Source: Streptomyces poriferorum (GTDB lineage Bacteria > Actinomycetota > Actinomycetes > Streptomycetales > Streptomycetaceae). From it: DNA of 52,660 nt. Where the stretch lies: contig NZ_JAELVH010000010.1 of NCBI RefSeq assembly GCF_019399235.1, positions 1 through 52,660 of the forward strand, given 5' to 3'. The notes below the pieces were generated by a model, which was given only the letters and a program-made list of their open reading frames with translations, was not told the DNA's origin and did not search any database. The position numbers and the translations under genes are program-made. Shown piece after piece: positions 1 through 52,660 of the stretch (position 1 is the first letter of the stretch; each line of letters opens with the position of its first letter).

Positions 1-216
1 CGCGTGAGTGGTTCACCGACAGCTACGCGCATGGCGGGTTCTCGACCGAAGCGCTCAGGGCCGGCGCTCCGGCATTGCTGCGATGGGTGGCGTCGACCGG
101 CGATTTGGATGTCCTGGCCGGAACGGACTTGACCTTGACGCTGGGTCAACCCTCCATCCTTCCGGAGGAGCTTCCGCGCAGTCGCCCGGACAGCTCCACG
201 AAGGAGGCAGACGACC
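1..216. other. Unresolved left edge
   Basis: The three forward frames were compared. Frame 3 stays open from base 3 and gives the most protein-like text, but it has no stop before running out of frame through the ABC ATPase gene, so it cannot be closed as a gene. Frame 1 stops at 130-132 and frame 2 has a stop at its start. The 3' end of an upstream gene may lie here, but I cannot assign it. The last 20 bases carry the AAGGAGG ribosome-binding site of the next gene. Confidence 0.3.
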
Positions 217-1026
217 ATGACAGCCCAATCGATCGCCGGTCCGGCGATTCGAGTGCGAGGACTCAAGAAGTCGTACGGGAAGCTCGAAGTACTGCGCAGC
301 GTGGACTTCGACGTGGTGCCGGGCAGCATCTTCGCCCTGCTCGGTTCCAACGGGGCGGGCAAGACCACGACCGTGAGAATTCTCGCCACGCTCCTGAAAG
401 CCGACGCGGGGGCGGCGAGCGTCAATGGCTTCGACGTTGCCGCGCAACCGGCGAACGTGAGGGAGTCCATCAGCCTCACCGGGCAGTTCGCGGCCGTCGA
501 CGAGATCCTCAGCGGTCGGGAGAACCTCGTCCTCGTCGCCAGGCTGCGCCACGTCGAGGACCCGGGCGCGATCGCGGACGACCTGCTGAGGCGCTTTTCG
601 CTGAGCGAGGCGGGCACGCGCCGAGTGTCCACGTATTCGGGTGGGATGCGCCGCCGACTGGACATCGCGATGAGCCTGATCGGGAATTCGCCGGTGATCT
701 TCCTGGACGAGCCGACAGCCGGTCTCGACCCCGAGGCGCGCATCGAGGTGTGGGACGCGGTCAAGGAGCTCACCGGCTACGGAACGACGGTGCTGCTCAC
801 CACGCAGTATCTGGACGAGGCCGAGCAGCTGGCCGACCGGATCGCGATCCTCCACCAGGGCCGGATCATCGTGAACGGCACCCTCGCCGAGCTCAGACAG
901 CTCTTCCCACCCGCCACGGTCGAGTACGTGGAGAAGCAGCCGACTCTCGAAGAGATCTTCCTCGCCGTCATCGGCGGCGGCGACAAGCGGGACGCCGCCG
1001 GCACGACGGCCGGGGGACGAGGATGA
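217..1026 (+). CDS. ABC transporter ATP-binding protein, DrrA-like
   Basis: Cytoplasmic ATPase subunit of an ABC-2 exporter, 269 aa. Visible motifs are Walker A (GSNGAGKTT, about residues 44-52), the signature YSGGMRRRLD, Walker B (VIFLDEPTAGLDP) and the switch His region, where TTQ replaces the common TTH. The C-terminal TLEEIFLAV block is typical of DrrA-type daunorubicin-resistance ATPases. At 269 aa it is shorter than DrrA (about 330 aa), the difference lying in the region after the Q-loop and at the C-terminus. An AAGGAGG site lies 8 bases before the ATG. The stop overlaps the permease start as ATGA, so the two are co-translated. The substrate is unknown; drug or metabolite export is the family expectation. 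The MerR-type gene just downstream probably controls the pair. Confidence 0.93.
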   Translation: MTAQSIAGPAIRVRGLKKSYGKLEVLRSVDFDVVPGSIFALLGSNGAGKTTTVRILATLLKADAGAASVNGFDVAAQPANVRESISLTGQFAAVDEILSGRENLVLVARLRHVEDPGAIADDLLRRFSLSEAGTRRVSTYSGGMRRRLDIAMSLIGNSPVIFLDEPTAGLDPEARIEVWDAVKELTGYGTTVLLTTQYLDEAEQLADRIAILHQGRIIVNGTLAELRQLFPPATVEYVEKQPTLEEIFLAVIGGGDKRDAAGTTAGGRG

Positions 1027-1784
1027 CCGCGTACTTCTTCAGCGACACTGCCGCGCTCACGGGGCGGACCCTGCGCCATGTCACCCGCAGCTTGGACACC
1101 GTCATCACGACGGCCATCACGCCGGTCGCCATGATGTTGATGTTCGTCTACGTGTTTGGCGGCGCCATTGATACCGGGTCGGTGTCGTATGTGAACTACA
1201 TGCTGCCCGGCATCCTGCTCATGACCATTGCATCGGGCATCTCCTACACCGCGTTCCGGCTGTTCACCGATGTGAAGAGCGGGATCTTCGAGCGATTCCA
1301 GTCGATGCCGATCGCCCGGTCGGGTGTGCTGTGGGCCCACGTCGTCACCTCTCTGGTCGCCAACCTGATCGCCCTCGGGCTCGTCGTGGGCGTCGCTGTG
1401 CTCATGGGCTTCCGCTCAGGGGCAGGAGTGCAGGCATGGCTCGCGGTCGTCGGCATCCTGGTCCTGTTCACCCTGGCGCTCACCTGGCTGGCCGTGATCC
1501 CCGGGCTCTCCGCGTCGTCGGTCGAGGGAGCGGGCGCGTTCGCCTACCCCCTCATCTTCCTGCCGTTCGTCAGCTCGGCCTTCGTGCCCACAAGGACGAT
1601 GCCCGGCCCGGTGCGCTGGTTCGCCGAACATCAGCCGGTGACGTCGATCGTCAACACGATCCGCAACCTGCTCGCCCAGCAGCCGGCCGGCGACGACATC
1701 TGGACCGCGATGGCGTGGTGCGTCGGAATCCTCGTCTTGGCGTATCTCTTCGCGATGGCCGCCTACCGCCGGAAGATCGGCTGA
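1023..1784 (+). CDS. ABC-2 type permease, DrrB-like
   Basis: Membrane subunit of the exporter, 253 aa, with about six hydrophobic segments. The first starts near residue 24 (TVITTAITPVAMMLMFVYVF) and the last is at the C-terminus, followed by a basic tail (YRRKIG). The segment GIFERFQSMPIARS matches the conserved cytoplasmic loop of DrrB-type permeases, and a PGPVRWFAEHQPVT-type segment precedes the last helix as in ABC2_membrane proteins. The start overlaps the ATPase stop by four bases. With the ATPase it should form a homodimeric-permease exporter. Substrate not predictable. Confidence 0.92.
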   Translation: MTAYFFSDTAALTGRTLRHVTRSLDTVITTAITPVAMMLMFVYVFGGAIDTGSVSYVNYMLPGILLMTIASGISYTAFRLFTDVKSGIFERFQSMPIARSGVLWAHVVTSLVANLIALGLVVGVAVLMGFRSGAGVQAWLAVVGILVLFTLALTWLAVIPGLSASSVEGAGAFAYPLIFLPFVSSAFVPTRTMPGPVRWFAEHQPVTSIVNTIRNLLAQQPAGDDIWTAMAWCVGILVLAYLFAMAAYRRKIG

Positions 1785-1799
1785 GGCAGTCTGAGACCC

Positions 1800-2576
1800 A
1801 TGCTCACCATCAGCCAGCTTGCGACGTACGCCGGGGTGACGGTGCGGGCGGTACGCCACTACCACCGGATCAGGCTGCTGCCGGAGCCCGGACGCGACCG
1901 GTCCGGATACCGGACGTACGACGCCGGCGCGGTCGTGAGACTGATCCGGATCCGCACCCTGGCAGATGCCGGCGTGCCGCTGGCCCGGGTGCAGGAACTC
2001 CTCGACGCCGGGCCGGAGGAGTTCGCCGGCGGGGTCCAGGAGATCGACAAGGACCTGCGCGCCGAGATCCGGCGACTGCAAGGCACTCGCAGCCGGCTCG
2101 CCCGGCTCGCTGCCGGAGAGCACCTGGCGCTCCCGCAGAGCGTGGTGGACTACCTCGACCGATTGCGCGGTCTCGGCGTCGAGGAGCAGTACATCGACAT
2201 GGAGCGGGACGCCTGGATCATGATCGCCGCCCAGGTGCCGCACCTGATCGACTCCGTGATCGCCAAGAAGCACGAGGAACTGGACGACCCCGACACGGTG
2301 AAGCTCTACAGTCTTCTCAGCGGGGCACTCGACTGGCCGGCCCACGACCCGCGGATCGTCGAGGTCGCCGACATCATGGAGCGCCTGATGATCCGTGCTG
2401 TCGAGGCCGGCGAGGTGGGCACCGAGGACGGGATCGACGACCGGTTCGTCGACCTCCTGGACTCGACCATGGTCGAGTCCTCACCGGGTGCGGCGCGGCT
2501 GTTGGCGATCCTGGAGGAGCGGGGCTGGAGGGGCTGGACCCGCATCGAACGAGTTCCTGCCGAGAGACTCAAGTGA
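1800..2576 (+). CDS. MerR-family transcriptional regulator
   Basis: DNA-binding regulator, 258 aa. The N-terminus (LTISQLATYAGVTVRAVRHY) is the MerR winged helix-turn-helix, followed by GYRTYDAGAVVRLIRIRTLADAGVPL, the second recognition segment. Residues about 75-115 form a long dimerisation helix. The C-terminal 140 residues are a helical effector region with no cysteine cluster, so a metal or redox sensor is unlikely; an organic ligand is more probable. It starts 15 bases after the permease stop on the same strand, which suggests it regulates the exporter. Confidence 0.9.
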   Translation: MLTISQLATYAGVTVRAVRHYHRIRLLPEPGRDRSGYRTYDAGAVVRLIRIRTLADAGVPLARVQELLDAGPEEFAGGVQEIDKDLRAEIRRLQGTRSRLARLAAGEHLALPQSVVDYLDRLRGLGVEEQYIDMERDAWIMIAAQVPHLIDSVIAKKHEELDDPDTVKLYSLLSGALDWPAHDPRIVEVADIMERLMIRAVEAGEVGTEDGIDDRFVDLLDSTMVESSPGAARLLAILEERGWRGWTRIERVPAERLK

Positions 2577-3288
2577 TGCGCGGCGCCCGGGTCCGCCCCG
2601 TAGGTCACACGGGCGCGGATGTTGCCCCCGGACGCCGTACGACCGCGGCGGCAACGCCGTTGCCCCGCGCCGGCCTGCCCCGGCCCGCCGTGCCCGGGTT
2701 CGGCCGGCTCAGGCTGCGGACAGCCGCTCTCGACGAGCGGTCAGGACCGGTTGACCGTACGGTCGGTGTGGGTGCCCTGACAGGACGGCATTCAGGGTTG
2801 GCCCTGCGGTCACTTCGCACGTACGCAGGGCCACCTGCCGCCTGAATGGTCCGGATCAAGAGTCCATGGCCCGCTACCTTCCTTCCGCTGCCGCCGGCTC
2901 GTATTCAACGGGCTGCTGCCCACAGTCCGAGGTGGCGTCGGTCAGTGCGTCGGCCACGCGTGAGCACGGTCAGCCCCAACGGAGCTTTGTGTACGCCCGG
3001 TCCGTGACACAGGTGTGCACCGTGCGTCGGCCGACGGCGGAAACCAGGCCGACGGGCCCGGGCCTGCCTTGGATCGACGGGTCCTGGCCGTGACAGCCAC
3101 GGGGAGCGCTCGGACGCCCAGAGGCCGTTCCGCACAGACCTCATGCCGGGCTGAGGTCCGTTGCCTGCTACGACGCCGGCAACCATCCCCGCCCACGATC
3201 ACAGCAGGAGCGACCAGTACCGCGTCCACCGCGCCGCCTCCCGGCCGCCGTTCGACACTCGGAGCCCATACCGGCTTGCTCCCGCAGG
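2577..3288. other. Intergenic region without a convincing gene
   Basis: About 710 bases between a plus-strand regulator and the 3' end of a minus-strand gene. Open frames exist on both strands, but they are Pro/Arg-rich shadows without ribosome-binding sites. The one clear structure is the inverted repeat at 2799-2833. Confidence 0.6.
2799..2833. terminator. Inverted repeat, possible terminator
   Basis: Arms TGGCCCTGCG (2799-2808) and CGCAGGGCCA (2824-2833) are perfect complements around a 15-base loop. There is no T-run, which is normal for actinobacterial terminators. It lies 220 bases after the regulator gene, between converging genes. Confidence 0.4.
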
Positions 3289-3900
3289 TCAGCGCATGCG
3301 GATGGTGAACTCGGGGAGCGGTATGTCGGAGAGATCGAGCTGGAGCCCGGTCATGGTCAGGTAGGTCTGCGAGTCGCTCAGGGTGTGGGACGGTGCCTGC
3401 GACTTCCCACGCGTGCTCACCAGCATGTACCAGCCCCCGCGCTTGTAGCTGCGGGAGGCGTCGGCGCTGTCGCCGTTCGGGTTCAGTACCCAGCCCTGGC
3501 GCTCCAGGTCCGCGCAGATCGCCTTCATTTCGGACTGCGCGGCGGGCTTCTCCCGGACAGCCATCCAGCCCGTCCTGTTCAGGTCGGATCCGGCCGGGAC
3601 CGTCGACTTGCCCTGCTCCGGGTCGAGGCCCGCCGCGCGGACCGCCGTCCGGATCGCTTTGTCCACTCCGACCCGCGTGAGGGGTGGCGATGAGGATTCA
3701 GGCTCCGGCGCGGGCGCCGCCCCGGAACCGGAACCGGACGGCTCGGCCAGGGGCGCGCCCAGGTGCACGTGCCCGTTGTCGTCGATCTGTACCTGGTCCG
3801 GCAGGATCACGGCGACCAGACTCACGAACAAAATCGCGGCCAGCCCGATCCATATCCTCTTCAAGAACCCGTTCAACGTGAGACTCCCCCCAATGATCAT
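3289..3900 (-). CDS. Membrane-anchored hypothetical protein
   Basis: 203 aa. One N-terminal hydrophobic helix (about residues 15-34, IWIGLAAILFVSLVAVILP) is followed by a Pro/Ser/Gly/Glu-rich linker (residues about 45-72) and a compact C-terminal domain of about 130 aa with no motif I recognise. The topology suggests an uncleaved signal anchor with an extracytoplasmic domain. The ATG at 3900 is the longest start. A GGGGGGAG stretch lies about 7 bases before an in-frame TTG at 3876, which could be the true start and would shorten the protein by 8 residues. Actinomycete proteins of this layout are usually of unknown function. Confidence 0.75.
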   Translation of the reverse strand: MIIGGSLTLNGFLKRIWIGLAAILFVSLVAVILPDQVQIDDNGHVHLGAPLAEPSGSGSGAAPAPEPESSSPPLTRVGVDKAIRTAVRAAGLDPEQGKSTVPAGSDLNRTGWMAVREKPAAQSEMKAICADLERQGWVLNPNGDSADASRSYKRGGWYMLVSTRGKSQAPSHTLSDSQTYLTMTGLQLDLSDIPLPEFTIRMR

Positions 3901-4255
3901 TCGAGGGGAGTCTCACACATCCCGTTCGGTCCGTAGGCAATCGGTCCCACTTCGCCGGCGACACGGCTGGGTCCGAGGTGCAACGCCGTCCGACTCGGCA
4001 CCGGTCACCACAGCGAGTACGGCCAGGAGTGAGGACGGGGCCCTGCCTCTCCTGGTCCCGCAGGCCGGCCGGCTTGACCAGCTCGTCGGCGAGTGATGCG
4101 GGCGGGGCGGGGCGAGTCCACTGGGGTGCGTGCCGGGCGGTTGGACTTCCCGTACGACCTGTTGGAGGTTCACCGCGAAGCCGTACGAAATCCTTCCCCG
4201 CGCCACTCGGCTTGATTAGCTTCCCGGCTGTACGACAGGACTCGGGAGGCTCAAC
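3901..4255. other. Divergent intergenic region
   Basis: It separates two divergent genes and must hold their promoters. The phospholipase ribosome-binding site (GGGAGG) ends about 6 bases before its TTG start. A GGTTCACCGCG element at 4167-4177 resembles half of an actinomycete PHO box but lacks the 11-base-spaced second unit. No convincing gene is present. Confidence 0.5.
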
Positions 4256-6376
4256 TTGACCACGGACATTTCACGGCGACGGCTGTTGGCGCTCGGCGGC
4301 GGTGCGCTCGGCGCTGCGGCGGCGGGGTCGCTGCTACCGCCTTCGCTGCAGGCCGCGATAGCCGCGCAGCCGGCACATTCGGCGGGGTCCGGAGGCCGTG
4401 ACGGGCTCGGAGCCATCAAGCACGTGGTGATCCTGATGCAGGAGAACCGTTCCTTCGACCACTACTTCGGGATGCTCCGGGGCGTACGCGGCTTCGGTGA
4501 CCGCAACGCCGTCGAGCTGCCCTCGGGCAAGCCGGTATTCGAGCAGCCCGCACCGCTGGGCACCTCCGTTCTGCCGTTCCCGGTGCGCGGCGCCGCTGAG
4601 ACACAGAAGAAGGACCTCCAGTACATCGGTGCGCTCGACCACTCCTGGAACGGCGGCAGCAAGGCGTGGGCCGGCGGGTGGATGAACGGCTGGGTATCCG
4701 CGAAGACGGCCGCCACCATGGCGTACTACGACCGCCGTGACATCCCGCTTCACTACGAGCTGGCCGACACCTTCACGGTCTGCGATGCCTACCACTCCTC
4801 CATCCACTCCTCGACCAGTCCCAACCGCAACCACCTGTGGAGCGGGAAGACGGGGAACGAGCCGAACGGCAAGCGTGCCGTCGGCAACGACGCATACGAC
4901 GAGGGCACCCACCCCGGATACGACTGGGGCACTTACGCGGAGCGGCTGGAGCAGGCCGGGCGCAGCTGGCGGACGTACACCGAGTGGGAGAACTTCACCG
5001 ACAATCAGATCGAGTTCTTCGCCACCTTCAAGGCCATCGCCCGCAAGGCGTTGGCGAGGACCGGCGGGCACACGTACATGGAGTCGTTCTACTCCGCCGT
5101 GCGGGACGCGGACGCAGCCGAGCGGGCGCGGCTGTCCGGTCTGCTGGAGGAGGGCGTCGCCACCCTGGACACGGGTGAACGCCGCCTCTTCGAGCGGGCG
5201 TTGCGCCGGGTGGAGACCGGAACGCTGGCCGACGAGTTCGCCAAGGACGTGGCGGCCGGCACGCTGCCGGAGGTCTCCTATCTGGTGCCCTCCGCCGTCG
5301 ACTCGGAGCACCCGAGCGTTTCCTCGCCGATCCACAGCGCGACGATCGTCTACAAGGTCCTGGACGCTCTGGGCAAGCACCCCGACGTGTGGCGGCACAC
5401 CGCCGTCATCATCAACTACGACGAGAACGACGGCTTCTTCGACCACGTGCCGCCGCCGGTCGCCTCGCCCGACGTGACCGAGGAGCAGTGGGAGGGCAAG
5501 CCCACCGGTCTCGGCATGCGAGTACCGATGCTGGTCGTGTCGCCCTGGACCATCGGCGGCTACGTCTGCTCCGAGGTCTTCGACCACACCTCCGTGATCC
5601 GCTTCCTGGAGCGCTGGACCGGGGTGAAGGAGCCGAACATCGGCGACTGGCGGCGTACCGTCACCGGCGACCTGACCTCCGCCTTCGACTTCTCGCGAGG
5701 ACGTCGCCGACCCGAGACGGAGCAGCCGGGCGCCATTCCGCCGTTCAGCGGCCGCTGGTCGCCGAGGCCGCCGCTGGTGCAGCACATGCCCGTGCAGGAG
5801 CCGGGCGTACGTCCGGCCCGCGCACTGCCGTACCAGCCGGACGCGCAGGCCAAGGTGGTGGATGGCGCCGTGCAAGTGACCCTCAGCAACACGGGGCGCT
5901 CATCGGCGCACTTCGCGCTGTATCCGTACGCGGGCGAGTTCCCCGTACCGCAGCACCGGGACGTGAGGGGCACGACGCAGTGGACGGTGCCCGTCACCGG
6001 CGCGGCGTACCGGTTCACGGTGACGGGGCCGAACGGGTTCCGCCGCGAGTTCGCCGGGTCCACGAAGGACGGTGCCCCGGCCGAGGTTGCGTCGCGGGTC
6101 GATGCCCGTGAGCGCGACCTGCATCTCACGCTGCGCAACACGGGGCGGACGACGCTCACCTTCAGGGTGGGGCCGCGGGGATACGTCGACGAGGCAGACC
6201 TGCGCGACTGGACCAGGACCATCAAGGTCAAGCCTGGGCGCAGCCGCACCGTTGTGCACTCGGCGGCAGACGCGCACGGCTGGTACGACCTGGACGTCAC
6301 CGTCGACGGGGACGACGCCTTCCGGCGCCGGCTGATGGGGCACATCGAGAACGGCCGGGCGAGCGTCTCGGGCTGA
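4256..6376 (+). CDS. Secreted phospholipase C / phosphoesterase, Tat-exported
   Basis: 706 aa, of the non-haemolytic, phosphocholine-specific phospholipase C family, which hydrolyses phosphatidylcholine or related phosphodiesters outside the cell. The N-terminus carries a twin-arginine signal (SRRRLLALGGGALGAAAAG) and a likely Ala-rich cleavage site near residue 35-45. The catalytic domain begins with HVVILMQENRSFDHYFGML, the family's metal/nucleophile block. YDENDGFFDHVPPP and the HTSVIRFLERW segment follow. Residues about 500-700 hold two C-terminal beta-type domains, each with a LSNTGRSS/LRNTGRTT-like motif, as in full-length family members. TTG is chosen as start because GGGAGG is well placed and the Tat motif follows at once. 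The family is often phosphate-regulated; only a weak half PHO box is visible. Confidence 0.93.
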   Translation: MTTDISRRRLLALGGGALGAAAAGSLLPPSLQAAIAAQPAHSAGSGGRDGLGAIKHVVILMQENRSFDHYFGMLRGVRGFGDRNAVELPSGKPVFEQPAPLGTSVLPFPVRGAAETQKKDLQYIGALDHSWNGGSKAWAGGWMNGWVSAKTAATMAYYDRRDIPLHYELADTFTVCDAYHSSIHSSTSPNRNHLWSGKTGNEPNGKRAVGNDAYDEGTHPGYDWGTYAERLEQAGRSWRTYTEWENFTDNQIEFFATFKAIARKALARTGGHTYMESFYSAVRDADAAERARLSGLLEEGVATLDTGERRLFERALRRVETGTLADEFAKDVAAGTLPEVSYLVPSAVDSEHPSVSSPIHSATIVYKVLDALGKHPDVWRHTAVIINYDENDGFFDHVPPPVASPDVTEEQWEGKPTGLGMRVPMLVVSPWTIGGYVCSEVFDHTSVIRFLERWTGVKEPNIGDWRRTVTGDLTSAFDFSRGRRRPETEQPGAIPPFSGRWSPRPPLVQHMPVQEPGVRPARALPYQPDAQAKVVDGAVQVTLSNTGRSSAHFALYPYAGEFPVPQHRDVRGTTQWTVPVTGAAYRFTVTGPNGFRREFAGSTKDGAPAEVASRVDARERDLHLTLRNTGRTTLTFRVGPRGYVDEADLRDWTRTIKVKPGRSRTVVHSAADAHGWYDLDVTVDGDDAFRRRLMGHIENGRASVSG

Positions 6377-6740
6377 CCCGGGTCCGGTTCTTCGCCGTCG
6401 GCGACGGGGTCCGGCCCAGGTACTGCGCGATCCTGGACCGGGCCAACGCCCGGTGTCGTTGACCAGTGGCTGCGTCCGCCTCGTCAACGGCAGTGAGCGG
6501 CTCGGCGAGCCGCACTCGTAGACGGTCCGGTCGGAGCGGGGGGCCGCCTTGACTGCCTCGGTGCTTATGGTTGGCCCGCTGGTTCGTCCACGTTGTGAGC
6601 GCCCTCGAACCTGGAAGCGATCGAGAGCTGAGCACATCGAACAGGTGTTATGTCGCAGGAAGCGAGGGAGGGGTGGTTTGAGCCGTGTGGGTACTATCGC
6701 TGCTAGCCGCTCAACCCCCACTTCGAGAGCCGAGGACCAC
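6377..6740. other. Intergenic region
   Basis: 364 bases with no supported gene. A GC-rich dyad around 6383-6407 (GGTCCGG with TTCGCCGTCGGCGA inside) could terminate phospholipase transcription. The promoter of the next gene should lie near 6680-6720, but no clear -35/-10 pair is visible. Confidence 0.4.
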
Positions 6741-7316
6741 ATGTCCACAAACCTTTCAGTTCCGAGCGTCACGGCGGACTACGCCCTGCGAGTTGCTGAC
6801 GACCTGTCTGCGAACCGGGGCGAGCAGGAGCGTGTGCGCTCCGAGCTGGATCGGCTGCAGGACGAGCTCATCCGCCTGGAGGAGAGCGAGCAGGTACTGA
6901 CGAAGATGCAGGACGTGCTCGGCGGCGCACCCAAGCAGACGGCGAAGCAGGGCAAGAGCCGTAAGACGGCTGCGGTTCCGGCAGCCCGCCGCTCCAACAC
7001 CAAGACAGCAGCAGGGAAGTCGGGTGCGGCCGACGGGCGCAAAGCTGCCAAGAAGTCTGCCTCAACCAAGAAGCCGGGCGAGGCTACCTGGCTCGAGCTG
7101 ACTACCGCCCACCTGAGCGGACAGAGCGAGCCCAGGTCCGCGGCCGAGGTCTCGGCCTCGCTGACCGAAGCACACCCTGAGCGCGCGGTTCAGGTGACAG
7201 TAGTGCGCAACGCTCTGGAACAGGGCGTCGCGCAGGGTCTGTTGGAGCGATCCAAGCAAGGACGCTCGGTCTTCTACAGCCTGGTCGCCACCGTTCCGGT
7301 CTCATCCGTCTCCTGA
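6741..7316 (+). CDS. Coiled-coil / winged-helix-like protein with Lys-Ala linker
   Basis: 191 aa in three parts. Residues about 10-55 form a Glu/Arg/Leu-rich coiled coil. Residues about 60-112 are a Lys/Ala/Ser/Thr linker with repeated AAKKS- and KTAA-like blocks, similar to the basic tails of actinobacterial nucleoid proteins. Residues about 113-185 look like a winged helix (TWLELTTAHL, SAAEVSASL, VTVVRNALEQGVAQGLLERS, then a GRSVFYSL wing). I infer a DNA-binding protein that dimerises through the coiled coil. GAGG lies 5 bases before the ATG. It stands alone. Family name not recognised. Confidence 0.75.
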   Translation: MSTNLSVPSVTADYALRVADDLSANRGEQERVRSELDRLQDELIRLEESEQVLTKMQDVLGGAPKQTAKQGKSRKTAAVPAARRSNTKTAAGKSGAADGRKAAKKSASTKKPGEATWLELTTAHLSGQSEPRSAAEVSASLTEAHPERAVQVTVVRNALEQGVAQGLLERSKQGRSVFYSLVATVPVSSVS

Positions 7317-7670
7317 CGTTCTGCGGTTGGGGGCCCATCTCTTTGGTCAAGCGGTGTGGGCGCCTGAGGGGCTCTCGGTAGAAGCGTCAGTCGTGTCGGC
7401 TCCGGCGTATCCGTAGATTCAGCCGGCGGCAGTACCGGGGGCCGGGACGGCGACTGGCCGCCGCCGCGCGGCCCGCGGGCCGCTCTGCTCGTCTCGCTGG
7501 GGCAGGTTGCCGCGCCGGCCGCCTCTGGGGAGGATTTGACGCGCGCACGCGGGCACGCGCGTGCTGTGCGGCGAGCGAGCGTTGCGTGGCCTCACCGGGA
7601 CCTGCACGTGTTCACCTGCCCGGCAGGCCCCGGACGTCTGTACCCATGGGTGCTCTCTCAGCGGACGGAT
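7317..7670. other. Intergenic region
   Basis: About 350 bases between a plus-strand and a minus-strand gene that converge. No supported gene. The terminator hairpin at 7671-7699 closes it. Confidence 0.5.
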
Positions 7671-7699
7671 GAGGGGTACCACGGTCCGTGGCACCCCTC
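7671..7699 (-). terminator. Hairpin terminator of the secreted Ig-like gene
   Basis: GAGGGGTACCACGG pairs with CCGTGGCACCCCTC with one mismatch and almost no loop. It sits 30 bases past the stop of the minus-strand gene at 7729, and could also stop transcription arriving from the other side. Confidence 0.65.
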
Positions 7700-7728
7700 A
7701 CGGGCGTCCAGCACCTGCCGGGCCGGGT

Positions 7729-8226
7729 TCACTTGTGGATGCGCGTCACGTTGTGGCTGTTGACGCTTACCTCGTTGTGGATGTCCCCGACCTGGAAGTC
7801 GATCAGCCCGCACAGCAGGCAGCCCGGGTTGTTGGCCGGGGGAGACGGGGCCTGGGACACGGTGATGGTGGTGGTGCCGTTAGAAGCACTGCAACTGTCG
7901 TCGCCGTTGTAGGCGGCGGTGATGTCGTGTGTTCCGGTAGCCGTGAAACCGGTGGTCAGCGAGGAGTGCCCGTTGGCGGAGACGGGTGCGGTCGCCAGGA
8001 GCTCCGAGCCGTCGAAGAACGACACGCCCAAGCCGCCGCTCGGGTCGGAGCTGCAGGTCACCATCGCGTCGAGGGTCACCAGCTGCCCGGTCACCGCCGG
8101 GGAAGGTGTGGCTTGGACGGTAGTCGAGGACGGATCGGCGGCTGCAGCCGACGTAGCGAAGGACAGCACTGTGGCCGCCGCTACGGCGACCACGAGTCCG
8201 ACCTTGCGTGCAAGACACGCTTTCAC
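7729..8226 (-). CDS. Secreted small protein with Ig-like domain
   Basis: 165 aa. A clear Sec signal peptide (MKACLARKVGLVVAVAAATVL, cleavage after about residue 29 at ASAAAA-like text) is followed by one bacterial Ig-like domain (about residues 32-125: TPSPAVTGQLVTLDAMV, VSFFDGSELLAT, GTHDITAAYNGDDSCSAS). A Pro-rich hinge leads to a short tail containing CLLCG and a hydrophilic, Asn/His/Val-rich end (residues about 135-165). Ig-like domains of this type usually present adhesion or repeat segments at the cell surface. The role of the tail is unknown. The CxxC pair could form a disulfide. Confidence 0.8.
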   Translation of the reverse strand: MKACLARKVGLVVAVAAATVLSFATSAAAADPSSTTVQATPSPAVTGQLVTLDAMVTCSSDPSGGLGVSFFDGSELLATAPVSANGHSSLTTGFTATGTHDITAAYNGDDSCSASNGTTTITVSQAPSPPANNPGCLLCGLIDFQVGDIHNEVSVNSHNVTRIHK

Positions 8227-8411
8227 TGAGGGGGCCTCCTCGGTCTGATAGTCAGGCGGGGATCCGCCCTGACCGTTCGGAGCGTGACCTTAGGCCGCTT
8301 TTGGTGGCGTGCGCGGTAGGTGCGGGTCCCGGTGGGTCCACCTGAGTCATCGGTTCGCTCGAATGGGCTGGAGCGAGCCGGTGGAGCCGATGCCTGCTGA
8401 CCAGTGCCGCA

Positions 8412-8947
8412 TCAGGCAACGTTCGCTCTGTTCACGACCTCGCGCATGTGTTCGTCTTCGGCGTGCTTGTTCAGCCAGATGATGTATCGGCGGATCACGC
8501 TGCCCTGCTCCTTGCGGCCGGCATGGTCGGTGCCGTCGGGGGTGAAGTAGCGCAGGGCGGTGACCTGGGCTTCGACGCGGTTGAGCCAAGAGGAGTTCGT
8601 CGGGGTGTAGGCGATCTCGACGTTGTTCCCGTCGGCCCAGGTGGCAACTCGCCGGCAGCGTTTCGTGGTCAGCTGCGGGGAGTAGTTGTCACGGATGACG
8701 GCGATCCGCACCTCGTCGACCACCCCCTCGGCGACCGGAGCGGGGTTGAAGTTCTGCGTCGCGGACTCGGTCCGGGCTGGTGAACGTGACCTCGGTGATC
8801 TTCGCCACGGGCATGCCCTGCGCGGACAGCAGCACCATCCGGGCCAGTGGCCAGGCCACCGCCGACCCCCGTGCCGCGGCGGATGATCCGCAGCAGCCGC
8901 CGGCCCTCGGCATCATCAACTTCACGGATACGTACCCGATCGGCCAT
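8412..8947 (-). pseudogene. Decayed IS630-family transposase
   Basis: Pieces of an IS630 transposase lie in two or three frames. The N-terminal part (VRIREVDDAEGRRLLRIIRR) starts near 8947, continues after a frameshift as MVLLSAQGMPVAKITEVTFT and DRVRD (about 8770-8870), and then jumps to the catalytic C-terminus at 8723-8412 (IAVIRDNYSPQL, IAYTPTNSSWLNRVEAQ, GSVIRRYIIWLNKHAEDE). The middle of the protein, with the first catalytic Asp, is missing. So this is a frameshifted, internally deleted remnant, unable to transpose. No terminal inverted repeats were recognised. Confidence 0.85.
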
Positions 8948-8998
8948 GCGCGCAGCCTGCCGGCGCACTGGACCCTGGCTGCCAGTATCCCGGCAGTG

Positions 8999-9265
8999 TC
9001 ACACCATTCGGCGTTTCCTCAGCTCAGCGAGCCACCCTCGTACTTGCCCGTCGTCGTGCAGGTAGCCGCCGCTCTCATCCGCGGGCAGGTCAATTCCGCA
9101 CAGGAGGTTCAGCGCCCACCACGAGATGTCGTCCCAGGCAAGCCGGTCGTCGGCCACCCACCGCGAAGCCCAGCGGTCGGCCTCATCCCTCGTCAGCCGA
9201 CCCTCGATGAGCGACGCGAGGCGATTCTCAACCTCATCAACTGTCGGCTGGTGCCCTGCATCCAT
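8999..9265 (-). CDS. Small hypothetical protein
   Basis: 88 aa from the ATG at 9265; an in-frame ATG at 9289 would add 8 residues. It is acidic and Trp-rich (ADRWASRWVADDRLAWDDISWWALNLLCGIDLP), helical in character, with no signal or membrane segment. I have the impression of a common actinomycete protein that often appears near toxin/immunity or mobile DNA, but this is not shown by the sequence. The ribosome-binding site is weak (GGTCAAG). It lies between an IS remnant and the IPT/TIG genes. Confidence 0.6.
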   Translation of the reverse strand: MDAGHQPTVDEVENRLASLIEGRLTRDEADRWASRWVADDRLAWDDISWWALNLLCGIDLPADESGGYLHDDGQVRGWLAELRKRRMV

Positions 9266-9307
9266 GTCTTGACCGTACAGCCAGGGCACACGCTGCCTGA
9301 TGCGGCA

Positions 9308-10312
9308 CTAGATCGCGGGAGGCGCGACGCGCTGGTAGGCGAGCGAGTTGCTGGTGCCGCCCGACGTTGTGACGCTCACCAGCACCGAACCCGTCGGGCC
9401 CGCGGGGGCGATCGCGATCGCAGTCGTGTCGGACACCACGGTGAAGGCCGCCGGTGCGGTGCCGAAGCGGACCGCGAATGCCGTGGTCAGCCCGGTGCCT
9501 GTCAGGGTCACGGAGGCGCCCGCGTCCGTCGGCCCCTGCGCGGGCGAGAGCGCGGTGAGCGCAGGCGCCGCCAAATAGGTGTAGACGACGGAATTGCTGG
9601 TGCCGCCGGGACCGGCGACCGTGCACGCGACGGAGCCGGTGCCGGCCGGTGTGACGGCGGTGATCTGGGTGGCGGAGTTTACGGTGTAGGAGGTCGCGGG
9701 GGTGCTGCCGAAGGTGACGGCGGTGGTCCCGGTCAGGCCGGTGCCGGTGAGGATCACAGTGGTCCCGCCGGTCGCCGGTCCCGCGGCGGGCGAGACGGAA
9801 AGCAACGAGGGCGCGTTGATGTAGTAGAAGAACACCGGCCCCGAGGTGCCGCCTACGGTGGTCGCGGTGACGGCCACCGCGCCGGTGCCGGCCGGTGTGA
9901 CGGCGGTTATCTGGGTGGCGGAGTTGACGGTGTAGGAGGTCGCGGGGGTGCTGCCGAAGGTGACGGCGGTGGTCCCGGTCAGGCCGGTGCCGGTGAGGAC
10001 CACACTGGTCCCGCCGGACGTCGGTCCCTGGTTGGGCGCGATCGTGCTGAGAGCCGGCGTGGGTGCGTAGGTGTAGGGGATCGTGTTGCTGAGCCCGGCG
10101 GGTGTGCGCACGGTGACGTTCACTGTGCCCGTTCCAGGCGGGACGGCCGCCGTGATCGTCGACGGGGTGTTGACCGTGAACGACAGGGCGGCTGCGGATC
10201 CGAACGTGACGGCGATGGCACCGGTGAACTGGCTTCCGTTGAGGGCCACGGGATTGGTGCCGGCCGCCGGACCCGTGTTGGGTGCGACCGAGGTGAGGAC
10301 GGGAGGGGCCAC
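9308..10312 (-). CDS. IPT/TIG-repeat protein (four domains)
   Basis: 334 aa made of four IPT/TIG beta-sandwich repeats of about 82 residues. Each repeat has the pattern P-x-GP-x-x-GG-T-x-V-x-L-x-G-x-x-F/L and then VTFGS. The second and third repeats are almost identical. There is no signal peptide, membrane helix or sorting signal. The start chosen is the GTG at 10312, because GGAG lies 5 bases upstream and the first repeat begins right there (VAPPVLTSVAP); a longer reading frame to 10414 adds only low-complexity text. Family members act as adhesion or binding modules, and exported examples dominate, so the lack of a signal is odd. It follows a second IPT/TIG gene on the same strand. Confidence 0.8.
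   Translation of the reverse strand: MAPPVLTSVAPNTGPAAGTNPVALNGSQFTGAIAVTFGSAAALSFTVNTPSTITAAVPPGTGTVNVTVRTPAGLSNTIPYTYAPTPALSTIAPNQGPTSGGTSVVLTGTGLTGTTAVTFGSTPATSYTVNSATQITAVTPAGTGAVAVTATTVGGTSGPVFFYYINAPSLLSVSPAAGPATGGTTVILTGTGLTGTTAVTFGSTPATSYTVNSATQITAVTPAGTGSVACTVAGPGGTSNSVVYTYLAAPALTALSPAQGPTDAGASVTLTGTGLTTAFAVRFGTAPAAFTVVSDTTAIAIAPAGPTGSVLVSVTTSGGTSNSLAYQRVAPPAI
9639..10022. repeat. Internal direct repeat, 246-bp period
   Basis: Bases 9639-9776 and 9885-10022 are nearly identical, with a few substitutions over about 138 bases. The 246-bp offset equals one 82-residue IPT/TIG domain, so this is a recent in-frame domain duplication. Confidence 0.85.
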
Positions 10313-10470
10313 GGTGACTCCAAGGAGTGTGGTCGGCCTGGCTGGGCAGCGAGCTGGGGGCACGGAAGCGGTGCGGGCGGGTGTTCGCGAGCCCGCACCG
10401 CGTCCGCTGGGCACGGGCCGGTGGACCGGAGCTCACCGGAGGCGTGCGCGGCTGTGCGTTCGAGACGCCG

Positions 10471-11214
10471 TCAGATGCCTGGGCCGGAAACGTAGGTGAA
10501 ACCGCCGCTGACAGTGGCGCTACCGCCCCCTGTGGTCACGACGACATCGACGGAACCTGCCGTGCCGGACGGTGTGACGGCCACCAGCGTGGTGTTGTTC
10601 AGCACTGCGAAGGACGCGGTGGTGCCGTCGAAGGTGACGGCCGTGGTGGAGGCGAGGCCGGTGCCGTTGACGGTCACCGCGGTGCCGCCAGACGCCGGCC
10701 CCGAGGCGGGTGCGAGCGAGACCAGTGTCGGCGCGTCGACATAGGCGTAGCTGAGTGGAGAGGTCGTGCCCCCGGTGGTGGTGACCGCGACATCGACGGA
10801 ACCGCTGGAGCTGCCGGCCGGAACGACCACCGACAACTGGCTGTCCGAGACGACTGTCGGGGTCGCGCTGTTGGAGCCGAAGGACACGGTGTTGGCCGTG
10901 GAGAGGCCGTAGCCGTTGATGGTGACTGTGTTGCCGCCTGCGGTGGGACCGGAGCCCGGGCCGATTGACATTGCGATCGGTGGGCTGATGTAGAAGAAGG
11001 AGAGCGAGTTGCTCGTCCCGCCAGCGGTCACCACGTTGACATCGACGACGCCGCAGCCCGCGGGGTCGATGACGGTGATCGAGGTCGGGGTGTTCGCGGT
11101 GATCGTGGCCGTCCGGGACCCGAAGTGGACGGCGGTGGCACCGGACAGGTTCACGCCCGTGATGGTGACGGTTGTTCCGCCGCTGGTGGAGCCTTGGTTG
11201 GGACTGATAGGCAT
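10471..11214 (-). CDS. IPT/TIG-repeat protein (three domains)
   Basis: 247 aa consisting of three IPT/TIG repeats (ISPNQGSTSGGTTVTITG; IGPGSGPTAGGNTVTING; LAPASGPASGGTAVTVNG) with almost nothing else. The protein starts directly in the first repeat, so there is no room for a signal peptide. GAGGA lies 8 bases before the ATG at 11214. The protein is Thr/Ser/Gly/Val-rich, nearly free of Lys and Cys. Together with the four-repeat protein downstream (157 bases away) it makes a same-strand pair. The function is unknown; a structural or binding role is the family expectation. Confidence 0.8.
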   Translation of the reverse strand: MPISPNQGSTSGGTTVTITGVNLSGATAVHFGSRTATITANTPTSITVIDPAGCGVVDVNVVTAGGTSNSLSFFYISPPIAMSIGPGSGPTAGGNTVTINGYGLSTANTVSFGSNSATPTVVSDSQLSVVVPAGSSSGSVDVAVTTTGGTTSPLSYAYVDAPTLVSLAPASGPASGGTAVTVNGTGLASTTAVTFDGTTASFAVLNNTTLVAVTPSGTAGSVDVVVTTGGGSATVSGGFTYVSGPGI

Positions 11215-11225
11215 GAGGGGTTCCT

Positions 11226-11255
11226 CTCACTCGGAGATCTTCTCCGAGCAGTGAG
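11226..11255. promoter_or_regulatory. Bulged inverted repeat upstream of the IPT/TIG pair
   Basis: CTCAC-TCGGAGA (11226-11237) pairs with TCTCCGA...GTGAG (11241-11255) around a 3-base loop with a 3-base bulge. It sits just upstream of the ribosome-binding site of the minus-strand gene starting at 11214, where an operator or leader hairpin would lie. Confidence 0.35.
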
Positions 11256-11757
11256 TGGGTTCCGATCCACGGACGTCCCGAATCAGCCCCGGCCGGTACG
11301 TTGGCCCGCCGGCAGATGGGATGTGCGGAGGCCCGTCCGGACGGGATGAGTTCGGTCCCGTGAGGGTGGCTGGTCCGCGAGGAATCGATGGACCATCGCC
11401 CATTGGTGCAGACACCTGAATTGACCCATCAGTGTGATTTCTATGCCAAGGGTTTTGACGTGGTATCAGTCGTTTGGCGGAGCGTGCAGGGCGTGCGGCG
11501 GCGCCTTCTGGTGGTACGCAATCACCTGCCGGGCCATGCCGGGAGCGCTGGGCAACAGCCGCGTGGTCATAAACCATGGGGTGTGGCACTGCGCCAGTGG
11601 GGCTCACCACTTCGGCAGGTGATACTCGCCGTAAGGGTCCGGAAGCGGCCCTGCCGGTCCGCGGCCTCCGGCTGATCTCAGCTTCCGGGTAGGACCAGCC
11701 GACAGGACGGGTGCGTCCGGGCTGCAGTCCGGGTCGTCAACAGGACCGGTGCAGTGC
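11256..11757. other. Intergenic region
   Basis: About 500 bases between two minus-strand genes. The open frames here lack ribosome-binding sites and recognisable protein text. It should hold the promoter of the IPT/TIG pair; no clear -35/-10 boxes were identified. Confidence 0.45.
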
Positions 11758-12543
11758 TCAGTTCGAGCTCTGAAGGGCGGGCAGATCGGCGCACAGGGTG
11801 GCCGGGAAGACGGGCTCGACGCGGTGCACGTCGGCGCAGCCGGCCTTCGTGCCGCGTGCGAGGGGCACCCAGCCCGACTTCTCGGCGCGGAAGAACCACC
11901 GGTCGCCGAGGCTCGCCCCACAGCCCGGCGCCCGGCCCTCGGCGCAGGCCGGTCCCATGCGCGAGGACACGTCGAACACCAGCCACTTCCCGTCGCAATG
12001 CTCCTCGCCGCGGGAGGTGTGGGTCGGCACGTCGAGCGCCGCCACTGCCTGGTCGTAGGAGGCGGGGGTGCAGCCGGTGGGTGCCGGGTGGCAGCCGCGG
12101 TCGCCGCACAGACGCAGGCCTGGCAGGCCGGCGTCGTCCGCGGTGAACGTCGTGTCGTGGTCCACGACCAGTTCGCGGTGGCCGAGCGCGGACGGCAGCC
12201 GCACCTTCGCCGTGACGGTCGCGGTCTTCGAACAGTCGGCGTGCGGGTCGCCGGTCAGGGTGGAGAAGGTGACCTGCACCCACACATTGCGCTCCGACGT
12301 GGAGGTCACGGCCGCCTGCGGCCGGCGCGCGCAGGTCTTCCCCTTGCCAGGCACCTCTGCGTCGACACGGAGCGCCCGTCCGCCGCCGGAGAGCCGGGCC
12401 GCGGTCACGCGGAACGGAGCGAACGTCTGCCAGTGCGGCGCTTCCGTCGTCGGCGCCCCGGCCCGCTGGGCCCCGCAGGCGCTGAGCAGCAGCACGGCGA
12501 CGGCGCTCAACAGGACACCGGCCAGTGATCTCCAGGACTGCAC
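11758..12543 (-). CDS. Putative lipoprotein
   Basis: 261 aa from a GTG at 12543. The start opens a short lipoprotein signal peptide (WRSLAGVLLSAVAVLLLSAC) with lipobox LSAC, so the mature protein should begin with a lipid-modified Cys near residue 22. The rest is an extracytoplasmic domain with about ten further Cys residues, often in nearby pairs (LRLCGDRGCHP, ACAEGRAPGCG), which suggests disulfides. No family recognised. The frame continues open further upstream, but that text is not protein-like and would destroy the signal peptide. It ends the left flank of the biosynthetic locus. Confidence 0.78.
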   Translation of the reverse strand: MQSWRSLAGVLLSAVAVLLLSACGAQRAGAPTTEAPHWQTFAPFRVTAARLSGGGRALRVDAEVPGKGKTCARRPQAAVTSTSERNVWVQVTFSTLTGDPHADCSKTATVTAKVRLPSALGHRELVVDHDTTFTADDAGLPGLRLCGDRGCHPAPTGCTPASYDQAVAALDVPTHTSRGEEHCDGKWLVFDVSSRMGPACAEGRAPGCGASLGDRWFFRAEKSGWVPLARGTKAGCADVHRVEPVFPATLCADLPALQSSN

Positions 12544-12903
12544 GTGTTCCGGACCCCCCCCATGAAACGGTCGACCCGGGCGACTATAGAACGCCGCGTA
12601 CACGTCCAGTCCGGCGCACCACACGATGGCGAGCGGTGGCAGGGACAGGTGCGGGCTCGCCGGGCGGCCGTGCGCCGGCCGCTTGCCGATCTGGTTCGGC
12701 GAGAACGAGCCGCCGGCACGGATGGTGGCCGCCCAAGGCGTCACGGTGATCCTCACCGAGGCGGACGTGGGGCCGGAAGGCGGGTCGGGACCGGCCGCAG
12801 GTCCGAGCCCTCGCCTGCCGGTGCCGGCGCGAGCGTGTCGTTCGGTTGCCGGCCGCCTCTCCTGAAAGGCCGTGCGGGTGAGAGCGCCCGGGCCGGGTGG
12901 ACT
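12544..12903. other. Spacer between lipoprotein and biosynthetic operon
   Basis: 360 bases downstream of the last gene of the minus-strand operon and upstream of the lipoprotein start. No supported gene. It probably holds the operon's terminator and the lipoprotein promoter, but no perfect long hairpin was found. Confidence 0.45.
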
Positions 12904-14250
12904 TCACGCGACGTACTCGAACCGGAGGGCGGAGAGGTCAAGGCTCAGCCACGCCCCGCCGACGGAGTGGGTACGACCGGGAAAATAGGAGCGTGTCGGT
13001 GTTGTCGCCGTGATGGCCGAAAGCACCTCCGCCGTTGTCGCCGTGAGAACCACGGTCCCGGCTCCGTGGGCCACTTTGCCCTCTCTCAGCCTCGCGACAT
13101 CAAGTCGGACCGTGAAGCAGCTGCCGGAGCGCATGCGCTGGACTCCGTCGCCCCTCAGATCGTAAGCGAGCAGCCCCTCGTACTCGTCGTGGGCGTAGTC
13201 GGAAGGAGCGGTTTCGAGACGCACGTTGGACGGCAGTGCTTCGGGGACTTCACTCTCTCCTCCCCGGGCGGCGTGACCGGTGAGGGCAACGGTTCCCTGC
13301 CCGTCCCCACTGCCTCGGCACGTCAATTGCGTGCGGGTTCCGGTCCGGCCGAGCAGCACCGTCGGCCCGCTCGGAGCGCCCTCCTCGTCGAACGGATGGA
13401 CGTGGTACCCGCCGACGGCGGTTGGGTCGTCCAGCACAGTGGCGGGAAACGGGCCTGTGCTGACCGGGAACCCGTCGACCAGGTCCTTGACCACCAGTCC
13501 GAGCAGTGATGCCGCCGCTCTCGGAGCGAGCATCAGCGTGTTCCCGGCACCCGGCCCCGGCTTGGCATGCGAAGCAAGCATCGCTGCGCCGCGCCAACCC
13601 GCCTCTTCCAGGCTCTCCTTCATCGGCAGTTCCCGCAGACGGTGCCCGTGGCGGGCAGTCCAGAGCCGGATCCTCCGGCCGGCCCGCTCGACCTCCACAA
13701 GCGTACGAAGTTCAAGCCGGGTCACCCCGTAGTCGGCGGCCTGCGGACGCTCCGGGGAAGCGAACGCGGTTGCCCGGTGATCCACGGTCAGGACGCAGTC
13801 CGCAATCCTCAGGGAGACGTCCTGGCGGGGGCCCACGAACTCCGCCAGGCCCTGGAGTTCGGTGAGCAGCCGGGCCAGGCTGTCGGGAGTCTCCGCGGTG
13901 TTGTCGAGGAAGGCCACCTGGTCCCAGGTCGTGTCCGGCAGCAGCGGCCGGGCCTCTGCGTAGAGGCGTCCGAAAGGCAGCAACCGGCGGGCGGCCTCCA
14001 GAGCGCCGACCAGCGAGTCCGGTGCGGTGCCGTGGACCGACGTGTGTACGTCCCGGCCCCCAGCGGCGAGACGGACCAGCGTCGTGTCGTTCCGCAGAGG
14101 CGCTCCCGAGCGCACTCCGGCGTCGAGGATCCGGTGCTTGCGCCGGGTCGACGTCAGGACCAGGGCGTCGACGCGTTCGCGGGTGCGGGCACGTCCGGCG
14201 GTGTCCTCCGCCGTACGGCAGGCCTCGTACCGATCGGAAGTCTGGTGCAC
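12904..14250 (-). CDS. TldE/PmbA-like protein (partner of TldD)
   Basis: 448 aa. This is the non-catalytic subunit of the TldD/TldE peptidase family. In the known E. coli pair, TldD and TldE form a heterodimer in which only TldD binds the metal; it trims leader peptides (microcin B17) and degrades unfolded peptides. Here the HExxxH helix is absent, as expected for TldE, while the family's beta-rich C-terminal fold is visible (MLAPRAAASLLGLVVKDL, SYFPGRTHSVGGAWLSLDLS). The GTG at 14250 follows the TldD stop by one base, so translation is coupled. It is the last gene of the operon that encodes the repeat peptide, which suggests it helps process that peptide. TldE assignment is from position, length and fold-level similarity; sequence is divergent. 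Confidence 0.72.
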   Translation of the reverse strand: MHQTSDRYEACRTAEDTAGRARTRERVDALVLTSTRRKHRILDAGVRSGAPLRNDTTLVRLAAGGRDVHTSVHGTAPDSLVGALEAARRLLPFGRLYAEARPLLPDTTWDQVAFLDNTAETPDSLARLLTELQGLAEFVGPRQDVSLRIADCVLTVDHRATAFASPERPQAADYGVTRLELRTLVEVERAGRRIRLWTARHGHRLRELPMKESLEEAGWRGAAMLASHAKPGPGAGNTLMLAPRAAASLLGLVVKDLVDGFPVSTGPFPATVLDDPTAVGGYHVHPFDEEGAPSGPTVLLGRTGTRTQLTCRGSGDGQGTVALTGHAARGGESEVPEALPSNVRLETAPSDYAHDEYEGLLAYDLRGDGVQRMRSGSCFTVRLDVARLREGKVAHGAGTVVLTATTAEVLSAITATTPTRSYFPGRTHSVGGAWLSLDLSALRFEYVA

Positions 14251-14251
14251 G

Positions 14252-15673
14252 TCAACACCGCCAGGTGAGCTGGTCGAATCGCATGGTGGGCGAGTGGAGG
14301 CCGATTCGGACGGACTGCCCCTGCTTCCCGCAGGTCGCGTTGTCACCCTCCACGTCGTCGGCGATGCCGGCGAGCTGCCGAAGGGCATCACGGGCGTCAC
14401 CGAACAGGACCACGTCCTGCAGGGGAATGCTGTCCCCAGCGGGTGTCAGGAAATGGCTCTCCGACGCCGCGAAGGAGAACTCGCCGCGATCCAGGTTGAT
14501 TTCGCCCGAGCTGAGGGCGCCGACGTGCAGGAGACCGCCCCGGGGCGGCTCCAGCAGAACGGCGGTGCTGTCCGGTCCCGGGAGAACGACGGTGTTCGAA
14601 GCTCTGGGAAGCGAGGCATGACGGTAGTCCTCCCTGCGGCCGCTTCCAGTATTCAGGTCGGAGGAGCCGTACACGGCCCTCGTGCAGGTGAGGCGACCGG
14701 CCACGACGCCTCGGTCGACCAGGACCACACGGGTCGCGGCCTGCCCGTCGTCGTCCGTCGCGCAGCTTCCCATGCCTTCGGGAACCCCTGGGTCGTCAAC
14801 CAGTCGCAGCGGAGCCGATGTGAGAGCGGCGCCCATCAGGCCGCCGGTATAGCGCGAACCCTTGGCCAGGTTGTCCGCCTCCAGCGCATGACCGATCAGC
14901 TCATGAAGCAGTGCTGCCCCGACCCGGGGGGCCAGCACCACCGGTGTGGTGCGGACACCGAGCCGTCGGGAGCCGAGCAAGGCCCTGGCACGGTCAGCGG
15001 CGGAGAGGATCAGTTTCTCCGCGGACAGTGCGAGGTCGGGCCCGGCATCTCCGAGCCGCCAGTGCGGGGCGTTGCGCCGAGTGAATACGCGTGCCTGCTG
15101 TCCTTGTCCCCATGCTGTTGCGGCGCAGCGCTGGCGCCCACCGGTGGACCGCCAGCTCCGGCCGGCTCCGGTGGAGTCCACCACTGCCCGCTGCCCTCGG
15201 AAGAAGTCTTGTACGAAATCCACGGACAGGTCCGCGGCGGCAGCCGACCGGGTGATGGCCTCGGTGAGGAGGTACAGGTCTCGGTGAGGCCGTTCCTCCT
15301 CGAGTTCGGAGCACCGAGTGATGGGCTCGGGAGCACGGGGGCGGCCGAAACCCTGGAGCGTGGCCACTCTCTCCGCCAGGAGGCCAGGTTCGGCAAGGGG
15401 AGCGGAGCCGTACCACCAGGAGTCCCGCCGGCGCAGAAGCAGTCCGACTCCGAAGCGGCGGTCCAGCGATGTCCCGTGACCGGCGCGGGCCCCGTGGCGG
15501 ACGGTGCTGTCGAGCCGCACGTGCGATGTCGCCTCGACGAATGCCTGCGCGTACTGCGCGCCCAGCCGTACACCTTCCTCGCACCAGTGCGCGGCGACCG
15601 CCTCGAGAAGGCGGTCGAAGGACGATTCCGGCTCCGCCCCCACATCAGGAGCGCGGTCGGTCGGCGCGGTCAC
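14252..15673 (-). CDS. TldD-like metallopeptidase
   Basis: 473 aa. Catalytic subunit of a TldD/TldE peptidase. The zinc-binding helix LLHELIGHALEAD gives H257, E258 and H262 (HExxxH). The C-terminal TCGKQGQSVRIG supplies the conserved Cys (C449), the third metal ligand in this family. Length matches E. coli TldD (about 480 aa). The GTG start overlaps the nucleotidyltransferase stop as GTGA. I infer that it cuts the leader from the repeat peptide encoded 1.1 kb upstream and may cut between the repeats. TldD/E prefer unstructured peptides, and a chain of valines and aspartates with a flexible leader fits. No other peptidase candidate is in the operon apart from the DJ-1/PfpI protein. Confidence 0.9.
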   Translation of the reverse strand: MTAPTDRAPDVGAEPESSFDRLLEAVAAHWCEEGVRLGAQYAQAFVEATSHVRLDSTVRHGARAGHGTSLDRRFGVGLLLRRRDSWWYGSAPLAEPGLLAERVATLQGFGRPRAPEPITRCSELEEERPHRDLYLLTEAITRSAAAADLSVDFVQDFFRGQRAVVDSTGAGRSWRSTGGRQRCAATAWGQGQQARVFTRRNAPHWRLGDAGPDLALSAEKLILSAADRARALLGSRRLGVRTTPVVLAPRVGAALLHELIGHALEADNLAKGSRYTGGLMGAALTSAPLRLVDDPGVPEGMGSCATDDDGQAATRVVLVDRGVVAGRLTCTRAVYGSSDLNTGSGRREDYRHASLPRASNTVVLPGPDSTAVLLEPPRGGLLHVGALSSGEINLDRGEFSFAASESHFLTPAGDSIPLQDVVLFGDARDALRQLAGIADDVEGDNATCGKQGQSVRIGLHSPTMRFDQLTWRC

Positions 15674-16746
15674 CTGAACAGCTCCCGCGAAACGAGGCCG
15701 CGGCGCAGGAGTACCTGGACGATTTCGTGGGCGCGGCCCGCGGTGAGCGGCGCCTCGTCGGTGCCGGCCGAAAGAGGCTTGTGGAGCGGGACCGCGGCTT
15801 CCACCACTTCCTCCGGTTCGCGGCCGTTGCACAGCCCCCAGACGAGTGCGACGTCGGGCTTCACGACGAACTGCCGCCGCAGTTCGTTGTTGAGCAGCAC
15901 GCCTTCGGTGAGGTGGATGACGTTGTACTGCGGATTCCGTCTCAGAGGTCCTGGCCCCGTCACCCAGAAGGGCCACCGGTTCACCTCGGGCGCGTCCCAT
16001 CCGAGCAGTTGCGAGGCCACCGAAAGCGTCTGCAGGAAGGACAGGAACTCCCGCATCCCCTCGCGAGGGTCTCCGTCAGCCCAGGAACCGGTCTGGAGGG
16101 AGGTGTACAAGCTGTGGGGGAAGTCCTTGCTGACCGATCGCTCGAGCTGGCGGTGCACCCACTTGGTGCCGTAGTACGGATCTCCCGCGGCAGTGGTCAG
16201 GGACTTGCCCGCACAGAGCATCAAGGTCTGTCCGACCAGCGCGGCGGTGGTGAAGTCCTCGTCCTCGCAGGAGCCCTTGAAGTCCGAGAGATGGCCGTTG
16301 GCCTCAAGTGCCCAGTGATTCAGAGTCATCTGCCGCAGCCGGTCCTCGTTGTGAGCCAGCCGGCTGCGGAGGTCCGCCAGATTCGGTGAGTCCTTGACGA
16401 CTTCCATCTGGCGCATGCGCAGGAGCACGTCGAGTTCGTTCCTGGTCAGTCCGGTGGACCGCAGGTCCTGCCGGCTGACGGCCCACTGCTCGACTTTGGC
16501 GAAGGCGTCACGGAACCAGTCGAGAGTGTAGGTCTCGACGTCCAGCCTTTCGCCGCCCTCGGTGATCTGGCGTACCTGGATGTCCGTGTCCGAGGAGACG
16601 ACGGCGAACACGTCCACGTCGCTGGTCGGGCTGCCCAGCCCTGCCGGCAGGCTGCCGGCGAGGTAGATGGCGTCCATGAGCGGGTCATCGGCGAGCCGGG
16701 CGGTCGCGGCACGGGCGGTGACAAGCTTTTCTTCGCGGTATCGCAT
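15670..16746 (-). CDS. Nucleotidyltransferase with C-terminal PqqD-like domain
   Basis: 358 aa. The N-terminal domain is a pol-beta-type nucleotidyltransferase: GS at residues 31-32, then DVD with D43 and D45, then a third acidic residue in RLDVETY (D69/E71). These bind Mg-NTP and the acceptor. The middle is helical. Residues about 268-355 (EGVLLNNELRRQFVV, ALVWGLCNGREPEEVV, IVQVLLRRGLV) resemble PqqD/RRE domains, which bind RiPP leader peptides; this is my reading by eye, not a search result. The gene lies directly after the repeat-peptide gene, with a hairpin between them, and a homologous layout occurs at 34213-35268. I infer nucleotidyl transfer to the peptide or to a peptide-bound group. 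The ATG at 16746 is favoured by AAAGGAA 5 bases upstream. Confidence 0.82.
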   Translation of the reverse strand: MRYREEKLVTARAATARLADDPLMDAIYLAGSLPAGLGSPTSDVDVFAVVSSDTDIQVRQITEGGERLDVETYTLDWFRDAFAKVEQWAVSRQDLRSTGLTRNELDVLLRMRQMEVVKDSPNLADLRSRLAHNEDRLRQMTLNHWALEANGHLSDFKGSCEDEDFTTAALVGQTLMLCAGKSLTTAAGDPYYGTKWVHRQLERSVSKDFPHSLYTSLQTGSWADGDPREGMREFLSFLQTLSVASQLLGWDAPEVNRWPFWVTGPGPLRRNPQYNVIHLTEGVLLNNELRRQFVVKPDVALVWGLCNGREPEEVVEAAVPLHKPLSAGTDEAPLTAGRAHEIVQVLLRRGLVSRELFR

Positions 16747-16770
16747 GGGTTCCTTTGACACGACGGGGAA

Positions 16771-16800
16771 GGGCGTGGACACCGTTCGGCGTCCACGCCC
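16771..16800 (-). terminator. Intra-operon hairpin (attenuator candidate)
   Basis: GGGCGTGGAC (16771-16780) and GTCCACGCCC (16791-16800) form a perfect 10-bp stem with a 10-base loop, in the 68-base gap between the repeat-peptide stop and the next start. Hairpins in this place commonly protect or partly end the transcript so that precursor outnumbers enzymes. Confidence 0.65.
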
Positions 16801-16814
16801 CACTGCATCTACCT

Positions 16815-17033
16815 TCAGACGTCCACGACGTCCACGACGTCCACGACGTCCACGACGTCGACCACGTCGACCACGTCGACCACGTCGATCACGTCCACGA
16901 CGTCGATCACGTCCACGACGTCGATCACGTCCACAACGTCCACGACGTCGACGTTCACGACCGCGGGCGTCGCGGCCTCGACCTGCTCCCGTACTTCGGC
17001 TTCCACGTCGCCGAATTCGAGAATGTCCTCCAT
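16815..17033 (-). CDS. Repeat-core RiPP precursor peptide (15 x tripeptide)
   Basis: 72 aa. Residues 1-27 form an acidic leader (MEDILEFGDVEAEVREQVEA, then ATPAVVN). Residues 28-72 are 15 uninterrupted tripeptides (V/I)-D-V: twelve VDV and three IDV (units 4, 6 and 8), ending exactly at the C-terminus. Read in another phase, the core is 14 Val-Val/Ile-Asp units. There is no Cys, Ser, Thr, Lys or aromatic residue in the core, so lanthipeptide, thiazole or macrolactam-via-Lys chemistry is excluded. Carboxylates and Val/Ile C-H bonds are the only handles. The ATG at 17033 follows AAGGGG by about 8 bases; upstream in-frame sequence is not protein-like. It sits inside the operon, between an ABC exporter and RRE-type nucleotidyltransferase, TldD and TldE. 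Precursor assignment is inferred from these facts; I recognise no named family. Confidence 0.8.
   Translation of the reverse strand: MEDILEFGDVEAEVREQVEAATPAVVNVDVVDVVDVIDVVDVIDVVDVIDVVDVVDVVDVVDVVDVVDVVDV
16818..16952. repeat. Tandem 9-bp array, 15 copies
   Basis: The array encodes the (V/I)-D-V core. Units differ only at synonymous or Val/Ile positions (plus-strand GACGTCCAC, GACCACGTC and similar phases). Blocks of identical units at each end suggest expansion by slippage or unequal crossing-over. Selection at protein level is implied because the frame and the Asp are never broken. Confidence 0.95.
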
Positions 17034-17103
17034 GAGGAACCCCTTCGTTGGTGGTGCACTGCCCCGCACCGGCCGGCGCGGGAGACCCTGGTGCGCGGCC
17101 TGC

Positions 17104-17850
17104 TCAGCCGCGCGAACCTCGCCGGAGGAAGATCTGTACGAGCAGGGCGCCACCGGCGAACCAGACCAGCCCCACGGCCACCTCACCGACTGCGGATTCG
17201 AGGAGGCCCGGACCTCGGCCGACCGGTCCGGAGAGGTATGCCGCGACATGGCTGATCGGGAATGCCTCCGAGACGGGACGCAGAGGCGACGGCAGGTCCT
17301 CGGTGCTCATCAGAGTTCCGGAGAAGACCATGAGCAGCAGATGCGCGAGGTTGGGAGTGGTGAAGACGTCCTTGACCAGGAGCGCGATGCCCGCGGTCAG
17401 GACCCCCATACCGAACGCGCTCACCAGGACCAGGATCAGTGCTCCGGCGAACGTGTGGAGCGGCACGGGAAGGACTCCGTACAGCAGGCCGCAGACCAGA
17501 TAGGTGATCAGCCCGCCCAGAAAGCCGTCGACCAGATGTGGCAGTCCTCGTTGGCAGATGGCCGCCAAGGTGTTCTGCGGCGAGGCCAGCCACAGGTCCA
17601 GCGTTCCGAAGGAGCGCTCGTTGGCGACCGCCAGTGCCAACCCGTATATCACGGCGTGTGCGCAGGCCAGCAGGCTCGCCCCGACGAGCGTGCGCGCCAC
17701 GGAACCGCCGTAGTGGGAGCTGACCGCCGCGAAGGTGACCGCCAGGCCTATGGGCCGGATCAGGCGTGAGCTCAGGTAGCCGAGCGGGTTGAGCCAGGTG
17801 AAGAGCGCGCGGTAACTGAGGGCTGCGCCCTGGAGGACCGGATGGGACAT
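17104..17850 (-). CDS. ABC-2 type permease (minus-arm exporter, second)
   Basis: 248 aa with about six hydrophobic segments. Recognisable features are the coupling-loop text NERSFGTLDLWLASPQNTL (as in ABC-2 permeases that contact the ATPase), a conserved SGTLMSTEDLPSPLRPVSEAFPISH-type segment before the last helices, and a basic C-terminus (LRRGSRG). The start lies 3 bases after the stop of the previous permease. With 17854-18588 and 18585-19529 it makes a three-gene exporter placed directly upstream of the repeat-peptide gene, so it probably exports the mature product or gives self-protection. It has the same architecture as the exporter at 46467-49034. Confidence 0.88.
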   Translation of the reverse strand: MSHPVLQGAALSYRALFTWLNPLGYLSSRLIRPIGLAVTFAAVSSHYGGSVARTLVGASLLACAHAVIYGLALAVANERSFGTLDLWLASPQNTLAAICQRGLPHLVDGFLGGLITYLVCGLLYGVLPVPLHTFAGALILVLVSAFGMGVLTAGIALLVKDVFTTPNLAHLLLMVFSGTLMSTEDLPSPLRPVSEAFPISHVAAYLSGPVGRGPGLLESAVGEVAVGLVWFAGGALLVQIFLRRGSRG

Positions 17851-17853
17851 CGC

Positions 17854-18588
17854 TCAGGCCTCCAGCGGGATGGCGTGGTCACGGACGGCTTGCTGGAGGC
17901 GCAGTACCAGGCCCACCACGATCGCCAGCGAAACAGCCGTGAGCCCGAAAGAAACGGCGAGGCTGCCGGCGTCGGCTCCGCGTACCCAGCTCATGACGTG
18001 TGACTGCGGCATGAGCCAGGAGAGCTGGCGGATCACCGGCGGCAGCGCGTCCCGGGGAACGAGCAGGGATCCGAGAGCGAGCAGCAGGCCCACGAGGCCG
18101 TTCGTCATGCCCGGGGAGAAGGGGAAGCGGAGCACCACGAAGGCCATCAGCCCCACCACGGAAGTGGTGGCAAGTGCCAGCGCTGCACCGCCCACCAGCC
18201 ATCGGAGCCAGTCGAAACCGGGCGCCAGCCCCCACAGAAGGGCGAGCGGCAGCAACGTGCCGGGGAGGGACACGAGCGCCTGGACCGTCATGCCCGCCAG
18301 GCGGCCGAGCACCACGGGAACAATGCCGTACGGGGCTGCCAGGGCCGGGGTGAGGGTACGCCACTGTTTTTCGCCCAGCAGGCTCACCACCACCAGGACG
18401 ATCAGGGCGTCGAGGTAGCCGATGCCGGCGATGCCCACGGCGAATGCCGGGTCGACGGCCGCGGAACTGTAACTGTGAAGGATGACAGCGAAGACCACGG
18501 GCATGATGAGCCCCGCCAGCAGGGCGACCGGGCTGCTCGCCTGCATGCGTATCTGGTCGCCCGCCGCGCGCCAGGTCGTCGCGGTCAC
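17854..18588 (-). CDS. ABC-2 type permease (minus-arm exporter, first)
   Basis: 244 aa, about six hydrophobic segments, for example SPVALLAGLIMPVVFAVIL near residue 20 and YLDALIVLVVVSLL near residue 58. The cytoplasmic loop GEKQWRTLTPALAAPYGI contains the usual ATPase-contact motif of ABC-2 permeases. The GTG start overlaps the ATPase stop as GTGA. Two different permeases with one ATPase imply a heterodimeric membrane part. Confidence 0.88.
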   Translation of the reverse strand: MTATTWRAAGDQIRMQASSPVALLAGLIMPVVFAVILHSYSSAAVDPAFAVGIAGIGYLDALIVLVVVSLLGEKQWRTLTPALAAPYGIVPVVLGRLAGMTVQALVSLPGTLLPLALLWGLAPGFDWLRWLVGGAALALATTSVVGLMAFVVLRFPFSPGMTNGLVGLLLALGSLLVPRDALPPVIRQLSWLMPQSHVMSWVRGADAGSLAVSFGLTAVSLAIVVGLVLRLQQAVRDHAIPLEA

Positions 18589-19529
18589 CGTGAGTCCACC
18601 ATGTCCAGGAAGACCTCCTCCAGACTCGGAGGCGTGACCGAGACGCTTGCGACCTGGTCGCCGAAGCGGGCCAGCACCCAGCCGGCCGCTTCTGCCCCGT
18701 CACGAACCCGCAGCCGGGTGGTACCGCGGTCCTGGCGGCTTTCCAGCAGTCCGGGGCAGGCGTCGCACGCCGGTACCGATTCATCCGCCGCGGTCCAGAT
18801 GATCTGGACCGAGTGTCCGAGGCGGGCGGCGGCGGCCACCCGCAACCGGCCGGGCGTTGCTTCGCTGTGCACGGCGCCGTCCTTCATGAGTACGACACGG
18901 TCGCTGAGCTCCTCGGCCTCTCTCATGTCGTGCGTGGTCAGCAGGATGCTCCGGCCCTCCTCAGCCAGTCCGCCCACCAGCCGGCGCATCGCAGCGGCGG
19001 ACTGCGGGTCCAGCCCGGCGGACGGCTCGTCGAGAATCAGCACCGAGGGCTCGTGCAGCAGCGCCCGGGCAAGGTGCAGGCGTTGCTTCATGCCCCGCGA
19101 GAAGGTGCCCACCGTGTCACCGGCGCGGTCGGCAAGTCCCATCTGCTCGAGAACCGTTACGGAGCGTTGCCGCAGGTGCGACCCCCGAAGGCCGTACATC
19201 AGGCCGAAGAAGGTCAGGTTCTGCAGAGCCGTCAGTCGCGGGTACAGGCCGAGATCGCCGCCCAGGCTGAAGCCGCAAGCCCTGGAAGCGGCACGGCGCT
19301 CACGCACGACGTCGTGGCCGCCGACGTCGGCGGAGCCGGAGGTGGGGGTCAGCAGTCCGGTCAGCAGTCGCACCGTGGTCGTCTTGCCCGCGCCGTTGGG
19401 GCCGAGTACGGACACCAGTTCGCCCGGCTCGACTGTCAGGTCGACACCACTGACGGCGGCCCGTACCCGTCCTGCCTTGTCCTTGAACTCGCGGCTCAGC
19501 GACCGTGTCACGATTCCCTGCTCAGCCAA
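18585..19529 (-). CDS. ABC transporter ATP-binding protein (minus arm)
   Basis: 314 aa. Walker [10 protein letters not shown] (about residues 44-52), signature [15 protein letters not shown], Walker B VLILDEPSAGLDP and switch TTHDMREAEELSDR are all intact. The C-terminal SLEEVFLDMV motif puts it with natural-product exporters of the DrrA/CcmA-like group. The signature is SRGMK rather than SGGQ, a trait shared with the ATPase at 46467-47420, and the two are similar throughout (GLYPRLTALQNLTF versus [14 protein letters not shown]). It overlaps the DJ-1/PfpI gene by 8 bases upstream. It powers the two permeases downstream. Confidence 0.93.
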   Translation of the reverse strand: MAEQGIVTRSLSREFKDKAGRVRAAVSGVDLTVEPGELVSVLGPNGAGKTTTVRLLTGLLTPTSGSADVGGHDVVRERRAASRACGFSLGGDLGLYPRLTALQNLTFFGLMYGLRGSHLRQRSVTVLEQMGLADRAGDTVGTFSRGMKQRLHLARALLHEPSVLILDEPSAGLDPQSAAAMRRLVGGLAEEGRSILLTTHDMREAEELSDRVVLMKDGAVHSEATPGRLRVAAAARLGHSVQIIWTAADESVPACDACPGLLESRQDRGTTRLRVRDGAEAAGWVLARFGDQVASVSVTPPSLEEVFLDMVDSR

Positions 19530-20163
19530 GGCGGGGCTCCTCTTCTTCGTTCGTCGCGGGTCCGGCCGCGCTGATGGTCACGGGCCGGGAAGGAGCAAGA
19601 ACTTCAAGTCGCTGCGCCACGCAGGGCACACACTCGGCGGCGAACCGCCGGATCACCTCGAAGGCGATGTCGACGGCCTTGATCCCCGGTCCCGGAAGCC
19701 CGCCCACGCTGGTGAGGCCCGGGTCGCGGATCAGCCCGCGGCCGATCTCGGCCGACGTCAGCTTCCGCAGCAGATCCTGCTTGCCGCCGTGGACGGCCAT
19801 GCGCCTGGCCGGCACCCCGGCAGCGGCCACCAGCAGAGCGCCGGTGCAGACGGAGAACAACGCGGCCCCCCGCGCAGCCGCCTCCGCAACCGCCTCCCGA
19901 AGCAGCGGGGAGGCCGCGGCCTCCTCCGCGCCCCGGCCGCCCGGAAGTACCACCGCAGCGCACGACGACAGGGCTGCGAGCGTCCGGAGACCGCCGATCA
20001 CCAGCCCGTTGGACCCGGTTACCTCCGGTGTCGGACCGGCTGTCAGCACCCGCAGGCCGCTGTTGTGCTGCGTGCACTGCACCGCTTTGGTCAGAGGCGC
20101 GACGACTCCGGCCAGGTCGAGTTCCTCGACGCCCTCGTAGGCCAGCACACCCACCCAGGTCAC
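19522..20163 (-). CDS. DJ-1/PfpI (GATase1-like) family protein
   Basis: 213 aa. Residues about 1-170 form a class-I-amidotransferase-like fold. The text VGVLAYEGVEELDLAGV, then VVLPGGRGAEE, then ALFSVCTGALLVAAAGV shows the nucleophile-elbow Cys of the DJ-1/PfpI superfamily (about residue 109). Members include isonitrile hydratase, glyoxalase III and amidase-like regulators; GlxA-type AraC regulators carry the same domain but with an HTH that is absent here. So an enzyme (hydratase, hydrolase or deglycase) is likely, and the substrate is unknown. GAGGAGG lies about 7 bases before the GTG at 20163; the longer open frame upstream is not protein-like. It is co-transcribed with the exporter ATPase. 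Confidence 0.82.
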   Translation of the reverse strand: MTWVGVLAYEGVEELDLAGVVAPLTKAVQCTQHNSGLRVLTAGPTPEVTGSNGLVIGGLRTLAALSSCAAVVLPGGRGAEEAAASPLLREAVAEAAARGAALFSVCTGALLVAAAGVPARRMAVHGGKQDLLRKLTSAEIGRGLIRDPGLTSVGGLPGPGIKAVDIAFEVIRRFAAECVPCVAQRLEVLAPSRPVTISAAGPATNEEEEPRLG

Positions 20164-20290
20164 CGCCGGCCTCCTCGGTGAGTGGGGAAGCCGCAGCGAA
20201 GGGGTGCCTGGTGCACGGTGCGGCCCGCCGGCAGGTCCGTCGCGCCGGCTGTCCCGGCGGAGAGGACGGGAGGAAGACACTCCATGGCCC

Positions 20291-21352
20291 TCACAGCTCC
20301 GCGAGCCGGGCGAGCGTGCGGTCGCGGATCTGCGGGTCCAGCATGTCGGCGTTGATGTAGAGGCGTCGCGAGGTCTTGACGAGATCGTGCATGCGCCGCT
20401 TCATCGTCGAGAAGGAGTCGCCGTAGCGCTGGAAGTCGTTGCCCAGATGGGCGAGCACGTCGTCCTTCAGGCCATAGGTGCCGATCGCGAAGGCGAAGAG
20501 GTCCAGGAACGCGTTGAACGTCTCCTCTTCCACGCTCTCGAAGCAGGGGGGCCGATCGGCGTTGTAGTCGATGACGCACAGGTTGCGGACCGTTGCCTCG
20601 GCCGCCGGTTCGTGGCCGAAGATCATTCCGGGATCGAGCCGGTACTCGGACGCGTCCAGGTGCTTCTCCAGCCTGCCGGAGTCGATGAGCTCCTCGAAGC
20701 AGCGGTCCCGGCGGACCCGCATCGCGGAAGGGACTCCGTGCACGGTGCTACCGCTGGTGAGTACATGCGTGTTGCTCACGAAGACCGCGCCGGCCGCGCA
20801 CGCCTGAGTGAGGAAGACGGTCTTGCCTCCGCTCCCGCGGCCGAAGAGCAATGTGGCGCCCGTCGGCTGTGCGAAGGCGGCGGCCTTGAGATGGACCATG
20901 TCGTGGTCCACGGCGAACAGGGTCAGCAGGTGCTTGGTGAAGTAGGGCCAGATGGTGCGTTCCAGCTGGCGGCCGAAGACGTAGATGGTGCTGCCGCGGG
21001 TGACCAGGTAGGCGGGCGGGCCGTAGTGGTGAGTGAGGTAGAAGCCACTCCGGAACCGGTCGGCGCGGAAACCCCGGTCCGCGAGGGGTTCGATCAGTGC
21101 GGGGTCGACCGGATCCCGGTCCAGGTCGACACAGACGATCTCGTAGGCGCAGTGATCAGCGGGCTGGGTGAACCTGCTGAAGTACGAGTACCCGCCGAAG
21201 TCGGCTACGTTGCTGGAGATGCGAAGCCGGAAGAGGTTGAGGTCGACCACCCGGGAGGACCTGACGGAGTAGTGCGGAGCCAGAGTCTCCCGTACGTCGT
21301 TGTCACCGCGGTCGTCCTGGCCGACCGGCGTCGCGGTCTGCCGGCTGGTCAC
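20291..21352 (-). CDS. HprK-like kinase
   Basis: 353 aa from a GTG that overlaps the TOPRIM gene stop. The C-terminal half has a P-loop in the setting of HPr-kinase-related proteins: MVHLKAAAFAQPTGATLLFG, then GRGSGGKTVFLTQAC, then a beta strand AVFVSNTHVL where the family normally shows an acidic pair (DD); here S-N-T is present. The N-terminal half (DFGGYSYFSRF, YEIVCVDLD, YLVTRGSTIYVFGRQLERTIWPYFTKHLLTLFA) matches the N-terminal region of HprK-related proteins of RiPP loci. Such kinases phosphorylate peptide or protein side chains, for example in some lasso-peptide pathways. The core of the peptide encoded downstream has no Ser or Thr, so the acceptor could be an Asp carboxylate, a small molecule or another protein. 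Replacement of the DD motif leaves activity in doubt. Confidence 0.75.
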   Translation of the reverse strand: MTSRQTATPVGQDDRGDNDVRETLAPHYSVRSSRVVDLNLFRLRISSNVADFGGYSYFSRFTQPADHCAYEIVCVDLDRDPVDPALIEPLADRGFRADRFRSGFYLTHHYGPPAYLVTRGSTIYVFGRQLERTIWPYFTKHLLTLFAVDHDMVHLKAAAFAQPTGATLLFGRGSGGKTVFLTQACAAGAVFVSNTHVLTSGSTVHGVPSAMRVRRDRCFEELIDSGRLEKHLDASEYRLDPGMIFGHEPAAEATVRNLCVIDYNADRPPCFESVEEETFNAFLDLFAFAIGTYGLKDDVLAHLGNDFQRYGDSFSTMKRRMHDLVKTSRRLYINADMLDPQIRDRTLARLAEL

Positions 21353-21972
21353 GGTGTCTCCTCACCGGCAAGGCGGGAGCGGTCGAGCGCCTGGGACACC
21401 GCGGCGGTGAATCCGTCGGGGTCGCTGCCGTAGAGGTCGCTCAGGTCGCTGATGCCGTCACCCAGTTTGAGCTCGTGCACCCGGCCGGTGAATCCGAGGA
21501 TGCGGATACGGCGCACCACGGCGGCAACGTATCCCGCCACTCCGTCCGGATAGGTCTGCGCGTTGTCCGCCTCCACCTGGACGAAGACTTCGCCGACCGG
21601 CAGGTGCTCCGGGGCGAGCGCGTCCCAGTGGTCGGAGCCGGGTATGCCGACCGCGGGGAGTCCGTGGTGCCAGGCGGTCCAGCAGTCGGATTCACCCTCC
21701 ACCACGATCTGGTATCCGGCGGACCGGGCGTTGTCCAGTCCGTCGGCGCTGCAGTAGGCCACGACGGGGTGCGCGTCCCCAGGCATCCACGCGGATCCCC
21801 CTGCCCCCCGCATGCCGGTGCGCAGCCGGGTCCGGCCGGGCGTTCCACCCGGGGCCACGTAAGTGAACCGGACCCCTTCGTCCACGTCGCTCAGCCCGAA
21901 GCGACGCAGCGCCTCCACCGGAAGCCCTTTGGCCTCTGCGAGACGTGCGACGGTCACCCGTCCGTCAGTCAT
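21349..21972 (-). CDS. TOPRIM-domain, primase-like protein
   Basis: 207 aa. The N-terminal 70 residues (VARLAEAKGLPVEALRRFGLSDV, then a beta-rich stretch) match the start of phage/ICE-type primase-like proteins. The TOPRIM domain follows: YQIVVEGESDCWTAWHHGLP with the catalytic-type Glu, AVGIPGSDHW, and FVQVEADNA in place of the DxD strand. No helicase or zinc-finger domain is present. The protein normally belongs to DNA replication or mobile elements, so its place in a biosynthetic operon is unusual. TOPRIM folds catalyse Mg-dependent nucleotidyl or phosphotransfer, so recruitment to small-molecule or peptide chemistry is possible. AGGAGA lies 4 bases before the ATG; the stop overlaps the HprK-like start. 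Confidence 0.78.
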   Translation of the reverse strand: MTDGRVTVARLAEAKGLPVEALRRFGLSDVDEGVRFTYVAPGGTPGRTRLRTGMRGAGGSAWMPGDAHPVVAYCSADGLDNARSAGYQIVVEGESDCWTAWHHGLPAVGIPGSDHWDALAPEHLPVGEVFVQVEADNAQTYPDGVAGYVAAVVRRIRILGFTGRVHELKLGDGISDLSDLYGSDPDGFTAAVSQALDRSRLAGEETP

Positions 21973-22042
21973 GATGTCTCCTGCTTGTCTCTCGTCGTGC
22001 CTGGTACGAATCCGGGCTGGTCCGGCCGGACCAGCCGTGCCG

Positions 22043-23035
22043 TCATGCCGGCAGGGCGGCTGCTCCCCGGTCCTCGGGACAGGCAGGCTCGTCGGCCGCC
22101 CACGCGGACCGGCCCACGTCGGGAATGACGGGTTCCACTTCCAGGTGCCGGGCGCTCAGCTCTGCGGCCACCGCCACCCGGTCCCAGTGCCGCCACTTCA
22201 GCCCCAGCCGGTCCGCCTGGTCGAGGAGAGACCGCCAGTCCCTGCTTCGGCCCGATCGAACCCGCTCGAGCAGCGAGTTCAGTTCCGTGCCGTCCGGCCG
22301 GTCGGCCAGTAACCGGCCCAGCCGCTCGAGTGCTGACTTCCAGGACAGGTCGCAGGCCTCGGTACGTTGCTCGATCTCGGCGAGCACGGCCAGCACCTGG
22401 TCGGTCGCGTCCTGTCTGGCATCGAGAGCGCCGAGCAGTCGGGTGCGTTCCGGCCGGTCGAAGAAGATGCCGAGCTCTCGCACGATGTCCGCGGGTTCGT
22501 CGGAGACATGGACGTAGGTGAGCACCGAGGCCTGGGCAGCCCCCGCGATCCGCCTGAGATGATGTGTCTCGCGGTCCTCGGGCCGGCTCGGTCCCTTCAG
22601 CCCGCTCAGCCGGGTGGTGGCCGGGATCCCGGTCTTCCGGGTGTCCCTGAGCAGTACGTACAGTGACTCGCCCGCCGGCATGATCAGGTCCATCACGTCT
22701 ATGCGCTCACGGGTGGCGATGTTCAGCTGGTACCGCCACACCTCACGCGTGGTGTGGCGGTCGAACCGGAATCTGCTCCAGGCCACGGGGACGAAGCCGG
22801 CGTCCCGCACCGCCGTCAGCAGCCCGGCTCCGCCTCGGGCGGCTACCGCGTCAGGACGCAGAACGAGGGGGGCGACGGTGTGGAGAGCTTCCGCGACGGC
22901 CGGCCCCGTGCCCAGCAAGGCCGAGACGTCGTCCCAGGCATCCCGGTAGTACGGATCGCCGGCGTAGATCTCCCGTTTGCGTTCGACCCTCGAGAGCCAC
23001 TCGGGTACGTGGCAGCTTGGTCCACCTCGCTGCAC
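22043..23035 (-). CDS. NDP-kinase-like domain protein
   Basis: 330 aa from a GTG one base after the carbamoyltransferase stop. Residues about 55-195 read as a divergent nucleoside-diphosphate kinase: APLVLRPDAVAARGGAGLL, then GFVPVAWSRFRF, LSGLKGPSRPED, and YVHVSDEPADIVRELGIFF, which aligns with the family's NxxHGSDS block and keeps the phospho-accepting His (H176). Canonical enzymes are about 140 aa; here there are 54 extra residues before and about 135 after, the latter helical and Glu/Arg/Leu-rich. It could regenerate NTP for the neighbouring nucleotidyl-, carbamoyl- and phosphotransferases, or act directly on a pathway intermediate. Its divergence and extra domain favour a specialised role. 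Confidence 0.72.
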   Translation of the reverse strand: MQRGGPSCHVPEWLSRVERKREIYAGDPYYRDAWDDVSALLGTGPAVAEALHTVAPLVLRPDAVAARGGAGLLTAVRDAGFVPVAWSRFRFDRHTTREVWRYQLNIATRERIDVMDLIMPAGESLYVLLRDTRKTGIPATTRLSGLKGPSRPEDRETHHLRRIAGAAQASVLTYVHVSDEPADIVRELGIFFDRPERTRLLGALDARQDATDQVLAVLAEIEQRTEACDLSWKSALERLGRLLADRPDGTELNSLLERVRSGRSRDWRSLLDQADRLGLKWRHWDRVAVAAELSARHLEVEPVIPDVGRSAWAADEPACPEDRGAAALPA

Positions 23036-23036
23036 G

Positions 23037-24677
23037 TCAGGCCCTCTCGTACAGCATGCCGTCCGACCAGACCGCCGGGACCCGGCCCCACCGCATCGCG
23101 CTGCGCACGTCGGGGAAGAAGCCGCTGCCGTTGAGGTTGGCGCTGGTGTTGCACAGCAGCGGAATGCCGCTGAGCCGCTCGTACTCGGTGAGGACCTCGA
23201 AGACGAAGGGATCGTCCCGGGGACCGACCGTCTGGACCCGGGCCGTGCCGTCCAGGTGGACCACGGCGGGCACCCGGTTCTGCCAGTCCGGCCGCACCTC
23301 GTGCTCGAAGAGCATGTACGGGTCGGGCACACCGGGCGTGAACACCTCCGGCGCCCGCGCCTCCAAGCAGATCGGAGCCACCGGACGGTAGCGCTCACGC
23401 CCCTTGACGTCGTTCAGGCGGTCCTTCATGCCAGGGTCGGATGCGGGCGCGAGGATGCTCCGGTGACCGAGCGCCCGCGGCCCCAGCTCGGCCCTGCCGT
23501 GCAGCACCACCACAGGGTCCCCCGACTCGTGCAGCCGGCCCGCCAGTTCGGCAGCCGAGCACGGCCGCACCGCCCAGCCCGGCATCGGCTCCGAGGGGAC
23601 GAGCGCGGGACCCGCGTAGGTATCCCATTCGAGGTGGACGGGGCCGGGGGAGCGAAGCAGTTCGCAACAGGCCGCGCCGAGGGCGCTGCCCGCGTCGTTC
23701 GGGAAGGGCGGCACCCATACCGTGTCCGCGATGCCCGAAGCGCGGATGTCACTGTTCCACTTGATGTTGAGGGCACAGCCACCGACCAGACAGAGGTTCC
23801 GGGTGCCCCGGCCGTCCGCCGCGATCTTCTCCTTCAGCCCGTCGACCAGTGCCCGGCCCAAGAAGGTGTGAATCGAGGCGAGGACGTCGGCGGGGCGCGC
23901 CCCTGTGCAGTCCAGCTCTTCCTTCATCCGGGCCAGGATCCGTCGTCCGGCAGCCTCGGTCAGCAGGTCGTCGTCCGGCTGGTCCGTCCCGAAGACCTCC
24001 CGTTCCGCTTCCCGCAGGAGGACTTGCAGGGACTCGACGACTCCCTCGTCCGCGGTGCCGTGGGCGATGTACGCCATGATCTTGCCGGGCAGCGCGAGCG
24101 TGTGGGGCCACTGGAGCGGGGCGTCGAAGGGAGGGCAGGCCATGGCCAGGGTGTGATAGGTGTCGCCCAGCATGTGGTGAACCGCGCCCAGGCTCTCCAT
24201 GACCTGGGTTGACGGGTCGTAGTGGTACAGGAACGGGAACATCGCTCCGTCCCAGCAGAGGACGTACGACGGCTCCGCTGCCCTCGCGAAAGGGCTGGAG
24301 CAGTACGCGCTGGCCACATGCCCCGCGTAGTGCGGGTAGCTGGTGTACTCCAGATCGAGCATTCGGGAGACGTAGGGCCGTAGCAGGTTGTCGTCGACCA
24401 GTCCCCGGCGGTACGGAGCCAGATCGATCAGCGTCTCCTGGCCGCCCCAGGGCTTCACTTTGTGGGTCTTGCGCCAGCCGTCCACCACGAAGCGGTCCAC
24501 GTCGGCGAGCCGGTAGCCGTACTCGACGAGCAGCCGGCTCACGATCTCGAGGTCGTCAATGCGCTGATGGCGCGGATTGTTGGCGAGCTTCTCCATCTCG
24601 ATGGAGAAGACCAGCCGTCCGTCGTCGATGAGGGCGACGCCGCCGTCATGGGTGAGTTTGACACCGCAGATGATCAC
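23037..24677 (-). CDS. O-carbamoyltransferase (NodU/CmcH/TobZ family)
   Basis: 546 aa. Two-domain carbamoyltransferase. The N-terminal ATPase-like half begins MIICGVKLTHDGGVALIDDG and contains HYAGHVASAYCSSPF, the His pair that binds metal in TobZ. CLVGGCALNIKWNSDI is the nucleotide-binding segment. The C-terminal half has HGRAELGPRALGHRSILA and PLLCNTSANLNG, both highly typical. The family makes carbamoyl-adenylate from carbamoyl phosphate and ATP and passes the carbamoyl group to a hydroxyl of a natural product. The acceptor is not evident: the repeat core has no hydroxyl, so a hydroxylated residue, a cyclitol or the NRPS product is needed. The ATG overlaps the radical SAM stop as ATGA. Confidence 0.93.
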   Translation of the reverse strand: MIICGVKLTHDGGVALIDDGRLVFSIEMEKLANNPRHQRIDDLEIVSRLLVEYGYRLADVDRFVVDGWRKTHKVKPWGGQETLIDLAPYRRGLVDDNLLRPYVSRMLDLEYTSYPHYAGHVASAYCSSPFARAAEPSYVLCWDGAMFPFLYHYDPSTQVMESLGAVHHMLGDTYHTLAMACPPFDAPLQWPHTLALPGKIMAYIAHGTADEGVVESLQVLLREAEREVFGTDQPDDDLLTEAAGRRILARMKEELDCTGARPADVLASIHTFLGRALVDGLKEKIAADGRGTRNLCLVGGCALNIKWNSDIRASGIADTVWVPPFPNDAGSALGAACCELLRSPGPVHLEWDTYAGPALVPSEPMPGWAVRPCSAAELAGRLHESGDPVVVLHGRAELGPRALGHRSILAPASDPGMKDRLNDVKGRERYRPVAPICLEARAPEVFTPGVPDPYMLFEHEVRPDWQNRVPAVVHLDGTARVQTVGPRDDPFVFEVLTEYERLSGIPLLCNTSANLNGSGFFPDVRSAMRWGRVPAVWSDGMLYERA

Positions 24678-26650
24678 ACTGCGCCTCCGTCCGCTGCCGC
24701 GGGGACGGCCGACACCTTCGCGAGGATCTCGTTGGCCCTCGGGGTCAGGCGCGTGGCGATGCCATCGCGGTCACCACCGGCCGGGAACGTGACGACCTCG
24801 CAGGAGTGGTCGTAGCGGTCATGTCCCTCATAACCCAGACCGACCCGGAAGCCGTCGATGCCTTCGGCGTGCTCGGCCAGCCAGACCGTCACTTCCCGTG
24901 CTCCGCCCTCGCCGTCGGTGTGCCAGGCAGTTCCCGCCCGGGCGACGGCCGTGCCGTCCTCCTCGGTGATCTGCTGGACGCTGTCCGCCAGCGCACTCAG
25001 CAGCACGGCATCCGCGGCGAGGCCGTCCAGCAGATGCTCCAGCTCCTGCCAGATCTGTTCCTCGGCCCCTTCCGGGAGGGTCTCGCTGTCCTCGAGGAAG
25101 TCGAAGAGCCGTTGGAAGACGTAGAAGTAGCAGTCGCGGTCGGACTGGTCGACCCGGCGCATCGCCTGGCTGAGACACTCGAACAGCCAGCGAGGCATGG
25201 GTGTGCGGGTCTTGTCCTCCAGGACCCGCTCCATGAACGCTTCCCGGGCGGCAAGCACGGCCATCGCCCGTGAGTCGGCCTCGTACCTGCGGTGGAACCT
25301 GCGGAAGGCAGGCTCGAAGGAGTTCACCCGCGGATCATCGAAGGTGTAGATCCACCGGTCGCCGAGGGCCGAGTCGTCGACCCGGCCCAGTTCGATCATC
25401 CGCCGGTACTGAGGGGTGCCCCAGTAGATGTTCATCTTGTTCTGAAGGTGCTGCACCTTGGCGTACCCGGAGTCCCGGATCCACCGGTACTGCTCCTTCA
25501 ACTCGTCGAAGGTCATCTCCGGGTCGAACATGATGTAGCCGAAGTTGATCTGGTGCGGTGCCATACCGACCTCGCGCAGCTCACGCAGCGCGCGGTCGTT
25601 GTCCTCGACGGTGGTGCCCTTGTCCCACCGCAGGAGGACGGAGTCCACACCGGACTCAGCCCCGATGAAGAGACGGTGCATGCCCACGTCCATGAGCCTG
25701 CGGACCAGTGACTTCTCAATGGTGTCCGCGCGCATCTCGGCGTAGAAGTTGACCTCCAGCTTGCGCTCGGTGAGCAGGTCGCAGAAGTCGTGGACCCAGC
25801 GGATTCCGGTGGGGGAGGGCATGATGAACAGATCGTCCACGAAGGAGAAACGGCTGACGCCGTAACGGTCCTTGACGGACTGCATCTCGTCGGCGATGCT
25901 CTCCGGCGACCTGCGCACCACGTTGTGGTCGCCGTAGATCTGGTGGATGGAGCAGAAGGTGCAGGAGGCGTAACAGCCCCGAGACGCCACCAGGTAGGCG
26001 GAGTTCGAGCCGCGTGAGTTCTGGGCGAGCATCTCCTGCAGGTCGTGCCGGGCAGGGAAGGCCAGACTGTCGAGGTCCCTGATGCGCGGCCGGTCCGGCG
26101 TCCGGACGAACTCGCCGTCCACACGCAGGGACAGGCCGCGCATCTCCCGCAGCGGCAGTCCCTGCTGGATGCGTGCGGCCAGCTCCACGATCGCGTACTC
26201 GCCCTCGCCGCGGACGATGGAGTCGATCTCCGCACAGTCGGCGAGGATCTGTCCGTCCGCCGCGCTCGGGAAGACGCCGCCCAGCGTGATGTGTACGTCC
26301 CGCCGCACAGCCTTCACGAGGCGGGCGATCTGCCGGGCGGCACGGTAGGTGCGCTGGGACTTGGCGGAGATACCGATCAGCCTTATCCGCGGGTCCGCCA
26401 GAAGCCGCTCGGCCACCTCCTCGGGATTGATACCGAGAAGCTCCGCGTTGATGCTGGTCGAGGTGTAGCCGTGCTTGTCCAGAGAGCCGGCCAGGTATCC
26501 GAGGGCAAGGCTTTCCCGGTACTTCAGCCGGTTCTTCTGCCATGCCTCGACGAGGTGGGGGTGCACCAGACCCACGACGAAATCGGGGTCCTCGTTGCGG
26601 TGATCGGCGAAGGGATGAAGCACCGTCAGCGGCAGGGGTGATCTCTTCAC
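24674..26650 (-). CDS. B12-binding-type radical SAM enzyme
   Basis: 658 aa. Residues about 45-165 form a cobalamin-binding-type Rossmann domain (LIGISAKSQRTYRAARQIARLV, ITLGGVFPSA, IDSIVRGEGEYAIVEL) without the DxHxxG motif, as in many base-off B12 radical enzymes. The radical SAM core holds SRGCYASCTFCSIHQIY with C226, C230 and C233 (CxxxCxxC), which ligate the 4Fe-4S cluster. FSFVDDLFIM, GAESGVDSVLLRWDKG and the remaining barrel strands follow. Residues about 450-658 are an extra C-terminal region. The family performs C-methylation at unactivated carbons, ring contraction or other radical steps; methylation of Val/Asp positions or of a cyclitol are options. The GTG at 26650 has GAGGA 5 bases upstream; the longer open frame overlaps the cupin gene and is not protein-like. 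Confidence 0.92.
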   Translation of the reverse strand: MKRSPLPLTVLHPFADHRNEDPDFVVGLVHPHLVEAWQKNRLKYRESLALGYLAGSLDKHGYTSTSINAELLGINPEEVAERLLADPRIRLIGISAKSQRTYRAARQIARLVKAVRRDVHITLGGVFPSAADGQILADCAEIDSIVRGEGEYAIVELAARIQQGLPLREMRGLSLRVDGEFVRTPDRPRIRDLDSLAFPARHDLQEMLAQNSRGSNSAYLVASRGCYASCTFCSIHQIYGDHNVVRRSPESIADEMQSVKDRYGVSRFSFVDDLFIMPSPTGIRWVHDFCDLLTERKLEVNFYAEMRADTIEKSLVRRLMDVGMHRLFIGAESGVDSVLLRWDKGTTVEDNDRALRELREVGMAPHQINFGYIMFDPEMTFDELKEQYRWIRDSGYAKVQHLQNKMNIYWGTPQYRRMIELGRVDDSALGDRWIYTFDDPRVNSFEPAFRRFHRRYEADSRAMAVLAAREAFMERVLEDKTRTPMPRWLFECLSQAMRRVDQSDRDCYFYVFQRLFDFLEDSETLPEGAEEQIWQELEHLLDGLAADAVLLSALADSVQQITEEDGTAVARAGTAWHTDGEGGAREVTVWLAEHAEGIDGFRVGLGYEGHDRYDHSCEVVTFPAGGDRDGIATRLTPRANEILAKVSAVPAAADGGAV

Positions 26651-26711
26651 GACGTCCTCAATCAGTTCGGGTGGTGGGGCGGGGGAGAGAGGGAGGGTCG
26701 GAACAGGCGTG

Positions 26712-27374
26712 TCAGGCCAGCAGGCCCAGCTCTGCCAACTTGAGTCGTACGCTGCCCAGTTCGGCGCGCCCGATTTTGCGCTCCCCGGGTTCCTGCGCCT
26801 CCTTGGCGTTGGAGCCGCCGACCCGCGTGCGGGTCGTACCCTCGACGAAGTCGTAGATGCGGAAGCTGCTGCGGTCACGTGGCCCCTGGATGACCAGGCT
26901 GATGGTGCCGGGGTTGGCGTAGACGGCGTGGACGAACGCGTTGTCGAGCGTGTAGCTGGAGCCGGGCAGCTGCTCCTGAATGAACCTGGGGTCGGGTGCC
27001 TGGGCGGGGCGGTTCTCGTCACCCCAGATGTCCTCGACGTTCCCGTACAGAACGTGGCGGTAACTGCCGCGAAGAATCAGCGAGCTGAAGCTCGCGCGAT
27101 GGTTGTGCGCTTCCTCGACCATGTGGTCTCCGAAGATGTGCAGCCGCAGCCGCACACCGGTCTCCGGATCGTCCTGCAGCACGAACTTCTGGAACGTGTT
27201 GAATGCCTCGGCACTTGCGGCGAGCTGTTCGTCCTCCTCCATGCGGTCCCACAACCGGCCCAGTTCGGCCGGCTCCGCCAGCACAGGGAGGGCCGCTGCG
27301 GCCGCCTCGTGGACCTGCTCCAGACGGCGCCAGTCGACCTGGTGGAACGCCTTCGTCAGAATGTCGATGCTCAT
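26712..27374 (-). CDS. Cupin, cysteine-dioxygenase-like
   Basis: 220 aa. A cupin barrel with HNHRASFSSLILRGSYRHVLY, giving metal ligands H90 and H92, and a third candidate His at about 149 (NAFVHAVYANPGTISLVIQGP). The layout and length resemble cysteine dioxygenase-type or other non-haem iron cupins. It probably hydroxylates or oxygenates a pathway intermediate; hydroxylation would create the acceptor that the carbamoyltransferase needs. No glutamate ligand of the classic cupin motif is obvious, which again is the CDO pattern. The ATG overlaps the PfkB kinase stop as ATGA. The specific substrate is unknown, and a sugar-isomerase-type cupin is the alternative. Confidence 0.75.
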   Translation of the reverse strand: MSIDILTKAFHQVDWRRLEQVHEAAAAALPVLAEPAELGRLWDRMEEDEQLAASAEAFNTFQKFVLQDDPETGVRLRLHIFGDHMVEEAHNHRASFSSLILRGSYRHVLYGNVEDIWGDENRPAQAPDPRFIQEQLPGSSYTLDNAFVHAVYANPGTISLVIQGPRDRSSFRIYDFVEGTTRTRVGGSNAKEAQEPGERKIGRAELGSVRLKLAELGLLA

Positions 27375-28354
27375 GGTGTTGTCCGCTCCTCGCTTTCAGG
27401 CATGAACGATCCGGCGCGGACGGCAGCTGCGGCGGCCGGGAGCCGGTCCAGGGACAGTGACGTGTCGCGCGCACCGGGCACGGTGACCGCGTGGGCACCC
27501 GCCGCGGCACCCCAGGCAAGAGCGAGGGGCCAGCCGTGACCGAGGAGCTCGGCGGCCACTGCTCCGGCGGTGAAGGCGTCACCCGCCCCCGTGGAGTCGG
27601 TGGCGGTCACCTCCGCGGCGTCGGTGAACCAGACGGTCCTGCCGTCCGAGGCCAGGGCGCCCCGACTGCCCAGAGTGACGACCAGTCCGGAGAGTCCGTG
27701 CTGACGGCACGCCCGGAGAATGTGATCGGCCTCGGGGGGAGCGTCGAACATGTCGGTGAACTCGGCACGATTGACGTACACGCGGTGGCAGCGCGCCGCC
27801 AGGCGCACAGCCCAGGGGGCACCCGCGTGCAGGCCTCCCGGTGTCCAGTGCACAGGCATACCGGCAGCGCCGGCCGCAGCCACCAGCTCCTGCGCCACGT
27901 CCTTCGGCGGGTCGAAGAGGACGACTGTCCGAAAACGTGAAAGCGGCAGGGAGGCGCAGGTCTCTCTCCTCCATTCCTCGGTGGCTCCGCGATACATGAG
28001 CATGCTGCGGTGGCCGGGATAGCTGGGGATGAACACCCGTCCGGTCGTGGCACCCGCCACCGCCACGACGTGGTCGTGGCGTACCCCTTGCTGCTCCAGT
28101 TCGGTGCGGAGCGAGGCGCCTTCTGCGTCGTCGCCGACCGCGCTGAACAACGACACCCGGCAGCCGAGGGCCGACAGGGCGACGGCGCAGTTCCCGGCGT
28201 GTCCGCCGCCGGTCACCAACAGGCCCGTGACCCGCACCGACCCGTCGTCGACGGGTTGCTTCTCGACGGTCAGGTGGTAGTCCATATTGAGGCTGCCGGC
28301 TACCAGTACCTCCTGATCCCGGAGGGTGTTCCGGCCTGCCGTGCCGGAACTCAC
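27371..28354 (-). CDS. PfkB-family carbohydrate kinase
   Basis: 327 aa. Ribokinase-fold enzyme. The N-terminal substrate motif is VAGSLNMDYHLTVEK followed by GGHAGNCAVALSALG, a variant of the family's GG-x-x-N-x-A motif. The C-terminal signature DSTGAGDAFTAGAVA contains the catalytic Asp and the anion hole. It transfers phosphate from ATP to a hydroxyl of a sugar, nucleoside or cyclitol. In this operon the inositol-phosphate-synthase-like and Gfo/Idh/MocA genes make an inositol or keto-inositol substrate plausible. The GTG start overlaps the RidA-like stop as GTGA. Confidence 0.92.
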   Translation of the reverse strand: MSSGTAGRNTLRDQEVLVAGSLNMDYHLTVEKQPVDDGSVRVTGLLVTGGGHAGNCAVALSALGCRVSLFSAVGDDAEGASLRTELEQQGVRHDHVVAVAGATTGRVFIPSYPGHRSMLMYRGATEEWRRETCASLPLSRFRTVVLFDPPKDVAQELVAAAGAAGMPVHWTPGGLHAGAPWAVRLAARCHRVYVNRAEFTDMFDAPPEADHILRACRQHGLSGLVVTLGSRGALASDGRTVWFTDAAEVTATDSTGAGDAFTAGAVAAELLGHGWPLALAWGAAAGAHAVTVPGARDTSLSLDRLPAAAAAVRAGSFMPESEERTTP

Positions 28355-28773
28355 CGCCTTTCCTCCACCACCGCGACACCCGAGATCTCCACCAGGTGCT
28401 CAGCGATGGCGAGCCGGGAGACCTCGACCAGAGTGCTCGACGGGGCGGGGTCGCTGAGTACCCGGTTGCGGACTGCGGAGACCGCGGCGAAGTCCGCCAT
28501 GTCGGACAGGTAGATGACGACGCTGACGAGGTCGGCCAGCTCGCCGCCGGCCTTCTTCAGCACCTCCGAGAGGAGACGGAAGACCGTCTCGGTCTGGACG
28601 GTCGCGTCGCCCGGACCGATGACCGTGCCTTCCGCGTCACTGGAGACCTGCCCGCTGACGAACACCATGCGTCGCCCGTTGCCGAGCGGCACGGAGACCG
28701 CCGGCGAGTACTTGCCGATGGGGAGGGTGTGGCCAGGAGGCTGTATCACCTGGGTACCGGACGTGTCAGACAC
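28351..28773 (-). CDS. RidA/YjgF-family protein lacking the catalytic Arg
   Basis: 140 aa, full RidA length. The fold-defining text MVFVSGQVSSDAEGTVIGPGDATVQTE and LVEVSRLAIAEHLVEISGVAV is present. The RidA active-site Arg, found in the E. coli-type segment PARSCVEV, aligns here with Ser in PSSTLVEV. RidA enzymes need this Arg to deaminate enamine/imine intermediates; Arg-less relatives occur as non-deaminating enzymes in biosynthetic pathways. So a different reaction or a binding role is likely. GTG start overlapping the SDR stop by 8 bases. Confidence 0.9.
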   Translation of the reverse strand: MSDTSGTQVIQPPGHTLPIGKYSPAVSVPLGNGRRMVFVSGQVSSDAEGTVIGPGDATVQTETVFRLLSEVLKKAGGELADLVSVVIYLSDMADFAAVSAVRNRVLSDPAPSSTLVEVSRLAIAEHLVEISGVAVVEERR

Positions 28774-29539
28774 TCGTCGGCTCCGTCGCGTAGACCTCCG
28801 GAAACATGCCGAAGGATGAGGTGATGGAGGAGAACTGGATCTCGCGGACCTCGAGTCTCCCGGGCATGGCGAACACCGAGGCGATCATTTCGCCGACCTC
28901 CGCCATAGTCAGGGCCTCTGGCCTGGAGCCGGGCTGCTTGCCCCGGAAATAGGTGTCGACCCGACTGGGCACCAGAGCGGTCACCCGGACCCCGCTCTCA
29001 CGGGACTCGCGGCGTGCCGTCTCCAACAGCGACAGGAATCCGGCCTTGGAGGCGCAGTAGGCGCCCCTTCCGCTGAAGGAGTTGTAGGAGGAGTCCGACG
29101 CCAGACCGACGATCTGCGAACCGGGCCGGCGGCGCAGGTACGGCAGGGCGGTACGCAGGGTGTGAAACGCACCGTCCAGGTTGGGACCCAGTACCTGGCG
29201 CCAGTCGTCGGTGCTCATCTCTTCGAGAGAACTCCAGATCCCGCCACCCGCGTTGACCACGACGCCGCGTAGGGACTCGATGCCCTTCAGGGACTCGGCC
29301 GCCGCCTCATCGACCCGGTCGGAATCGGCCACGTCGACAACGGCTGTGCGGACGGGAGTTCCCCAGCGCTCCTCGATCGTGCGGGAAACGTCCGCGAGGT
29401 CGGCAGCGGTGCGCGCCCAGAGGATCACGGGATACCCGGCCGCGGCCAGGGAGAGGGCCGCAGCCCTTCCGATGCCCCGGCTCGCCCCGGTGATCAACAC
29501 CCAGTCCGGGGCGGCGGCCTCCGCCGCAGCACCGCTCAT
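28766..29539 (-). CDS. Short-chain dehydrogenase/reductase
   Basis: 257 aa. Classical SDR with LITGASRGIGRAAALSLA (nucleotide-binding TGxxxGIG, residues about 15-22), VVNAGGG (NAG motif), and catalytic Tyr/Lys in YCASKAG. NADP is favoured because an Arg follows the second Gly. It oxidises or reduces an alcohol/ketone of the pathway. The ATG at 29539 overlaps the upstream stop as ATGA; the longer frame upstream lies inside the neighbour gene. Confidence 0.93.
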   Translation of the reverse strand: MSGAAAEAAAPDWVLITGASRGIGRAAALSLAAAGYPVILWARTAADLADVSRTIEERWGTPVRTAVVDVADSDRVDEAAAESLKGIESLRGVVVNAGGGIWSSLEEMSTDDWRQVLGPNLDGAFHTLRTALPYLRRRPGSQIVGLASDSSYNSFSGRGAYCASKAGFLSLLETARRESRESGVRVTALVPSRVDTYFRGKQPGSRPEALTMAEVGEMIASVFAMPGRLEVREIQFSSITSSFGMFPEVYATEPTSV

Positions 29540-30591
29540 GAGGCGGAGGGACTGAGGGCGGCGAAGCTGGCCTCGACATCGTGCGCGCTGTACGAGGGAT
29601 GGCCCTTCGGAGGGGACTTCAGGAGCTTGGCGGCAGCGGCCACGAAGCCCTTCTCCTCCGCGCGCAGGGCGGCAGCCGCGATACGGATGAGGTCGATGAT
29701 GACACCGGCCGCGTTGCTCGAGTCCTGCACGCGCAGCTTGAGGTCCACCTCGACCGGGGTGTTCGCCCACCCGACGCCTTCGATGTTGAGGTAGGCAACC
29801 TTGTGGTCCATCAGGTGGGGAACGTAGCCCGCTGAGGGGATGACGTCCACGCGGTCCAGCGGCACACCGTCCTGGGCCAGTGCGTTCAGCTTGGACTGTC
29901 GCTTGGAGGCTCCCTGCTCACGCAGGTTGCGGAAGTCCTCGTTCCCACCGAGGTTCAGCTGGTAGGAACTGGCCAGCGTGATGCCGCGTTCCGCGAAGAG
30001 TGCCAGCAGCGAACGGTGCACCACGGAGGTACCGATGTGGCTGGCCAGGTCGTCGCCCACGAGCGGTACCCCGGCGGAGACGTACCGTGCATGGAGTTGC
30101 TCGTCCCGGCCGACGATCTCGGGGGTGCAGTTGACGAAGGCCACGCCGGCCGTCAGAGCCGCCTCCGCGTAGGCTGTGGCGGCCCACTGCAGACCCGTCG
30201 GGAGCGAGTAGAGCAGCACTTCCGCCCCGCTGTCGCGCAGGGACCGGGCAAGACGACGGATCTCGTCGTCCACGGTCGCGTCCGGGGAGATTCCCGTTTC
30301 CACTACGACCCCGGTGGGCGCCATCTCAACGCCGAGCCGAGGATAGTTGTTGGGCGCCTGGAAAACAGCCTCGTTCAGCTCGGAACCGACCTTTTCGGCA
30401 TCGATGTCATAGGCCGCTACGATTTCGACGTCGTAAACGGAGAGCCCGCCGATCTCTGGCCTCTTGATGCCTGGGAACTCCTCGGCAGGAACTCCCTGTG
30501 CCGCGAGGTTCGCGTAGTACCGAATCCCTTGGGTCAGTGCGGATATGTTGTTGCCGACGCCTGCCACAGCAACCTTGGCCGAATGTGTCAT
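29536..30591 (-). CDS. Inositol-1-phosphate-synthase-like enzyme (INO1 family)
   Basis: 351 aa. Matches actinobacterial-type myo-inositol-phosphate synthase over its length: AVAGVGNNISALTQGIRYY (NAD site), VVAAYDIDAEKVG-like text, VGDDLASHIGTSVVHRSLL, LNLGGNEDF, and the near-invariant SNAAGVIIDLIR plus KSPPKGHPS end. The primary enzyme turns glucose-6-phosphate into inositol phosphate through NAD-linked oxidation, aldol closure and reduction. Strictly conserved Lys/Asp residues could not all be checked by eye, so related cyclisation of another substrate is possible. Chosen start is the ATG at 30591 with AGGA 5-8 bases upstream; a GTG at 30609 that overlaps the upstream stop is the alternative. 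It is a housekeeping-type enzyme placed inside a biosynthetic operon, suggesting a dedicated cyclitol supply. Confidence 0.9.
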   Translation of the reverse strand: MTHSAKVAVAGVGNNISALTQGIRYYANLAAQGVPAEEFPGIKRPEIGGLSVYDVEIVAAYDIDAEKVGSELNEAVFQAPNNYPRLGVEMAPTGVVVETGISPDATVDDEIRRLARSLRDSGAEVLLYSLPTGLQWAATAYAEAALTAGVAFVNCTPEIVGRDEQLHARYVSAGVPLVGDDLASHIGTSVVHRSLLALFAERGITLASSYQLNLGGNEDFRNLREQGASKRQSKLNALAQDGVPLDRVDVIPSAGYVPHLMDHKVAYLNIEGVGWANTPVEVDLKLRVQDSSNAAGVIIDLIRIAAAALRAEEKGFVAAAAKLLKSPPKGHPSYSAHDVEASFAALSPSAS

Positions 30592-30605
30592 GTTGATCCT
30601 TCTGC

Positions 30606-31616
30606 TCACTCGCTCAGAACTGCCGGGGAATGTGCGGCAGCCGATTCAAGAAGGCGTTGAGCCGCCAGACCGGCGGAGAAATCCGGGATCCGGGCGTCTG
30701 TACCCCCGGTGTTCGATGCCAGGAATGCCGGGTAGGGATTCTCGAGCGATCCGGCGGGCCAAGTGGCGGATTCCCCGGCCACAGAGGAATCCAGGCGGCC
30801 CTCGGAGGTGTCCGGGCACACCTCCACCGAGACGACCGCGTCGGTTCCGGAGGCCGTGACCCGCAGTCGGCGGTGTCCGCCGGTGACACGCAGCACGGAA
30901 ATCGTGGCGATCGTGCCGCCCGGCGACTGCGCGAGTACGGAACCGACATCTTCGGTCCGCCCCGGAACCGGACTTCCTTCCCGCGTGGTCCTGATCGGCC
31001 AGACAATGCTGGAGGCGGCGCCGAGAATCGCGTATTCCTGGCCGGTCGTCCAGTTCAACAGGTCGAACAGGTGGACACCTTGGTCGGCGAAGGCGCCTGC
31101 CGCTGCCCGGCTCTTCGTATGACGCCATGAGAAGGCCGTCGAAGGGCCGGCCAGGAAGTCGTGGTGGAACTGCAGATCCATATGAACCACCCGGCCGAGC
31201 CTGCCGTCGGTGATCATGTCGCGCAGATTGCCGAAGGCGGGGTGAAATCGCCACTGGAACATGGTCATGTGCGGAACGCCGGCCGCTTCGGCCGCTCGGA
31301 CGACGGACTCCGCGGATTCGACGGTGAGGGTGAGTGGCTTTTCGCAGACGACCCACTTGCCACGCCCGAGCGCCTCCTCTGCGATTTCCGCGTGGAGGTC
31401 GACCGGAGCGGCGATCACCGTCAGGTCGTATGCGTCATCGAAGGCGTCCCTCACGTCGTCGCTCACTCGGGGAACGCCGTATTCGGTGGCGATTTTCTCA
31501 GCCTTCTCGCGATTCTGCCCGTAGACGAGAAGGCCGCATTCCGCCTCGGGGCAGTTCCGGAGCCACGCGAGATGCTGCTCCCCGAACCCGGCGCCAATTA
31601 CCGCGGCACGCATCAT
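30606..31616 (-). CDS. Gfo/Idh/MocA-family dehydrogenase
   Basis: 336 aa. N-terminal Rossmann domain (AAVIGAGFGEQHLAWLR), the family motif VVCEKPLTL and the C-terminal substrate motif DQGVHLFDLLNW are clear. Members oxidise sugars or inositols with NAD(P). It is the first gene of the minus-strand operon; the start at 31616 follows GGAG by about 10 bases, and the next gene follows with a four-base overlap or a 14-base gap. Next to an INO1-like enzyme, an inositol-phosphate or inositol dehydrogenase role is reasonable. Confidence 0.92.
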   Translation of the reverse strand: MMRAAVIGAGFGEQHLAWLRNCPEAECGLLVYGQNREKAEKIATEYGVPRVSDDVRDAFDDAYDLTVIAAPVDLHAEIAEEALGRGKWVVCEKPLTLTVESAESVVRAAEAAGVPHMTMFQWRFHPAFGNLRDMITDGRLGRVVHMDLQFHHDFLAGPSTAFSWRHTKSRAAAGAFADQGVHLFDLLNWTTGQEYAILGAASSIVWPIRTTREGSPVPGRTEDVGSVLAQSPGGTIATISVLRVTGGHRRLRVTASGTDAVVSVEVCPDTSEGRLDSSVAGESATWPAGSLENPYPAFLASNTGGTDARIPDFSAGLAAQRLLESAAAHSPAVLSE

Positions 31617-31703
31617 TGCGCCCCAACTCCTCACCGATCAAGGGACCGGAGACTCAACTAGGAGTTACGGCACCGAGACTGAGACCTGCCTGGCTTGGCC
31701 GGG

Positions 31704-31733
31704 ATCTTTCCAGCGTGATCGACACAGCGTCAA
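31704..31733 (-). promoter_or_regulatory. Candidate promoter of the minus-strand operon
   Basis: Read on the minus strand: TTGACG (31733-31728), 18-base spacer, AAAGAT (31709-31704). The -35 is good, the -10 is weak. The predicted start would give a leader of about 80 bases before the dehydrogenase ATG. Confidence 0.4.
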
Positions 31734-31754
31734 GAGTTGACTTCAAGGTTCCAC
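31729..31754. promoter_or_regulatory. Tandem 13-bp imperfect repeat, operator candidate
   Basis: GTCAAGAGTTGAC (31729-31741) is followed directly by TTCAAGGTTCCAC (31742-31754), 9 of 13 positions identical. It overlaps the candidate -35 of the minus-strand promoter, where a SARP-like activator or a repressor would bind. Confidence 0.35.
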
Positions 31755-32153
31755 TTGGGGATCCTCCAGCTCCAAGGGTGTGCATCCCGTTGCGATACCC
31801 CTTCGGACGCTGTTGTCTTTCCGTAGTCGATGGGCGGCGTTTCCACTGGTCAGGCATAGAGGTGGGTGGTTCGGCGGGATTTGTGGCCTGCCGGGTTGTC
31901 GCTCACTTCGGTCGGCACGGCGGAGCAGGTCGTCGCACGCGTGGGATGGCTTCGCCGTCCGGGCAAACGGTTCGAGCAGTGGCAAATCGTATCGGCGCCG
32001 GACTTGTCGCCACTGTTCCCGCTCGAAGTCGTTTCCGGCATCCTGTTCAGGCCGGCCACTGCGGGGTGCAAAGTGTCGGGGATGTTCCGGGCGCAATCTC
32101 GTACCAACCTCGATGGAACGCCTCCTATTGCCATCCCGCAGCACTGAAGGCCC

Positions 32154-32182
32154 TTGTGTGGGTGGTCTGGCTGGAGTAGCTT
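32154..32182 (+). promoter_or_regulatory. Candidate promoter of the plus-strand operon
   Basis: TTGTGT (32154-32159), 17-base spacer, TAGCTT (32177-32182), resembling a group-1 sigma promoter. The leader to the acyl-carrier-protein start would be about 93 bases. Confidence 0.4.
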
Positions 32183-32281
32183 CACCCTGAAATCGGGGAA
32201 GTTCCAGTGCCGGCCGGTTGTCTGACGGTGGGGATCCCATCTGCGAATTATCGCAACCACTGAGAACGATGAGGGGAAACT

Positions 32282-32506
32282 GTGCCGGATTTCGGGCGCG
32301 ACGAAGATATTCTGGCAAAGTGTGCCGAAATCCTGGGCGTGGAATCGATCGCTGTACACGATGATTTCTTCGGCGTCGGCGGGGATTCCCTCGATGCTGC
32401 CGAGGTGAGTGAAATGCTCACCGCGGAGACGGGTCAGGATGTCGCGATGGAGCTCGTACTGGGCAGCCCGACCTTCGGTGACATGCTGAAATCACTGCGC
32501 GGCTGA
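32282..32506 (+). CDS. Acyl/peptidyl carrier protein
   Basis: 74 aa free-standing carrier protein. The motif FFGVGGDSLDAAEVSEML holds the Ser that receives phosphopantetheine. Helices 1 and 3 are as expected for an ACP/PCP. GAGGGG lies about 6 bases before the GTG. The gene opens the plus-strand arm, directly followed by an acyl-AMP-ligase-like gene, so the two probably make the acyl starter for the first NRPS condensation domain. Confidence 0.9.
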   Translation: MPDFGRDEDILAKCAEILGVESIAVHDDFFGVGGDSLDAAEVSEMLTAETGQDVAMELVLGSPTFGDMLKSLRG

Positions 32507-32515
32507 TTCCCGCAG

Positions 32516-34213
32516 ATGGAGAACGGCAAGAACATGTACGGCCTGCTGGATCTGCTGGATCGCAGGGCGGCCGACGGCCGTGTCCGCTATGTGCGGCTGG
32601 ACTCCTCCGCGAACCTTGTCGGAGAGCTGTCCGCCTACGATCTCAGGCGCCGCTCCCGGGAGTTCGGCACTGAGCTGTCCTTGAGCTGCTCGGGCACCGG
32701 CAGCCCCTATGTGCTGATCGTGGCACGTGACCCTCTGCGCTTCCTTGAGGCATTCTTCGGCATCCTCCAGGCGGGGATGGTCCCCGTGCCCGCTCCCGGT
32801 ATGCCCCACGCGCATCGAGGGCACGCCCAGCGGCTCAGCGGCATCATCAGGGCCTCCTGCCCCCGGGCCGTCGTCGTCGACACCCCGGAAGCAGCCGCCG
32901 CGCCGGCGATGCCCGAGGACTGTCCGGTCCTGCTCATCGATGAACTGCGGGCGTCGGTCGCTGAGGACGCGCCCCGTGCCGGCGGCGCGCCGGATGAGGT
33001 CGCCTACGTCCAATACACTTCCGGGTCCCTCGGCGCACCCAAGCCGATCCTGCTGCGGCACCGCCAGGTGCTGGCCCAACTCGCCCAAGCGGCAAAGGCG
33101 TTCGAGGAGACCACGGAGAGCGTCTCCGTGAGCTGGGTGCCCCTCTACCACGACATGGGGCTGGTGACGGCCGTGCTCCGCCCCCTGTGGACCGGGTACA
33201 CCTCGGTCCTCCTCGACCCCTTCGACTTCGTCCGGGACCCCACGCTCTGGCCCCGGGCCATGAGTGACTGGCGGGCGACCCATACCTCCGCCCCCGATTT
33301 CGGCTATGCGTTGTGCAACCGCAAGGTCCCCGACGACACGGGGGAGTACGACCTGACCCGGCTGCGTGTTGCGCGCTCCGCGGGCGAGCCGGTGCGGTCG
33401 GCGACGATGCGCGCCTTCGCCGGGAAGTTCCTCAAGGCGGGCTTCGACCATGCGGCGTTCACGCCCTCCTACGGGCTGGCGGAAGCAACGCTCACGGTGA
33501 CCACATGCCCACCGCGGCAGGCACCCAGGATCCGCACCGTGTCGGCCGCGGCGCTGCGCCGGGGGCACGTCGAGGCGCCTGCCGGCGCGACGGACGCGCA
33601 GGAGGTCGTCTCCTGCGGCCCGCCTCTGCGGGGCACCGGCGTGGAGATCCTGGACCCCGACACGCGGGCCGTTCTCGGACCGGACCAGGTCGGCGAGGTG
33701 TGGATCAGCGGCCCGCAGGTTGCCACCGCGCCCGACGGCGCGCACCGGGTCGGCAGAACCCTCGGCTGCCGGACCGGCGACCTGGGGTTCCGGGAAGGCG
33801 GAGAGCTCTTCCTGGTCGGCCGGGCCAAGGAGCGCTTCCAGCTCGCGGGGGAGAACTTCTACAGCGTCGAGTTGGAGGCCGTCGTGGCTGCCGTGGACGA
33901 CCGGATCCGGCCGGGCCGCACGGCGGTCTTCGTCGCCCAGCTGCCGGGCGCCCCCGCGCCCGTTCCGGTCGTCCTGGCCGAATGCAGGGCGGAGGCCCAG
34001 GAAGAGACCGACGCCGGCACTGCGCGGTCCCTGGCCCGCCGCATCGTCTCCGCGCTGGGCCGGGGCCCGGGCCTGCCGGTATCCGTGGTCTGGCTGGTGC
34101 CGGCCGGCACGCTGCCCGTCACCACCAGCGGGAAGATCCAGCGCGGCCGCTGCCGGGACGCTTTCGAGGAGAACTCCATGCCGACCATCCACCGCTACGG
34201 ACAGGGACTGTGA
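32516..34213 (+). CDS. Fatty-acyl-AMP-ligase-like adenylating enzyme
   Basis: 565 aa, ANL superfamily. YTSGSLGAPKPI (the core loop), VSWVPLYHDMGLV and FTPSYGLAEATL are features of FAAL enzymes, which form acyl-AMP and load it onto a carrier protein. The second half includes CRTGDLGF and the Lys of SGKIQRGR near the C-terminus. It should activate a carboxylic acid and transfer it to the carrier protein encoded 10 bases upstream. The chain length or nature of the acid is not predictable. The ATG at 32516 has no clear ribosome-binding site; an in-frame ATG at 32534 is the alternative, with GGAG about 12 bases before it. Confidence 0.9.
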   Translation: MENGKNMYGLLDLLDRRAADGRVRYVRLDSSANLVGELSAYDLRRRSREFGTELSLSCSGTGSPYVLIVARDPLRFLEAFFGILQAGMVPVPAPGMPHAHRGHAQRLSGIIRASCPRAVVVDTPEAAAAPAMPEDCPVLLIDELRASVAEDAPRAGGAPDEVAYVQYTSGSLGAPKPILLRHRQVLAQLAQAAKAFEETTESVSVSWVPLYHDMGLVTAVLRPLWTGYTSVLLDPFDFVRDPTLWPRAMSDWRATHTSAPDFGYALCNRKVPDDTGEYDLTRLRVARSAGEPVRSATMRAFAGKFLKAGFDHAAFTPSYGLAEATLTVTTCPPRQAPRIRTVSAAALRRGHVEAPAGATDAQEVVSCGPPLRGTGVEILDPDTRAVLGPDQVGEVWISGPQVATAPDGAHRVGRTLGCRTGDLGFREGGELFLVGRAKERFQLAGENFYSVELEAVVAAVDDRIRPGRTAVFVAQLPGAPAPVPVVLAECRAEAQEETDAGTARSLARRIVSALGRGPGLPVSVVWLVPAGTLPVTTSGKIQRGRCRDAFEENSMPTIHRYGQGL

Positions 34214-35268
34214 TGCGCGCAGGGCCGCAGCCGCAGGGCGCCCCGCGGACAGAACTCCTGCCGGAGAATCTGGCCCAGGACGTCGTCGACGAGATAGACG
34301 CTTACCTGGAGCGTGTCCCGCACGGCACCTCCTGCCTGGCCACGGGTTCCCTGATAGAGGGCTTCGGCAACAGCAACTCGGACATCGATCTGTATGTGAT
34401 CCAGCCGTCGGGCAGCACTGCCACCAAACCCATAGCCATCGGCATCCGCGATTCGCGCTATGTCGACGTCGAGTACCTGAATCTCGCGGCGCTCCACAAG
34501 CTGGCCGACGCCTTTCGGGACACCACCCCGGACGAGGCCCCGCAGGCCCTCACCCTTCGCGACTTCGACCGCTACTACCGGCTGTCGGTCGCTGCCCGGC
34601 TGAAGGTCACAGATGAGGCGGAGGCCGTCCTTGACCGATGCTCCGCCGAGCGGTCCGCAGCCCTCTTCGCCCGGTGGTCCCTGGCACAGGCGGCCGCGTA
34701 TCTGGCGCGAGCGACGGTCGCCGGGGCGCTGCGAGAAGTCCCGCGGGCCGTGATCCTGGCCCGCCAAGCGGCGGTGTGGCGGGCGACCTCGCAGCTGGCG
34801 GACGAGGGAGAGGCCTATCCCAGGCTGAAGTGGGTCACGGTGAAGGCCGCCCGCCGGTTCGGAGCGGACACGCCCGGCTACCGGTCCTGCCTCCAGGGGC
34901 ACGACTTGACACCCGCCGATCTCGAGTCGGGGCTTGTCGCTCTGCGGGAGCGCATCTCGCCGGACATGGCCACCGGCGGGGCCGGGGACGCCGTCAGCTG
35001 GACACTCGCCGAGGATGTGGCGACGGTGACCGACGGGACCGGCTTGCACCTGATCCGGGGCAGCAGGTCCATCACACGGATCGAGGGACTCGCCCGGATG
35101 CTCATCGGTCACCTCACCGAGGGCGCCTCCTGGCCGTCCGCCGTGGAGCGGACCGCCCGGCAGCTCGCGGTATCCCCCGGCGACGTCCGCACGACCGCAA
35201 CCCCGCTGATGCGGGAGCTCGCCGACGCCGGCTATGCGGTGTCCAGTGTCCAGGGGGTCCAGCGATGA
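34213..35268 (+). CDS. Second nucleotidyltransferase with C-terminal PqqD-like domain
   Basis: 351 aa. GS at residues 45-46, SDIDL with D57 and D59, and a third acidic residue in VDVEYLN (D85/E87) define a pol-beta-type nucleotidyltransferase. The middle is helical. Residues about 265-345 (TGLHLIRGSRSI, ARMLIGHLTEGASWPSAVER, GDVRTTATPLMRELADAGY) read like a PqqD/RRE domain. It has the same architecture as the gene at 15670-16746 in the other arm. The start overlaps the ligase stop (TGATG). I infer that it acts on a peptide substrate or carrier-bound intermediate; the match to RRE is by eye. A free MNT-type toxin/antitoxin role is unlikely in this position. Confidence 0.8.
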   Translation: MRAGPQPQGAPRTELLPENLAQDVVDEIDAYLERVPHGTSCLATGSLIEGFGNSNSDIDLYVIQPSGSTATKPIAIGIRDSRYVDVEYLNLAALHKLADAFRDTTPDEAPQALTLRDFDRYYRLSVAARLKVTDEAEAVLDRCSAERSAALFARWSLAQAAAYLARATVAGALREVPRAVILARQAAVWRATSQLADEGEAYPRLKWVTVKAARRFGADTPGYRSCLQGHDLTPADLESGLVALRERISPDMATGGAGDAVSWTLAEDVATVTDGTGLHLIRGSRSITRIEGLARMLIGHLTEGASWPSAVERTARQLAVSPGDVRTTATPLMRELADAGYAVSSVQGVQR

Positions 35269-35828
35269 CCGTGCACAGTCTCCCGCTCAAGGGCTGGGTG
35301 CGGACCAAGCGCCGGGTCAACGCCATCGAGCTGGACGTCATGGCCCTGCGCTACGACCTGGACGGTGCGCTGGACGCCGGTCAGTACGGACTCGCCTGGT
35401 GGGCCGGACAGGCCATGCTCACCGCGGCGGTTGAGCTTTCCCTGGTCGAGTCCGGCGTGGAACTGCGCGGCCAGGAGGATCCCGTGGAGCGCGCGTGCGC
35501 CGCCCTCGACGCCCTGCACCGGGTGAACCCCGTTCTGGCGGAGGCCGCATGGGAGCTCTGGCTGCGTCCGCAGCCGTCGGAGGGTGAGATCCAACGGGCG
35601 CTCGACGAGATACTCGCCCTCATCGAGCAGCGGCTGGGACTGCCCTGGGTGCTGTCGCGTCAGCAGGTGGTGATGCGCTGGGCCGCGAGCACCAGCGTGC
35701 TGCGTGCCGTGGCGAAGCAGCTCGGCATGGCCGGGGCCGAGGACTGGTACCTCGGTGGCTCGGACTCCCCGGACCTCGACTGGTACAGCGAGATCGTCGC
35801 AACGCTGGAGCAGGAGCGCCGACGGTAA
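35265..35828 (+). CDS. Small helical protein partnered with the nucleotidyltransferase
   Basis: 187 aa, predicted all-helical ([50 protein letters not shown]), with an acidic pI and many Trp residues. No catalytic motif or membrane segment. The ATG overlaps the nucleotidyltransferase stop, so the two are co-translated. A nucleotidyltransferase followed by a helical partner recalls MNT/HEPN pairs, but no R-x4-6-H motif of active HEPN RNases is visible. A structural subunit or substrate-binding partner is my guess. Confidence 0.65.
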
Positions 35829-35874
35829 CCGCCCGCCCGCCCATCTCCGGTCCACACGAACCTCGGGAGACTCT

Positions 35875-38800
35875 GTGAGCGACCGTACGACCGCGCCCGC
35901 ACGGCTGTCTTCGGGGCAGGAACGCCTGCTGTGGCTCCACGAGCTGGACCCTGAACACGGCGGCTACCACCTGCCGCTGATCCTCCGCTTCGCCCGGGGA
36001 ATCAGCACGCAGGTCCTCTCCGGCGCCCTGGACCAGCTGGCGGCCAGGCACGCGGTGCTGAGTTCCCGTTGCGTGCGAGACGAGGCGGGCAACACCTTCC
36101 AGGTGCCCGAGCCGGACTTCCGGGTGCCGCTGGTGCGGACCCGGGAGTCCGCCCCCGGGGAGTGGCAGGAGATCGCCGGCCGCGTCCTCACGGAGCCCTT
36201 CGCGCTGTTCGCAGCCCCGCCCGTACGGGCGCTGATCGTGGACTGCACGGACGGCTCCTCCGTCGTCATGCTGGCCATGCACCATCTGGCGTGCGACGGA
36301 AGGTCTCTGTGGATCCTGACCGAGGACCTCGTCGCCCTCTGCCGGACAGCACGGCGCGGCGAATCCCCGCAGCTTCCGCCGGTGACCCGGACGTACGCCG
36401 ACTTCGCCGACGCGGAGCGGGCCGAGCTGGGCGAGACGGTGCTGGAGCAGCGGCTCGCCCACTGGCGTCAGGAACTCGCCGGCATGCAGGCAGCCTCGCT
36501 GCCCGGTGATCTTCCGGTCCCGCGGCCCGGCACCACGGCACACGAGATTCCGTTCAGTCTGTCCGCCGCGCACACTCAGGCACTGGAGCGGCTGGCCGGC
36601 CAACATCGCTCCCCGCTCACCGCTGTGGTCGGTGCCGCCTTCCAGGCATGGCTCGCCCGGCACACCGGCCAGTGCGACATCACGGTCGGCCTGGCACTGG
36701 ACGCCCGGCGCGGGCGGCATGACGACGGTGTTGTCGGATTCTTCGTCAAGAACCTCCTGCTACGTGGCGTCCTGGAGCCCGGTACGTCCTTCGTGGACCT
36801 GATGAAACAGCTCACGGGGAGGCTACGGACCTCCCGCAAGCAGCACCTGCCGTACGAGCGGATCCTCGCCGAGGCGGGTGCCGCCACCGGCCGCGGCACC
36901 GAGCCCGTCAACGCCTTCCTGATCCATCACGGCGTACGGCCCGCCGTCACCGCCCTCACCGATGACACCGGACACGACGTCACCCGGCTGTGGCTGCCCA
37001 ACGAGGCTGCGCGCTTCGATATCGAGCTGAACAGCAGCGTCGTCGATGGGCAGTTGTCCGGGGACCTTCGCTTCCGGTCCGGTCTCTTCAGCCGGCGCTT
37101 CCTCGATGGCGCGGTGGCGCGCTTCGTCCGTCTCCTGGAGAACGCCGCCACCGAACCGGACACACCCCTCAACCTTGTCGCACTGCTGTCCCCGAGCGAA
37201 CTGGGGAACGCCGCCGCCATCGGCCGGAGCGGGCGAGCCCCGGCAGAGCCCCCACCGCTGGTCCCGGAGCTGCTCCGGCAGCAGATCCGCAGAACACCCG
37301 ACCGGACCGCGCTGGTCCACGGCGACACCCGACTCTCCTACGCTGAGCTCGGCCGACGCGCCGGGCGCCTGGCGCGGCTGCTCACCAACCGCGGTATCGG
37401 CCCCGAACAACGCGTAGCGCTCCTGGTGCCGCGCTCGGACACTCAGGTCGTCGCGCTCCTCGCGGTGCTGACAGCCGGTGGTGTCTGCGTCCCGCTCGAC
37501 CCGGACCAGCCGCCGGCGCGCACGCACGGCATGCTCCGGGACGCGGACGTCACGCTGCTGCTCGACACGGCGGAGACCGCGGCACACCTTGGAGACCTCG
37601 TAGGCCTGCCCCGGCCGGCCCGCCTCACCCTGGACGAACCCGCTGTCGCGGGCGCCTGGCAGGAGGAGCCCGGTGGTGGCAGCCCGGAGGAGCCGGGTCC
37701 CACCGAGGTGCGCCCCGAGAACGCCGCGTACGTCATCCACACCTCGGGTTCGACCGGACGCCCCAAGGGCGTCGTGGTGGAACACCGCCAGCTGGCCCAC
37801 CTCCATGCGCAGATGGTGCGGGAGGCCTTCATCCCCGGCACGCGGCGCCTCGGGCGCGACCGGCTGCGCGTCGCCCTGACCGCGGCGCTCACCTTCGACG
37901 CATCCTGGCAGGGGCTGCTGGCACTGGTGCACGGACACGAACTGCACCTCGTCCCCGACCACGTACGCCGGGACGCCGAGTCCCACGTACGCTACCTGCG
38001 CGAACACGCGGTGGACCTGGTGGACGCGACACCGACGCACGCCGGGCAACTCGTCGAGGCCGGTCTCCTGGACCGGCCCGGCTGTCCCGGCATGGTGCTG
38101 GTGGGCGGGGAACCGGTGAGCCAGGCGCTCTGGGACCGGCTCCGACAGGCCAGTGAGGTGGAGGTCCGTAACTGCTACGGGCCGACCGAGTTCACCGTCA
38201 ACGCCACGACGTGTCTGCTCGGCGACGTTCCCGCACCCAGGATCGGCCGCCCGCTCGACGGTCTCGGGGTCCTCGTGCTCGATCAGGCCCTTCGCCCGGT
38301 TCCTCCCGGCGCGCGAGGCGAGATCTACCTGCACGGCCCGCAGATCGCGCGGGGCTACAGCGGGCAGCCGGGGCTCACCTCGTCCCGCTTCGTGGCGGAC
38401 CCCCACGGGCGGCCGGGAAGCCGCATGTACCGGACCGGCGACGTCGGCCGCTGGGACGCGGACGGGCAACTGGTCTTCGACGGGCGCGCCGATGACCAGC
38501 TCAAGGTAAGGGGCTTTCGCGTCGAGCCCGGCGAGATCGAATCGGTACTGACCTCACATGCCTCGGTGCGTCAGGCCGCCGTCGTGGCACGCCAGGACAC
38601 CGACGGAGTCACCCGGCTCAGCGCCTACGTGGTGCCCTGCGACGGCGCCACAACCCGGGGCGGAGAGCTGCGCGCACATCTGACCGCGCGGCTGCCGCGC
38701 CCGATGGTGCCCGACAGCATCGTGCTCATCGACGCGCTGCCCCTCACCGCGAGCGGCAAAGTGGACGCACGGGCACTCCCCGACCCCACACCCATGGCGT

Positions 38801-41800
38801 ATGACGACCGGCCGGACACGACGGACGCTCCGCGCTCGCCGCGCGAGGACATCCTGTGCCGTCTGTTCGCACAGACGCTCAACGTCGAGAGTGTCACCCG
38901 CGACGACGACTACTTCGTGCTCGGCGGGCACTCGCTGCTGGTGACGCGGCTGCTCGCGCGCATTCGTTCCGTGTTCGGATCCGACCTCCGGATCCGTGAC
39001 GTCTTCGACCACCCCACCCCAGCCGCTCTGGCCCCCCTGCTCACCCGGACGGATTCCCGGCCACCGCTGGCTGCGCGGACGCATCGGGGCGACGTACCCC
39101 TGTCGGCGGCGCAGCAGCGGCTGTGGTTCATCGCGCGCGCCGAAGGCGCCACGGACACCTACAACATCCCCCTGGCCCTGCGGATCTCCGGCCCGCTCGA
39201 CGCCGAGGTCCTGCACCTCGCCCTGCTGGACGTGGTGGCACGGCATGAGCCTCTGCGCACCGTCTTCCCCGAGCGGGACGGCGTGCCGCGGCAGCGCGTC
39301 CTGCCTCACCACCCCGGGCCCCTGCTCGTTCGCGCCGACACTTCCGAGCACGGTCTGCCGGCAGCCCTGGACAATGCGCTGCGCCATGCCTTCGAGCTGA
39401 CCCGGGAGCCGCCCTTGCGATGCGTGCTCTTCCACATCGCACCGGGGCAGAACGTACTGCTGCTCCTGCTGCATCACATCGCCGGTGATGCCAGGTCGAG
39501 CGAACTGCTGCGACAGGACCTCGTTGTGGCCTACGAGGCCAGGCTGCGCGGAGACATGCCGCAATACCCGCCGCTGCCGGTGAGCTACGCCGACTACGCG
39601 GTGTGGCACCGCGAGGCCTTGGGGGAGGGGGACGATCCGGCGAGCCTGGCGAGCCGGCAGACACGCTACTGGCGCGAGACGCTCGCCGACCTGCCGCCGG
39701 AGCTCGACCTCCGGGCCGACCGCCCGCGCCCGGCCGTCCCCGAACCCCGTGCGCACGTACTCGACTTCGTCCTGGACCAGGAGACCCACCGAGCCCTGTC
39801 CGCGCTTGCCCGCGAGGAGAACGTCAGCCTCACCATGGCCCTCCAGGCCGCCGTGGCGATGCTGCTCCACCGAATCGGCGCCGGCAGCGACATACCTCTC
39901 GGCGGAGTCGTCTCCACCCGTGCGGACGAGCAGGTCGGCGACCTGGTCGGCTTCTTCGTCAACACCCAGGTGCTGCGCTTCGACCTCTCCCGCGGACCGG
40001 ACTTCCGGACGCTGCTGCGCCGTGTCCGCGAAACCGTACTTGCCGCGTACGACCACCACGAACTGCCCTTCGAGCGCGTCGTGGAGATTGTCAACCCGCC
40101 CCGCTCGGTGTCGCGTCACCCGCTCTTCCAGGTCATGGTCGTCGTGCAGGAACGCGGCGGCGAGGAGAGTTTCACCATGGCAGGCGCCACCTGCCGCCCC
40201 GAGCCGACCACCCTTGCCGCGGCGAAGTTCGACCTGTGTCTCACCTTCGCGGAGCAGACCGGGAAAGACGGTGGCCTCGCCGGAATCGGTGTGCGCATCG
40301 AGGCCCGAGCGGATATGTACGAACCCTCCACCGTCGAACGGCTGTCCGGCTGGCTGAGGCGGCTGACGGCCGCCGCCTGCGTCGGGCCGGACACGGCTGT
40401 CGCACGGCTGGACATGCTCGCCGAGCCCGAGAACGGACACCTCACCCGCGCCGGAACCGGCACGGCCGCCACCGTGCCCGAGGTGACCGTGCCGGAGCTG
40501 TTCCGTATCCGGGTGGCGAGTCATCCGGACTCCACGGCGGTGACGTGGGAGACGGGGCGGCTCAGCTACGCGGACCTGGACGCCTGGGCCGACCGGATCG
40601 CCGGAGCACTGCGTGCGGGCGGTCTGAGCCGTGAGGACCGGGTGGCGTTGCTGCTCGACCGTGGCGCCGCCGCCGTCGCTGCCCCGCTCGCGGTGCTGAA
40701 GGCCTCCGGGTGCTACGTTCCGCTCCACGCCCGCGACCCTGAGCAGCGGCTGCGGCAGGTGCTCACCGAGTCCGGTGCCCGGCTGCTGATCACAGACAGC
40801 GAGCACGCCGAGCGGGCGGCAGCTCTGGGCCTGCCCACCCTCGTGCTCACCGGGACCGGAACACCCGGCCCGGCAACGGGCGGAGCGGGTCCCGTCGTGC
40901 AGCCGGACCTGCTCCCCGACCATCTCGCCTACGTGATCTACACATCCGGCTCCACCGGAGTGCCGAAGGGAGTGGCGGTCACCCACCGGTGCGTCGTCGA
41001 ACTCGTCGAGGACGGGAGCTGGCACGGGGGCGGGCACGAGCGGGTCCTGATGCATTCACCGCTCGCCTTCGACGCCTCCACCTACGAGCTGTGGGTGCCC
41101 CTGCTCAACGGCGGCGAAGTGGTCGTGGCCCCCGCCGGCGATCTCGACCTGGACACCCTCGGACGTGTGGTGCGCGAGTGCCGGGTCACGGGGCTCTGGC
41201 TGACTTCCGGGCTCTTCCAGGTCGTGGCGGACGTGGCCCCCGAGACGCTGCGCGGACTGCGGGAGGTCTGGGCGGGAGGTGACGTCGTGCCACCCGCCTC
41301 AGCGGCGCGCGTCGCCGTGCACTGCCCGGAAATCTCGATCGTCAACGGATACGGCCCGACCGAGACGACTACCTTCGCGGCGTCGTACCGGCTGGAGCGC
41401 GCCACGGTCCCGGAGCGCGCCCTGCCGATCGGCACGCCGCTCGACAACACACGTCTCCACGTGCTCAACGAGGCGTTGACCCCCGTACCACCCGGCGTTC
41501 CGGGCGAGCTCTACATCGCCGGTGCCGGTCTCGCCCGTGGCTACCTCGGACGTCCGGGCATGACGGGCGAGCGCTTCGTCGCCTGTCCGTTCGGGCCCCC
41601 CGGCAGCCGCATGTACCGCACGGGCGACCTCGTCCGCTGGGACGAGGGCGTGCTGGTGTTCCTGGGCCGCGGCGACCAGCAGGTCAAGCTGCGTGGTTTC
41701 CGTATCGAGCCGGGAGAGGTGGAAGCCGCGCTCACCCGTCATCCCGCCGTGCGGCAGTCCACCGTTATTGTCCGGCAGGACGCGGGCGGCGACGGCCGAC

Positions 41801-44800
41801 TGACCGGATACGTGACCACCGGCCATCGCGCGCCGGACCCCGCGGAGCTGCGTGAGTTCCTGCGGGGGCACCTACCGCCTTACATGATCCCCTCCGATAT
41901 CGTGCCGATCGCCGAACTGCCTCTCACCGCCGGCGGAAAGATCGACCGCAGGGCGCTCCCCGTCCCATCCGGGCCGAGTGCCTCGGCCGAGCCCGGGACA
42001 CCGGGCGACTCCGTGACGGAGGCGATGTGCGCGATATTCGCCGAAGTGCTCGGCAACGGCGTGCCGTTCTCGGCCCGGCAGGACTTCTTCGCAGCCGGCG
42101 GCAGCTCCTTGTCCGTCATCCGGCTGATCAGCCGCGCCCGGAGCGTGCTCGCCGCTGAACTGACCGTGCGCGACGTCTTCGAGGAGCCCACTCCGGCCGG
42201 ACTCGCGGCCCGGCTGTCCGCGGCCGGGGACAGCGCGCATTACCGGCCCGCCCTGCGTCCCGGGACGGCCACCGGGGAACCGGTGCTGGCCCCCGTGCAG
42301 CACGGTCTGTGGTTCCTGCAGCAGCTCTCCGGGTACCGCGCCGCATACAACGTCCCCTGCGCTCTCCGGCTGACCGGCCCGCTCGATGTGGTGGCGCTCC
42401 GCCGTGCCCTGCACGATCTCGCCGGGCGCCACGACGCGTTGCGTACGCGCTGTCCGGAGCGGGACGGCAGCCCGTTTCCGCAGGTGGTCCCTCCGGGCGA
42501 GCTGCCCGAGCTGTTGGCGGTGGAGTCTGTCACCCCCGAGGAGCTGGCCCGGCGGCTGAGGGCGGAGGGTGACCGCGAGTTCGATCTGGCGAACGAGTTG
42601 CCGATGCGAGCCCTGCTCTGCACGAGCGGAGAGGGAGAGCACGTGCTCTCCCTGGTGTTCCACCACATCGCGGTGGACGGCTGGTCGCTCGGACCGCTGC
42701 GGCGCGACCTGGGCGACGCATACCGGAGCCGGGCCGCGGGCCATGCGCCGGACTGGGCTCCACTGCCGGTGCGTTACGCCGACTACGCCGTCTGGCAGCA
42801 CCAGCTCCTGGGCGGCGCCGAACAGCCCTCCGACTTCGCACGGCGCCAACTGGACTTCTGGCGGAACACTCTGGCGGAGCTGCCCGAGGAGCTGCCGCTG
42901 CCCTACGACCACCCGCGTCCGGACGAGGACCGGATCACCGCGGGGCGGGTCACGATCGGCTGGGGGCCCGCGGTGCACCGGCGGCTCTCCGCCGTGGCCC
43001 AGGAGTCGGGCACCTCGATGCTGGTCGTCGCCCACGCGGCGGTCGCCGCACTGCTGGCCCGTACCGGTGCCGGACACGACATCCCGTTGGGCACGCCCGT
43101 CGCGGGGCGGACGGACGAGGCTCTCAACGACATGGTGGGCTACTTCGTCAACACGGTCGTACTGCGTCTCGACGTCTCGGGAGACCCGGACTTCCGCGAG
43201 CTCGTCCGTCGCGCACGGGACACCGCGCTGTCCGCGTTCGCGCAACAGGAACTCCCGTTCGACCGCCTGGTCGGGAGCCTCAGCCCGCATCGGGTGTCCT
43301 GGCGGAACCCGCTGTTCCAGACCATGGTCACCTGCCTGGAGGCAGAATCAGGCACGCCGGACTTCGGCGAGGTATCGGCAACCGCGGGGGAGACCCGGCT
43401 GAGTACGGCCAAGTTCGACCTCGCCCTCGAATTCCGTGAGCGCCCTGACGGCCGGGGGCTGGACTGCCAACTGCTCTACTGCGCAGAGCTCTTCGAACCC
43501 GAGACAGCCCAGTGGCTGGCAGATGAGCTTCGTTCCCTCGTCGACCAGCTGAGCGAGCGACCGGACCTCCCGGTGACCGCGCCGGGACGTTCGAACGCCG
43601 CCCCGGCGAGGAGACAGGAGCCGACGCCCGACGCGGTACCCGCCCCCCTCGTCCTGGACGTGCTCCGGCAGCGGATCGCGGAGGTCCCCGACTCGCCGGC
43701 CCTGGTCGCCGAGGACGGAGAGCTCACCTTCGGAGAGTTGGGGGAACGCCTCGGCCGCCTGGCCCACGCACTCCGAGCGAGGGGCATCGGACCGGAGCAA
43801 CGCGTGGCGGTGCTGATGCCCCGGTCGGGCCGCCAGATCACGACCCTCCTCGCCGTGCTCGCGGCGGGCGGCGCGGCCGTACCGCTCGACGTCTCCCATC
43901 CGGTGCGACGCAGTGCGAACATTCTCCGGGACGCCCGTGTCTCACTCGTTCTCGCCGACGGCGAGTCGGCCTCGCGGCTCTCGGCGGAGTCAGGGGTTCC
44001 CTGTCTGGACCTGGACTCCCCCCAGACACTCGCCGAACTGGCCGCCGCGCCTGCCCGGCTTCCCGGCCAGGAACAGCCCCGACCGCCGATATGCGGGGAA
44101 CACGCCGCATACGTGATTCACACCTCGGGGTCGACGGGCCGCCCCAAGGGCGTGCTGGTGGAACACCGCCAACTGGCCAGTCTGCTCGCCGAGATGTCCC
44201 AGCAGATCTTCCGGGCCGCGACGGAGGAACTGGGCCGCGAACAGTTGCGGGTGAGCCTCACCGCCTCCGTCGCCTTCGATGCTTCCTGGCAGGGAATTCT
44301 CGCGCTCGTCGCGGGACACGAGCTGCACGTCGTCCCGGAGACCACCAGGAGCGACCCCCAGGAGTACACCCGGTATCTCCTGGACCGGCACATCGATGTC
44401 GTGGACGCTACGCCGACGTATCTCGCCCAGCTGGTGGAGGCGGGGCTGCTCGACGACTCCGGGCGCGCCCCGGGCCTGCTGCTGATGGGCGGCGAGCGGG
44501 CCGACCGGAACCTGTGGACGAGGCTGCGCGCAGCCGCAGGGACTCGGACCTACAACGTCTACGGGCCCACCGAGTTCACGGTCAACGCCACGGCCTGTCT
44601 TCTGGCCGGACGACCGGCGCCGCGCATCGGCCGTCCGCTGGGCGGAAACACGGTGTACGTCCTGGACGATGCCCTTCGCCCCGTGCCGCCCATGGCGCGT
44701 GGCGAGATCTACCTGGCCGGGGCGCAACTCTCCCGTGGCTACGTGGAGCAACCGGCCAGGACGGCGGAGAGGTTCGTCGCTGATCCGTACGGTCCGCCCG

Positions 44801-46146
44801 GCTCCCGTATGTACCGGACCGGCGATCTGGCCCACTGGGACGCTGCCGGGCAGCTGGCCTTCGACGGACGAGCGGATGACCAGGTGAAGCTCAGAGGCTT
44901 CCGGGTGGAGCCGGGAGAGATCGAGGCTGCGCTCGCCCGGCATCCGGACGTGGGGCAGGCGGCGGTGATGCTGCGGGAGGACGAACCCGGCAAGGCACAG
45001 CTGGTCGCCTACCTCGTTCCGGAGGCCGAGGAATGTGAGGCGCGTGCCCTTCGAGGCCACCTCGCCGAGCAACTCCCCGCTCACCTCATCCCGTCGGCCT
45101 TCGTCCGCGTCGACGCCCTTCCCATGACCACGGCCGGCAAACTCGACCGGCGCGCCCTCCCGGCTCCGCTGCCCGGGGACGCCGCGCCGGGCTCCGGGGA
45201 CGTCGCGCGGGGCCCGGAGGAGGAACTGCTCTGTCAGGAGTTCTCCGAGGTGCTCGGAATCCCCGATGTGGGGCCGGAGGACGATTTCTTCGAACTCGGC
45301 GGACACTCGCTGCTCGCGGTCCGGCTGGTCAGCCGGCTGCGCGGCTTGCTGGGGCTGGAGCCGACCATCCAGGACGTGATGCGGGGGCGCTCGGTCGCAG
45401 GACTGCTCCGGGTGCTGCGGGGCGGCTCGGGCCGGAACCCCATGGCCGCAGTACTGCCGCTGCGCAAGGGGACGGGCACACCCCTCTTCTGCGTCCATCC
45501 GGTGACCGGACTCAGCTGGTGCTACGCCGGCCTGGTGCGTCACCTTCCGGCGCACGTTCCGGTTGTCGGCCTGCAGCCCCCGGGCTTGAGCGGCGCCGGG
45601 CGCCAGGCCGCGAGTGTGCGGGAACTCGCCTCGGAGTACGTGCGACTGGTGCGCGAGTACCAGCCACACGGGCCCTACCAGATCCTGGGGTGGTCCTTCG
45701 GGGGGAACGTCGCCCATGCCATGGCGGCCCAGCTTCAGAACGCCGGGGAAGAGGTGTCGCTGCTGGCGCTGCTCGACAGCTACCCCCTCAACGAGGTTGC
45801 CGCCCGCGGCGCCGGGCGGGAGCCGGATCCTGCGAGCGTGCTTCGCGAGCACCTCACGGCCGAGGTGCTGCGAGGACTGTCGCCGGAGCACCTCGGCCGG
45901 CTGGAGATGGTGACCGGCCACCACCTGCGCCTCGGGCCCCGGGACGTCCCGGGAGTCTTCCGCGGCGATGTGCTCCTCGTGACAGCCGAGGAGCCAGGGC
46001 GCCCCGCTTGGCTCGGCTCCGAGCTCTGGGAGCCCTATGTGGAAGGGAAGCTGGGTGTCGTGAGAGTCGACTACGCACACGTCGAACTGATGAGTCCCGG
46101 CGCACAGGAACGGATCGCGGGGATTCTCGCCCTCGGCCTCCGCTAG
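35875..46146 (+). CDS. Three-module NRPS (C-A-T-C-A-T-C-A-T-TE)
   Basis: 3423 aa from a GTG with GGGAG 6 bases upstream. Module 1: C (HHLACDG near 137), A ([10 protein letters not shown] near 622), T (GGHSLL, Ser near 1019). Module 2: C (HHIAGDA near 1200), A ([10 protein letters not shown] near 1690), T (GGSSLS near 2075). Module 3: C (HHIAVDG near 2262), A ([10 protein letters not shown] near 2750), T (GGHSLL near 3142). The end is a thioesterase with GWSFGGN near 3272. No epimerisation or methylation domain, so L-residues are expected. Specificity codes aligned by eye to GrsA: A1 DAQDLGCVNK and A3 DAQDLGVVNK (Gln-like, close to DAQDLGVVDK); A2 DAYWWGGTFK (Val-like). C2 has HHxxxDA instead of DG. 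The first C should take an acyl group from the free carrier protein. Predicted product: acyl-Gln-Val-Gln, acid or ring. Confidence 0.95.
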
Positions 46147-46209
46147 GGCCTTTCGTCTGGATCAGGCCGGACCCCGCGAGCCCGGCGTGATCCAGACGAG
46201 AGGCCCTAG
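46143..46209 (+). terminator. 22-bp inverted repeat after the NRPS gene
   Basis: Bases 46143-46164 and 46188-46209 are complementary over 22 positions with one mismatch, loop 23 bases. It begins at the NRPS stop codon and ends 33 bases before the MbtH start, in the middle of the operon. It may reduce read-through into the exporter genes or stabilise the NRPS transcript. Confidence 0.7.
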
Positions 46210-46242
46210 GCCCGATCGGCCCCGACTGACAGGAGCAGGTGG

Positions 46243-46470
46243 ATGTCCAACCCGTTCGACGACGCCGAAGGGCGTTTTCTGGTTCTCGTCAACGACGAGA
46301 ACCAGCACTCTCTGTGGCCGGCTCCGCTGGAGGTACCCCGCGGCTGGCGGCAGGTCCACGGACCCGGCGAGCGCCGGGAATGCCTGGACGTGATCGAGGG
46401 GGCGTGGACCGATATGCGGCCTGCCTCCCTGGTCAGGTCCGAGGCCGAGGCGACCGGAGGCGAGCGATGA
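46243..46470 (+). CDS. MbtH-like protein
   Basis: 75 aa. Full MbtH pattern: [24 protein letters not shown], then [30 protein letters not shown], with the conserved Trp residues and the SLWP motif. MbtH proteins bind NRPS adenylation domains and are needed for their folding or activity. Its partner is surely the NRPS just upstream. The stop overlaps the ABC ATPase start. Confidence 0.96.
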
Positions 46471-47420
46471 CGGCAGCCATCGACATACGAGGGGTCACCC
46501 GCTCCTACGTGGTCAAGGGGAAGCCCGACTTCATGGCGCTCAAGGGCATTGACCTCACCATCCCCCGGGGCGAGGTGCACGCACTGCTGGGCCCGAACGG
46601 TGCCGGCAAGACCACCCTGTGCCGAATCCTCTCCACGGTCCTCCTCCCCACCTCGGGCACGGTCACGGTGCTCGGTCATGAGGTGGTGAGGGACGCAGAG
46701 AAGGCGAAGCAGTGCCTGGGCGTGGTCTTCGGGGGTGACCGCGGGCTCTACAACCGACTGAGCGCGCGGCAGAACCTGAACTTCTGGGCATCGCTCTACG
46801 GCCTGCGCCGCGGTGAACGGCGACGGCGGGTGGACGAACTGCTCGACCGGATGGGCCTGGCGCAACGCGCCGACGAACGGGTGCAGGGGTTCTCCCGCGG
46901 CATGAAGCAGCGGCTCCACCTGGCCCGGGGCCTGGTTTCCGACCCGGGTGTGCTGATCCTCGACGAGCCCACGGTCGGCATGGATCCGGTGGCGGCCCGG
47001 GACTTTCGCGACCTTGTCCGGGAACTCCGGGCCGACGGCCGCACCATACTGATGACGACCCATGACATGGCCGAGGCCGCGGAGCTCAGCGACCGGGTGT
47101 CGTTCATCGACGACGGCAACCTGGCCCTGACGGAAAGCCCCACCACGGTCGGGAACATCGTCTCTACCCGGGAACGCGTCGACGCCCGAGGCGTGCCGCA
47201 GGAGGTGCGTGACCGCCTCACCGGCCTCGCGGGCGTGGCAGCCGTGTCGGAGACGGAGGCCGGTGTCCTTCGCGTCGAGACCGAGCATTCCGAAGCCACA
47301 CGACAGGTGCTGATGACGATCGTGGCAGCGGGCGTGACCGACGTCTCCAGGAGCCGGCCCTCGCTGGAAGAGGTCTATCTGCATCTCATCGGCCGCCGCG
47401 GAATGGCTGTGGGTGGATGA
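46467..47420 (+). CDS. ABC transporter ATP-binding protein (plus arm)
   Basis: 317 aa. Walker [10 protein letters not shown], signature [15 protein letters not shown], Walker [14 protein letters not shown] and [14 protein letters not shown] are complete. [10 protein letters not shown] closes the protein. It is clearly related to the ATPase at 18585-19529, with the same SRGMK signature. The start at 46467 overlaps the MbtH stop as ATGA; the longer open frame upstream runs through mbtH in another frame. It powers the two permeases downstream. Confidence 0.93.
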
Positions 47421-48223
47421 CAGCCCTTCAGCGAGCCCCACGACGGCGCCTGATGCCCGGCTTCGGCGCCGGATTCGAATTCCAGATCGTCGCCATGCGG
47501 GGTCAGGCGGACACGTACTTCTCACTCATCACAGCGCCGTTCTTCGCCTTGGTGTTCATGTCGATCATGGAGTACTCGGGGCGCACCGACCTCAACTCGC
47601 ATGCCGTCATCGCCCCCATGCTCATCACCATGTGGACGGCCGCCCTGTCCTTCTCGGGGGAGATGATCAGCGAGGACCGGGAGAACGGGCGACTGGAGTC
47701 GTTGATCGCCGCACCCATGTCTTTCGCCATGCTGCTCTTCGGGCGACTCTGCGCCTGCATGCTGCTCGCACTGCCTTCGTTCCTGATGTCCTATCTCGCG
47801 GCGGGCTCGGTCTTCGGCTATTGGCTCTCCTTCGAGCAGCCTCTGCTCTTCGCCTCTGCCCTGGTCCTCACCGCGGCGGCGACGGCGGCGACGGCGACCG
47901 CACTGTCCGCGGTCTTCGTGATCGCTCCGGGCGCCCGGAGCGTGCAGAACACCCTGTCCTTCCCGGTCTATCTGCTGGGCGGTGTGCTGGTGCCCGTTTC
48001 CCAGTACCCGGGCTGGCTCGAGGGCCTGACCCGGATCGTGTATCTGTCCTGGGGCGCCGATCTGCTGAGAGCTGCGACGACACCGGGAGCGGAGCTGGAG
48101 AACACCATCTGTTACCTGGTGATGCTCGGCCTCCTCGGGGCAACCGCCTTCGCACTCGGACGGCTGTTCATCAGTCGCTTCCTGCAACGCGCACGCGCAC
48201 TCGGCGCGCTGGCCAAGGAGTGA
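47417..48223 (+). CDS. ABC-2 type permease (plus-arm exporter, first)
   Basis: 268 aa with about six hydrophobic segments (FSLITAPFFALVFMSIM, MLITMWTAALSFSGEMI). The ATPase-contact loop SEDRENGRLESLIAAPMSF is typical. The start overlaps the ATPase stop as ATGA. Together with the following gene it forms the membrane part of the second exporter. Confidence 0.9.
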   Translation: MTALQRAPRRRLMPGFGAGFEFQIVAMRGQADTYFSLITAPFFALVFMSIMEYSGRTDLNSHAVIAPMLITMWTAALSFSGEMISEDRENGRLESLIAAPMSFAMLLFGRLCACMLLALPSFLMSYLAAGSVFGYWLSFEQPLLFASALVLTAAATAATATALSAVFVIAPGARSVQNTLSFPVYLLGGVLVPVSQYPGWLEGLTRIVYLSWGADLLRAATTPGAELENTICYLVMLGLLGATAFALGRLFISRFLQRARALGALAKE

Positions 48224-48233
48224 GGGGGAAGCG

Positions 48234-49034
48234 ATGGGAATCCATGCCCTGCGGGTCATGACGGCGGTACGGCAAGGCTTCATCGTTGCGCGCACCGACT
48301 TCGCGTGGTTCTACACGTGGAAGACGTGGCTGGGCGGCTGGCTCGTCCGAGTTCTCTGCCAGGTGGCGTTCTACAGCATCATCGGTGTGACGGTCGGAGA
48401 CCCCGACTATGTGGTTCACGTGGTGCTCGGCGCCGCGCTGATGATCTGTGTCGCGGAGTCTCTGATGACCGTGGCGTCCACGACCTGGGACCTGAACCTG
48501 GGTACCTTCCCACTGCTGGCAGCCTCACCGGTCGTTCCCGGTGGCTACTACTTCGGCAGAAGCATGATGTGGCCCCTGTCCGCCACCGCTACCACCTCCA
48601 TCGCGATTTTCACGATGTCGCTGTTCTTCGATCTCCACTGGACCGCGGCCGATGTCCCGCTCGTCGTCGTTTTGGTGCTGCTGACGAGCTTCGCCACGTA
48701 CTGCATGGCTCTGGTGATCGGTGCGGTGGCCTTGCTGGCGCCGGGGGCGCGCAATGTCATGAGCGCCGTCGTGACCATGGCCATCACAGCCTTCTGCGGT
48801 GCGGTCGTCCCGGTCGACTTCTGGCCGTCCGGCGTGGGATGGGCAGCCCAGGCAGTGCCGGTGACGCACGGCCTCAACGCGATCCGGCACCTCGAGTCCG
48901 GAGCGGATCTCGGCGTGGTCGCACGATCAGCGGGCCTTGTCGCTCTCGTCGGCGTGGTCTGGCTCACCGTCGCCATGATCGCGTTCCGCGGGCTGTTCAA
49001 CCATTCCCGAAGGGGCAGTGCCTCCCTCTCATAG
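48234..49034 (+). CDS. ABC-2 type permease (plus-arm exporter, second)
   Basis: 266 aa, about six hydrophobic segments, with the loop TTWDLNLGTFPLLAASPVVPGG and a GAVVPVDFWPSGVGWAAQAVPVTH-type segment before the last helices, the standard ABC-2 pattern. It starts 10 bases after the previous stop and is the last gene of the locus. Confidence 0.9.
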   Translation: MGIHALRVMTAVRQGFIVARTDFAWFYTWKTWLGGWLVRVLCQVAFYSIIGVTVGDPDYVVHVVLGAALMICVAESLMTVASTTWDLNLGTFPLLAASPVVPGGYYFGRSMMWPLSATATTSIAIFTMSLFFDLHWTAADVPLVVVLVLLTSFATYCMALVIGAVALLAPGARNVMSAVVTMAITAFCGAVVPVDFWPSGVGWAAQAVPVTHGLNAIRHLESGADLGVVARSAGLVALVGVVWLTVAMIAFRGLFNHSRRGSASLS

Positions 49035-49193
49035 CCGCGGCAGCAACCTGGCACGGACACTTCTTCAAGCCCGAGCGGTCGGCCGCCGTCACTCCTCGGT
49101 GTCGGACGGCCGGCTCAGCCGGCCAGCCTGACAGGCTGCCCTGCCCCCACCACGACCTTCCCGCTGTTCTCGCCGCGTCCGAGGCAGTGGGGA

Positions 49194-49772
49194 CTACCCG
49201 GACGAGAGCAGGAGTCTGCCGCCCTCGCCGCGGAACTCCTCCTGGCCCAGTCGTCGCACCGGCGGCACCATCGTCCCGGCCGGTCGGAGCCCGCCTGCCG
49301 CGCGCAGCCGCAGCGCCAGCCGGGCGCCGGCGCGGACTGGGGGGAAAGGCGTGAACAGCGCGTCGATGATGCCGGGCCGCAGCGTCTCCCAGACGTTCCG
49401 CAGCTCCTTCCACGCGGCCCCGTCACCGGGAGCGAACGCCTCCGGACTCGCGGCCGTCTCTTCCAGGCCACGGCTGAGGACGGCGCAGCGGCCGTCGAGC
49501 GGGGGGTGGGCGAGTACTTTCGGGGCGTGGCTCCAACTCAGCCCCTCACGCTCCAGATGCAGACCGCGCAGCACCGGGGAAGCGGCTGCGAGGGGGCAGA
49601 AGGCGCTGAAGAGGTCGCTGGCGAACTCTGGGTCGACTCCCCGGTCGTGCCGGACCGCTCCGCCCGGCTCGTTCTGGGCTTCCAGGACCTCCACACTCCA
49701 GCCCGCGTCGGCCGGGAGGTTGGCCGCGACCAGCCCGTTGGGACCCGCCCCGATCACTACGGCGTCCGGCAT
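49194..49772 (-). pseudogene. Truncated phytoene-desaturase-like FAD oxidoreductase
   Basis: 192 aa remain of a family of about 500 aa. The N-terminal FAD-binding motif VVIGAGPNGLVAANLPADAGWSVEVLEAQNEPGGA is intact. The text then follows the family (FASDLFSAFCPLAAASPVLRGL) up to residue about 150, and jumps to a piece like the family's middle or end (FRGEGGRLLLSSG) before a TAG stop. The substrate domain is largely gone, probably by deletion. It pairs with the SRPBCC gene upstream on the same strand, a pair often seen in streptomycetes. It marks the right border of the biosynthetic locus. Confidence 0.75.
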
Positions 49773-49839
49773 GGCTGGCTCCCGGCTCGGTGGTCGGCGC
49801 CCCGCCCGGCGGAGCGGTCGGGGCCTGCGGGGTCTCGGT

Positions 49840-50319
49840 TCACACCTTGCGAGGTCGCGGCCGCCCGTGAGCCGTGCGGGGCGGGCTTTCACCGGCCTCG
49901 CACAGACGGGCCAGACGGCCCAGCATCACGCGGTGCCTCATTTGCTGGGCCGCGTCCAGGAGGCCGTTGTGCAGAGCTCCTCCCGCACCGCGCAGCGGGT
50001 GTTCGTCAAAGATGATCAGGGTGTGCTCGCCCCAGGGCCGCAGCTCCATCGCGATCCTGGCGGTCCCCAGCGGCCCGCTGTCCGCCTCCAGCTCGAGGAC
50101 GGTGGTTGGTTCGCTGCGGCGTACCACGGTCCGGTTGTGCAGGGTGAACGGCCCGATCCTGATCTCGTATCGGAGGGTTGCTCCCAGCTCCGGCCACTGC
50201 CCCGCGTCCATCTGGGCCTTGGCGGCGCCGACTACCCAGTCCCCGTACCGTTCGGTGTCGGAAAGAACCTCCCAGACTTCTGCGGGAGGCTTCCTGATCA
50301 ACCGGTGCCGTACGGCCAT
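49840..50319 (-). CDS. SRPBCC-family protein
   Basis: 159 aa. The SRPBCC (START-like) helix-grip fold is visible: RKPPAEVWEVLSDTERYGDWVVGA at the start, beta strands ELGATLRYEIRIGPF and TVLELEADSGPLGTARIAMEL, and the long C-terminal helix GGALHNGLLDAAQQMRHRV. Such proteins bind hydrophobic ligands; the real ligand is unknown. GGAGG lies 5 bases before the ATG at 50319. The longer open frame upstream is not coding text. Its stop is 67 bases from the truncated FAD gene. Confidence 0.85.
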   Translation of the reverse strand: MAVRHRLIRKPPAEVWEVLSDTERYGDWVVGAAKAQMDAGQWPELGATLRYEIRIGPFTLHNRTVVRRSEPTTVLELEADSGPLGTARIAMELRPWGEHTLIIFDEHPLRGAGGALHNGLLDAAQQMRHRVMLGRLARLCEAGESPPRTAHGRPRPRKV

Positions 50320-51029
50320 GCATGCCTCCGTCGCAAGAGTGCCTCGATGCCCTCCTCCCACGCTAGGCCCGGCCGCCCGCACCTGCACCTGCACCCGAGC
50401 GGCCGGGGCTGCACTCCGTACCGTCGGCGGGCGCTGCCGCACGGCAACCCGCAGGGGCCCAGGGCTTCCTGGTACGGGCGCTCCCTGTTGCACATCGCTA
50501 CTGCCGCGAGCACGGTCCGAGTCTTGTGAGCAAAGAGGACGGCTGGGTGAGTCCGGGTACTTCGTCTTACCGTCCGTGGTCAACCCTGGGCATGTACGAC
50601 CAGCACTGAGATCGCCCGCCACAGGCAGTGATCGCAAGCAGCTTCCCCCGCGGGGTGACCAGTTCAGCGGCATGACAATCGCGCTGCCCTGCATGCGCAA
50701 CATGTCCAGCTTCGGAGCGGAGGGGGGTTGCGCTTCCCCGGAAGGACCCCGGGCGTCGGGAATGCTGTGAAGGCGGAGAAGGCGGTCACGTTCAGGAAGA
50801 GGGCGAGGAACGGGCACCGGGTACCTTCTCGACGAACCGGCACACCGCCGCAGCCATCGTGGTCGAGCCGGGAGGAGCAGTGGGTGACCAGGGACGGACC
50901 CGGCCCCGGGCGCCGACGTCTGAAGGATGCCCTGCGGAGCTGAACGGCAGGACTCAACCCGCGAACAGCTCGCCACAGGGGACTGTCATCATGTACTCGA
51001 CACGCACCAACTCCTCCGAAGGACAGCCC
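50320..51029. other. Intergenic region
   Basis: 710 bases between divergent genes. Open frames are low-complexity Arg/Pro/Ala text. No hairpin of note and no RNA gene recognised. Promoters of the SRPBCC gene and the small secreted protein should lie here. Confidence 0.45.
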
Positions 51030-51347
51030 ATGATGCGTACGAGGCGTTTTGCTACCGCCGTCCTGATCACCGCGTTCGGCTTCGGCGGCTCGCTCGCCGG
51101 CACCCCGATCGCCGCTGCGTCGCCCCAGGCCGGCTGTCAGTACAAGGTCGTGTGGCCGACTGCTGGAGTTTATGAGAATCCGAATCCGAACAGTGCCGTG
51201 GTGAAGACCAAGTACGCGGGTGACATCGTTGGCGCAGCAACGTGCGAGGGCGCGTCCTACAACGAGTACGGCTATGTACTGGTCGCCACTGACGCGGCCG
51301 CGGATGGGCGGGGTTGGATGCGTGAGGGTGCCGTCGTCGCCCTGTGA
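51030..51347 (+). CDS. Small secreted SH3-like protein
   Basis: 105 aa. Sec signal peptide (MMRTRRFATAVLITAFGFGG, cleavage near residue 33 at AAAS/ASP) followed by a compact domain of about 70 aa: CQYKVVWPTAGVYENPNPNS, KTKYAGDIVGAATCEG and GRGWMREGAVV, the pattern of bacterial SH3-type domains with two Cys likely bonded. Such small exported proteins are common in Streptomyces and have no fixed function. AAGGA lies 7 bases before the ATG. A terminator follows at once. Confidence 0.82.
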   Translation: MMRTRRFATAVLITAFGFGGSLAGTPIAAASPQAGCQYKVVWPTAGVYENPNPNSAVVKTKYAGDIVGAATCEGASYNEYGYVLVATDAAADGRGWMREGAVVAL

Positions 51348-51356
51348 CCGACACTG

Positions 51357-51388
51357 CGGTCATTGCCCTGCGCGCAGGGCAATGACCG
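51357..51388 (+). terminator. Perfect hairpin terminator
   Basis: Bases 51357-51372 and 51373-51388 are perfect 16-base complements (CGGTCATTGCCCTGCG and its reverse complement) with no unpaired loop, starting 9 bases after the SH3-like gene stop. Confidence 0.85.
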
Positions 51389-52054
51389 AGGAGGACCACA
51401 CGGTAGGTGTTGCGCGAACCGAGTCCGACGTAGCGGGGCGCTCCACCCGCCGCGGCCCGTCTCGTCGCCGAGGAGGCGCGACCATGACATGGGTTCAGCC
51501 CTCATCGGCGTGCTCAAGGCATCGCGCGTCCACAGGCCTCGACGGCACCACCTCGGACGGCTCTGCAGGTTCGGCCTCGGTCGCAATGCCGCTGGTCTAT
51601 CGATGCATTGACCGAGTGGAGAGTGTTCACAGGTCGGGCGAGCGCGTGCGGCCCGGCCCCTTGGCATGACGTCTGATCAGGATGATCGCGCGGTTTGGCA
51701 GTCCCTCTCGCCACACCGGAACCTGTGATCTCGCCTTCACCACCACGGGCGGTGACACCCGCACCTCGGCTTCCTCACGCAGCCCATCCACACGACGGCG
51801 GGCGGCTAGCTCGTGCTGTTCCAGCAGTCCGGCAGCCGACGGCATTCACGACCTCCACGGGAGCGATGAAACGGCGGTCCATCACTCCCACACCACCCCT
51901 ACGCCTGACCAGCAAAAACACAGTCTTCAGACTCGGAAAGACAACAGCCTCTGAGATAGGTGGCGCCAGGCGGGGGCGCCTGCCAACGATCACATTCCAG
52001 CTCCTCAAGGGACCGACGACGGTCGATAGATGCAGTCACCAGACGATTCATCCG
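51389..52054. other. Intergenic region
   Basis: About 670 bases without a supported gene. A 72-aa minus-strand frame at 51627-51845 is the most protein-like but lacks a ribosome-binding site. AT content is slightly higher than the flanks around 51880-51960. Confidence 0.4.
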
Positions 52055-52104
52055 TGTGGTCGGGTAGCCGGAGATCAGCCATGATCTCCGGCTACCCGAC
52101 CACA
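52055..52104. repeat. Perfect 23-bp inverted repeat
   Basis: Arms 52055-52077 and 52082-52104 are exact reverse complements with a GCCA loop. It lies about 125 bases past the stop of the minus-strand MFS gene, so it may be its terminator. Perfect pairing over 23 bases with a small loop is also typical of mobile-element or REP-like hairpins. Confidence 0.8.
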
Positions 52105-52230
52105 ACGCGAGATCTCAAACCCGGTCTGACACCGTTTTATGGGCATGATCCGACGTCGATGCGGCCGCGCATCGCCACTTACCGATGTTGCTCATCAATT
52201 GGTCGGTACATCAACAGCCACGAAATGACC

Positions 52231-52660
52231 TCAGTCGGTGGCCCTGGTGGTGTCCGGGATGCTGTGTGGCGTGAGTGCCCAGAGCACAAACGCGAGGCAG
52301 CTGATTGCGGCGCCGAGTGCACATACGGCGCCCCAGCCGGCCGCCGTGTACAGGGAGGTCGCGGCGATGGCGCCGGTGGCGCTGCCGATCGAGTAGAAGA
52401 CCATGTATCCGCCGATCAACCGGCTGCCCGCGTCCGGGTGCAGCGCATAGATCAGGGTCTGGTTGGTGACATGGACCGCCTGCACGGCGAGATCGAGGAG
52501 GATCACGCCGACGACCAGGGCCCAGAGCGAGCTGCGGGTGAAGGCCAAGGGCAGCCACGAGGCAGCGAGCAGCGCCAGGGCGGTGCCGGTGGTCCGTTGG
52601 GAGAGCCCGCGGTCGTTCAGGCTGCCCGCCACGGTCGCTGCTAGGCACTGTTTCTCGGAT
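52231..52660 (-). CDS. MFS transporter, 3' part (cut by window edge)
   Basis: The frame runs off the right edge, and only the last about 142 residues are seen. AGSLNDRG is the usual MFS loop motif between helices 8 and 9. Four hydrophobic segments follow (TALALLAASWLPLAF, LWALVVGVILLDLAVQAVHV, GYMVFYSIGSATGAIAA, AVCALGAAISCLAFVLWAL). This matches the C-terminal half of a 12-helix drug-efflux transporter. The few residues before the loop motif are less like the family, so a disruption near the edge is possible. Confidence 0.75.
   Translation of the reverse strand, partial: SEKQCLAATVAGSLNDRGLSQRTTGTALALLAASWLPLAFTRSSLWALVVGVILLDLAVQAVHVTNQTLIYALHPDAGSRLIGGYMVFYSIGSATGAIAATSLYTAAGWGAVCALGAAISCLAFVLWALTPHSIPDTTRATD

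Follow-up and report, generated by a model that had tools for sequence, protein, structure and literature searches.

Can a gene that spells one kind of tripeptide again and again up to its stop codon be the precursor of a peptide product, and what would its neighbors make of it? The window, by which we mean the whole 52,660-nucleotide stretch of Streptomyces poriferorum contig NZ_JAELVH010000010.1, contains such a gene. An earlier note had taken it for the multi-core precursor of a RiPP.

A tripeptide array ends a 72-residue peptide

The gene consists of the following features.

16815..17033, minus strand, stop included: precursor peptide of 72 residues, with a 27-residue leader-like part followed by 15 contiguous (Val/Ile)-Asp-Val units
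16818..16952, minus strand: tripeptide array of 45 codons (ORF reading, Tandem Repeats Finder, codon count)
17013..17033, minus strand: leader motif MEDILEF; D-I-x-E-F is common to all nine aligned precursors

The tiny precursor described in the earlier note is found at its position on the minus strand, with ATG at 17033 and the stop at 16815. The N-terminal 27 residues, MEDILEFGDVEAEVREQVEAATPAVVN, form an acidic stretch without repeats, which agrees with the leader-like acidic start proposed for the peptide. Counted back from the stop, the rest is 12 VDV and 3 IDV, and the last unit ends exactly at the stop, so the claim of 15 exact units up to the C-terminus stands. Tandem Repeats Finder independently found the same DNA array, with a 9-bp period and 15.1 copies (16818-16953). 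The middle codon is GAC in all 15 units, whereas the Val codons alternate among GTG, GTC, and GTT. GAAGGGG lies a few bases 5' of the ATG, and the peptide is single-copy in the window's genome. The core lacks Ser, Thr, Cys, Lys, and Tyr, and the usual chemistry at the first four of these is barred, as the note had argued. Of the five alternative frames across the array, four are open as well. The strand and frame call therefore relies on the leader, the ribosome-binding site, the operon direction, and conservation.

Equivalent arrays lie upstream of related nucleotidyltransferases

The next gene downstream of the precursor encodes a nucleotidyltransferase, which was used as the query for finding related loci. 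Its relatives occur at nine loci of the genome-contig set; eight carry an array (L002-L009) and L010 carries a 16-residue peptide. A genome search added the array locus L048. A short tandem-tripeptide ORF thus lies directly upstream of the nucleotidyltransferase in ten distinct loci, where L047, L073, L056, and L039 duplicate L005, L009, L010, and L002 and each pair is counted once. Counting ran from the stop codon backwards under the rule X-[Asp/Asn]-[Val/Ile/Ala], which presupposes an Asp/Asn middle and a Val/Ile/Ala end. The counts, 10 to 19 units, take in junction units such as FDA, DNA, and ENA, plus VDV and ENI of L007.

Window: 15 units, VDV/IDV
L002: 16 units, VDA
L003: 11 units, VDV/ADV/TDV
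L004: 14 units, ANI/GNI
L005: 12 units, ANV
L006: 13 units, ANV
L007: 10 units, 8 of them NNI; VDV and ENI at the junction
L008: 19 units, ANV
L009: 11 units, ANV
L048: 14 units, ANV and one ANI

Asp occupies the middle of the unit in the window, L002, and L003; the other loci have Asn there, apart from one junction Asp in L007. The note's core of only Val, Ile, and Asp holds for the window and does not extend to the relatives, which have Asp or Asn mid-unit and elsewhere also Ala, Gly, Thr, or Asn. All ten arrays have a complete final unit, and the last residue of each precursor is Val, Ile, or Ala. When nine of them (all but L048) are aligned, four columns are invariant, namely those of D, I, E, and F in D-I-x-E-F; the motif is also present in the letters of L048. 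An exact GGAGG precedes the start in 7/10 precursors, the others having GAAGGGG (window), GGGGG (L006), or GCGAGG (L009). The comparison of homologous operons suggested in the note thus gives a conserved leader motif and a variable repeat number.

Codon usage speaks to the residues themselves. Departures from the commonest codon of each array are synonymous in 98 cases and non-synonymous in 16, against about 85 non-synonymous of 114 expected with no constraint. The count leaves out the initial unit of every array, and the figures are to be read loosely, as the test counts differences as independent and tandem duplication breaks that independence. The residues of the array are under constraint, and this includes those on either side of Asp/Asn.

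The window array is more than chance, because GAC is kept while Val codons vary and because nine other loci have an equivalent array. A low-complexity ORF born of DNA slippage of the 9-bp repeat might be suspected, since the database holds V-D-V or N-I array proteins without the leader motif and an (NNI) array reversed also spells (DVV). Set against ten loci with a common leader motif, synonymous codon turnover, and a fixed position, such an origin is scarcely credible. It is also highly improbable that the ORF is a translational attenuator, a Val/Ile-rich leader ORF that senses charged tRNA and regulates the operon. The ORF is short, has a ribosome-binding site, and repeats codons for few amino acids, as an attenuator would. 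Against this, it sits inside a co-directional run, behind ABC genes, in the window as well as in L002 and L003, its units vary among loci (Ala, Asn, Gly, Thr), and a conserved peptide motif lies N-terminal to the array.

We consider it very likely that the window peptide is a translated precursor of a peptide-modifying pathway. That the precursor is multicore, as the note proposed, is likely too and is supported by the arrays in ten loci, the leader motif, and the varying repeat number; the mature compound is one that we infer.

As a separate observation, the reverse strands of the Asn arrays at L007:9782-9922 and L004:9733-9921 also spell Asp-Val tripeptides. Since (NNI)n read backwards is (DVV)n, this is a trap for strand assignment.

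Wider searches for arrays

Every locus collected was checked for arrays of at least six units. Six genome searches gave matches in 28 of 295 genomes (array in the window's own genome only), 4 of 394 (two with array: own and G417, whose contig is that of L002), 9 of 392 (three: own, L047, and L048), 8 of 297 (one: G417), 3 of 54 (one: G417), and 5 of 293 (two: own and L073). Most loci from these searches span only about 1.5 kb either side. A plasmid search gave one weak match.

A precursor-based protein search gave at least 47 matches among at least 7979 candidates, and 8 of the 47 were examined. The leader motif occurs in only two of these eight: P0056, which is apparently truncated by the end of its contig, and P0057, which has GNV/GNI units behind D-I-x-E-F. 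P0059, P0061, and P0083 are short proteins with V-D-V or N-I arrays and no leader motif. With the motif in only two of eight examined, of at least 47 matches, gene callers may overlook these precursors. No description of the array or cassette was found among the titles and abstracts listed for the array, the cassette, or its enzymes in the open-access PMC literature (supplements excluded).

A nucleotidyltransferase, TldD/TldE, and an ABC exporter accompany the array

The genes on either side of the precursor are these.

12904..14301, minus strand, start provisional: TldE/PmbA-like partner without HExxxH (Pfam, tblastn)
14252..15703, minus strand, start provisional: TldD-type metalloprotease with HELIGHALE site (Pfam, PDB alignment)
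15670..16746, minus strand: nucleotidyltransferase of 358 residues, from a family with a PqqD-like C-terminal end (Pfam, alignments, fold comparison)
17104..17850, minus strand: ABC-2 type permease (Pfam, tblastn)
17854..18588, minus strand: second ABC permease (below Pfam cut-off; tblastn)
18585..19529, minus strand: ABC transporter ATPase (Pfam, tblastn)

The earlier note called the nucleotidyltransferase RRE-like. Its Pfam score is 18.2 bits, below the cut-off of 21. The family alignment has invariant G31, S32, D43, D45, D69, and E71 (GS...DxD plus further acids), and the fold is of the aminoglycoside-nucleotidyltransferase type (pol-beta/ANT superfamily). Compared by sequence with solved structures, the alignment reaches E 0.09 at best, with kanamycin nucleotidyltransferase first. 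Pfam finds PqqD in 8 of 14 aligned family members, the window's own protein not among them. Motifs and fold thus uphold the nucleotidyltransferase, and for the RRE-like part there is a Pfam PqqD match in those eight members and none in the protein of the window.

Among 22 nucleotidyltransferases chosen for a tree, the ten array loci form one group (98/96), which splits into an Asp group of three (100/99) and an Asn group of seven (100/99). Three single-core rows form a separate group (100/100), and no precursor was recognized in 9/22 rows. The tree does not include L017-L038, L042, L061, and L062, which are weak matches, or L072 and L074-L076, which come from later searches or repeat others. 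The note had held that related operons without such an ORF would speak against a precursor. All 10 loci in the window's tree group carry the array ORF directly upstream. That every nucleotidyltransferase operon has an array holds for these close loci and not for more distant ones, next to which no arrays of six or more units were found and three of which have a 16-residue single-core peptide.

Five loci without an array (L012, L013, L014, L041, and L050) have nucleotidyltransferases 33-38% identical to the window's. Each lies directly behind a long ORF that, by eye, resembles a B12 radical SAM enzyme. An R-x-D-x-E motif was not found at these five loci by pattern.

Both TldD and a TldE-like protein are matched by Pfam, in keeping with the note. 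The HExxxH zinc site is present in 11/11 TldD sequences and a C-x-K-x-G pattern in 8/11, L004, L010, and L067 being the exceptions. The C-terminal half of the window TldD aligns to E. coli TldD (5nj5, E 2.9e-33). By tblastn, ABC genes lie near the array in 7/8 of L002-L009; the ATPase and two permeases are upstream in L002, L003, and the window and downstream in L004-L008, and no ABC genes were found within 10 kb of the L009 array. TldD, TldE, and the nucleotidyltransferase lie side by side in all eight loci L002-L009 (tblastn). This adjacency argues against a structural peptide, an uncut array that folds or polymerizes into, e.g., a fibre, beta-helix, or pore and leaves the cell intact. The strict period, the hydrophobic/polar alternation, and the varying repeat number would suit such a peptide. 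Related clusters with TldD and an exporter have a 16-residue peptide, seemingly too short for such a structure, and we rate this explanation as very unlikely.

Single-core relatives

The 16-residue peptides are MGDEIIEEEELGMIVI in L010 and MGEDIVVEEELGTNAI in L057 and L058, each encoded behind a GGAGG.

L010:9766-9816: single-core peptide
L057:1213-1263: single-core peptide
L058:1212-1262: single-core peptide

The single-core clusters L010, L067, and L068 have TldD, ABC genes, and an NDK-like gene, and L067 and L068 also have two cupins each. No TldE was found in these three loci by tblastn; in L010 one gene could be labelled TldE by its position only. In the excerpted account, PbsP is a TldD-type protease that is active without TldE (PMC12257519), so the absence of TldE need not disable TldD here. 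A related cassette thus occurs in one-core and in many-core form; the tree is unrooted and gives no order of origin.

Several genes of the wider run were not found near L002-L009

The precursor belongs to a co-directional run of 19 genes (12904-31634), which continues as follows.

19522..20280, minus strand, start provisional: DJ-1/PfpI family protein (Pfam, NCBIfam)
20291..21352, minus strand: FomB-family kinase (NCBIfam NF000361, 523.7 bits, cut-off 400)
21349..21972, minus strand: 207-residue protein without a Pfam, NCBIfam, or PDB sequence match
22043..22960, minus strand, start provisional: NDK-like protein with the conserved His of the H-x-x-D motif (Pfam, below cut-off)
23037..24677, minus strand: NodU-like carbamoyltransferase (Pfam, NCBIfam)
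24674..26716, minus strand, start provisional: B12-binding radical SAM protein (Pfam, NCBIfam)
26712..27374, minus strand: protein with a modelled thiol-dioxygenase cupin fold
27371..28354, minus strand: PfkB-family kinase (Pfam)
28351..28773, minus strand: presumably RidA-like protein (ORF list)
28766..29542, minus strand: short-chain dehydrogenase
29536..30609, minus strand: myo-inositol-1-phosphate synthase-like protein
30606..31634, minus strand: Gfo/Idh/MocA oxidoreductase, likely first gene of the run

A Pfam scan covered 20 window ORFs, including 18 of the run's 19 genes; the ORF at 28351..28773, whose RidA-like name is our assumption, was outside the scan. By its NCBIfam score the product of 20291..21352 is a FomB-family kinase, and we take FomB to be HprK-like, in line with the HprK-like kinase of the note. 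The radical SAM enzyme the note had listed is the B12-binding protein. No phosphonate mutase was found among the scanned window ORFs despite the FomB-family kinase. In sequence searches of solved structures the kinase gave a single match (E 0.66), which was disregarded, and no match was found for the cupin alignment, the 207-residue protein, or a 426-residue protein of L063.

Membership of the window's kinase, carbamoyltransferase, and inositol genes in a common system is not supported within 10 kb of L002-L009, where no match to a FomB-family kinase, carbamoyltransferase, PfkB, or inositol synthase was found. B12 radical SAM has a 22%-identity match in L008 only. Partial company exists: RidA is matched at 33% in L005 and the short-chain dehydrogenase at 28% in both L003 and L007. 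L007 also has a Gfo/Idh C-terminal domain. Relatives of the cupin (26712-27374) occur singly in L003, L016, and L063 and in pairs in L007, L067, and L068. NDK-like genes, besides the window's, lie near L004-L007, L010, L067, and L068; none was found near L002, L003, L008, or L009. Gene calls for related loci came from a simple composition script, which overlooked, for example, the TldD and ABC genes of L002 and L007 found by tblastn.

The stretch behind the exporter of one ANV operon, L063:8687-14256, is unusual for the surroundings of a peptide gene: it encodes a pair of NDK-like proteins, a BFD ferredoxin, a MOSC protein, a cupin, a HAD phosphatase, and a protein of the acetylxylan-esterase family, and it gives a weak CYTH match. 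The NDK-like, BFD, and esterase genes were scanned in the L006 copy of this stretch. The 426-residue protein of L063 is presumably NagA-like, judging by its motifs.

Such genes bear on whether the peptide is the product at all. A sugar- or cyclitol-phosphate or a nucleoside could be built on the Asp/Asn side chains of a multi-site carrier scaffold, with the peptide discarded or reused, as in pearlins. This would fit the sugar/cyclitol-type genes in the window, the genes of the acetylxylan-esterase, HAD, and MOSC families around the ANV loci L006 and L063, and the retention of Asp/Asn while outer residues differ among loci. TldD/E also frees small products from scaffold peptides, in the part of the work available (PMC12424672). 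Against a scaffold, none of the 18 operon proteins scanned with Pfam has a lantibiotic-dehydratase-like (PEARL) domain, all ten arrays end in a complete unit, and the flanking residues are constrained too, when a mere spacer would need less. On balance a scaffold seems unlikely.

A proposed pathway

The reading we prefer, and hold to be reasonably probable, is that the window gene is a multicore RiPP precursor whose leader is bound by the nucleotidyltransferase, which modifies Asp, and that TldD/TldE then cuts and the ABC transporter exports. The PqqD-like end of the nucleotidyltransferase would hold the leader, a role we infer from sequence. The enzyme would then alter Asp (or Asn) of each unit. 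Asp/Asn is the likely modified residue because it is the only conserved functional side chain over all arrays and the window core has no Ser, Thr, Cys, or Lys. We put action of the nucleotidyltransferase itself on Asp/Asn at a little short of an even chance. The added group may be a nucleotidyl, phosphoryl, or sugar/cyclitol-phosphate unit, a guess drawn from the fold, which is of the aminoglycoside-nucleotidyltransferase type, and from the FomB-family kinase, NDK-like enzyme, and inositol-/sugar-type genes. TldD/TldE would chop the modified array into tripeptides for secretion by the ABC transporter.

Several observations count against this pathway: the window's nucleotidyltransferase has no Pfam PqqD match, no ABC genes were found within 10 kb of L009, no NDK-like genes near four array loci, and no TldE in the single-core loci by tblastn. 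As the window's kinase, carbamoyltransferase, PfkB, and inositol genes were not found within 10 kb of L002-L009, the chemistry guessed from them is perhaps not general.

The three-residue release step is slightly favored. In the excerpts, E. coli TldD/E takes peptides N-terminus first with no sequence preference, and its authors assume release of a tripeptide (PMC5810440, PMC10885120), which fits the three-residue unit. The Amm12/13 pair releases a C-terminal dipeptide, and other TldD/E are described, in the text available, as one-cut leader removers (PMC12424672); both count against tripeptide cutting. A fixed register from the N-terminus is unsupported: precursor lengths modulo 3 are 0, 0, 1, 2, 2, 2, 1, 2, 1, and 2, so that 8/10 are not multiples of three. 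The register would need to be set by modification or by the C-terminus.

A broader reading, on which we are rather doubtful, is a new RiPP class in which a PqqD-ended aminoglycoside-type nucleotidyltransferase decorates every Asp/Asn of a spacer-free array and TldD/E acts as a three-residue ruler. A peptide of 46 to 77 residues would then yield roughly 8 to 18 phosphorus-linked sugar-, cyclitol-, or nucleotide-tripeptides, and the sister clade would make a like compound from a 16-residue one-core precursor. If so, the family would record a RiPP shift between one core and many.

Comparison with known systems

The closest described case found is the thiovarsolins (varA, Streptomyces varsoviensis; PMC6511847), also actinobacterial and with a repeating core; as far as the excerpt goes, the family runs from non-repeating to five repeats. 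Their products are tripeptides (N-acetyl-APR), as proposed here, and some clusters lie beside NRPS/PKS genes (PMC6511847). Unlike the window's bare array, APR sits within imperfect repeats, and the excerpt describes manufacture by YcaO/TfuA without a specific protease in the cluster, whereas TldD/E adjoins the array here (PMC6511847). No YcaO or TfuA match was found at E 0.01 by Pfam among the 20 scanned window ORFs.

Pseudomycoidin (PsmK, PsmN) likewise pairs a RiPP nucleotidyltransferase with an HPr-kinase-type enzyme, and phosphate and hexose are added to the peptide (PMC8498205, PMC9266682). This is a precedent for a phosphoglycosyl-type group here. In the excerpts, the modification is at the C-terminal Ser of one lasso core (PMC8498205, PMC9266682), whereas the window core has no Ser. 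The lasso B2 protease and asparagine-synthetase-like cyclase had no Pfam match among the 20 scanned ORFs.

Microcin B17 also involves a heterodimeric TldD/E with a RiPP; E. coli TldD/E trims its leader and stops at heterocycles (PMC5810440, in part), whereas here the core would be the substrate. Amm12/13 (PMC12424672) and the biphenomycin-type PbsP (PMC12257519) are TldD-type proteases in peptide-modifying pathways, as here. As excerpted, these have one core or scaffold per peptide and PEARL or MNIO/B12-SAM chemistry (PMC12424672, PMC12257519). A nucleotidyltransferase next to the array is a feature of the window and not of the Amm12/13 or PbsP systems. A PEARL (lantibiotic-dehydratase-like) ligase had no Pfam match among the 20 scanned window ORFs. 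For the microcin C type, no ThiF match was found in the scanned window ORFs and no C-terminal Asn in the precursors. Pearlins, microcin C, and lasso peptides thus each share one element and fail in a defining one. Cyanobactins, fungal phomopsin/dikaritins, and KEX2-processed repeat proteins have many cores per precursor, as here; their cores are split by protease sites and exceed three residues.

The array and cassette are possibly a new RiPP class. If the proposed pathway is right, its modification chemistry cannot use Ser, Thr, Cys, or Lys in the window core, and to our knowledge the unit would be the shortest contiguous repeated core among RiPPs. The locus joins three questions: the role of nucleotidyltransferases in RiPP clusters, the TldD/E cutting step, and the origin of multicore precursors. 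Named strains carry such operons, S. seoulensis A01 with an ANV operon among them, which makes a direct test possible.

Other genes in the window

Divergent from the operon, window positions 32516-46146 (plus strand) hold an AMP-binding ligase, a nucleotidyltransferase-like ORF, and an NRPS. This second nucleotidyltransferase-like ORF (34213-35268, plus strand) has a weak Pfam match. The NRPS (3480 residues, plus strand) contains condensation, adenylation, and carrier domains, three of each, together with a thioesterase. Near L009, too, there are NRPS-like ORFs: one is a 27% match to the AMP ligase, and the others were judged by eye. At 9308-11214 (minus strand) the window has ORFs rich in G-P-x-x-G-G-T-x-V-x-x-x-G repeats, which resemble IPT/TIG surface domains.
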